Positions 1 through 43,605 of a stretch of DNA of 43,605 bases are shown here, piece after piece; positions within the stretch are counted from its first letter, which is position 1, and every line of letters begins with the position of its first letter. Origin of the DNA: Burkholderiaceae bacterium. Its GTDB lineage: Bacteria > Pseudomonadota > Gammaproteobacteria > Burkholderiales > Burkholderiaceae_C. The notes under the pieces were generated by a model. It was not told where the DNA came from, did not search any database, and saw nothing but the letters and a program-made list of their open reading frames with translations. A program made the translations under genes and the position numbers. The stretch spans positions 1 through 43,605 of the forward strand of contig JAIESZ010000321.1 in the NCBI GenBank assembly GCA_019745615.1. The letters are read 5' to 3'.

Positions 1-560
1 TTCACCAGCTCCATGCAGCGTGCACCCCACTTCAAAGGCTTAGCGTACGATTTTTTCCGAATTCTGCGACGACCCCTATATCTACAAGGTAATTCCATAG
101 TACTCTATAGAAGATAGATTTTATCTTTTGATTTTTTATAAACTTTAAACATTAAGATATAGCATCTACTAGGAATTACCCGAATATATAGTATCACTAT
201 GATTTAGATTCAAATAGTATTTCATTGCTATAGTGCCTATAAATTTATGTATAGATGCTCAATGCTGCAGGCGCTTCGCGCAACATATCAGGGAGGACGG
301 CTTGAACGCCGCCTCCTGGGTTCAGTAGCACACTGCTGAGGTGGCAAAGGGCTTTAGAGGCCTTCTACGGGCTCAAAGTGGTTGAGGTAAGGGGTGGGGT
401 ACTTGATAGTGCTCTAACGGCTCAAAGCGCTTCTTTTTGCGCAACAGTGCTTTAGCCGAGGCTCATAGAGCCTTCTTCTTGAGCTTAAAGTCTTTGTGGG
501 TAGTGTGTTCTAGGTTCATAGTGCGGAATCCTTAAGATTCCTTAAATAACTTAAGCCACT

Positions 561-644
561 AGGTCTTTGCTACACAGCACCAGGTCTTTGCTACACGCCA
601 CTAGGTCTTTGCTACACAGCATCAGGTCTTTGCTACACGCAACG
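561..644. repeat. Four tandem 21-bp iteron-like repeats (aggtctttgctacacNNNNNN)
   Basis: Copies at 561, 582, 603 and 624, each starting with the identical 15-mer aggtctttgctacac; variable 6 nt alternate agcacc/gccact/agcatc/gcaacg; AT-rich stretch immediately upstream. Confidence 0.85.
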
Positions 645-1000
645 CGGGCTGTTTGGGGCATGAACAGCTGTCCCGTACCCCTCTTGGGGTCTACTTCTCT
701 TCAACTTCAAGCACAGGGAGCACACCAGCTTCTCGGTTCATACGCTCTGATTTTCTTTCATTGGCCTGTGCTCACTCAGTTGTATGTATGCATCCACTGG
801 TAATGCAACCCATCTTTGATTGGCTTCTTGTTTTTGTGAACTGACATCAAAATTCTCACTCTGCTAGAGATTTTTTGATGTTGAACCTAATGTGATAAAT
901 CTAACCAGGCTCATCAAAAAATACAATCAAAGCCAAGATTTTTGGTGAATTCGAAGTAATTGTGTTATAATGGCAAAATCTTAACAGCACTTTCATTAGT

Positions 1001-1591
1001 ATGAAAATTAAATCGACTTTGGTTTACGGTCTGGCTAAAATAACTCAGCCTTGGATTCATTATTTCAACGACATCTTGCTGTTTGCTCAAGAGCCAGAGG
1101 TTTTGAAAGATTGCAAAAACATCAGGAATCCAGAAATCCTTTCACTAGAAGTTCTGAAGGTTATTGCAAACGAGTTTTTGTGCATTTTCCATTTAATGGA
1201 AGAGACATCTTCTGTTTTTGCTGAAAATTATCAATTTTCGCCTTCTTATCTTGAAAGAATAAAAAAACGCCCTCACATGATTGATGAGCGCAAAGCTGTA
1301 GAAGCTTTCAACAAGAGAAGAGATTTGCTCTTGCAAATGTACGAGCAGGCATTAGAGCAGGTTGATTTTCATTTTTCAGAGAGAGCTAAAGAGATAGCTC
1401 TTTTAGAAGAGAATATTCGGGCTGCATCTAACAAGTTAGAGCATAAAAAATCAATAAAATTAGTCAAAGAAAAGAAAAAACAGCCAATCATCACCGAACC
1501 GGAAGATTTCCGAACCTACTATGGCGTATTTAATTTTTATATCAAATTCGTCAAAGATGAAAACGGCAACATCCAGATTGTCTACCACTGA
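1001..1591 (+). CDS. Hypothetical protein (196 aa), AT-rich gene
   Basis: Intact ORF, no strong competing ORF, base composition distinct from the neighbouring GC-rich genes. Confidence 0.6.
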   Translation: MKIKSTLVYGLAKITQPWIHYFNDILLFAQEPEVLKDCKNIRNPEILSLEVLKVIANEFLCIFHLMEETSSVFAENYQFSPSYLERIKKRPHMIDERKAVEAFNKRRDLLLQMYEQALEQVDFHFSERAKEIALLEENIRAASNKLEHKKSIKLVKEKKKQPIITEPEDFRTYYGVFNFYIKFVKDENGNIQIVYH

Positions 1592-1644
1592 ATCCATCTC
1601 CCTAAAACCATTGCTTATAAAATGACTTTATAAGCTTAATCCTA

Positions 1645-1680
1645 AGCCGCAGAAAGTTTGCATGAGAACTTTCTGCGGCT
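1645..1680. terminator. Perfect 14-bp hairpin (agccgcagaaagtt-tgcatgag-aactttctgcggct), probable bidirectional terminator/structured 3' end
   Basis: Perfect inverted repeat directly in sequence between two converging genes (1001-1591 + and 1852-3960 -); no clear T-tract. Confidence 0.55.
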
Positions 1681-1851
1681 GCAATGCTTCACTTCAATCG
1701 AACTGATACCACAGTAGTACCCTCAGCTGCTCAAATCAAGTAGGATTTCCTGTGCTGACTGACCACACAGCCAGACCCAAAGCGCCACGGCTGCGGGCAC
1801 CATAGGTGTACTGGTTTGTGAGCTTGCTCAGTCCATTGCTGAGCAGGCTTT

Positions 1852-3960
1852 TCAGGTCAGCAGTAAAGTGGCACCTCGTTTGGCCCGGGTCAGTGCCACG
1901 TACAACAGTTGCCGCTGGTTGTTGTCTTTGGATTTTTCATCCAAATAGCTTTGCGGTGCTACTACTGCCACGCAATCAAACTCTAAGCCCTTCGCCCGGT
2001 GCATCGTGGACAGGTAAACCACATTGCGCTCATCAGTGTGGCTGCTTTGAGCTGTGACGCAAACTGTGCGAACACCGGCCTTTTGCAGCTGTTGAGACAG
2101 TGTGTCGCGTGTTTTTTCGTTGGCAGCAATCACGCAGTACGTCAGTCCAGCCTCGGATTCACTGCTCTGCCACTGCTTTAAGAATGCGAGAACTTCGGTG
2201 CTGGCCTTTTCCAGTCCATCCACCTCCAAGACTGCTGGTATTGGGCCGTGCGATAAGGAACGATAGCGCTGGCTTTCATCTTGGCCGTTGTCCAGGTCAT
2301 CGATGTCCACGCCTTCCAGCAAAGCAACTGCTTGGCGTCGAATTTCATCTGTCGTGCGGTAGTTGATGTAGAGCTTTTTCGAACGTCCGCGGATGTCAAT
2401 GCCGCACTGGCTCATCGCCGCTTTATTCCGGTGGTAAATGCGCTGATGGCCATCGCCGACAAAGAGCAGGTCGTTTGGGCCAGAGGGAACCATGGCACGG
2501 AGGAGCTTGAGTGCTTGAGGACCAAAATCTTGGCTTTCATCAACGATGATGCCACTGTAGCTGGTGCCTGCTTGTTGACCGTTGGTTAGCATATGTGCTA
2601 ATTCGCGGTAAGCATCGTTGACATCTTTGAGCTTTCTGGAGGCCAGTTGCCCCCGGTACTCATCAAAGACTGGCCAGACAGCATCTCGTTTGCTTCGGCT
2701 CAACACGACACCGCGCCCAATTCTGCGAGCGATGCGGTATTCTTCCAAGGTCGTAATGCCTTGAGCCAGCACGATTTGTTCGAACTCTTGCTCGTAGAAG
2801 TCATTGGGCAGGTCTAAGCTGGTATCGCGAACAGCCATCGCTGATTGCCACGCCTGCGCTGCTCCTTCTTGCGTGCGGTCGTACACAATCCGGTGTTCCA
2901 GCTTTTGTTTGCGCATATACGCATGCACCCAAGCATCAAGATTGGTCACTTCCAGGCGTTTGAGTACCTCTGGCTCACACAGGGTTTTCAGGTTTTGTTC
3001 GATATCACTGGACAGGTTGCGTGTGAAGGTCGTCAGCAGCACCTTTTGACCGGCAGGGGTTCTGTGTTCAGCCAGCCACTTGGCGCGGTGCATGGCCAAC
3101 ACTGTTTTACCGGTACCAGCGCCACCCAGCACACGTACCGGGCCACTGCGGTCACCTTCAGCCAGCTTCTTTTGTGTCGGGTGTAGAAAGACCCGCCACT
3201 GTGCCAGTGGGGCGTTCAGAATGGACAGTAAGGTCTCGTCATCACTGACGACTTTGAACCTGGATTGCGATTCGGGCGTAGTGAGGGCAGTCGCAAAGTC
3301 TTCTAGGTCAATCTGAGCGTTAGCGTCAGTTTCCCGGGCATTCAAGATGCCCTCAATATCATCACCAGCGGCCAGCAGGAACAGGCCTTCATAGGCCTCC
3401 ACGGGCAATTGGGCTTGTAGGGCATCGAGCTGTGCATCCGACATCACGCAGCGCACCATTTTCAGTAACTCGGCTGGAACGCCGAGACTCATCAACTGAT
3501 AGTCCGAGAAATCAGCAAATAGCGGCGGTGTCAGGGTGCTTGCCGTGGCCAAGGATGCTGGCTGGGTTACTGTAGGAACCAAAGGAGCAGCTTGGTTTGC
3601 TTGTTGCTCGGTCACTTGCTCCAAATTGACCAGTTGCATCGCGCCTGTGACAGGGTTGATGGCTAATTTTCGGTTCTTTGCCCAGCGGTAAGCATCATCG
3701 TGGTGGTCTACATAGAGCAGCACATACACGTCACCAGCAGCGGGTTTGAAGACAATGCCACGCCAATCGTCATCGAGCCTGACAGATTTGAGGTTGGCAT
3801 CTCGGGCACTGTGGATGTTCTCGTAGTTGATGCCCGTGCTGGTGGGGTCGGCTTGGAATTGCGTCGCCCACTTCATGATTTTGCTGTGCACTTTGGCAGG
3901 CAATTTCGACAGTTGCAGTAGGAAATCGTTGCTCAAAGCAACTTTGGGTTTGAGGGCCAT
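1852..3960 (-). CDS. UvrD/Rep-family (SF1) helicase with N-terminal RelE/ParE-like domain
   Basis: Motifs GGAGTGKTVLAMHRA (Walker A), IIVDESQDFG, TMHRAKGLEFD, LLYVALTRAK; N-terminus (FLLQLSKLPAKVHSKI...SVRLDDDWRGIVFK...VLLYVDHHDDAYRWA) resembles the RelE fold. Confidence 0.85.
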   Translation of the reverse strand: MALKPKVALSNDFLLQLSKLPAKVHSKIMKWATQFQADPTSTGINYENIHSARDANLKSVRLDDDWRGIVFKPAAGDVYVLLYVDHHDDAYRWAKNRKLAINPVTGAMQLVNLEQVTEQQANQAAPLVPTVTQPASLATASTLTPPLFADFSDYQLMSLGVPAELLKMVRCVMSDAQLDALQAQLPVEAYEGLFLLAAGDDIEGILNARETDANAQIDLEDFATALTTPESQSRFKVVSDDETLLSILNAPLAQWRVFLHPTQKKLAEGDRSGPVRVLGGAGTGKTVLAMHRAKWLAEHRTPAGQKVLLTTFTRNLSSDIEQNLKTLCEPEVLKRLEVTNLDAWVHAYMRKQKLEHRIVYDRTQEGAAQAWQSAMAVRDTSLDLPNDFYEQEFEQIVLAQGITTLEEYRIARRIGRGVVLSRSKRDAVWPVFDEYRGQLASRKLKDVNDAYRELAHMLTNGQQAGTSYSGIIVDESQDFGPQALKLLRAMVPSGPNDLLFVGDGHQRIYHRNKAAMSQCGIDIRGRSKKLYINYRTTDEIRRQAVALLEGVDIDDLDNGQDESQRYRSLSHGPIPAVLEVDGLEKASTEVLAFLKQWQSSESEAGLTYCVIAANEKTRDTLSQQLQKAGVRTVCVTAQSSHTDERNVVYLSTMHRAKGLEFDCVAVVAPQSYLDEKSKDNNQRQLLYVALTRAKRGATLLLT

Positions 3961-3964
3961 TACG

Positions 3965-6900
3965 TTACTCCTGTGTGCTCAAAGTCAAGCCTAGCTGCTG
4001 CGCTACGGTGTTGAACCATGCAGCCTCATCTATCTTGGTCATCGATTCATCCAATAGCAATACTTTCCATGTCTGCGCTGCCCAGAGGTCGAGCATGTCT
4101 GCTTGGTCGTTACGCAGAAGCACCAGCTTCTCAGACACCCAACACAATTCGCAGTCAGCCACTACTTTGCCCTTAGCATCCAGCAGTTCGTAGCTCACCT
4201 CTGGAATTTCAGCACCTGGTTGCGCCAGTTTTTGCAAGCCAGCACGCAATGGCGCTAGGACTTGCTCTAGGGTTTCATCCCAAGCACCGTGAAGAGCATT
4301 TTGGTGTGCAGAAGCTGCCGGCTGCGTACCGGACACAGCCAGCAATGGAGTGGGGTCGTGGGCTTTGAGACCAGAAGCGGTGGTGAGCCACATTCCGGGC
4401 AGAGTCTGGCTGGTGTTGTAGATATGCAGCCATAGCCGCCAAGCCCGGTGTAAGGCTTCTTCGTCCGGTGCTGCACTGTCATCCAGAACCAACACGCCCG
4501 GTGCGCTCCAGTTCTTACTGCCTTCAAAGCCCAGTCTGTCCATGCTCAGAGGCCAGAGACCAAATTGCTTGCACCAGCCATTGCCGCCGGAAACACTGGG
4601 TGCAAAGCCTTTTTGAACGGTTACCACTTCACTGGGCAGGCAATCTGACCATTGCGCTATCAAGGCCTTGCATGCTGCCATCTGCTTGGCATCTGATGGC
4701 ACCATCAAGAAACCATGCCACAAAGCGTTGCGCTGCAGCTGATGCACCGAGGGGTCGGCTGCCGCAGACTCCACTGGTGTTCCAAGCCAGCTCAACAGGC
4801 GAGCTACGGCATGCAGGGTAAATGCCTTTTCTTGCGCTTTGGGAGTTTTGTCTGATGCTTTGCTTCCGGTATGCCACGACATGGTCGCTAGGGGGGAATC
4901 GAGGTCGGTCTCGACTTCCCCTTTCATGGCTGAAGCGACATCGTTGTGCGTGACAGACCACACCCAGAAATTGCCGCTGGCAACAATCGCACTGCGCTTG
5001 AGCGCATCTTCCCTCAGACTATCCTTGTGATATGCCCAGCCGTCGCAGAACACGGCAATTGGACGCCTCGGGCTGTTGGACGACCAAGGCCAAATCACAA
5101 AGTCTGGTTTACTGTGTACCGAAACACCTTGGTCTGGGCCCAACGAGCACTGCGGCTCTATTTTGTAGCGTTGGCCACCAATTTCCAGCACATGCCCCGA
5201 CTTGCCGTGTACCACGTCGCCGACTAACTTGACTTTGGGGATGGCACCGCAACCGCCTAAGCGTTTGAGGCTTTCGATAAAACGCGCCTCCAGTACCGAA
5301 TCAAAGTGTGGATTGATGTAAATGTCGGAGATGGTTGCGACGCGTTCGAGCTGGTCTAATGCGCCCACCAGTTCTTCGAGCACTTCTTGGGCTGTATCAC
5401 GCGATACCAGCTCCATGCTGCGGCCAAGTCGGTACTGGAAGACACAGCGGTAACAGCCATCTTTTTCTGGGTCATCGTGACACGAGCAGTCGGCCACGGC
5501 AGCCAGGGCCATGTTCAGCACTTGGGTCAAGGTACCTGCTTCCTGCGCCAAAAGTTGATGCAGATAGCCAGTGCCGCCGGGTACCGAGTCGTACAGCATG
5601 ACGTAGAAACGTTTCGGGCCCCCATCTTTGCCGGGTTCATCTTGCAGCACCATGCGCAGGTGGTCGACTTTGCCACCGAAGCGTTTCTTTAAGCCCAGTT
5701 GCACTGCTGCCATGAACGACTGCACCACCCGCTCGTCCACCCCATTCTTGGTATACGGCACCAAGATACGCAGTGCTTCGGATTCAAACTCCCGGTACAG
5801 GTACAGGCATTCGAGCAGGTTGCTGGGGTCGTCACTGTTGCGTTTGGGGCAGTCAAAGCTGTGGAGTTGCTCTTGCGATGCCGTGCCACTGCGCTTGAGG
5901 GTTTTCTGCACCTTGCCGCAGTGTTGGCACAGTCGAAATCCGGGCCGCGCTGATTCTTTATCGGCCACCTTGAATGCTTCGCCGGGCTTGGCTAATTCAC
6001 CAAAATTCACATCGCGGAAGGTAACGCGGGTGATGAATTCAAACCCGAAGGGCAGCTCTCCGGTGTTAATCTGCCACGCTTCGCGGATGTCCGATGCCGC
6101 AAAATCGGCCATGAGCTGGCGGATGTAGTATTTGGGCTCTCGGTCTTCGGTGCTGTCGTCGATGCGCACTTCGGTGTCATTGCTGTTGGCAATCGCTTGC
6201 TTGAAACGCAGCAAGGTGCGTCGCTGGGCAGCATCTGACCACATGGCGTCATTGCAGCGCGGGCATTGCAGGTGGATATCTGGCTGTTTGACCAAGTTTT
6301 GCATGTGGTGGCAAGACGGACAGAAGCGCCATGCCTCGGCCTTGGCCAGATTCATGTTGATTTGGTCCACTTCTACGCGCCGTTGGTTGGCGTAGAAGCG
6401 GTTTTCTGGGGCAAATTCTGACAGCGCCGATTGTGCTGGCCGCTCGTATTTGAGGGTGCTCAAGGTGACGTAAGCGCCTTGGCCGGGCTCGTCACTGGCA
6501 CGCTTGCGCCACAGCACGGATTTGAGCTCTACCCCCGCCTCCGGAAACGCATAGTTTGGAATCAGCCCTGCATCGGTCAGGGTGTTGAGTAAGTCGCGGC
6601 CATTGATTTCTTTGATGAGTTCGAGCAACTTGTCACGCTCGCGCAGCAGTTTGTCCATCTCATCTTTCGTCGCCTCGTCTTGTGGTTTCTGTTGCAGCTT
6701 GGTTTTGGCGCGGTCGAGTTCATCTTTGCGTTTTTTGTAACTGCGCCGTTCTTCTAATAACTCTTCCAATGCTTTGACCAAGCAAACGCGCAAGCCGTCC
6801 GCTTCGCCTTGGCCTTGCATGAAGTCCAGCAAGCGAGCGCGTACCGCTTCATCCATGTCTTGTGCCAACAGCTCGACAAATGCGTCGAACAACCGTTGCT

Positions 6901-9900
6901 CATGTTGCAGAACATAGTCGCAAAACAGGTAAGGAAAGCGCTCTTGCTTGTTTTGGTCGATGGCATCGAGTGCTTGGGACGTTTGCTCTGGCAGGGCTTT
7001 GTCGTTGCTGAGGTTGGCTACCCAATCGTCCATACAAAAGGCGAACAATTGGCGGCGCAGCACTTCTGCGGCCTGCAAGAATACCCCCGGCGGCGCAACT
7101 TCGCCACTGAGCATTTCTTGGGTTTCGGCAAAGAAGTACAAATCGTGTGGGCTGCTGCCATCGGCCAAGGTGGTGGTCACTGCATTGCCATCACGCCGCC
7201 CAGCCCGGCCTATGCGTTGCAAGAAGCTGGCTTGGTTGGGCGGCACGGAGCACAGCAAGACGGAAGATAAATCACCAATGTCCACGCCCATCTCCAAGGT
7301 AGGGGTGGCAGAGAGCAGGTTTTCAAACCAGGGCTGCGGCTGCTTACTCTTGAAACGTTTTTCAAGCTCCTCTCGTGTTTGGCGCTCTAGTAGGCCGGTG
7401 TGTTCTGCCGCAATCACCCGGCGCAGGTCGCCTTGGCTGTAGCGTTGTGCCCACCAGCTACGTGCTTCGGGCAACAGCATCTCATAATGCAATTGCGGTG
7501 CGTCTAGACATGGCATACCGAGTAATTGCTCGGCCATGTATCGGGGCACGGTCAGGCGGCGTTTGCTGTCTTCGGTGGCCACAAAGGCGACCGTGGTGTG
7601 CAGCTCCAAGGCATCTGGGTTGAGCGCCCAAGTGTCTCCTTGGTGATGGCTGGTTTTAAGCAACACGCCGCTGGAGGCCAATACTTTGAGTGCCTCGGCA
7701 TAAAGAGCGGCCGCCATGCCTTTGCCCAATAGGGTTTGTTGGCCCAACACCGCCTCAGCCCAGCGCTCGTACCATGTACGACTGCTGCCCGAAATCTTGT
7801 CGAAGTCACGCTGGTTGCCTTGTGTCAGAAAAACAGGGCGCGGGGTACTTTCTCCCATCTTGGGCAACCACTCATTGCGGCCAGCGGTTTTTATCAGTGC
7901 ATACACATTGCCGTCACCCGCATAATTGGTCAGCTCGGTGTGCATCACCCCGCCTCGGCGGCGCAGGTGGGTCAACATACCCCATAACCATTGGGCTACC
8001 GTTTTCTGCTCAAGGCCATGGGCACCGTACTGCTCTTGGCACACCGGCAAAAGCTGCCCGGCCGCTGCATGCACCGTCTCCCAAGGTGGGACTAACACGG
8101 CTTTGCCGATGCGCTCCAAGGTGCGGCCACGCTGGCTGAGGTAGGTAAATTCGCTGTAGGCTTGCCACAGCAGGCGCTTTTTGACCCGCTCGGGCAAGCG
8201 GCTTTGAGCAGGCAGGCTTTGGTGCTGCAACAATCCCACCACCCAGTCGTGCTGCCAGGTCATATTGGGGGCGATAAATTCGGCTACTAAGTGCGCTGGC
8301 GGCATGTGCAGCACTGAGCCTTGGGTCTCAAAGCTGCGCGCTATCGCTGCTAGGAAATCGCTCCAACCCATGCCCTGCGCGTCGGTGCTGATTTCATCAA
8401 TCAGGTGCGCTAAGGCTGTGCGTACATTGTTGAGGTAGGTTCTGGCACCGAAGAAGCCCGCCCGGTGGGCGGCATCTTGCACAGAATCAGAGAATGCAAT
8501 CAGCTTTTTATCGTCATTGAAAACGCTGGCCCAGCTGCTTTCCACCACTTGGGAGCCCAAGGTGGCGTTACGCGCCCCCAGCAGTAGCAGCTCATCACTC
8601 TCGCCGCAGGCCGGGCAGGTGGTGTCGTGCAGGGTGAACTGTGTCTTACCCCTGAGTTGGGTTTTTTGTGCCGTGACCCGAAAAACGCTCAGTAGCTCTT
8701 TGTGGCCACAGGCCAAGCATTCGTCTTGTGCGTGTTGTAAGGTGCCGCAAGAAACACAAACGCGCTCGACCACACCATCGACGTGATTACTACGACCACG
8801 GCCTATGCTGGATGCGGCGTAAAAACGGGTGGCTTCGGGCCTTCTGGCAAACCAAGTGTTGTAGATTTCATTGAGCTCGGTCGATAGCTTGCTGCTGCCT
8901 TGCACCAGTCTTGAAATCCAACCGGTGGTGCGGCATTGGCTGCATTGCACCAAGGGCAAGTACACGCCATCGCGTTCACCGGGCAGGTCACGTTCGCTGC
9001 GGAAACGAATATCCTGCGGCTCAACGCTGAGTTTGGCCACCATGCGCCGCAATTCACGCACCCATAACTGCACGCGTAGCGTGACCAAGGGCTGTTGGTT
9101 CTCGCCCAAGGCCCAAGCGACAAGCACCAGCAAGGCATCTAACACTTGCCCAACTTGCGCCTGCGAGGCCGCAGGCATGTTGCGCGCAAACGATTCGCTC
9201 AGTTCGCGGTAGCTGACCACGCCACCCTTGACGATTTTGAGCAGGTTAACAAAAAGCTGGTGTTGCTTGAGCAGCCGGCCCAACTGTTGCCGCCACTCGG
9301 GGGCGGCAACATCAATAGGCGGCGGTGTATCGGGAAAGAACAGCCTAAACCAAGCTGCCACTGCTGCTTGCGGGCCAGCGTACTGGCCCGCTTCCAAGGC
9401 GGCCACCAATTCGGGCCGGAAGCTGAACATGTAATCGACAGTAGCATCTTCGAGAAACAGACCCACCGATTGGCGGCTTTCGATGACCACAGCGTCTTCA
9501 TCAAACGGCACGCCGAAGATTTGTCGTGCGTAGTCGCGCAGGGGTGTGGTATCGGAGGAGCCGCCCAAGGTAGCCGAGGTGCCAGCACAAATTAAATGGC
9601 CATTAGGTATCTTTAATCTGGCGCGCAAGCGGCGCAACAACAAGGCCAAGTCGGTGCCCTGCGCGCCATCGAAGGTGTGCAGTTCATCGACCACCACGTA
9701 GCGCAAGCTGTCTGGGATATTCATGGCCCAGATGCGCCGGTCTTTGGGGCGCAGCATCAAGTAGTCCAACATTTTGTAGTTGGTCAACAGGATGTCTGGG
9801 GGATGTTTGCGCAGGGTCTCACGGTCGGTGATGACCGAGGTTGGTGTCATGAGCATCCCTTCGCCCGGTGCGCCAGCCTGCCCGCCCACATACAGCCCGA

Positions 9901-10381
9901 CGCGCAATCCGGCAAAGGCGGGCACGGTAGCCACCAGCTCGGCAATGCGTCGGGCTTGGTCAGAGGCCAGCGCATTCATGGGGTAAATGACCAAAGCCTT
10001 GATGCCCGCCTCACCGGCAGCACGGGAACGGCTGCAATGGTCTAGCACGGGAAACAGGAAGCATTCGGTTTTGCCGCTGCCGGTACCGGTGGCCACCAGC
10101 GTGCTTTGGGCCTTGCGGTGGCTAGACAAACGCTCCCAGGCTTGCTCTTGGTGCTGGTAGCCGGGGTGGGCGGTTTGGAAGCTCTGGAAGAACGTGCGCC
10201 CTGCTTGGCCACTGCTGAAGGGCAAACCCAGCTGCACATACGGCCCTTTGAGCCACGCGGCTTCATCGTCCACAAAGCGGGCCATGAGGCCGTTGCAGAA
10301 GGTGTCCGCTGGCTCAAAAGCTGAGACCAAAAATTGCTTTAGGCCGGTTTGGATGTCACGGGCAAGGATGGAGGGCAGCAT
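3965..10381 (-). CDS. Giant DEAD/DEAH-box helicase with DUF1998 (MrfA/DruE/DrmA-DrmB-like), C-terminal putative Vsr/DUF559-like nuclease segment
   Basis: 2138 aa; ATGTGSGKTE, VVVDELHTFDGAQG, ATPTLEMGVDIGDL, QRIGRAGRRDG; DUF1998-type Cys cluster CSCHDDPEKDGCYRCVFQYR and VPGGTGYLHQLL; downstream PDFVIWP...AVFCDGWAYH. Confidence 0.88.
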   Translation of the reverse strand: MLPSILARDIQTGLKQFLVSAFEPADTFCNGLMARFVDDEAAWLKGPYVQLGLPFSSGQAGRTFFQSFQTAHPGYQHQEQAWERLSSHRKAQSTLVATGTGSGKTECFLFPVLDHCSRSRAAGEAGIKALVIYPMNALASDQARRIAELVATVPAFAGLRVGLYVGGQAGAPGEGMLMTPTSVITDRETLRKHPPDILLTNYKMLDYLMLRPKDRRIWAMNIPDSLRYVVVDELHTFDGAQGTDLALLLRRLRARLKIPNGHLICAGTSATLGGSSDTTPLRDYARQIFGVPFDEDAVVIESRQSVGLFLEDATVDYMFSFRPELVAALEAGQYAGPQAAVAAWFRLFFPDTPPPIDVAAPEWRQQLGRLLKQHQLFVNLLKIVKGGVVSYRELSESFARNMPAASQAQVGQVLDALLVLVAWALGENQQPLVTLRVQLWVRELRRMVAKLSVEPQDIRFRSERDLPGERDGVYLPLVQCSQCRTTGWISRLVQGSSKLSTELNEIYNTWFARRPEATRFYAASSIGRGRSNHVDGVVERVCVSCGTLQHAQDECLACGHKELLSVFRVTAQKTQLRGKTQFTLHDTTCPACGESDELLLLGARNATLGSQVVESSWASVFNDDKKLIAFSDSVQDAAHRAGFFGARTYLNNVRTALAHLIDEISTDAQGMGWSDFLAAIARSFETQGSVLHMPPAHLVAEFIAPNMTWQHDWVVGLLQHQSLPAQSRLPERVKKRLLWQAYSEFTYLSQRGRTLERIGKAVLVPPWETVHAAAGQLLPVCQEQYGAHGLEQKTVAQWLWGMLTHLRRRGGVMHTELTNYAGDGNVYALIKTAGRNEWLPKMGESTPRPVFLTQGNQRDFDKISGSSRTWYERWAEAVLGQQTLLGKGMAAALYAEALKVLASSGVLLKTSHHQGDTWALNPDALELHTTVAFVATEDSKRRLTVPRYMAEQLLGMPCLDAPQLHYEMLLPEARSWWAQRYSQGDLRRVIAAEHTGLLERQTREELEKRFKSKQPQPWFENLLSATPTLEMGVDIGDLSSVLLCSVPPNQASFLQRIGRAGRRDGNAVTTTLADGSSPHDLYFFAETQEMLSGEVAPPGVFLQAAEVLRRQLFAFCMDDWVANLSNDKALPEQTSQALDAIDQNKQERFPYLFCDYVLQHEQRLFDAFVELLAQDMDEAVRARLLDFMQGQGEADGLRVCLVKALEELLEERRSYKKRKDELDRAKTKLQQKPQDEATKDEMDKLLRERDKLLELIKEINGRDLLNTLTDAGLIPNYAFPEAGVELKSVLWRKRASDEPGQGAYVTLSTLKYERPAQSALSEFAPENRFYANQRRVEVDQINMNLAKAEAWRFCPSCHHMQNLVKQPDIHLQCPRCNDAMWSDAAQRRTLLRFKQAIANSNDTEVRIDDSTEDREPKYYIRQLMADFAASDIREAWQINTGELPFGFEFITRVTFRDVNFGELAKPGEAFKVADKESARPGFRLCQHCGKVQKTLKRSGTASQEQLHSFDCPKRNSDDPSNLLECLYLYREFESEALRILVPYTKNGVDERVVQSFMAAVQLGLKKRFGGKVDHLRMVLQDEPGKDGGPKRFYVMLYDSVPGGTGYLHQLLAQEAGTLTQVLNMALAAVADCSCHDDPEKDGCYRCVFQYRLGRSMELVSRDTAQEVLEELVGALDQLERVATISDIYINPHFDSVLEARFIESLKRLGGCGAIPKVKLVGDVVHGKSGHVLEIGGQRYKIEPQCSLGPDQGVSVHSKPDFVIWPWSSNSPRRPIAVFCDGWAYHKDSLREDALKRSAIVASGNFWVWSVTHNDVASAMKGEVETDLDSPLATMSWHTGSKASDKTPKAQEKAFTLHAVARLLSWLGTPVESAAADPSVHQLQRNALWHGFLMVPSDAKQMAACKALIAQWSDCLPSEVVTVQKGFAPSVSGGNGWCKQFGLWPLSMDRLGFEGSKNWSAPGVLVLDDSAAPDEEALHRAWRLWLHIYNTSQTLPGMWLTTASGLKAHDPTPLLAVSGTQPAASAHQNALHGAWDETLEQVLAPLRAGLQKLAQPGAEIPEVSYELLDAKGKVVADCELCWVSEKLVLLRNDQADMLDLWAAQTWKVLLLDESMTKIDEAAWFNTVAQQLGLTLSTQE

Positions 10382-10389
10382 GGGGTATT

Positions 10390-11091
10390 TCAGCCTGGGC
10401 GATAGATTTTTGTGGTGTGCACAGGGAACGGTTCTGGAACATTGCTGGGCAACTTTTGCATACAGGCCTCAAACAAGGTGCTTTGAAGCCAATGCGCAAG
10501 CCATGTTTTGACATGCCCGAGCGGCAAGGTGTCAAACCACGCCGAGTCCACGGCAGCAAACTGTCTGACAAAAGGAAAAATGCCGAAATCCGTGGCGCAA
10601 GGCTGAGCGCCACCCAAAAACGGCTGTTGCGCCAGGCGCTGCTCTAGCGGCTCCAGTAACACGGCCACGGCTTGGTCACGGTGGCCCACTCCCTTATCGG
10701 TGGCAGTAGGACTGGTGCTAGGTTCGGCTACGAATCGCTCTGGGTACTTATAGCGGTCTAGGTGGTGTTTGAAGTCGCCATCGTTGCAGCGCAGCAGCTC
10801 TAGGTTGTCTGGGGTGAGTGCCCTGCTCCACCAGCTTTGCGCTTTAGCACTGGTTTGCTGGTGGCTTAACGCCCATTGCACAATGTCCCAGCTTTGCTCC
10901 AGTACTTGGCCATCGGGTAGCACCAGTACTGGCACTGTCCCTTTGGGTGACGCGGCCAGCATGGCAGCAGGTTTGTGACGCAGGATGATGTCGTGCGCGT
11001 CAAAGGCGATGTTGGCCACCAGCAGGGCCATGCGGGCGCGTATGGCGTAGGGGCAGCGACGGTAGGTGTAAAGCAAGGGGCGTAATTTCAT
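10390..11091 (-). CDS. Glutathione S-transferase-like protein
   Basis: N-terminal thioredoxin-like GST domain: LLYTYRRCPYAIRARMAL...SPKGTVPVLVLPDGQVLEQSWDIVQWAL. Confidence 0.85.
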   Translation of the reverse strand: MKLRPLLYTYRRCPYAIRARMALLVANIAFDAHDIILRHKPAAMLAASPKGTVPVLVLPDGQVLEQSWDIVQWALSHQQTSAKAQSWWSRALTPDNLELLRCNDGDFKHHLDRYKYPERFVAEPSTSPTATDKGVGHRDQAVAVLLEPLEQRLAQQPFLGGAQPCATDFGIFPFVRQFAAVDSAWFDTLPLGHVKTWLAHWLQSTLFEACMQKLPSNVPEPFPVHTTKIYRPG

Positions 11092-11127
11092 CAGATTTGC
11101 GAAAGCAACCCCGCGCTGGAGGCAGCT

Positions 11128-11553
11128 TCAATGTCGAGCTTGAGTGCTGCAGGTATGGTTTTCATAGGTCAGGGTGCGCTGACCCACGGTGATTTTGCGG
11201 GTGATGCGTCGTTGCCCGGTACTGACTGACGCGCACATGGGCACTTGGGTGGTTTGGCCGGCGTTGTAGGCTTGCACCTGCTGACAGGGCTGCACGTCAA
11301 TTTTTAACTTGGCGAACAACTCGGCGGCAATGGATTCGAGCGTACCTGCCGCGCTGGGCTGGCCGGTGAACCGATTAGGCCGGGCTTTGGCGTAAGCCCC
11401 CTTGCTAACACGCACCAACACCCCGGCCTGCACCAGACGAGCCAGCACCCGCGCCACCTGCGAGGCGCTGGCCATGTGGGCAAAGTCGGCGCTCAAGACT
11501 ACAGCCCCGGCACGTTGGGCAATAGAACGCCTGATACAGTCTTGGAGAAGCAT
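11128..11553 (-). CDS. DUF6088/AbiEi-like wHTH protein (probable antitoxin-type regulator)
   Basis: HTH layout ASQVARVLARLVQAGVLVRVSKGAYAKARPNRFTG typical of DUF6088/AbiEi antitoxin domains. Confidence 0.55.
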   Translation of the reverse strand: MLLQDCIRRSIAQRAGAVVLSADFAHMASASQVARVLARLVQAGVLVRVSKGAYAKARPNRFTGQPSAAGTLESIAAELFAKLKIDVQPCQQVQAYNAGQTTQVPMCASVSTGQRRITRKITVGQRTLTYENHTCSTQARH

Positions 11554-11596
11554 GTGGCCACTTTACCCAACGAAGCGTAGTTTCTCAATCTACCGT

Positions 11597-12223
11597 TTAT
11601 TCAGCCTGCTGAATGGGCTTAAAGTAGCCTTTGATGCAGCGCGTGGTGTTGATGATGCAGACTTGGATATGGTTTTTGGCGCGGAAACCCGATTGGTCGT
11701 ACAAATCTTCTGCCTCAGGAAACGGTGCCCGCATCGACTCATAGGGCATCAGCCCACGCTCATGGCGGTACTCATGCAAGGCTTGAATCACAGCACAGTC
11801 TAGTTCGCGGCGCAGTCGGTCTTTGCCACCGGTGTTGCGAGGTAACGGCAGGGCTGCTTGTTCATAGGTCTGACGCAAGGTCTCAAAGGCTTGCTTGACT
11901 TCTTGCAGGCCTGAAATGGTGGTCAAATCCAGGCAATGGCCCAAATCGATGATGGCCCCCACCACGCTGGGTTCGGTGACTTTGCCTTTGGTTTTGCCGG
12001 TAGCTGCCCAGTCCAACGCCCTGGCAGGGTCGTTTTCCCAAAAATAGACCCCATGCCCCAACCACTCGGTTTTGCTTTCTGATTTACGCAGCCCCTTCTG
12101 CGGCGATTGCACCACCTCTTCCACCAAGGAGCGGTCGGTTCCATGAAAGCCCAGCACGAAACCAGGCTGCCATCGGTACAGCGCCCAAGTATCAGCCACG
12201 GATGAGCTGCTTAGGATGGCCAT
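11597..12223 (-). CDS. Predicted ADP-ribosyltransferase-fold (DUF3990-like) toxin
   Basis: Motifs LGFHGTDRSLVEEVVQ, KTEWLGHGVYFWENDPARALDWA characteristic of small ART-fold toxins; overlaps upstream small ORF. Confidence 0.55.
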   Translation of the reverse strand: MAILSSSSVADTWALYRWQPGFVLGFHGTDRSLVEEVVQSPQKGLRKSESKTEWLGHGVYFWENDPARALDWAATGKTKGKVTEPSVVGAIIDLGHCLDLTTISGLQEVKQAFETLRQTYEQAALPLPRNTGGKDRLRRELDCAVIQALHEYRHERGLMPYESMRAPFPEAEDLYDQSGFRAKNHIQVCIINTTRCIKGYFKPIQQAE

Positions 12224-12398
12224 CAGCGGAAACCAGGCCCGCTCGCTTCAAAAAAGCCAAGGCTGCTTCGGGGGTGCTGGTCACTTCCTGCTGGAACTGG
12301 CGCATGTCTTGCAGCAGTTCTGCATGGGAAGAGAAATAACGTGGCTGCTCAGGCCGCTTGGGCTTGGAGCCCTTCTTTTGAAGGGTTGAGTTGCTCAT
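12192..12398 (-). CDS. Small protein (68 aa), predicted antitoxin partner of the ART-like toxin
   Basis: Overlaps toxin start by about 32 bp on the same strand; small basic protein. Confidence 0.5.
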   Translation of the reverse strand: MSNSTLQKKGSKPKRPEQPRYFSSHAELLQDMRQFQQEVTSTPEAALAFLKRAGLVSADGHPKQLIRG

Positions 12399-12487
12399 TT
12401 TTAATCCTTCGAGTTGCTACATTTTCATCTGGTGAAATACAAAATTACGCCGGAATGGGTTGAAGGCACATCCAGTATCGAGGCAAT

Positions 12488-12781
12488 TTATTGCGCTGGC
12501 GAATGCGTTTGCAGCCAGTCTTTGAGCGCGGCATCAATGCGCGTTTGCCAGCCTTTGCCGGTGGCTTTGAATGCTGCCATCACTTCGGGCGATAAGCGGA
12601 TGGTGGTAGCTTGCTTGGGCGCTGCCTTGAGCGTGCCCACAGGTCGCCCAGCCTTGCGCCGTACAGCCATATCTGCGGGAGTATGCACGCGGGCAAACTG
12701 ATTGCTTTGCGCTTGGCCCAATGAGCGCGTCAGCGCCTCTTCAAACGCGCGCATTTCGGAGTCTGGATTGGGTGTCAACAT
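12488..12781 (-). CDS. BrnA-like antitoxin (RHH-type), no adjacent BrnT seen
   Basis: TIRLSPEVMAAFKATGKGWQTRIDAALKDWLQTH matches the BrnA C-terminal DNA-binding signature; start chosen at ATG 12781 rather than the longest ORF. Confidence 0.75.
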   Translation of the reverse strand: MLTPNPDSEMRAFEEALTRSLGQAQSNQFARVHTPADMAVRRKAGRPVGTLKAAPKQATTIRLSPEVMAAFKATGKGWQTRIDAALKDWLQTHSPAQ

Positions 12782-12789
12782 CGGCCTAA

Positions 12790-12831
12790 TGTAACAACAA
12801 ATAATCAACAAATAAATTATTTGTTGCTACA
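12790..12831. promoter_or_regulatory. Imperfect palindrome (tgtaacaacaaataa / ttatttgttgctaca), probable autoregulatory operator of the BrnA-like gene
   Basis: 14/15 bp inverted repeat with a 12-nt spacer ending 9 bp upstream of the ATG. Confidence 0.6.
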
Positions 12832-12882
12832 TTTTATAGCTTGTTGGCTTTTTTTGAAGGCACTGGTAAGGCCGTTGACGGG

Positions 12883-14103
12883 TTAATTCGCCTGCCCTGC
12901 CAATTGATGCAAGCGCTGTAGTTGTTGGACGAGCTGGGTTCTGATGGCATCCCTTTGTTCGGGCGGCACTTTGCGGGCATCGAGTGCGGCCTCAATTTCT
13001 GCCATTGTTTCCGGCGATAACGGCTTGGCGCTGCTGGATACAGGCAGCAGCACTGCGGGAGCGGCTATGGCCGCTGGAGGCTGCACTTGAGTGGTCTGTG
13101 CGGCAGGGGTGGCAGGAAGGGATTTTTGGCTGATTTTGTTTTGAATCAACTGCACAATATCCAAGGCACCGACTTGCTGGGCTATTTCGGTCGGGCTTTT
13201 GCCAGCAGCATTTTTTGCCTGCGGGTCAATGCCGTCGCCATCCAAAAACAACTGCACCGCCACATCGTCTTTGCGCTTGATGGCAGCCATAAATTGCTCT
13301 TGGGAATGGTAGCTCATGCCCATAGCGTTGAGGTTTTTGCGCGCTTCGATTTTGCTCTGCTGGGCATTCATGGCCGGGGTGCTTGGCGCAACCGGCATGC
13401 CTTGCGGGGCGTGTGCAAATTGCATGGGCTGTGCGGGCAAAGGCTGGGTTGCGGGCGCGGGCGGAATCAAGGCACTGACAGCCACCTTGTCGGGTTCTTG
13501 CAAGGGTTTGCCGGGGACCTCAAGGCGTGCCACCAAAACGTTGGGGTCTTTGGCTTTAATGGTCGCTAGCGTTTCTTGCAATTGCTTGGTAATGCGCTCT
13601 TCGTCTGAGCCTTGGATGGTTTTGGCAATGCCTTCGAACAGGCCCGCTGTCAATGATTCGGTTTTTTTGGCGCGGTGGAAAATGACATACGCTTTCACGC
13701 CCTTTTCGAATTGGTAGAAACAAAACTGGGTCATTTCAGCCAGAAACAAGAGTTTGTTTCTGACAGGCGCAGGTTTTTTCATAAATTCAGCGTAGGCGGT
13801 GGGGCACTGGTACTCCACCAGCGGTGCACCTTGCACAAACACTTGCTTGATATTGGGCCTTTCAGGCCAGGGGGATAGCTGCGCTGGCAGTGAGCGGAAG
13901 TTGACATCCATCGTGACGGCAAATTGCGAAACCGCATCCCGCACCCGCTCGGCAACGGCGTGGGCATCGGTGTCTGGAAAAACCAGCTCGGCTTTGCCGG
14001 TAGTAACTTTGATTTGGTCCCGAATATCTTGCGCGTGGCTACTGGCCAGCGGAAGCGTTGCAAACAGTGCAGTGGCAACAATGCCCCATCTTTTTTTCAT
14101 CAT
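12883..14103 (-). CDS. Secreted/periplasmic protein with ankyrin-like repeats
   Basis: Signal peptide MMKKRWGIVATALFATLPLASSHAQ; EQFMAAIKRKDDVAVQLFLDGDGIDPQAKNAAGKSPTEIAQQVGALDIVQLI ankyrin-like. Confidence 0.7.
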   Translation of the reverse strand: MMKKRWGIVATALFATLPLASSHAQDIRDQIKVTTGKAELVFPDTDAHAVAERVRDAVSQFAVTMDVNFRSLPAQLSPWPERPNIKQVFVQGAPLVEYQCPTAYAEFMKKPAPVRNKLLFLAEMTQFCFYQFEKGVKAYVIFHRAKKTESLTAGLFEGIAKTIQGSDEERITKQLQETLATIKAKDPNVLVARLEVPGKPLQEPDKVAVSALIPPAPATQPLPAQPMQFAHAPQGMPVAPSTPAMNAQQSKIEARKNLNAMGMSYHSQEQFMAAIKRKDDVAVQLFLDGDGIDPQAKNAAGKSPTEIAQQVGALDIVQLIQNKISQKSLPATPAAQTTQVQPPAAIAAPAVLLPVSSSAKPLSPETMAEIEAALDARKVPPEQRDAIRTQLVQQLQRLHQLAGQAN

Positions 14104-14136
14104 CCAATCACTCCCATTTTCAAAGGCAGATATTTT

Positions 14137-14736
14137 TTAATTAACTTTCTCTTTTCCATCGGAATTCAACATATCCCGAATTTTTGAAAACTCAGGCTGG
14201 GTTTCGGCTACAAACAATTTCACGGAGGGCGCTGTTGCAGGTTCGTTGGCCAGGCGCTCCAGCCTGTTGAGAATTTGCGGAGCCCACAGCGGGAGTTGGC
14301 CCAGATTCATCTCATGCAGGTTGTACGTGGTGAGCGGAGCGCCCTCTACCACACGCTGAAAACCAAGGCTGCGTGATGCAGTAGCGAGGCGGAATATATT
14401 TTCAGGCGGTGCGTTCACGCAAATTCTTTTGTTCAGGATAAAGGCGTTGCCAATCATTTTTTCAGGCATGGGGGCAATCACCTCCTCTGTGCCCTCGCTA
14501 TTGGTTTTACGCTCTTCCCAATCTCGGCTAAATGGAACCATCACACCCGAGAATTTGCAGCGCTTGGCATCATCATTCATCCAGTGGTGCCTGCCGCGAA
14601 ACTCGCGTGCAACTTCCAACTCGGGGGTGTAGTTGTAATCCTCCTCAGCGTGAACAGTAATGCCTGCAAGGGCTTGCACACCAGCCATGAAGGCGGTGCC
14701 GCCGATGTTCAACATATTCAAAATATTTAATGGCAT
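14137..14736 (-). CDS. Hypothetical protein (199 aa)
   Basis: ORF co-directional with neighbours; no recognised domain. Confidence 0.5.
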   Translation of the reverse strand: MPLNILNMLNIGGTAFMAGVQALAGITVHAEEDYNYTPELEVAREFRGRHHWMNDDAKRCKFSGVMVPFSRDWEERKTNSEGTEEVIAPMPEKMIGNAFILNKRICVNAPPENIFRLATASRSLGFQRVVEGAPLTTYNLHEMNLGQLPLWAPQILNRLERLANEPATAPSVKLFVAETQPEFSKIRDMLNSDGKEKVN

Positions 14737-14775
14737 TACTTTCCCTCATTTTGAGTCTAAAAATTTTTCATCTCA

Positions 14776-15054
14776 TCACTTGGCCGCCATCGCATAAACT
14801 TGGTTGCGCTCTCGCTTGCCTACGGCGATGACGACCACTACCACCTCGGCATCACGCACCTCGTACACCAAGCGGTAGCCGACACTGCGCAGTTTGATTT
14901 TGTAGCGGTCTGGGTGGCCAGAGAGCTTGGCGGCTGGAATGCGCGGGTTGTCTAGGCGCTCTGCCAGTTTGTTTTTAAACTGCGTGCGCACGCTTGCGTC
15001 CAAGCGCTGCCATTCATCCAGTGCCACAGCTTTAAAGCGCAGGTCAAAGCGCAT
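14776..15054 (-). CDS. RelE/ParE family toxin
   Basis: MRFDLRFKAVALDEWQRLD...KLSGHPDRYKIKLRSVGYRLVYEVRDAEVVVVVIAVGKRERNQVY. Confidence 0.9.
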   Translation of the reverse strand: MRFDLRFKAVALDEWQRLDASVRTQFKNKLAERLDNPRIPAAKLSGHPDRYKIKLRSVGYRLVYEVRDAEVVVVVIAVGKRERNQVYAMAAK

Positions 15055-15295
15055 CCAGCGTCACCGCAATTTCTGGCTGGTTGGTGCGGGCATCGGCCAA
15101 AGCGTTAAGCTCCAAGTCTTCAAGCCTGTCGAGCAAAGCCTCAAACGCTTGGGCCGGTACGCAGTAAAACGCCGGTTGGTTGCGATTGAGGATGGCCACC
15201 GGGCCGCCTTCACCCGCAGAGACTGTACCCATCGGGTCGCGTTTGAGCTCGGTCACGCTGGCAGCCACTGAGGCAAGTAACAGATGTGCCATCAC
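15044..15295 (-). CDS. Phd/YefM family antitoxin
   Basis: ASVAASVTELKRDPMGTVSAGEGGPVAILNRNQPAFYCVPAQAFEALLDRLED; overlaps the RelE toxin start. Confidence 0.9.
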   Translation of the reverse strand: MMAHLLLASVAASVTELKRDPMGTVSAGEGGPVAILNRNQPAFYCVPAQAFEALLDRLEDLELNALADARTNQPEIAVTLDAL

Positions 15296-15389
15296 ACAGC
15301 TCCTTTTATTGTTTGAATTTTCATTCTAGGCGATAAAGACACTATTTAAAGCACCTTTCAGGAGGCTATTTAAAGTTGGGTTGCGCCCA

Positions 15390-16274
15390 TCAACAAATGG
15401 TGCGGTAATGTCCTCTGACCTTGGTACCGTCCCTGCGGGTGTAACTGTTGACCCAAATCTTTTTGCACCCCGCTACTGGTGTGTAGGGCGTAGTGCTGGT
15501 ACCTGTTGAAGGCATCGCTGCTGGGGGCGACACTGGAGTGGTGGTGGGGGTGGTTGCTGGGGCATACCACACCGGGTTATCGCTGGTACAGATGGGCGGT
15601 GTAGGGTCAGTGCCATTGCGGTACTCCCAAGGAGGCATGGCCACAAATGCCCACAAACCCAAGTCTGCAGATTCAGCGGCTAACTGCGCTGCTGAAAACT
15701 CTGCCCGTAAGCTAGCAGGCTGCTCACATTGGTACTGCTTGTAATGCCATGCAGAGCCAGAGCGCACCTGTTCCAAGTTAGCAAAAGTGCAACCGCTGGT
15801 GAATACCGAACCCACTGTACGGCCATATTTGTCCACCTTGGTGTAATAGACCGTGACGCTTTTTCCCTCGACGAGTGACTTGAGCTTGTCCCTAGACTGG
15901 GGGCCGTAGGTCTGGGCCAACTCAGGGGCATCAATGGCATCCAACCGGATATTGGTGGCTCCAATCTTGATGGTGTCACCATCGTGCACGGATGTAACCA
16001 CCCCTGTGATGAACTTCGAGGGCACGGTGTAACCGCAAAACGTGGCTGTGTTGCTGGCAGCAAAGCTGGCGTTAGCCGCTAAATCTAGGTTGCTGGAAGG
16101 TGCGTCCAGTACCAATTGAGGGGGAGCTTGCACGGCAGGCTCTGGAGTTGTCTCGGTGGCGGCCACTGGAGTTGAGGGAATTGCAGTCGATGGCTCAGAA
16201 TCACCACCATCGCCACCACAAGCCGTCATCACCAACACCGCCAGCGAACTTAAAAAGTAACGAAAAGGTTTCAT
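15390..16274 (-). CDS. Lipoprotein with staphylococcal-nuclease (thermonuclease/SNase) domain
   Basis: Lipobox MTACGGDGG; SNase motifs GVVTSVHDGDTIKIGATNIRLDAIDAPELAQTYG, KVDKYGRTVGSVF. Confidence 0.88.
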   Translation of the reverse strand: MKPFRYFLSSLAVLVMTACGGDGGDSEPSTAIPSTPVAATETTPEPAVQAPPQLVLDAPSSNLDLAANASFAASNTATFCGYTVPSKFITGVVTSVHDGDTIKIGATNIRLDAIDAPELAQTYGPQSRDKLKSLVEGKSVTVYYTKVDKYGRTVGSVFTSGCTFANLEQVRSGSAWHYKQYQCEQPASLRAEFSAAQLAAESADLGLWAFVAMPPWEYRNGTDPTPPICTSDNPVWYAPATTPTTTPVSPPAAMPSTGTSTTPYTPVAGCKKIWVNSYTRRDGTKVRGHYRTIC

Positions 16275-16325
16275 GTAAATCCGTTTGCTAAATTCTCATT
16301 TCGAGTACGCGCATTTTTTCGGCTT

Positions 16326-16487
16326 TTACCAACTCTCAAAAAACGCCCACGCCACGCGGTAATCGTCTTCGCGGCTGGCGCGGGTGAAGGGGGCGATGTA
16401 GTAGGTGCTCTGCACTTGGCGTGGGCCGCCGGGCAGGATATCCCCTGTGAGCCGCTGGTGGATGCTGGTGCGCTCGGCAGAGTTCAT
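16326..16487 (-). pseudogene. 53-aa ORF corresponding to a second copy of the methyltransferase C-terminus
   Basis: MNSAERTSIHQRLTGDILPGGPRQVQSTYYIAPFTRASREDDYRVAWAFFESW* versus the methyltransferase end TITQWLMDDTLPGGLREVQRHYTAPFTRASRKEDYRVAWGFFEGSET*; its ATG overlaps the upstream PIN stop (ATGA). Confidence 0.85.
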
Positions 16488-17173
16488 AGATGAGTCTTTG
16501 TTGATAACTGCGGCAAAGTCAGTTTCCAGTGCACAGCCAAAGCAGCGGCCAGTTTCTTGTTGTCAAATTGTTGCGGGCTGCTAATGGAAGTGAGCAGGTC
16601 AGCCAACGAAAACGCTGGGTTTTTGAAGTCTGCTACGGTCTTTTGCAGGCTGCTGGAGACCCGCTCGGGGTTTATCTGATAGACCAGCTCTAAAACATCG
16701 CCAGGATGCAAAGGAACCACACCAAACGGCTCCAGTAGCTTGGTGGGCAAATCTTTTAGGTTGTCGGTCGCCAACACCACATCACGGCCAGTGCTTCGAG
16801 CCCAATCGGCGGCAGCCAAGGCCACATGCACATCGTCTGGGTCTGGCAATCGTAAAAGCGGTTCAAACACCCTATCGCCGCGCAGCAGTTCAAGCCGTTC
16901 GCCGTTGTCGTCCCAGTCGGGCAGCTGGAAACCAGGAACTACATACCTTTTGATGGTGTCCAGGCGCTTTTGAGCCCACACCAAGTCATCGAAGGCCACT
17001 GCGTGCCCACTGGCTTGGGCACGAAGACGCGCCCGGTGCCTGACGTATTCCACCTCAATCTGCGGGGTCCAACGTAGGTCGATTTGCTCGGCTTTGGCGA
17101 GGTCAAAGAAGGCATAAGACACTACGTCCTTGACCAAAACATTAGCGTCTGCAAGGACGATGAGCGGCGGCAT
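16484..17173 (-). CDS. PIN-domain toxin
   Basis: VLADANVLVKDVVSYAFFDLA, PDPDDVHVALAAADWARSTGRDVVLATDNLKDLP. Confidence 0.8.
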   Translation of the reverse strand: MPPLIVLADANVLVKDVVSYAFFDLAKAEQIDLRWTPQIEVEYVRHRARLRAQASGHAVAFDDLVWAQKRLDTIKRYVVPGFQLPDWDDNGERLELLRGDRVFEPLLRLPDPDDVHVALAAADWARSTGRDVVLATDNLKDLPTKLLEPFGVVPLHPGDVLELVYQINPERVSSSLQKTVADFKNPAFSLADLLTSISSPQQFDNKKLAAALAVHWKLTLPQLSTKTHL

Positions 17174-17772
17174 CAGACAACAACACCTAGCTTTTTAGCC
17201 AGCGCTTGGGCTCGGGCACGAGACTGCTTACGCTGTGTCATTGATACGGCATTAGCGCTGCTGTTTTGCAGGGTCAAATCCACCGATTTACGTGCTTGGG
17301 CCAAGGTTTTGGGAGCTTGTGCAGAGGCTTGAGCGACAAGTGCCTCAAACTCGTTGGCCAGCACTTTACGGTGCCCACCCGGTGTGCGGTGCACCTTGCC
17401 TTGGTAAGTGCCAGAATCGAGCAGCGCCGCGACAAAAGGCCGCGAAAAACCACACCGGTCAGCGGCCTGTTGGGTGCTAATCCATTCGGCCTTGGCTTTG
17501 CCATCGGCTTTCATGACCCGGCTGCTAGAGGATTCGTCAGCCAGCTTGACCAACTGGCAGGCAAGGGACTCAGCGATGGCAGCAATGTCGATTGCGGACA
17601 GTGTGGCACCGTGGATTTTGAGTTCGTCTGGTAGGGCTGCGCGCAAGGCAGCAGCACAGCGCAACCGAAACGAAGAAGCAACATCCTCCCGACGTTTAGC
17701 TGGCTTGAGCACAAAGCTCTCCATCGTCTTGGCTGGGTTTGCTCGCTTGGTTTGGTGGATGATGGTGCTCAT
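17173..17772 (-). CDS. Excisionase/MerR-type HTH antitoxin paired with the PIN toxin
   Basis: EWISTQQAADRCGFSRPFVAALLDSGTYQGKVHRTPGGHRKVLANEFEALV; abuts the PIN gene. Confidence 0.75.
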   Translation of the reverse strand: MSTIIHQTKRANPAKTMESFVLKPAKRREDVASSFRLRCAAALRAALPDELKIHGATLSAIDIAAIAESLACQLVKLADESSSSRVMKADGKAKAEWISTQQAADRCGFSRPFVAALLDSGTYQGKVHRTPGGHRKVLANEFEALVAQASAQAPKTLAQARKSVDLTLQNSSANAVSMTQRKQSRARAQALAKKLGVVV

Positions 17773-17868
17773 GGTGTGGGCCCTCCAGTTCCAGTGACGT
17801 AATAAAAATCGAAAAAATCGAATTAAATTATGCGCGACCAGCGCAAACAGAGCAACCGCAGATTGACA

Positions 17869-18330
17869 CTACTGGGCAGGAACGGCTTTTTTGAGCTCTT
17901 CCAGTAGCGAATCGGAGGTTCGATAGACCTGAGCAAGCTTGGCTGCAATGTCCTCTGGTGGTTTGGGCATGCCTTCGTGGGCGCGGGCAAAGTCAGCCAC
18001 GGCAAATGCTGCGTTGAAGTAATCAACCAACTTTTGTGCCAATTCTTTATCGAAGCAGAACCCTGCCGCGTGTACGTGTCGATAAAACTGCCCAACCACA
18101 GCCATGTCCGCTTTCTGTCCCTGTGCCGCCATGTGCATACTTAAGCTCAGGAACGCATCGAACACCGCTCGGCGCTCGTGGTACATGGCTTGCATATTGG
18201 CCCGCTTGGCTTCCTGGGCCGAACGATGGGCGCTCCAAGCCGCCCACGAAGCCACGCCTAAAGCTCCTAGAGCGACCGTTTCAGAGGCCCCCCAATCGGC
18301 AACTGCCGCTGCAATCCAAGCACAGCTCAT
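17869..18330 (-). CDS. Small membrane-anchored hypothetical protein (start adjusted to MSCAWIAAAVADWG...)
   Basis: N-terminal hydrophobic stretch ASETVALGALGVASWAAWSAH; starts just after the stop of the upstream Zn-ribbon gene. Confidence 0.55.
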   Translation of the reverse strand: MSCAWIAAAVADWGASETVALGALGVASWAAWSAHRSAQEAKRANMQAMYHERRAVFDAFLSLSMHMAAQGQKADMAVVGQFYRHVHAAGFCFDKELAQKLVDYFNAAFAVADFARAHEGMPKPPEDIAAKLAQVYRTSDSLLEELKKAVPAQ

Positions 18331-18334
18331 TTGC

Positions 18335-19159
18335 TCACCCCTCGCTTTGCGGTGCAGACATGTCTGCAAACACGGCAAGGCCAATCCGGCACTGGGTGCC
18401 ACATTCAGGGCATTTCCAATACGCCCCTTCTCGTATTTCATGTCTGAATAGCTTGAGCACGTGACCGCATTCGGCATTTGCACAAGACACGTCTTGAACC
18501 AACGGGCGCACCATATGAGCGCCCGTTGATTCAACCTGAACGACGTGCTCAGCACCACATTCAAAGCAGACTACCGGCACTTCGGTCTGCCCACAGGGCA
18601 GACGCTTTCGCACAGTCTTGCCACAGTCCTCATTCATGCAATTGAAGGTCGTGAACGTACCAAAATTGATGTTGAAAACGGGGGATGCGAGCACAGCATC
18701 AAGCTTGACCATCAACTCATCGCAGCGACTGCGCAGCTTCCGCCAGTCATGACCACCGCTGTTGAACTGCCTCAGTGTAGGTTGATGCAAAAACGACCCA
18801 AGGGCATCGTAGCTCCCCTTAATGTCCTTCAGGTTGAACACCTTTTCGTAACCCAAGGTCTTCATTTCCTCGGCTGGAACACCGAGTTCACGCTCTTTGC
18901 CAAAAGACACGGTTCCACTCGCATCTGCCAGCGGTTCGAGTTCAAGTAGCACCTTCATGAGTTTGCCCGGCTGCCAAACGTCGTATTCCTGCGGGGGCAG
19001 TTCTTTTTCGAAGGACTTGGCCCGCTCGTAGGTAACGCATTCAATGGCCATACGCAGCTCCAGGGCCGCGTAAGTCAAACGCTCCTCGCAGCCACTAGCC
19101 ATCTCCGCTTTGGCGCGTTGCAATGCTTCTTTGGCTCTTTGGCGGAAGTTGGGATTCAT
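18335..19159 (-). CDS. Zinc-ribbon hypothetical protein (start adjusted to MNPNFRQRAKEAL...)
   Basis: CxxxxC...CxxC patterns (CMNEDCG, CFECGAEH, CANAECGH, CPECGTQC); ATG at 19159 lies 8 bp past the methyltransferase stop. Confidence 0.6.
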   Translation of the reverse strand: MNPNFRQRAKEALQRAKAEMASGCEERLTYAALELRMAIECVTYERAKSFEKELPPQEYDVWQPGKLMKVLLELEPLADASGTVSFGKERELGVPAEEMKTLGYEKVFNLKDIKGSYDALGSFLHQPTLRQFNSGGHDWRKLRSRCDELMVKLDAVLASPVFNINFGTFTTFNCMNEDCGKTVRKRLPCGQTEVPVVCFECGAEHVVQVESTGAHMVRPLVQDVSCANAECGHVLKLFRHEIREGAYWKCPECGTQCRIGLAVFADMSAPQSEG

Positions 19160-19166
19160 ATTCGGT

Positions 19167-21404
19167 TCAGGTCTCGCTGCCTTCAAAAAACCCCCACGCC
19201 ACGCGGTAATCCTCTTTGCGGCTGGCGCGGGTGAAGGGGGCGGTGTAGTGGCGCTGCACCTCACGCAGGCCGCCGGGCAGGGTGTCGTCCATGAGCCATT
19301 GGGTGATGGTGCTGCCGTCGGGCACTTTGGGGGTGCCGCCGCGTTGCAGGGTGTCGGGGTGGTCGGTGGCATCGGGGGTGGGGTAGGCCCAGAGGTCTTC
19401 CCAGCCGAATTGGCCTTCGCGGACTTTGCCATCGGGGGTGGTGATGCGGGTGCGCGGGGTTTTGGGGCCGCCTTTGCGCGCTAGGCCGACGCCGACCAAG
19501 CCTTTGCTGTTGGTAAAGACAATGCGGCCTGCCATGTCGTACCAAGTGTCGCGCTCGTAGCCTTGCATGACGGGGAACTGCACGCGGTAAATCAGCAGCA
19601 GCTCGGCCAGCGTCAGGCCCAAGGCTTGGGCCACCAGCACATCTATTTCGACCAAGGCCATGCGGCGGGCGTAGTCGGAGCGCAGGGCGCAGGTGCGCGT
19701 CCAAGTGCTGGTGAGGGCGGGCCAGAAGCCATGCGGCAGGCGCGGGTTGCCGGGCTGGCTCCAGCTTTGGTCGGCAAAGTCGAGGTCATAGACCTGCTCC
19801 CAGAGGGGGGCGTAGTGGGTGGTGAGGCAGTTGAGGGCCAGATACCGGCTGGCCTGCGCGGGCGACAAGTCAAAGCGCGGCAGTTGCAGCCAAGTGCCGT
19901 GCAAATTACTGCGGCCCATTGATTTTATATACCAATCTGCCACCAACGCGCTACTGATACAGCCTGCCGATAGCAGGTCGGCGGTATCTTGGAAGGCAGC
20001 CGATTGCACGCCGTGGATATGGGCGGTTTGCGGCGGAATGAGTGTGCCGGTGAGGGTGCGCTCGCCAGAGGGCGGAATCATGGCGCGGAAAGCCAACCGG
20101 AAAAACTCCGTCACTGCCCGCTGGCGTGGCCGGTTGACGCGATAAAGCTCCGCATCTTCCTCGGTGGGTTGGGCTGGGTGTTCTCGGTCTAGCAGCCCTT
20201 CCCATGTCACCTCCAGTGTTTCCCAGTCTAGCCAACTGACGCGCGTCGTACGGCGTAGGTATTCGGCGCGGTTGGGCATGGGCCGGTAGTTGGTGCGCGG
20301 CAGGTAGTCATCGGGCAGGGTTTCCAAGTCGATGCCGTCGTAATGTCCGTTGGCCGTACAGACCTTGCGCGGGGTTTTGTTAAACGGATTGGCCAGAAAG
20401 AAATGCGGGCCAGACAGCACCCAATCGTGCGGCGTGGCGGCAAACCCAGAGTCAGTGTTAGAGCGGCGAGTAATCGTTCCGTCAACTTGTGCGTTCTTTT
20501 CGTTCCAGCATGTTGATGGTGTGGGAAAGTAACTCTCACCCAAATCCGATAGGCGGCATGGGTGAGTGGCCAGCTTGGCGAGAACGCTGTTTAAAGCTCC
20601 AGCGTGCAGTGCGGGCAGGCGGGCACGGGATGCCGGGGTGCCGGGTTCGTCATAAAGCTGGGCAAAGGTCGTCAGCGCGGCTTCGTCCACACGCACGATG
20701 CGGTCACGGTGGCCAGCAGTATTCCACTTCCCAGCCTCATTTTTGTAGCCTCCTACGCTGCCTGTGCCATCATGCAGATAGCAGGCATCAACAGAGGTGG
20801 GAGCAAAAAGATTAGCAATTAAGTCAAAATTTATTGTCTCTCTTACTGGCCCGTACAAATTCAATGAAAACGGACGCGAGTGCCCAATTTCAAAAAGCTG
20901 TAATTCATTGATAAATCGACAAACCAACTTTAGTCGCACATACATCGCCTCGCGGAGGTTCCCGCCTTCAGGGTCGTCATACGGCCCTTCAGGATGCAAT
21001 AACCCGGTCACGCCCTGCGCGCTATTTAATCCCCAAGCCAGCGGCATAAAGCATTTGTAAAGGTTGGCCTTCATGCCTTGCAGCAGCGGGTAATTCTGCA
21101 CGGCATTCAAAAAGGCTTGCGTGCCTTCGGCTTCTTGCAGTTCGTCCGTCCATTCGGCTTGCAGGCCAGCAAATTCCCCAAAAGCCTCGGCGCGTAACTT
21201 GGCCAAATTGCTGGCACTGATTTTGCGCACAGCAAACACCGGGTTGCGTTCGCCCAAAATACCGGCTTCGTTCCATTCCACTTTCAACCAAGGCGGATTA
21301 CCCAAAATCAGGTCAAAACCGCCGTTTTGCAGCAGTACATCGGCAAAGCACAGCTCCCAGTGCATAAAGCGGCGCTGTTCGGCAATGGTTTCTACCACGG
21401 GCAC
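19167..21404 (-). CDS. N6-adenine DNA methyltransferase, C-terminal fragment (NPPW motif IV) - frame-shifted continuation of the upstream ORF
   Basis: [17 protein letters not shown] catalytic motif; apparent GTG start lies inside the 8-bp repeat and is probably artefactual. Confidence 0.85.
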   Translation of the reverse strand: [745 protein letters not shown]

Positions 21405-24400
21405 ACGGGCACACGGGCAAAATGTTGGCGCAGGCGGCTAATACGCAACTGGCCCAATTTGTCGTGCAGGCGCGGCGCGGGGGAGGCGGCCAATGCGGGC
21501 TGCACTTCGGCAAAACCAGCCAAACCCGATTGCACTGGCTGGAATACGGGCTCGGGCTGGTGGTTGGCGTTGTCGGCGCTGCTGCTGGCTTCGTCGCTAA
21601 ATTGCAGGTCAAAGCCGGTTTGCGGGGCAATGTCCACGACATTGCCTTCCAAAATCGCGCCCACTTCCATCCACCATTGTTCGCGGCTGGGCAGTTCGGC
21701 ACTGCGGGTAATCGGCCAAAACCACAGGGCGCACCAGTAATCCATCACCAGTTTCAGGCGGCGGAAGGGCGTGGCCAAGTCGCCATCTTCATTGAGCAAA
21801 CCGGCTTTGCGGATGGCCTCTTTTTGCGCCCGGCTGATGCGGCGTTGCTGCTCGCTGGCCGCCTCGCCGGGTTGGTGCGGCCAAACGTGCAACAGGTCTT
21901 CGGTGCGGTCGCGGTCGCGGGCCAGGGCGGCGGTGTGTTCAGCCCACAGGGTATCGACTTGCGCGCTCAGTTGTTGCAGCCGGGCAAGTTCGTAGCCTTC
22001 TAGCGGCTGCTTGAGGGCTTTGTGCCAGTCTTTCAGACGCTTAAAGTCTTCGGGGTAGAGGGCTTTGGCAGTTTTGTCGCCATAGTCGGCCATGCCGGGG
22101 TCGGGCAGCAAAAAATGCCAGATTTCATCCGGGCGGCGCGGCGCGCTGGCGGTGGCGCGGCGTGGGGCTTGTTCGTGCCACGCCGGTTTGGCGGCTTTTT
22201 TCAGGCTGGCGGCGGCATAGACTTGGTGGCGTGCGCCTATCAGGCTGTTACCGGCAAACAGTTGGTAGCCAAACCACGGCACGCGGGCGGGCAGGGGCTG
22301 GCCGTTGTCGTCTTGCTCGCCATAAATGGCATTGAGCCAGATAGAAACTTCGGCCAGCTCTACTGCCACCGGGTTTAAGTCCACGCCGTAGACGTTGCGG
22401 TCGGCCAAGTACATGCGCACTTTTTGCAGCTCTTGCGCGTATTGGTCGTGGGGGATGCGGGTTTTGAGCTCGGCCTGTTTGCGCTCTAGGTAGGCTTCGG
22501 CCAGTTGATTCACGGCTTCGTTCAAAAAGGCGGCGCTGCCCATCGCCGGTTCGCACACCGTGAGGGTGAGGATGTCGTCGGCGGTTTTAACGCGGCCATT
22601 GCTCTCGGCCAGCAGCTCTTTCAGGGCGTATTTGACGAGGCATTGGGTGAGCACCTGCGGCGTGTAGTAACTGGCGCTTTTTTGGCGGTCGCGTCCAGCC
22701 AAGCGGTAGATAAAACTGCCTTTGGGGTGCATACGCAGCTTGTGTTTGCCGTCGTCTTGCCGCTCATAGACCAGTTCATCGTCTTGGTAATCTTCAATGC
22801 GGCTGCGCGGCACAAACCAAGCGTTTTCGAGTAGGTCGGGGCCGCTATCGGCGCTGCTGGAGCGGCTGGGGCGCTCGTCGGCGGCGGATTCTTCCTCGTC
22901 TTCGTCGGCATCGTCGCTGGCGGCGCGGCCTTTTTTGGGCGCGGGCTTGACTTCGTACAGGTCTTCTTCGGCAAAAAAGCCCCGGTAACTGAGCAGGGCT
23001 TCATAGACTGCGCCCAGTTGGTTGATAGAGAGCAGTTGGTAACTGACACGGCCAGCGCGGCGGCCTTTGCCGCCTTTGCTCAAAGACAGCAGTTTGATGA
23101 CTTTTTGCCAAATTTCATTGGGAAACTGCACCTTGCCCAGCAGCGGCATGGAGGCATCGTCAAACAGGCGGCTATCGAGCGGGGCCATCGCAAAGGTGTC
23201 TTTGGCTCCTTGGGCGATGGGCTGGCCTGCATCGCGCAGGTGGGCTTGTTCGCCGCCCAAGCCGCAACCTTGGGCCACCAGTTTGAACAGGCGGCGCAAG
23301 GTGAGGTCAAAAAATTTACCTTCGCGGGCTTGCGGCGTGGTGAGGGGTTGCAGTTCGAGGTCGCGCAGGCTTTCTAGGCTGTAGCCTTTGAGGTAGACCT
23401 CGCTTTTGTTGATGGGCACATAGCCCAGCTCGGGCCGGGCTTCGATGTAGAACATGAACAGCAGGCGATAGACCATGCGCAGGCATTCGAGGCTGAGTTC
23501 ACCGGCTTCGAGCTTGTATTGGCCGGAATAGACGCTTTTTTTGCTGCCGCTGGCTTGTTCGTCCAACTGGCGGGCGGCTTCGTTGCCTAGCAGTTGGATG
23601 GCTTCGCGCAGGGCGTATTTCAAATCCTCGCTGACACCAAAGGCGTGTTTGTGCGCGTTTTCGTCCAAACTTTCGAGCAAGCTGCTGCCTTCGCCGGGGG
23701 CTAGGCTGTCTTTGTGCAGCAGGGCGGCGGCGGCTTTGAGGGTGTCGGTGTCTTTGCGGTCGAGGATGTCGGCCCAGTTAAAGCGCAGGGCGCGGTTGTT
23801 GGGCCATTTGTAGCGGTCGAGCAGCAGCCATTCGTCCAAGCCCAGCAGCAGCACATAGCGCGGCGGGTTGTCAGCGCCAAATACGGCATCGGAGAGTAAA
23901 TCGGCCCAAGTTTCGCCCTTGACGTTGGGGGGCAGGGGTTCATCGCCGTAGTGCAGGGCGGTGAGCTGGTGGTCGAGCAGGTCTTCGTCTTCGCGGCTGG
24001 GCTGGTAGGCCGGAATGATGGCCAAACGGTAAGCGGTGCCAGAACCGGCTTGGTGGCCGAGTAGCTCCCAAATGGGCAGCGGCAGGCCGGGCACCAGTTC
24101 TTGCAGCGCCGGGGTGCGAGAGGGGGCGGCATAGCCCAAGGCTTGCAGCAAGCCGGTTTGCAGTTGCACAAAGCTGGCCCAGCGCTCTTGGGCCTCATGG
24201 CCTTTTTGCACTTGGCCGCGCAAGCCAAACCAGCGCCCGGCCCAGGCTTGCAGGCGTTTGGCCGGGGTGCGCTGGGTTTCGTCGCCGGGGTGTTGGTCTT
24301 CGCTGGCCTGCCAAGCGTCTAAGCGGGCTTTAATGTCACCCTTGAAGACTTCAGCCAAGTAGTGGTGGCTGTAGAACTCGTTTTCGTTGCTGATACCGGC

Positions 24401-24430
24401 AAAGGTTTGAACGGCTTCTAATACGGGCAT
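21392..24430 (-). CDS. N6-adenine DNA methyltransferase (DrmMI/PglX/Eco57I-like), N-terminal fragment
   Basis: Motif I region [53 protein letters not shown]; terminates in TAG immediately after the GCCCGTGT repeat. Confidence 0.88.
   Translation of the reverse strand: [1012 protein letters not shown]
21395..21418 (-). repeat. 8-bp tandem repeat GCCCGTGT GCCCGTGT GCCCGTGG (candidate phase-variation tract)
   Basis: Minus-strand reading of ccacgggcacacgggcacacgggc; deletion of one unit fuses ORF 21392-24430 to ORF 19167-21404. Confidence 0.85.
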
Positions 24431-24433
24431 GGC

Positions 24434-27400
24434 TTAGGCTCCGGCAGGGGCAACGGGGGTCACAGGGGTGGCTGCGGGATGGCAGACGGCGGCTAGTACC
24501 TGAATCCAAGGCTGGGGCTCGGTGGTCAGGGTGTCGTTTACCCACTGGCGGTAGTCATCAAACACGCGGTTAATTTGTTGGCTGCGCTGCTCAAAGCGGC
24601 CCCGTTTGACGGTTTCTAATTGCTTGTCCAGCTCTAGCGTGAGCTGCTCTAGTTGCTTGCCTTGCAGGCGTTGCAACTCGGCCAAGGTGCCTTGCAGACG
24701 CTCGGTTAATTGGGCGGCAAAGGCTTGTTGGCGCTCTAGCATGAACTGGTGCATGGTTTGCACGGCTTGGGGCAAGGCTTGCTGCATCTGCGCTTGCAGG
24801 GCACTTAGGCCATCGGTATGGCCCCGGTTGGGTAAGCCACCGGCTTTGAGGCCGGCACGGTTGGCAAAGGTATCAAAGGGTTCGAGCGTGAAGCTGCCCT
24901 GTCCGACGCGGCTGGCCACTTGCCACTCTACCAAGAGGGGCTGGCCTTTGCGGTTGGGCACCAAGCTCATCAGGATAAAGGCTTGCTCGTCTATGGCCAG
25001 CTTATGGCTTTGCAGCAGCGGGGCTTTGTGGCGGCCAAAGTGCGTGACTACCCGGTCGCCCACCCATTCCATGATGGGGTGCTGTGGCCACAGGTAATGC
25101 AGTTGGGGCCAGGTGTCTTCTTCGGCGCGGGCTTGACGGGCGGTTTCGATAGCCGCCATCATGCGTTGGGTGTCCGCGCACAGGGAGTAGTGGTCATTGG
25201 CCGCTTGCACCTCGCGTGGCAGTTGGCGTAGGCGGTCTTGCAGGTCTTTGGGGGCGGTGATGGCGATGATTTGTTCGGCATCAGCGGCGCTCCATTGGCA
25301 CAGCGTTTGCCCTTGGTTGAGCTGAGTGAGTGCGGTTTTGGCGTAGTGGTAATCGCTGGTAAACAAGGAAGTAGGCTCTGCAATCTGCGCCAAACTGCTG
25401 CCGGTGGCGGGCGTTTCAGGGGCAGCGTCATTGGTGTCAGTCCCACCAAAGAGCTGCATCATCCAATCGCCTTCGTTGTCGGGTTCCTCATCGCTGGCTG
25501 CTTGGTCAAGTTGGGCTTGCACGGCTTCCGGTTGCAGGCCTTCGGCCATGAAGTTGGCCACTTTTTCGGCTTCTTTTTCCGGGTCAAACACGTTGAGGAA
25601 GGCCGAAGGGTCGCCCAAGTTCAGATAGGCTTGGTCGTCTTTGGCTTGCAGGATTTCTAAAATACGCAGGTCGCCGCGAATCTTTTCATTCACGGTTTCG
25701 GTGAACAGGTAAAGAATTTGCGGTTGGTGTTTTTGACCATAGCGGTCGACCCGGCCATTGCGCTGTTGGAACACCATGAGCGACCACGGCAAATCAAAAT
25801 GCACTAGGCGGTGGCAGAAATAATGCAGGTTCAGGCCCTCACTGGCCACGTCGGAGCACAGCAGCACGCGGATGGGGTCGTCAAGGCGGCCAAAGCGGTC
25901 TACCAGCTCTTGCTGTTCGGTGTCTGACATTTGCCCGTGCAGCACGGCCACTTGGTTGGGCTTGAGCTTGAGGTCTTGGCTGAGTTGTTTTTCTAGCCAA
26001 CGCAGGGTTTCAATGCGCTCGGAAAAGACGACCAAGCGGTCTTGGGCTTGGTGGGTTTGCCAAGCAAAAGCGGCTGAGGTCAGTTGCTGCAGCAGGCGTT
26101 GGTACTTGCTAAAACCGCTGGCGGTGGCATCATCGGTCAGGGCGCGCAGGCTATGGGCTAACTCTTGCAGGCTATCGACTTCTTGGGCTTCGGCGGGTGT
26201 GGGGCTGTGTTTACCGGTCAGCAGCTCGATGCGTTTCAGGGTAGATTCCAACGCTGCCGCTGGGCTAGAAAATAGTGCTTTTTGCATCCCCACACGTTGC
26301 AGCTGACTGGATAGACCGCCTTTGCGCTGGCCCCCTTGCGTGAACGATACCTCCAGCAAAGCGCGATAAGCGGCCTCTTCTGGGGCACTGGCGGCTTGGC
26401 GCAAGCACAGGGTTTCGCGTTCTTGAAAGTCGCTGGTCACCTGGTCTTTGATGTCTTTTTTGAAGCGCCGAATCACCAAACCCTTGCTGCGAAAGTCATC
26501 CGGCGTGTAGTGGTCGGGGTCGGAAATGGCTGTAGGGTCAAGCAGGCTCATGAGCGACGCAAAGCTGCGCGCTGAGCCATCGTGCGGCGTGGCCGACAGC
26601 AGCATGAGGGTATCTGAGCGGTTGGAAAGCAGCCGGGCTAAACGGGCGCGGCGCGATAAACCTGATTCACCGGCACGGGCAGCCACGTTGTGGCACTCAT
26701 CAATCACAATGATGTCCCACCAAGCGTTTTCTAGGTAGTTGCGGTACTCCAAATTATTTTTGAGCGTATCCATCGAGATGATGCTGCGGTCAAAATAATT
26801 GAACGGGTTATGGTTTGCCGGAATGCGATTGCGTACCCGTGCCAGCCCCAGCGAGTCCAGCCGCGTCAATGGAATGGAAAAACGGCTCCACCATTCTTTT
26901 TGGAACTGGGTAAGCATGGCTTTTTGCGTGACTACCAAGATGCGTTTGCCGCGCCCACGCTGGATGAGTTCGGTGGCCAGAATGCCCGCTTCTAGCGTTT
27001 TACCCAAGCCCACGGCGTCGGCAATCAGGATGCGCGAACGTGGTTGTCGTAATGCTTGTAAGGCTGGGTCGAGCTGGTAAGGCACTACATTCATCACGCC
27101 CCGATGGCCAAGATGCACCTTGTCATCGTTGGGGACGCTGCGCCGGCGCAGGCTTTCTAGGTAGAGGATAGAAGCGTTGTAGGTGGGACTGGCATCGGGC
27201 ACCAACTCGGTTTTGCTGGGGTCGAGAATTTCGATGGTGTCTTCTAGAGCGGTCAAAAACAGCGCATTCTGGCCACGCACTAAGTCAGAAATACCATCAC
27301 AGGTGAGCAAGTGACCACCATCGGTAGCGGGGTCCACGCGGCGAATCAGCCACTCTTCGTCACGGACAACGGCGCGTGCGCCTGGGGCAAATATGAGCAT
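24434..27400 (-). CDS. SNF2/RapA-like SF2 helicase (DISARM DrmD-like)
   Basis: ILIADAVGLGKTLEAGILATEL, IIVIDECHNVAA, LSATPHDGSARSF, CSDVASEGLNLHYFCHRLVHFDLPWSLMVFQQRNGRVDRYGQ. Confidence 0.85.
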   Translation of the reverse strand: MLIFAPGARAVVRDEEWLIRRVDPATDGGHLLTCDGISDLVRGQNALFLTALEDTIEILDPSKTELVPDASPTYNASILYLESLRRRSVPNDDKVHLGHRGVMNVVPYQLDPALQALRQPRSRILIADAVGLGKTLEAGILATELIQRGRGKRILVVTQKAMLTQFQKEWWSRFSIPLTRLDSLGLARVRNRIPANHNPFNYFDRSIISMDTLKNNLEYRNYLENAWWDIIVIDECHNVAARAGESGLSRRARLARLLSNRSDTLMLLSATPHDGSARSFASLMSLLDPTAISDPDHYTPDDFRSKGLVIRRFKKDIKDQVTSDFQERETLCLRQAASAPEEAAYRALLEVSFTQGGQRKGGLSSQLQRVGMQKALFSSPAAALESTLKRIELLTGKHSPTPAEAQEVDSLQELAHSLRALTDDATASGFSKYQRLLQQLTSAAFAWQTHQAQDRLVVFSERIETLRWLEKQLSQDLKLKPNQVAVLHGQMSDTEQQELVDRFGRLDDPIRVLLCSDVASEGLNLHYFCHRLVHFDLPWSLMVFQQRNGRVDRYGQKHQPQILYLFTETVNEKIRGDLRILEILQAKDDQAYLNLGDPSAFLNVFDPEKEAEKVANFMAEGLQPEAVQAQLDQAASDEEPDNEGDWMMQLFGGTDTNDAAPETPATGSSLAQIAEPTSLFTSDYHYAKTALTQLNQGQTLCQWSAADAEQIIAITAPKDLQDRLRQLPREVQAANDHYSLCADTQRMMAAIETARQARAEEDTWPQLHYLWPQHPIMEWVGDRVVTHFGRHKAPLLQSHKLAIDEQAFILMSLVPNRKGQPLLVEWQVASRVGQGSFTLEPFDTFANRAGLKAGGLPNRGHTDGLSALQAQMQQALPQAVQTMHQFMLERQQAFAAQLTERLQGTLAELQRLQGKQLEQLTLELDKQLETVKRGRFEQRSQQINRVFDDYRQWVNDTLTTEPQPWIQVLAAVCHPAATPVTPVAPAGA

Positions 27401-27490
27401 TCGGCTAGTTGGTTGGTGTCAGATACCCCACAGTGCTGGGGCAAAGCTTCCATCCTACGGGAAAGGAAGCAGCAAAAATGCATGAAGTTG

Positions 27491-28834
27491 TTACCCCAGC
27501 AAAGCAATCCGATGGCGTGCTTGCTCCAGTTGCAGCGTGAGCGACTGCACGCAAGGGGCAAAATCGGCAGAAAAGCGCCGTTCGCTGCACAGCTTGTCTA
27601 AGTAGCACTGTGCTATCGGCAAAACGTGGTGCCATACCCGTGCAGCCACACTGGGGTGAAAATCCAACGGAGGCAATGCGCTGTCTAAGCCACCACCGCT
27701 TTTGGGTTGAAAGCCCATCGGAAGCATGTCATAGGCCGGAGCTAAAGCATAAGGTCGGCCGTCATCGTTCAGGAAAGACAGGTTGCCCGCATGCATGTCG
27801 GTATTGCCAATCAAGCGGCCAAAGACGTACAAAACTTGCGTCGACTCGGCCGCGTCCGCATGGACTATCTTCTGCTGTACCAACTCATGCACCAACACCG
27901 GCCACGGTTGGTGTGCTTTGCCGATAAATTCTGCATCCAGTGCCGTCAATGAAATCAACCCACATCGTCCGAAAATTCCCACTCGGTCAAAGCGTTCTAC
28001 TTCCAAGAAGCGCTGGCCTTGATGGTCATGCAGCCAGCTGCGCGCTGCGTTGATGCCGGCTTCACGCAGGGTCTCCAGGGCTAAGTGCTCAGCCAGCAGC
28101 AAATCGCGCCAACGCTGGGTGATGGGATTGTTTTGCGCCAAAGAAAACTTCACCAGCACATGGGTGGAGCCAGCCGGGGTATGGGCATAGGCCGTGAATT
28201 TGGGTTGTTCACCTGCCGCAGACGAGACCGGGAAATCGCCCTGCGTTGCTTGTTCGGCCAGCTCAACATAGCGTGCAGCTTTGTCTGCCTCGGCAATCGC
28301 TTCAGGGGCTGTTTTGGCTAAAAAGTGGGCCCGGGCACTGTCTCCGAGCAGCAAATTGCCCACGGCATCGTGGCCGTGCGAGAGCAAGGCGCGCAAGGCG
28401 TCAGTGTCGCTCCAATGTTGGATGTGAATTGGTAAGCCTAAAGCGGCTGCATGGCGATGGGCATAAGCACGACCCAAAAAACCTTGTGGCCGCATATCTA
28501 GCAACCACCACGGCAGGCCATCGCTGTGCAGACTGGCACCATTGTCCTCTTGCATGACAAAGCCATCCTGGCGTACTGCAATCAAGACACCGAGCCGCTG
28601 GATTTGGCCCGCACGGTTGATACGGTACACGGGAACCTCTCCCACAGCTCGATAGCGGTCACGCAGGGCGTATTGCACCGCACGCGCCGCCCCCAAGCGC
28701 ACCAGCTCAGGCCCTAGCCGTGCCAATAACCGAGACAAAGTAGGCTGGCTGATGTCCAGTGCCGACAGCAACTGGCGCGGCTTTTGCGGCCCTCGTGATA
28801 AAAGCTGATGGAGCTTGTCGAAGTTATCTGCCAT
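27491..28834 (-). CDS. yjjJ: HipA family kinase with fused N-terminal wHTH (YjjJ type)
   Basis: N-terminal HTH (PRQLLSALDISQPTLSRLLARL), HipA motifs EQPKFTAYAHTPAGSTHVLVKFSL, EVERFDR, GRLIGNTDMHAGNLSFL, LAPAYDMLPM. Confidence 0.8.
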   Translation of the reverse strand: MADNFDKLHQLLSRGPQKPRQLLSALDISQPTLSRLLARLGPELVRLGAARAVQYALRDRYRAVGEVPVYRINRAGQIQRLGVLIAVRQDGFVMQEDNGASLHSDGLPWWLLDMRPQGFLGRAYAHRHAAALGLPIHIQHWSDTDALRALLSHGHDAVGNLLLGDSARAHFLAKTAPEAIAEADKAARYVELAEQATQGDFPVSSAAGEQPKFTAYAHTPAGSTHVLVKFSLAQNNPITQRWRDLLLAEHLALETLREAGINAARSWLHDHQGQRFLEVERFDRVGIFGRCGLISLTALDAEFIGKAHQPWPVLVHELVQQKIVHADAAESTQVLYVFGRLIGNTDMHAGNLSFLNDDGRPYALAPAYDMLPMGFQPKSGGGLDSALPPLDFHPSVAARVWHHVLPIAQCYLDKLCSERRFSADFAPCVQSLTLQLEQARHRIALLG

Positions 28835-28863
28835 CCAAGAGCCCTATTTTGAATTGATGAATG

Positions 28864-28883
28864 AATCTATTTATGAATAGATT
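28864..28883. promoter_or_regulatory. Perfect 8-bp palindrome (aatctatt-tatg-aatagatt) upstream of the HipA/YjjJ-like gene
   Basis: Inverted repeat about 30 bp 5' of the ATG. Confidence 0.5.
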
Positions 28884-29151
28884 TTAGGATGTTACCGTAG
28901 GCGGTGCGAGAGCTTAGAACGGCTGACGACAGCAGTCTTTCCTGCCTGAGAGGCTCAAAAATTCGTATGGGGTCTACTCCTTCCACGCCCCCTGAGACAC
29001 GGTGTTTAATACCGAGTGGATTTTTTCTCACCATGGTGAGTTACTCTTTGCCCGAGAATTCACCACGAGAACTCATACTGAACGTGGAATTCCACTGGAA
29101 TGGTCTGCCAGAGACCTGACCTCTGCACATCAAGCCCCCTGGGACATCAAC

Positions 29152-29973
29152 GTGAATACAAATTGCGCACAGCTTGAAACCACCAACACCAGTGGCCCAC
29201 GTTTTGAGAGATACATTGGCATCGACTACAGCGGTGCCGAAACCCCGATGAGCAGCCTCAAAGGATTGCGGGTGTACATGGCCACAACTCACACGGATGC
29301 GATAGAAGTGCAGCCCCCGCCGAGTCCGCGCAAGTACTGGACACGGCAAGGCGTGGCGCATTGGTTGCTACAAACCTTATCCGAACCCATACCGACTATC
29401 GTTGGCATCGACCACGGGTTTTCTTTCCCGCTGCAGTATTTCCAGTACCACCAGATACCACCAGACTGGGATATCTTTCTGAGGGATTTTCAGTACCACT
29501 GGCCCACTGACGGCCAATACATTTACGTGGACTTTGTACGCGATGGTTCGGCTGGTAGTGGTGCCTTGCGCACTGGCCATCCAAAATGGCGTCGTATCAC
29601 GGAACAACGCTGCCGAGCCAAGTCCGTTTTCCACTTTGATGCTCAGGGCTCGGTTGCGAAATCCACGCACTCTGGCTTGCCCTGGTTGCTCTTTCTGCGA
29701 CAAAAGCTTGGGCAGTTGCACTTTTGGCCCTTCGACGGATTCTGTGCTGCTGCCGGCAGCTCAGTCGTTGCCGAAGCATATCCAGCTCTTTACAAGCACT
29801 GTTTTACCCCCAATCCGGATATGACCGGCGACCAGCAGGACGCATGGGCTATTGCCTGTTGGCTCAAGCAATCAGACAACGATGGAAAACTACAAATTGC
29901 TATGCAGGCTCCCTTAGACATGGAGACGCGACTGATGGCGGAAATTGAGGGCTGGATACTCGGTGTGGCTTAG
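29152..29973 (+). CDS. DUF429-like predicted RNase H-fold nuclease
   Basis: YIGIDYSGAETPMSSLKGLRVY, IVGIDHGFSFPLQYF, VVAEAYPALY, GDQQDAWAIACWL; GTG start at 29152 more plausible than the longest ORF (29002). Confidence 0.7.
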   Translation: MNTNCAQLETTNTSGPRFERYIGIDYSGAETPMSSLKGLRVYMATTHTDAIEVQPPPSPRKYWTRQGVAHWLLQTLSEPIPTIVGIDHGFSFPLQYFQYHQIPPDWDIFLRDFQYHWPTDGQYIYVDFVRDGSAGSGALRTGHPKWRRITEQRCRAKSVFHFDAQGSVAKSTHSGLPWLLFLRQKLGQLHFWPFDGFCAAAGSSVVAEAYPALYKHCFTPNPDMTGDQQDAWAIACWLKQSDNDGKLQIAMQAPLDMETRLMAEIEGWILGVA

Positions 29974-30548
29974 TGCAGCCATGGCACGAGCACAGACAAT
30001 CGGCATCAAACTGTTTTACGAACCAGCGCTGCCAACAGCACAGCCAGCATTGGCCTCAATCAAGTAATTTCCGCCTAAATAGGCCCAGAGCAAGGGGCGG
30101 GGTGCCTGAAAGGGTTTCAAGCCTGCTCTTATTCGTTTTTTACCAATCCAGCCAGAAAAGCAGAGTACATCAATGAACGTGCGTGCTTTGCAGCGAGCCT
30201 CTATCTGAACACTATCATCCGACAGAAATGTTCCTAGCAGACCGACCACTTACACCAGCATTTCAGGTGCGCATTACATCCAGAACACGAAACCTGCCCA
30301 ACAATCACTGATGCATGCGGCGTACACATGCTATCTGACCGTCAACTCTGCTAAGCCACATAGACAGCATGAGATGCTTAGCTGTTCATCCCGTGCGTAT
30401 GCTTCAAAAGAAGCTGCCACGGCGACTGAAATATCAACGAGCCAGCAGTTCAATCTTTGCGCAACACCCCGGTCACAGACCAGTCCAAGCCCCAAAGTTT
30501 GACCAAAAAAATAACCCTGTCTGCACGAGCCGAAAAACGGCATCCTAT

Positions 30549-30609
30549 GTCGGAGAGGTCCGGGGGGCTACATGACTCTCCTAGACGTCGGAGAGGTCCA
30601 GGAGGCTAC
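30549..30609. repeat. Two-copy 23-bp direct repeat (gtcggagaggtccRggRggctac), 38-bp period
   Basis: Copies at 30549-30571 and 30587-30609 differing at two positions. Confidence 0.7.
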
Positions 30610-31430
30610 GAATTTTTGGAGCTCAAAATCCCCACTTTTTAGACCTTTTGCGGCCAGTGCGAGAACAGTCATAAGTACGCCATGCCCCCCAACTCTGAGG
30701 CCTGTACAGCCCTGGTACTGCCCTGATTTCTTCGAGAAATTTCGGCCCACTTTTTGCAAAAACCACCTCGGTTCTCACAGGAAATCTGAGCGCTTTCAGC
30801 ATTGAGATGTCTCAAAATTTATGTAGTAGCGGCGCTATCTACGAGCGCTCCAACGATATTGAAAGCGTCCTGAACAAGCAATTTTCAGTCCGTATCGACC
30901 AGTGGCGTGGGCAGGTTTGACGCTGATTGAGTGCTTTGCTATCGGGAGCAAACACATGGAAAGAACCTGCAAAGTGCTTGCAACCACCCTGACTAAGCCA
31001 TAAAAAAAAGCAGCTTGCAAAGCTCCAGAACCAGCCATAGGTTGAAACGTCTGGAAGCTCTTCAGGTTCTACTTGACCTGTCTGCAAGAGCCCAGGCACT
31101 CAATCGGGCCATGTGGATTGGCTAAAAAAATTGAGAAGCGAAAGGCTTTCCTTAGGTCTTGGGCAATGCAGCAACCCCGCAAATCTTCCTGATAAATCGG
31201 CTTTTTTCAGCTCGACGCTGGTGTTGCGAGGTTTTCTAGCCCGTACCTTACCGCACCAAACAGTGCTTCGAAACAGGCTACTTTTTAGCGGAACTGCTTT
31301 GTTGACGAAGCTGATGGCCGATGCACGTGGCTCAACATCCAACAAAAATGGGCTTGCAGAACGAGGCTCCCAGAGCAGCAAAAAACACCTGGTAAGTACT
31401 GTCAGGGTGCAATGCTTCACCGCCGTGACA

Positions 31431-32231
31431 TCACAGGGAGACACTTTTCTCACCAGCCAATGCCATTACTGTAGGACGCAAGTCCGTCCAGCCGCTGGAG
31501 CGCTTGAATTGTTGACGCTGATTCAGAGCTGCAATCGTGTCGGATGTGTTGAACCACATTTGCTGGACTTCTCTCACAGTACGTTCATCGAATTCATAAC
31601 CGCGGGGAAACTGGTTCCTCTCGACTGGCAGCATAGCTTGAATTTCAGCACAAGCGCGATTGATGCTGTACAACAATTGCCTAAGCCGTGCATCCGCTTG
31701 CGTGGCATCCGGCGCGGTTTGTTCAGGCTGCTGTTCACGTTCAGCTTCCCTGGCCAGTACCAACACATGCTGCACATCTTGCAATATCAAACGTGCGGAC
31801 TGCTGAATTTTGGGGTCTGAGGCATAGGTATAACATTGAGCGCAGGAAGCAGCTTCGTGTACCTGTTGCTGGCCAAAATTCAGCCATGCCCTCATTTGCT
31901 CAAGGTCAGCAAGCCGGTTTTTTTGCTCTTGTACTTTGCGCGCTGGTTCTAAGACACGGGTTTCGATGGCCCGTATGAGTTCTTGATAACGCTGAGGCTG
32001 GCCAGCCGTAGCTTGCTGGAGTTGCTGGTGAAAGTCAGTCGGAATCTCGGTCAATCGGTTGGGAAAAGAGCACACGTACTGCTGTGTAGTCATACCACCT
32101 TTGCCATCCTTACTTTTCACATAGTGGTTGCGGTACAGCATGACGCTACTGGAGTTGAACTTCAGGTTGACAGAACAGGGGCCTGTGATGATGGCAGCCT
32201 TGGCGGAAGTTGATTTACGAATAGCACTCAT
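31431..32231 (-). CDS. Hypothetical protein (266 aa)
   Basis: Intact ORF with initial ATG; no recognised domain. Confidence 0.5.
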   Translation of the reverse strand: MSAIRKSTSAKAAIITGPCSVNLKFNSSSVMLYRNHYVKSKDGKGGMTTQQYVCSFPNRLTEIPTDFHQQLQQATAGQPQRYQELIRAIETRVLEPARKVQEQKNRLADLEQMRAWLNFGQQQVHEAASCAQCYTYASDPKIQQSARLILQDVQHVLVLAREAEREQQPEQTAPDATQADARLRQLLYSINRACAEIQAMLPVERNQFPRGYEFDERTVREVQQMWFNTSDTIAALNQRQQFKRSSGWTDLRPTVMALAGEKSVSL

Positions 32232-32419
32232 TAAAAATCCTCAAAAAAAGTTGATGAGGACGTATAGTTAACTTGGCTACGGAAGTAGGGCCTTCAAGTG
32301 AGAAAAAATTCACCATGGCGCGCACACAAAGTACTGCTGCACCACTGTGCAGAGCTTGGGTGGCTCGTTGCACAACAAAACCGAAACCCGTTCAACTTAC
32401 CAGTCAGCGTTTTGAGCTG

Positions 32420-32566
32420 AATGTAGGGTGTGTAGGGTCATGTATGTTCTTCCATATAGGGACCGTATTGCGGCACACATACATGCATTTTTTTATGTGC
32501 TCTTGCGCATCTGCCCGAAGTAGCCTGAAACAGGAAAATGCTACACAACCCTACACACCCTACATT
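32420..32566. repeat. Perfect 19-bp inverted repeat (aatgtagggtgtgtagggt / accctacacaccctacatt) with nested 9-bp arms
   Basis: Arms 32420-32438 and 32548-32566; inner arms catgtatgt 32439-32447 and acatacatg 32477-32485. Confidence 0.85.
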
Positions 32567-32839
32567 GTTTGGAAGCCTCAGCATTGGGCTTGATGGTCAA
32601 TTTTTGCGTAATCGAGTTGGAACTAGAGACCAAAGCAGCACGCCTCGCCCCCAGTAGCAGCCGTTTTCTGAGCTGGCGTTCTGGGTACATTTCGTCTGGC
32701 AGGCACAGCTGGCATGTAAATTAGCAGCACATCACCTGGCCCGCAGTGCATTTGCTCTAAAGCATGGTCGCAATGGGCTAAAGTGTGCTGGGTAGAGTCG
32801 GTGCATGACTGGCATCGTTTTCTTTTCTTGGAGGACGTC

Positions 32840-33667
32840 ATGGCTTTGCGCGACTATTTGAACGAACAAATGCTGGGAATTTTGGCCAGCTACCAGTCCA
32901 GCGGGGTAGTACACCACATCGGTGTCGTCTATCCTCGGCTCAACAATGAGCTACAAATTTTCATTCCGCGCGGCCATCAATTGGCACTGGGGTCACTGGT
33001 AACAGTCCATTTGGATAACCGCACAGGAGTCGATGAGCTCGATGCAGAGCTGCGGGTGTATCGCACCTCATACAAAGGGCGTGTACAGGCAGTCGATGAA
33101 AATTGGTTGGTGCTGGAGCCGCTGGACTACAGCCTAGTTCACGGTGTGCGTGCAGTAGATGGTTTTACAGCACCGGGCTACGCTTTTCCAATGGATGCTC
33201 GGCCAGAGCAAGCCTTGCCCTTGAGCCATTTGCAAGCTATTCCTCCGATAGAGCTGAAAGACCATGACAACAAAGTGGGGGTGCTGAGCACTTTGGCCAA
33301 AGGCCAGCCGCACACTACCGTACTGGCTTTTTTATCTACGGCAGAAGATGATGTATTCCTCATCTCTATGCCCGATACATTCAAGGCCTTGCAACTGCGG
33401 CGCAACCCTCACTGCTTTTTCACCATTGATGAGCGTGCAAAGTTCACCTTTGAGCAATCGATTGAGTGGAACTACACCATCGTAGAGATGCGGGCGCACC
33501 AAATACCGACGACAGCCCCGTTGTTTGAACAGGTACGCCGTGCTTTTATCCTGAAGAATCCCTGGGAAGTTGGGTTTTTTCTCAGTCCAGTATTAGAAAT
33601 GTTTCACTTACAGCGCATAGGGCTGGTGTGCGCAGGCCAAGCGCGGCCCTTCGTACTAGACAGCTAA
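32840..33667 (+). CDS. Hypothetical protein with C-terminal split-barrel (PNPOx-like) domain
   Basis: KVGVLSTLAKGQPHTTVLAFLSTAEDDVFLISMPDTFKALQLRRNPHCFFTIDE; start adjusted to the ATG preceded by GGAGGA. Confidence 0.5.
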   Translation: MALRDYLNEQMLGILASYQSSGVVHHIGVVYPRLNNELQIFIPRGHQLALGSLVTVHLDNRTGVDELDAELRVYRTSYKGRVQAVDENWLVLEPLDYSLVHGVRAVDGFTAPGYAFPMDARPEQALPLSHLQAIPPIELKDHDNKVGVLSTLAKGQPHTTVLAFLSTAEDDVFLISMPDTFKALQLRRNPHCFFTIDERAKFTFEQSIEWNYTIVEMRAHQIPTTAPLFEQVRRAFILKNPWEVGFFLSPVLEMFHLQRIGLVCAGQARPFVLDS

Positions 33668-33762
33668 GTGCAACCTGGCTGCGTGTTCTTGACGCAGTTG
33701 CCCCATAGTACATGCCTTACTTCACCATTTCGTGGTAAATTACTTTCAAGCCGAAAGGCTTG

Positions 33763-33957
33763 GTGCTTGAAAACGCCTTTGGTAACGCGGTTGCAACCCC
33801 CAACGAAAAGCGGGGTTTTTTCACGTCTAAATTTTGTGCTCTGGTGTTCATTCGCCACGGCACGCCGGTTTGGACGGGATGGGCTATGTCGTAAGGCTAG
33901 CCGCGTGGCGTTACCCACGTTTTCAACATCCCGTCCATCAACTGTGCTTGAAAACGC
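33763..33957 (+). ncRNA. Candidate P4-type immunity (CI-like) RNA region: seqA-like, terminator, ~65-nt hairpin with seqB-like segment, seqC-like
   Basis: gtgcttgaaaacgc at 33763-33776 and 33944-33957; complementary cgttttcaa 33918-33926 and gcgttacc 33908-33915 (complement of ggtaacgc 33781-33788); hairpin arms ggacgggatg 33872-33881 / catcccgtcc 33927-33936. Confidence 0.55.
33795..33821 (+). terminator. Rho-independent terminator-like hairpin (aacccc caacgaaaagc ggggtttttt)
   Basis: 6-bp stem followed by a T-run, between the seqA-like and seqB-like segments. Confidence 0.6.
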
Positions 33958-34000
33958 GGTCGGTGGGTTCTAAACAAGCCTCGTAACGGAGCACGTTTCT

Positions 34001-34639
34001 ATGTCACGCAACCCTACGCCTGAGTCCTCGTCTGCGCATTACCCATGCCATCCCCACGAACTTGACTGCACAGTTCTTTATCAGCGGGCGATGAGCGGCC
34101 TACACGACGCACTTGAGGTGCTGCGCACCAGCCCCCTATCCACAAGCAATCTCGGACATGCCCTAGGCCGGGGTATGCGTGGAGTCACAGCTCTCAAGCG
34201 ACTCAAAACCTTGAAAACAGAGACGGCCCACTACAGTGATTGCATCACTCCAAAGGCGCAGGGACAAGACGCTGCCCGTTTACCTGTATGCCCAACTAGC
34301 ATTGCCAGTAAAAGACGCAGCCGGCGTCACTTCGATGCAGATTACAAAAAGCAAGTGGTGCACTTGATTAGGCAGCAACGCCTGTCTGCAGGCCAAGCCA
34401 GCGAAAAGTTCAACATCCACCACACGGTTCTGCGCCGCTGGCTGACGGAGTTTGATGCCGAACAAACGAGTGCCGGCACTTTCAACCCCACCGGCTCAGA
34501 GGCAGAGCGTATCCGCGTGCTCGAAGAACGTCTGAGCCAACTTCAATCCGACAACGAACTGCTCAAAAGAGCATCCGCTTTGTTTGCACGAGAACTGGGC
34601 AACGTAGCTGTAGACAAGCCTGTAGCAGCAGGCTACTAA
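34001..34639 (+). CDS. Chimeric ORF: unknown N-terminus fused to IS3-family OrfA-like transposase domain
   Basis: C-terminal half RRHFDADYKKQVVHLIRQQRLSAGQASEKFNIHHTVLRRWLTEFDAEQ...RVLEERLSQLQSDNELLKRASALFARELG is OrfA-like; the N-terminal ~100 aa is not. Confidence 0.65.
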   Translation: MSRNPTPESSSAHYPCHPHELDCTVLYQRAMSGLHDALEVLRTSPLSTSNLGHALGRGMRGVTALKRLKTLKTETAHYSDCITPKAQGQDAARLPVCPTSIASKRRSRRHFDADYKKQVVHLIRQQRLSAGQASEKFNIHHTVLRRWLTEFDAEQTSAGTFNPTGSEAERIRVLEERLSQLQSDNELLKRASALFARELGNVAVDKPVAAGY

Positions 34640-34643
34640 ACAA

Positions 34644-34817
34644 CCACCAGCTGAAGCTGGTGGGTTTGATTTTCGGACTGAAGTCCGAGAGCGCATCGCC
34701 TAGGCGACGCGCAAAAAATACGAGAACCGTTCAGATACGAAACCTTGAGCAGAGCTCAAATCGAACATCTAAATACAGAAAGTCATAGCTGAAGCTAACC
34801 GGCTGAAGCCGATGGTT
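34644..34817. repeat. Cluster of short hairpins, four capped by C-TGAA-G
   Basis: ccaccagc-tgaa-gctggtgg 34644-34663; tcggac-tgaa-gtccga 34673-34688; tcgcctaggcga 34696-34707; ttgagc-aga-gctcaa 34745-34759; tagc-tgaa-gcta 34786-34797; cggc-tgaa-gccg 34800-34811. Confidence 0.8.
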
Positions 34818-35053
34818 TTAACCTTGCGATGGAAATAAATCGTGCCTAAAGCGCGCTGTTGGGCCAGAGCTCTGCTGCGCGCCTGCACTCTCCCGTTGTG
34901 CTGAAGTGAACCGGGACAGCACCGCCCAGAAGCGGATATTGGCGGTTCAGCTTGGCTGGTTACCATACCAATCATAAGCACAAAAAATACTATATGTATA
35001 GTATTTAACTTAAATTAAATATATTACTCAGGTTTGGTAGCGACTCCAGCTTC

Positions 35054-35748
35054 TCAATCAAGGCATTGCTGGTAGTCCGTCCAGCGGCCAGTGGGGCGAA
35101 CACCCTGCAGACCCAAACGGCGCATCAAGCGCTCGACGGTGCAACGGGCCACTCGCACGCCTTCACGGTTGAGTTCCAGCCAGACCTTGTCGGCCCCGTA
35201 GACCTGCCAGTTGGCGTGCCAGACGCGCTGAATATCTGCGCTCAGGAATTCATCACGTTGGGCACGCTGTCTGCGCAATGCGGGGCAGCCTTGGCGTGCT
35301 GCATGACGCCAATAACACGATGGGGCCATCTGTAGTACCTGACAGATGGGCTCGACCCCAAAGGTATGGCGGTTGAGGTCAATAAAGCGTTTCAACTCTT
35401 CAAACGGCGGTCGAGCTCCGCCTGGGCGAAAAACGCGCTGGCCAGCTTCAAAATGTCGTTGGCCCGGCGCAATTCTTTGACCTCGCGCTCCAGTTCTTTG
35501 ATTCGTTGGGTATCGGACGTGCTGATACCTAGGCGCTGACCGCTATCGACCTCGGCCTTCTTGACCCACTCGTGCAGGGTGTTGGGCACACAGCCAATCT
35601 TGGGTGCAATCGATTCAATGGCTGCCCACACGGATGGGTACTCTGCCCGGTGCTCCTGCACCATGCGCACGGCACGTTCACGCACTTCGGGTGAGAACTT
35701 GTTTGACTTTGTCATGGCTCCATCTTCTCAGACGTTGGAGTCTCCTCA
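35054..35748 (-). mobile_element. IS3-family element, 3' truncated (intact OrfA 35392-35715, OrfB fragment 35054-35395)
   Basis: Orf[58 protein letters not shown]...; OrfB N-terminus MKRFIDLNRHTFGVEPICQVLQMAPSCYWRHAARQ...; 5' end TGAGGAGACTCCAACGTCTGAG. Confidence 0.9.
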
Positions 35749-35764
35749 ATTCCCGGGGCTGTTC

Positions 35765-35841
35765 ACAACCACTGGCAACCCAACCAAGCGGTTACCAGCG
35801 CCTGAATTCTGGGTCAAGCTGGGGGTTGGCTGCGCGCTTAC
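35765..35841 (+). mobile_element. IS66 right-end remnant (end of tnpC plus terminal sequence ...gcgcgcttac)
   Basis: Near-identical to the end of the IS66 remnant at 43363-43432 (actggcagcccaacgaagcggttaccagcgtctgaattctgggtcaag...). Confidence 0.85.
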
Positions 35842-36103
35842 CAAGAGAGTTCTGAAAGAGACCCGACAAGCCAAGGAAGAAGGTGACAAACAGGTTCGGG
35901 AACTGGTTTCAGTAAACGCCACCCTCGAAGAGCGAATCAAAGAGCAGGCCAAGGCCCTCGCAGATTCAACGAACGCCGCGCAGGTGAAAACCATCATGGC
36001 TGAACGCGACGCCCTCGCTGTGGAAAACCAAGAACTCAAGGTCTGGGTCGCGGAGCTTCAGGCCCAGCTGCAGGGCAAGCTTGTAGTTAGACGTATAAGC
36101 TGA
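35842..36103 (+). pseudogene. Coiled-coil gene fragment (KfrA-like composition)
   Basis: TKRVLKETRQAKEEGDKQVRELVSVNATLEERIKEQAKALADS... open to its left IS junction; no own start. Confidence 0.35.
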
Positions 36104-36107
36104 GAAA

Positions 36108-37075
36108 AGCCCCCCAGCTGAGAGTCTTATGGGTCTTCTGCTTTTGGTTGCTGAAAGATATTGATGGTCTCAGGCAAAAATCCACTGTTCTACGGAAATT
36201 GATAGTGTCATGGTTCGATAATTTTGGACAGCTCGATAGAAGCCCATTGCTCCCCCTGAATACACACATATTGCAGTGCATCTTGGTTTCCACCAGACTG
36301 CGCCGGTGGTAGCCGCTGCACATTTTCCATATCCTTCGCCCCAATCGCCTGCAGGCACCAACAGCCTCATTGCGGTACACAAACGCCACCCCTTTACGTA
36401 TGCGAGCTCTCTTGCGTAGTGGCACTATCGGGATGGCTCCCACGGCGCATCACAGCTTCATAGACTGGTAGCGTCTGGTAAAGCTTGCAATCGTTTCATC
36501 GCTAGGCACTCGCGCCAGCAAATCTGGCACTACAGCGCCATCGCTGACGTCGTTGGAAGTGACGCAGACGGCACGAAGCTACATGGTCTGGGCATCGATA
36601 GCAATGTGCAACTTGCGCCACTGCCGACGGCACTCAGGCCCATGCTTTTTGCACTTCCATTGCCCTTCACCCAAGAACTTGATGCCAGTAGAATCGACCA
36701 GCAGGTGCAAGCCAGTTTTGCTGCGGGTGTAGGGAATCCGAACATCCAAATCTCGCTGGTGCCTGCAAAGAGTGCTGTAGTCGGGCACAGGCCAGTGCAA
36801 ACCAGACAAGCTCAGCAGTGACTGCACCATACCAGTAGCTTGGCGAAGTGCCAAGCCAAACAGGTTCTTGATGGTCAGATAAAACTGAATGGCGGCACCG
36901 GAGAACTTAGGACTTCGCCCGCGTTTTCCGCTGGCGGCGGCAAACCATGACATGTTCTTGTCGAGCAAGACGATGTGTGAGCCGCGTGCTTTGAGTGCAG
37001 CGTTGTAGTGCTTCCAGTTGGTGGTGTGTTAACGTCGTTGGGGCTTCTCGATGCTCGAACTCATGCAGCTAGCCT
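36108..37075 (-). mobile_element. Degenerate IS5-family element
   Basis: Minus-strand fragments NWKHYNAALKARGSHIVLLDKNMSWFAAASGKRGRSPKFSGAAIQFYLTIKNLFGLALRQATGMVQSLL...VDSTGIKFLGEGQWKCKKHGPECRRQWRKLHIAIDAQT and C-terminal RKRARIRKGVAFVYRNEAV..., interrupted. Confidence 0.85.
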
Positions 37076-37346
37076 ACCGCTGCACGGCGGTCATTTGTGC
37101 AACAGAGCCTTTATGTAATGCCTTTACAAGTGACCGAATGTACCGCACAATAAGTTCAAAGTAAATTTAACCGGAACCTAAAAAGACTCATGGCGGTTTT
37201 TTGTGTGGGTAATGGCCTCTATGCCGAGAAAATTCGTCCGATGGCGTTTCATACCCTTGGTTCTGAAGAGTACCCAGGTTCTCGTTATGTGCGGGGCGTT
37301 GGTGCGACGCAGTCGCTTGGGCTTCGTAGTCTTGTTGGCGGGGCCG

Positions 37347-38273
37347 ATGTTTAGCACGAAGTTCGGCCCTTTTAACGGTTCAACTTGGGAGGGCCTGTGT
37401 CAGCAGGTCTTTAAACGCAAGTACCAGGCCGAGTGCTACATGCAAATGCCGGCTTCTCCGGGAGACTACGGTATCGAGGGATACACCGTTAACACCGGAT
37501 GGGCCTTTCAGTGCTACTGCCCAGAGAAGCACTACACACGCAGCGAACTCTACGATAAGCAGCGTGACAAAATAACTACCGACCTGCGAAAACTAAAAGA
37601 CTACGAGAAGGAGCTCGTTGCGCGCCTCGGTAGTACGAAGCTTTCTCGCTGGGTTTTTGTCACACCAGAAATCGACAAGAACGCACTCTTGGAGCACGCA
37701 AAAACCAAAGAAAAGGAAGTTCGTGGCTGGAACCTGCCGCACCTGAGTGACGATTTCACGGTGTTGCTCCATGACGGAGACCATTACCTTGTAGAAATCA
37801 ATGAAGTTCGAGCGGCTTCAGGTGAAGCGCTAGTGTTTGATGACGTCACTCCTGTTCTTGCGGTTCTTTCAGGTGAAAGAGAGGAGTATGAACAGAACGT
37901 TTATCGCAAATCCAGCCACCGACTTGCTGATAAGAAGCAGGCGCCAAATTTCTCGGACCGTGTTCAGCAGCTGAGCCAGCGCACCATCGAGCAGTTTCTG
38001 GAGGCTGATGGGTACTTTCGGCGGATTTCTTCGACATCACCCACAACGTACGTCCGGCTCGTACGGCTCATCAACGAGTATGAACAAACCGTTATTGAGA
38101 CCTCAGCTACTTGGTCAGGAACAGCCGAGGAGTTAACTACGAAAGTTCGCGAGGGTCTGGCAAAGCAGGTGCATGAAGAGCTCTCTCCAGAGTTTGATTT
38201 GGCGAATGCAAATAAAGTCGCAAGACTTATGACTGCCAGATGGTTGGCGGTTTGCGAGTTGGACTATGGTTGA
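37347..38273 (+). CDS. ABC-3C-type system first component, possible divergent PD-(D/E)xK effector
   Basis: Start adjusted to MFSTKFGPFNGSTWEGLCQQVFKRKY; GDYGIEGYTVNTGWAFQCYCPE resembles the GDxGIDG...QCK layout of Mrr-like nucleases; coupled to the next two genes. Confidence 0.5.
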   Translation: MFSTKFGPFNGSTWEGLCQQVFKRKYQAECYMQMPASPGDYGIEGYTVNTGWAFQCYCPEKHYTRSELYDKQRDKITTDLRKLKDYEKELVARLGSTKLSRWVFVTPEIDKNALLEHAKTKEKEVRGWNLPHLSDDFTVLLHDGDHYLVEINEVRAASGEALVFDDVTPVLAVLSGEREEYEQNVYRKSSHRLADKKQAPNFSDRVQQLSQRTIEQFLEADGYFRRISSTSPTTYVRLVRLINEYEQTVIETSATWSGTAEELTTKVREGLAKQVHEELSPEFDLANANKVARLMTARWLAVCELDYG

Positions 38274-38733
38274 AGCGGACGAGCGCCACCGACTGCGCTT
38301 TGAGCGTCGGCCGTCTCCTGTTTTAGCTGAGCACCGGCCGCTTTACAAGATTGGGCAAGTGTTGCTCGTCCTATTTCTCGCTTCGCGAGGCGGAAAGTCA
38401 AGTCTTCCACGACTGCAGCTTTTTAACTGGGCCATGAAATCTCCACGGCGCCAAGCGCAGCTTGTGCTAGCCGTTGGTGAAAGGGAGCTACGCGTTCCAG
38501 CCTGGGGATTTGACCCCACCGTGGCAATTGCCATTCGCATCGCGATTGCTGAGCAGCTCATCACAGAAAACTCGACGGGCTATGAGATTTCGGATGCCGG
38601 TGCGTTGTTCGTGAAAGAAATATTGAAAGACGCTGACTTATTTGGACCCGAGCGTTCGTTTCTGTCGGCGGTAGGAAAGGGGCTGACCGAAGGGATGGTC
38701 GAAGTAACCGCCAGTAGCTGGGAGGAAAAATGA
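38266..38733 (+). CDS. ABC-three-component middle-component-like protein
   Basis: Small wHTH-like protein (HRPLYKIGQVLLVLFLASRGGKSSLPRLQLFNWAM...) between an effector-like gene and an SMC-like ATPase, overlapping both. Confidence 0.6.
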   Translation: MVEADERHRLRFERRPSPVLAEHRPLYKIGQVLLVLFLASRGGKSSLPRLQLFNWAMKSPRRQAQLVLAVGERELRVPAWGFDPTVAIAIRIAIAEQLITENSTGYEISDAGALFVKEILKDADLFGPERSFLSAVGKGLTEGMVEVTASSWEEK

Positions 38734-40766
38734 TTATTCGTGGTGTGCGACTTAGGGCAACTACAAACGAAGGTGACTATGGGTTCAGCTTCAATTTCGC
38801 CAGAAATTTGACCATCATCCGTGCGAAAAATTCAAGCGGCAAGAGCACGCTATTCAACAGCTTACTGTATGGCCTTGGAATGGAAGAGCTGGTGGGGGGA
38901 CGGAATGAAAAAGTGCTGGTTTATGCGCTCAAAGAGCATTTCCAGTACGAAGGTCGACGAATATTGGTAACGGGCTCAGAGGTATTTCTCGAAATCGAGA
39001 ATCGCGAGGGCGACGTGGTTACGCTCCGCCGCTCAATCCGCGATTCGGTTAAAGACCCAAAGCTCATTGAGGTGTTTGTCGGAGCGCATATTACTGAAGG
39101 TGCCGAACTGGGTGAAGCTCGGCCAACTTACGTTCATGATGGCGGTGGGGCACAAAGCCCGATGGGCTTTCATCGCTTTCTTGAGTCGTTTCTTGGATTG
39201 AGCTTACCACGTGTTCCGACAACTAATGGCAGTGAAACCAAGCTCTACTTACAGACGATATTCGCGGCAATGGCAGTGGAGCAAAAAAGGGGGTGGACTG
39301 ACTACATTGCTAGCATTCCGTTCTACGGTATCCGTGATGCCCGTACGCGCGTTGTTGAATTCCTCTTGGGGCTTGGGGTTTTTGAAACAAATGCTTTACG
39401 CAATAGGTTAAATGCAGAGTCGATAGAGATTGATGCTGACTGGCGCAAGACTGTTGAGGAGCTTCGAAGGGAAGCGACAGCTGTGGGCTCCGTTGTCGAA
39501 GGTGTGTCTGGAACACCAACCGCACTTTTCGACGAAGCTGCCGCAACTATTCGGCGGCTTTCGGGTAGTTCGTCTGTAACGCTGACCGAGCACATCAGTC
39601 AGTTGCTGTCTGAGTATGCCGCGTTGCAATTGCAGGCGCAGGAATACCACAAGACGTCCGGCGCTGAAGCGATGCAGGGCCTGACGGTTGCTATGGATGA
39701 GCTACAGCAGTTAAGTGTGTTGCACGAACGTGCGACGGCTCGTCACATTGAGCTACGCGTATCTTTGAAGGATTACGAGAAATTGCTGGCAGAGGCCAAT
39801 GAGGACCTCGAGCGAAACAAGACAGCCGCGAAACTACGAGAGCTCGGTGCAAAACATGAGGTAGCTACTGCATCCGGAAAATGTCCAACTTGCAATCAAC
39901 CTGTAGAAGATACGTTGCTTGCGGATGCTGTTACCGGTCCCCAAATGGACCTTGCCACTAACATCGCCTACCTAAATAGCCAACGGCGCATGCTCTTGCG
40001 TCAAATTGCAGGCCTGAAGTCGGAACTACAAGCTACTGAAGTCCGAGTATCGGAACTAGCCGGTCGTATCGCTAGGAAGCGAGACCTACTTACAGCCATG
40101 CGCGGAGATGTCACTTCCGGAGCCTCTGAATCGAAAGCCGTGGTGCGCCGGCAGATTCAGATTGAGGTTGAAGTGGAGGCGCTGGAACGACTTCAGGCAA
40201 AAGCAGTTGAGCTCTTTAGCCGACTGGTGCTGATAGCGAAGCGTTTGAGTAACAACCAAGCAGCCAGAAGGTCCGTACCCAAGGAGACTTACAGTGTGGA
40301 GGACATTGAGCGTATCAAGCGCTTCCAGTTTTACTTTCGCGCTAACGCAGGCTCTTTCGGTTACGAGAGCGCTCCAATTGGCGATGTCGAAATTGGTAAA
40401 GACACCCTTGTTCCGTGCTTGGCACAGATGGAATTGCGAGAGATACGTACCGATATCAAGTCTGATTCGAGCGCAAGCGACTTTGTGAGACTTATCTGGA
40501 GCTACCTTCTGGCTCTTTATCAGACGTCATCCTCACCTTCTTCGCCAGGGAACCATCCAGGGCTGTTGATGTTTGATGAGCCTGGGCAGCACTCTATGGC
40601 AGTCGATAGTCAGCATGCACTACTGAAACAACTCGCCAGTGAATCGACTCTGCAAAGCATCGTCGCAGCCTCATTCGACGAAACGGAAGAAGTGTTCCGA
40701 CAGGCAACAGACGGACTTAAGTACACCTTAATTGAATGGGATGGCAAGCTGATTCGACCTTTGTAG
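38730..40766 (+). CDS. SMC/Rad50-like ABC ATPase of an ABC-3C-like system
   Basis: FNFARNLTIIRAKNSSGKSTLFNSLLYGLG (Walker A), coiled coil with CPTCNQP zinc hook-like motif, LLMFDEPGQHSMA (Walker B/D-loop). Confidence 0.85.
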   Translation: MIIRGVRLRATTNEGDYGFSFNFARNLTIIRAKNSSGKSTLFNSLLYGLGMEELVGGRNEKVLVYALKEHFQYEGRRILVTGSEVFLEIENREGDVVTLRRSIRDSVKDPKLIEVFVGAHITEGAELGEARPTYVHDGGGAQSPMGFHRFLESFLGLSLPRVPTTNGSETKLYLQTIFAAMAVEQKRGWTDYIASIPFYGIRDARTRVVEFLLGLGVFETNALRNRLNAESIEIDADWRKTVEELRREATAVGSVVEGVSGTPTALFDEAAATIRRLSGSSSVTLTEHISQLLSEYAALQLQAQEYHKTSGAEAMQGLTVAMDELQQLSVLHERATARHIELRVSLKDYEKLLAEANEDLERNKTAAKLRELGAKHEVATASGKCPTCNQPVEDTLLADAVTGPQMDLATNIAYLNSQRRMLLRQIAGLKSELQATEVRVSELAGRIARKRDLLTAMRGDVTSGASESKAVVRRQIQIEVEVEALERLQAKAVELFSRLVLIAKRLSNNQAARRSVPKETYSVEDIERIKRFQFYFRANAGSFGYESAPIGDVEIGKDTLVPCLAQMELREIRTDIKSDSSASDFVRLIWSYLLALYQTSSSPSSPGNHPGLLMFDEPGQHSMAVDSQHALLKQLASESTLQSIVAASFDETEEVFRQATDGLKYTLIEWDGKLIRPL

Positions 40767-40784
40767 ACTGTGAATATGAGAGCG

Positions 40785-42419
40785 TTACTTGCTAAGAGCA
40801 GAGCTTTGGCCGCAATAAGTGGGATTTTGCAGGAGGGGTACTGGGATTGGTCTACCCGCTGCGAGCACCTGCCCAGCTAGAGCTGCTTCCACGATTTCGA
40901 CCACGATATTGCGTTCAGCCACTGCCGTGCGCGCGGCACAACTCACTAAGGCTACTGCAACAGCAGCTTCCGGTAAACCCACCTGCTGGGAAAGTTCGAA
41001 TGCAATAGCATGTGGGTCCCCACGGCCACAACGCTCAAGTGCCGTGCGCGCATCATTATCGGAGTCACAGCCTAATTGAGTTCGAATTTCAGCAATCCCA
41101 GCGTTCCGAGCAACCTCAAATGCCCACAGTTCTGGGCAAGCGGTACCTGGTAGCGTGGCCCAAGACAACCTTCGTTCCGCAGTTGCATGGGGGTATCGGA
41201 CGCGAGCAGCTTGCACGTATCCTGTTGCTTCCTGCTCTGTAACATCACCATCCCACAAAATGAGGCATCTTGTTTGCTCCATCAATCGCAAATGGCTCTG
41301 CGCTTGTAAAGCGAGCTCAGACTTTGCACCACAGCTTTTGATGGCGACCCTGCGGCGCGTTGATTTGGGCAGCATTTGCATAACAAGCTCCACGGAAAAT
41401 TCATCTTCGCACAAGATAACAAGTTCACTGTGATTGGTATCAGACATCTCAGAAAGTGCGAACTGAGTTGACGGACTAGCAATCACTCTATGTGAGGTAG
41501 GCTCTCGCACGACCAATACTCGAGCTTGTCTCGGTAATTGGTCAAGAACGTGATGAGAGTGCGTCGACCCAATAATTTGTAGCTTCCGCTCCCATGCGAT
41601 TTGAATCAGCGCTTTGACTGCTCTTTTCTGTGCAGCAGGATGCAGCCCTGTCTCAAGTTCTTCAAGGACAACTAGAGACCCCTCTGGGACTGAGTAAAGC
41701 CGAGAAAGCAGGCCTATGAGCGCATCTTCCCCCGTGCCCATATTAAAGCTGGTGTAACCACCGACATTCCCACTGCGTCGAATGCTGGATTTACGTCCTT
41801 TTAGGGTCTCAGCGCTTGGATAAGTTCGAGAAAGTACTTGCTCAAGGTGGGTCCGAGCTCCTTGCTGGAGCGCGACTGTCACCGGGTTGGCTCTAAGGCT
41901 GAATTGGGTGCGCAGAATCGATAGTTCAATGGCAGGCATTGCCCTAGAAAGACCAAGAAATTCAACCGGTCTTGCAGGTCTTCTTTCGTAATGCATCCAC
42001 TTGTCAGAGCGTTTCGATATCGAAATCGATGCATCTCCAGAGTACGTCCACTCCAAATTCACACCAGTAGGGTCAGCATCACCTGGACCTCGGTGAAAAA
42101 AGTCCTGAAAGGTGTAGTAACTAAACTTTGCGGGACCTAGCCCCGAGAACCGACGTGCATTTGCTGATATGTGTCCTGCATAGCCATGAAAGGCAAGGGC
42201 TGCGAGAGCCAACAATGTTGTCTTCCCGCTGCCGTTTTGCCCAGATAGAAATGTGACCGGATAGCTAAATTCCACTTTTAGCTCACGTATACCTCTTAGA
42301 CCAAGGCCAACCGGTGCTTGAATACAAATCGACTTCAGGAGCGGAAATTGACCGAACCTCTCGTGTTCCCAGGCATTTTGTAAATTTCTCTCAGTGTTAT
42401 TCAGTCTGGTACCCGGCAC
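40785..42419 (-). CDS. AAA ATPase with C-terminal TOPRIM-like domain (OLD-family nuclease-like)
   Basis: FLSGQNGSGKTTLLALAALAF, LVVLEELETGLHPAAQKRAVKALIQIA, IIGSTHSHHVLDQLP, then VILCEDEFSVELVMQML and RCLILWDGD (TOPRIM E...DxD). Confidence 0.75.
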   Translation of the reverse strand: MPGTRLNNTERNLQNAWEHERFGQFPLLKSICIQAPVGLGLRGIRELKVEFSYPVTFLSGQNGSGKTTLLALAALAFHGYAGHISANARRFSGLGPAKFSYYTFQDFFHRGPGDADPTGVNLEWTYSGDASISISKRSDKWMHYERRPARPVEFLGLSRAMPAIELSILRTQFSLRANPVTVALQQGARTHLEQVLSRTYPSAETLKGRKSSIRRSGNVGGYTSFNMGTGEDALIGLLSRLYSVPEGSLVVLEELETGLHPAAQKRAVKALIQIAWERKLQIIGSTHSHHVLDQLPRQARVLVVREPTSHRVIASPSTQFALSEMSDTNHSELVILCEDEFSVELVMQMLPKSTRRRVAIKSCGAKSELALQAQSHLRLMEQTRCLILWDGDVTEQEATGYVQAARVRYPHATAERRLSWATLPGTACPELWAFEVARNAGIAEIRTQLGCDSDNDARTALERCGRGDPHAIAFELSQQVGLPEAAVAVALVSCAARTAVAERNIVVEIVEAALAGQVLAAGRPIPVPLLQNPTYCGQSSALSK

Positions 42420-42473
42420 TTTTTCTCCCTATTGGACGCACTTTATTCAACCAAACATATTAACTGCATCTTG

Positions 42474-42615
42474 CTAGCTATCAGGTCCCCTACGCACCAT
42501 ATCCACACCAATGCCGTATTGCTGCGCCAACTCTTTGTCGGTGCCGCTGGCTTGCTGCAGCGCCAAGCGCGTAGCAGGGGTGGTGGTTGCATTCTTGTGC
42601 AGGGCAATCAACATA
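42474..42615 (-). mobile_element. IS481-family transposase N-terminal fragment
   Basis: MLIALHKNATTTPATRLALQQASGTDKELAQQYGIGVDMVRR. Confidence 0.75.
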
Positions 42616-42649
42616 GCAACTCCTTGGCAGAGGTTTACCATGTTGCCAG

Positions 42650-43432
42650 AACCTCCTTCAACACCTCCCGACCCTAGCACGGGCACCGCAGCATCGGCAT
42701 CATCATCACAAATTGAAGTGTAGCTGCACCAAGGCAAGACGATGCTCAAGGTGCGTTGGCCAGTGACCGCGGCTGCCGATTGCGCCACTTGGCTACGCGC
42801 GGTGTTGGCGTGATACCGGTGCAAGCGGTCTGGCTGGCTACCCAACCTCTGGATATGCGCTCTGGTATTGATAGCGGGTAGTGGTCGTCTTTGGGGCGGT
42901 ACAGCCCCAACATGCCTATGTGTTTGCCAACCGCAGCAGCACACGAATCAAAGTGTTAGTGCATGATGGTCTTGGCATTTGGCTGGCCAGCCGGCGTTTG
43001 CACCGAGGCCGCTTTGTCTGGGCTGATACGCAAGCGGGAACAAGGGTGCCGCTGAGCCAGCAACAGCTGTAAGCCTTGGACTACAGCCTGCGCCGCTGGA
43101 CGGCGCTGACGCGCTTTGCCGACAATAGCGACTGGCCCATCGACAACAACTGGGCGAAGAACCAAATGCACCCGATTGCCCTGGGGCGTAAGAACTGGCT
43201 GTTTGCCGGCTGGCTACGGGCAGGCCACCGGGCAGCGGCCATCATGAGCTTGATTCAATCGGCCCGGCTCAACGGCCATGACCCCTATGCGTACTTGTGC
43301 GATGTGATGACACGTCTGCCCACGACCAAGCAAAAAGATATTGCCAGCCTATTGCCGCACCACTGGCAGCCCAACGAAGCGGTTACCAGCGTCTGAATTC
43401 TGGGTCAAGGTGGGGGTTAGCTGCGCGCTTAC
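42650..43432 (+). mobile_element. IS66-family element with internal deletion (tnpA C-term, frameshifted tnpB, tnpC C-term, right end)
   Basis: MLKVRWPVTAAADCATWLRAVLA (tnpA), QPQHAYVFANRSSTRIKVLVHDGLGIWLASRRLHRGRFVW (tnpB), DNNWAKNQMHPIALGRKNWLFAGWLRAGHRAAAIMSLIQSARLNGHDPYAYL (tnpC). Confidence 0.9.
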
Positions 43433-43605
43433 TTCACAACCTCAGACCAAGCTGAAGCTATTTCGCATTTCAAGCCCCGCACGCGGGAACGACTCACAGA
43501 GTCAATGCGTGAATCAACCTCAAAGGCGTTCACAACCTCAGACCAAGCTGAAGCTATTTCGCATTTCAAGCCCCGCACGCGGGAACGACTCACAGAGTCA
43601 ATGCG
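43433..43605. repeat. 96-bp tandem repeat (1.8 copies, truncated by window end)
   Basis: ttcacaacctcagaccaagctgaagctatttcgcatttcaagccccgcacgcgggaacgactcacagagtcaatgcg at 43433 and identical at 43529. Confidence 0.95.

What the first reader, a model, noticed from the sequence alone, without database searches (positions are those of the whole stretch)
33763..33957. P4-like satellite/prophage immunity RNA (seqA-seqB-seqC architecture)
Two identical 14-mers gtgcttgaaaacgc (33763, 33944) flank a segment GCGTTACC-CA-CGTTTTCAA (33908-33926) whose halves are complementary to the first copy and its flank (TTGAAAACG...GGTAACGC, 33768-33788) and partly to the second. This segment sits at the 3' side of a hairpin with perfect 10-bp arms spanning 65 nt (33872-33936), and a terminator-like hairpin lies between seqA and the hairpin. 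Phage P4 immunity uses a ~69-nt CI RNA whose seqB pairs with seqA and seqC of the nascent transcript to provoke termination. No integrase or alpha primase is visible, so this may be an isolated relic or a domesticated superinfection-immunity RNA.
Basis: partly seen in the sequence, partly recalled or inferred. Interest (0 to 1): 0.8.

Follow-up and report, generated by a model that had tools for sequence, protein, structure and literature searches.

The report
C4-type antisense immunity RNA module
This stretch encodes a small RNA of the kind phages P1 and P4 use to silence their own and incoming relatives' genes; it belongs to a large, apparently unlisted bacterial branch of that system with dozens of different RNA "lock-and-key" codes, and a so-called virulence RNA of plant pathogens turns out to have the same design.

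Summary
Window 33730-34001 is a complete C4/CI-type antisense module: promoter-like start, target pair a1+b1 (seqA), terminator, a 65-nt three-stem RNA carrying b' (P3 loop) and a' (single strand) (seqB), then a2 (seqC) and b2 overlapping the Shine-Dalgarno of gene 34001-34639. The same order is annotated in phage P1 and present in P4. A covariance model finds the element in 30 of 251 genomes of the bacterial family (Comamonas/Delftia/Acidovorax group), up to 10 copies per genome. Of 96 elements with flanks, 74 keep all four cognate sites (0.7% after swapping codes), with 82 different codes; the RNA helices covary (0 of 500 shuffles). It is an RNA, not a protein gene. It scores below every Rfam family, so it is a new branch rather than a listed member. 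Unexpectedly, Rfam's sRNA-Xcc1, described as a virulence-controlled integron sRNA, shows the same fold and a1b1/a2b2 logic, and in some loci sits on the leader of SymE toxin or KilA-N genes. Relatives lie in phage satellites; the window copy sits in a defence island. RNA production and silencing remain untested.

The parts
33733..33741 (+). -10-like promoter element (TGGTAAATT); transcription start inferred just downstream
   Evidence: conserved TGG(T/C)A(A/C)AATT-like block at the same distance in 19 congeneric loci; the consensus scan alone found no promoter, so inferred
33750..33759 (+). short leader hairpin GCCGAAAGGC
   Evidence: conserved with changes on both arms in relatives
33762..33777 (+). 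target a1 (first half of seqA): TTGAAAACG, in a hairpin loop GGTG..CGCC
   Evidence: perfect complement of a' 33918-33926; covaries with a'
33781..33788 (+). target b1 (second half of seqA): GGTAACGC
   Evidence: complement of the P3 loop; 87 of 96 elements keep b1 against 2.4% after swapping
33795..33821 (+). intrinsic terminator between seqA and the RNA (CCCC..GGGGTTTTTT)
   Evidence: read directly; conserved in 19 loci; same place as the isrK/a1b1 terminator of P4
33872..33936 (+). C4/CI-like antisense RNA (seqB carrier): P1 33872-33881/33927-33936, P2 33882-33902, P3 33903-33920
   Evidence: fold z -6.1; model R1 79.4 bits; covariation 194 double-changed cells against 44.5 shuffled
33909..33914 (+). 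b' : P3 loop CGTTAC, pairs with b1 and b2
33918..33926 (+). a' : CGTTTTCAA, mostly single-stranded between P3 and P1, pairs with a1 and a2
33948..33957 (+). target a2 (seqC): TTGAAAACGC
   Evidence: 80 of 96 elements keep a2
33980..33992 (+). target b2: CTCGTAACGGAGC, loop GTAACG complementary to b', overlapping the Shine-Dalgarno GGAG 33988-33991
   Evidence: 92 of 96 elements keep b2, 5.2% after swapping
34001..34639 (+). gene under control: 212 aa, HTH_Tnp_1 domain (residues 106-182) plus coiled coil, family-specific N-terminal domain
   Evidence: Pfam PF01527 E 2.6e-5; full-length relatives directly behind the same RNA in L004, L005, L014, L020
31431..32231 (-). 266-aa gene of unknown family that travels with the HTH_Tnp_1 version of the module
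   Evidence: homologues in the three other contigs L111, L114, L115; no Pfam family

Best explanation
It is a self-contained antisense-RNA switch of the P1 C4 / P4 CI type that silences the gene behind it and any incoming element with the same code. A promoter near 33735 makes a leader transcript. The 65-nt three-stem RNA is cut out of it (inferred). Its two exposed words, b' (P3 loop CGTTAC) and a' (TTTTCAA strand), pair with a1+b1 early in the nascent transcript, favouring termination at 33795-33821, and with a2+b2 further down, covering the Shine-Dalgarno of the 212-aa HTH gene and stopping its translation. While the RNA is present the operon stays off, and a newly arrived element with the same two words is silenced in trans (immunity), whereas one with other words is not. 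Shown here: anatomy, conservation, covariation, code diversity. Inferred: processing, termination, trans immunity, and the role of the HTH protein, probably the regulator that switches the mobile island on.
For: Anatomy in sequence. Multi-copy recurrence in the genus and family: 30 of 251 genomes, up to 10 copies. RNA covariation: 92% of cells paired, 19 of 23 pairs with changes on both sides, 0 of 500 shuffles on every measure, slid controls at most 0.108 against 0.371. Four-site code: all four cognate sites in 74 of 96 elements against 0.7% after swapping, 82 distinct codes; exact-word version. Same order annotated in P1 and readable in P4. Relatives sit in integrase-AlpA-primase-DUF3987(-capsid) satellites and one in front of a KilA-N gene, an antirepressor-type domain also found in P1.
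Against: No Rfam family reaches even E=10 in the window and the core model does not find P1 or P4, so descent from C4 is not shown by sequence. No integrase or primase recognised beside the window copy. The gene behind it is unlike icd/ant/epsilon. Two relatives in a Delftia genome lack all targets (L059:2896, L061:3937). The test that co-resident elements avoid sharing a code was uninformative (0 of 88 pairs, 0.19 expected). No RNA data.
Confidence: 0.88

Rival explanations
1. Antitoxin-like use: the RNA works by the same pairing, but its job in this island is to keep one harmful or costly gene (the HTH_Tnp_1 protein) silent, as a stabilisation module, rather than to give immunity.
For: Sister RNAs of the sRNA-Xcc1 type sit on the leader of SymE-family toxin genes with a1b1/a2b2 intact. 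The window copy lies in a defence island, not in a recognisable satellite.
Against: The HTH_Tnp_1 protein has no known toxin domain; most relatives lie in satellites with integrase and primase.
Confidence: 0.3
2. Relic: a dead copy left after the loss of a satellite or prophage.
For: No integrase or primase recognised nearby; IS elements on the right side.
Against: All stems and all four sites are perfect in the window, the downstream frame is open, and the same arrangement with the same gene occurs in four further contigs.
Confidence: 0.08
3. Transposon end or DNA hairpin: the inverted repeats belong to a small mobile element because the gene has a transposase-type DNA-binding domain.
For: Multi-copy and next to an HTH_Tnp_1 gene.
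Against: G-U pairs and compensatory changes in the stems, changes coupled between loop and distant target words, and many downstream genes unrelated to transposases.
Confidence: 0.02
4. Protein gene: ORF 33668-33973 (or the minus-strand ORF 33664-33918) is coding.
For: Open reading frames of 101 and 84 aa.
Against: No Pfam family; stops or net frame changes in most of 18 homologues on the plus strand and stops in most on the minus strand; structure and word covariation explain the constraint.
Confidence: 0.01

Closest known systems
C4 antisense RNA of phages P1/P7 (Rfam RF01695, clan CL00128 with c4-a1b1 RF03163)
   Same: Order a1,b1 - terminator - RNA - a2,b2(RBS) - gene; P1 stem, tetraloop-type P2, P3 whose loop carries one word, second word single-stranded before the closing strand
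   Different: No sequence score; P1 stem 10-11 bp against about 17; downstream gene not icd/ant; very many codes in one bacterial family
P4 CI RNA (seqA-seqB-seqC); Rfam scores it as C4, 74.9 bits
   Same: seqB pairs with seqA and seqC; terminator after seqA; also a b word at the ribosome-binding site (TTCACAGGAGG)
   Different: No alpha primase/integrase recognised next to the window copy; different gene behind it
sRNA-Xcc1 (Rfam RF02221): Northern-confirmed in Xanthomonas (PMC2996969), with symE the most widespread Xanthomonas integron cassette (PMC12444791), five clustered copies in Xylella (PMC12189769)
   Same: Same three-stem plan; five congeneric loci hit it below cut-off and model R1 hits 20 of 29 sRNA-Xcc1 cores at E<10, best 2.5e-4; the same a1b1/a2b2 targets
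   Different: Longer P2, different P1 sequence; the window itself gives no hit; not described as an immunity or antitoxin RNA in the papers read
IsrK / Gifsy-1 (RF01394)
   Same: Corresponds to the terminated a1b1 leader, called a structural homologue of P4 seqA (PMC4825925)
   Different: IsrK activates the downstream operon in the published work; no Rfam hit here

Membership tests
C4 antisense RNA (Rfam RF01695) | Score at or above the family's cut-off | tested here: not met
   Nothing at E<=10 in 33600-34100; no C4 hit in 18 related loci
C4 antisense RNA (Rfam RF01695) | Three-stem fold with one word in the P3 loop and one in the strand before the closing stem | tested here: met
   compared with the C4 alignment
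C4 antisense RNA (Rfam RF01695) | a1,b1 upstream and a2,b2 downstream, b2 at the ribosome-binding site | tested here: met
   P1 annotation
C4 antisense RNA (Rfam RF01695) | Downstream icd/ant-type antirepressor operon | tested here: not met
   HTH_Tnp_1 gene in the window; KilA-N only in some relatives
C4 antisense RNA (Rfam RF01695) | Processed about 77-nt RNA that represses in trans | not testable with these tools
   Needs RNA work
P4-like satellite | Integrase and alpha-type primase in the same element | tested here: not met
   None recognised among the window ORFs listed or scanned (not every ORF was scanned); relatives elsewhere do have integrase, AlpA, DUF927/DUF3987
sRNA-Xcc1 (Rfam RF02221) | Score at or above cut-off | tested here: not met
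   Window none; five congeneric loci 32-37 bits against cut-off 53
SymE type I toxin-antitoxin | SymE-family protein behind the RNA | tested here: not met
   Window protein is HTH_Tnp_1; SymE only in sRNA-Xcc1-type loci

The most novel reading that the evidence does not exclude
C4-type RNAs are kept by bacteria as a stock of acquired immunities: tandem arrays in which upstream units have lost their own targets and gene but keep the hairpin and mostly a different code (Delftia L059, L061; three arrays in G750, L232-L234), and sRNA-Xcc1 copies carried in integrons, would act in trans against satellites and prophages with the matching code.
Probability: 0.13. Interest if true: 0.85.

Novelty: new variant of a known kind. 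Interest (0 to 1): 0.63.

Why it matters
C4/CI immunity is known from a few enterobacterial phages. Here one bacterial family carries at least 82 codes built from two independently varying words, often several per genome, so the specificity of antisense immunity can be studied on natural variation. It also gives a testable mechanism for sRNA-Xcc1, until now described as a virulence-regulated sRNA with predicted chromosomal targets: its conserved targets are its own leader and the ribosome-binding site of the gene behind it, sometimes a SymE toxin.

Tried and rejected
Rfam on the window at cut-off and at E<=10: no relevant family (the only cut-off hit, ALIL, belongs to the IS3 copy). R1 against P1 and P4: nothing significant, so a sequence-level link to C4 is not claimed. 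Element DNA against plasmid and phage collections: none. The gene's protein in genome contigs: none confirmed; in the family only its HTH half matches ordinary IS OrfA-type proteins. Code avoidance between co-resident elements: no power. First pass on sRNA-Xcc1 loci used the wrong strand for minus hits and was redone. SymE protein against plasmids gave only weak partial hits. Protein-coding and transposon-end readings rejected.

Full report
OBSERVATION. The 14-mer GTGCTTGAAAACGC occurs at 33763 and 33944, the hairpin 33872-33936 has perfect 10-bp arms, and 33918-33926 is the perfect complement of 33767-33775. The 66-nt RNA folds to one dominant three-stem structure, -37.8 kcal/mol, z = -6.1. 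Rfam gives nothing here at cut-off or up to E=10. The seqB duplex with the upstream target is -22.3 kcal/mol (0 of 500 shuffles as good) and with the downstream one -17.1 (4 of 500).

RECURRENCE. The 238-bp stretch has two further, diverged copies in the same genome and occurs in 11 of 27 genomes of the genus. Aligning 19 of them shows a fixed plan: a -10-like box, a GNAA leader hairpin, a GGTG..CACC hairpin with a variable loop, a second variable word, an intrinsic terminator, a spacer, the three-stem RNA, a second variable-loop hairpin, and a last hairpin CTC..GAG whose 3' strand is the Shine-Dalgarno of the next gene. The spacer between terminator and RNA is free to vary and is almost absent in four loci (L004, L005, L014, L020).

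COVARIATION WITHIN THE RNA. A covariance model of the 65-nt core (R1) found 53 places in 30 of 251 family genomes, among them ten in one genome and six in another; none outside the family in 369 class genomes. On 68 aligned cores 92% of pair cells are standard pairs, 19 of 23 pairs show changes on both sides, 194 double-changed cells against 44.5 in shuffles, 0 of 500 shuffles as high on any measure, and sliding the partners destroys the signal. The alignment is fitted to the structure, so it leans towards it; the size of the effect and the slid controls make that minor. Named carriers include Comamonas, Delftia, Acidovorax, Simplicispira, Giesbergeria, Limnohabitans, Polaromonas, Rhodoferax and Ottowia.

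THE TWO-WORD CODE. In each RNA the P3 loop (b', usually CTNNNN or CGNNNN) and the strand before the closing stem (a', for example GTTTTCAA, GTTCTTAA, GTTTTGAA, GTTACGAA) change between elements. Each has a complementary word upstream (a1, b1) and downstream (a2, b2). With exact words, 30, 53, 25 and 61 of 68 elements match at a1, b1, a2, b2; swapping codes between elements gives means of 7, 6, 6 and 4. With position limits and a small tolerance, 74 of 96 elements have all four sites and 91 have at least three, against 0.7% and 3.1% after swapping (a few of the 96 are near-duplicates, for example L178 is the same contig as L012). There are 82 distinct codes from 51 b words and 20 a words; the same a word occurs with many b words and the reverse, so the halves assort. 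The leading CT/CG of b' is explained by pairing with the AG/CG next to the Shine-Dalgarno. The window element (CGTTAC / GTTTTCAA) has all four sites perfect. Its code is shared with the Simplicispira metamorpha copy L004, which carries the same gene.

COMPARISON. The annotated P1 record lists a1, b1, C4, a2, b2 and then icd, with a2 and b2 noted as repressing icd/ant translation. Rfam scores P4 CI as C4 at 74.9 bits and P4 seqA as isrK/c4-a1b1. Reading P1 and P4 gives the same order as here, including the terminator after a1b1. By mode of action the window element is therefore of the C4/CI kind. By membership it is not filed in RF01695: the score test fails and R1 does not find P1 or P4.

AN UNEXPECTED RELATIVE. 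Five congeneric loci matched Rfam sRNA-Xcc1 over its full length at E 0.007-0.1, below cut-off, and in reverse R1 hits 20 of 29 sRNA-Xcc1 cores at E<10, best 2.5e-4, unfiltered search. sRNA-Xcc1 hits from two searches were tested for the same logic: of 56 distinct elements, 43 have a cognate upstream a1+b1 pair at score >=13 (3.4% for non-cognate flanks) and 25 a downstream pair (1.2%); the own flank ranks first or ties in 38 (upstream) and 32 (downstream) of 56. In L102, for example, GGAGAGTGAAAACTCC, CCAAAAGG, a terminator, the RNA, GCAACGTGAAAATTGC and AAAAGGAG lie in this order before a SymE gene. SymE follows in several loci; one genome (G695) has nearly identical SymE genes behind RNAs with different codes. 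KilA-N or Rha-like genes follow in others. The papers read describe sRNA-Xcc1 as virulence-associated and its relation to symE as an open question (PMC12444791, PMC2996969, PMC12189769). The link to C4-type regulation was not found in the library searched; that is not proof that nobody has noted it.

CONTEXT. Many relatives lie in satellite-like elements: integrase, the RNA, a small protein of no known family, an AlpA-type gene, a DUF927 or DUF3987 replication protein, and in some a phage capsid gene. The window copy instead precedes a 212-aa HTH_Tnp_1 protein; four other contigs carry this version, three of them together with a homologue of the gene at 31431-32231, with different cargo in between. 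The window as a whole is a defence island: DruE-like, type IIG/DrmD-like and Lamassu genes.

ORPHANS. Two Delftia contigs and three arrays in G750 carry two cores in tandem, 270-600 bp apart; in each the upstream unit lacks the downstream targets and a gene while the downstream unit has upstream targets and a gene behind it, and four of the five pairs differ in code. This is the basis of the novel case; degeneration after duplication is the simpler reading.

MECHANISM AND LIMITS. Shown: anatomy, covariation inside the RNA and between RNA and four target words, code diversity, gene context. Inferred from P1/P4: processing, premature termination after a1b1 pairing, block of translation at b2, trans immunity. 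Not tested: any RNA or phenotype. The test for code avoidance among co-resident elements had no power.

Noticed in passing
window 1852-27400 and 37203-42419: Defence island: DruE-like (Druantia) 3965-10381(-), UvrD/NERD helicase 1852-3960(-), type IIG restriction-methylation split over two ORFs 19167-24430(-), DrmD-like SNF2 24434-27400(-), Lamassu LmuA/LmuB 37203-40766(+), HEC-04-like ATPase 40785-42419(-).
   Followed up: partly
window 31431-32231 (-); L111, L114, L115: 266-aa gene of no known family that accompanies the HTH_Tnp_1 version of the module, with variable cargo between the two (PNPOx-like gene in the window, an ATPase-like gene in L114, HipA-like and GNAT-like genes in L115): looks like a cargo hotspot.
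   Followed up: partly
L232, L233, L234 (genome G750); L059, L061 (Delftia): Tandem C4-like units with an upstream orphan RNA; similar to five clustered sRNA-Xcc1 copies and an adjacent sRNA-Xcc1/isrK/C4 cluster reported in Xylella (PMC12189769).
   Followed up: partly
L207, L221, L224, L227, L229 (genome G695): Nearly identical SymE-family toxins each behind a C4-like RNA, with four different codes among the five.
   Followed up: no
L122:2321-4120(-), L128:15104-16798: Satellite-like elements carrying the RNA also carry a phage capsid protein gene, suggesting capsid-forming satellites.
   Followed up: no
window 35054-35715 (-): IS3-family copy with an ALIL frameshift pseudoknot (104.9 bits) next to the module.
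   Followed up: no
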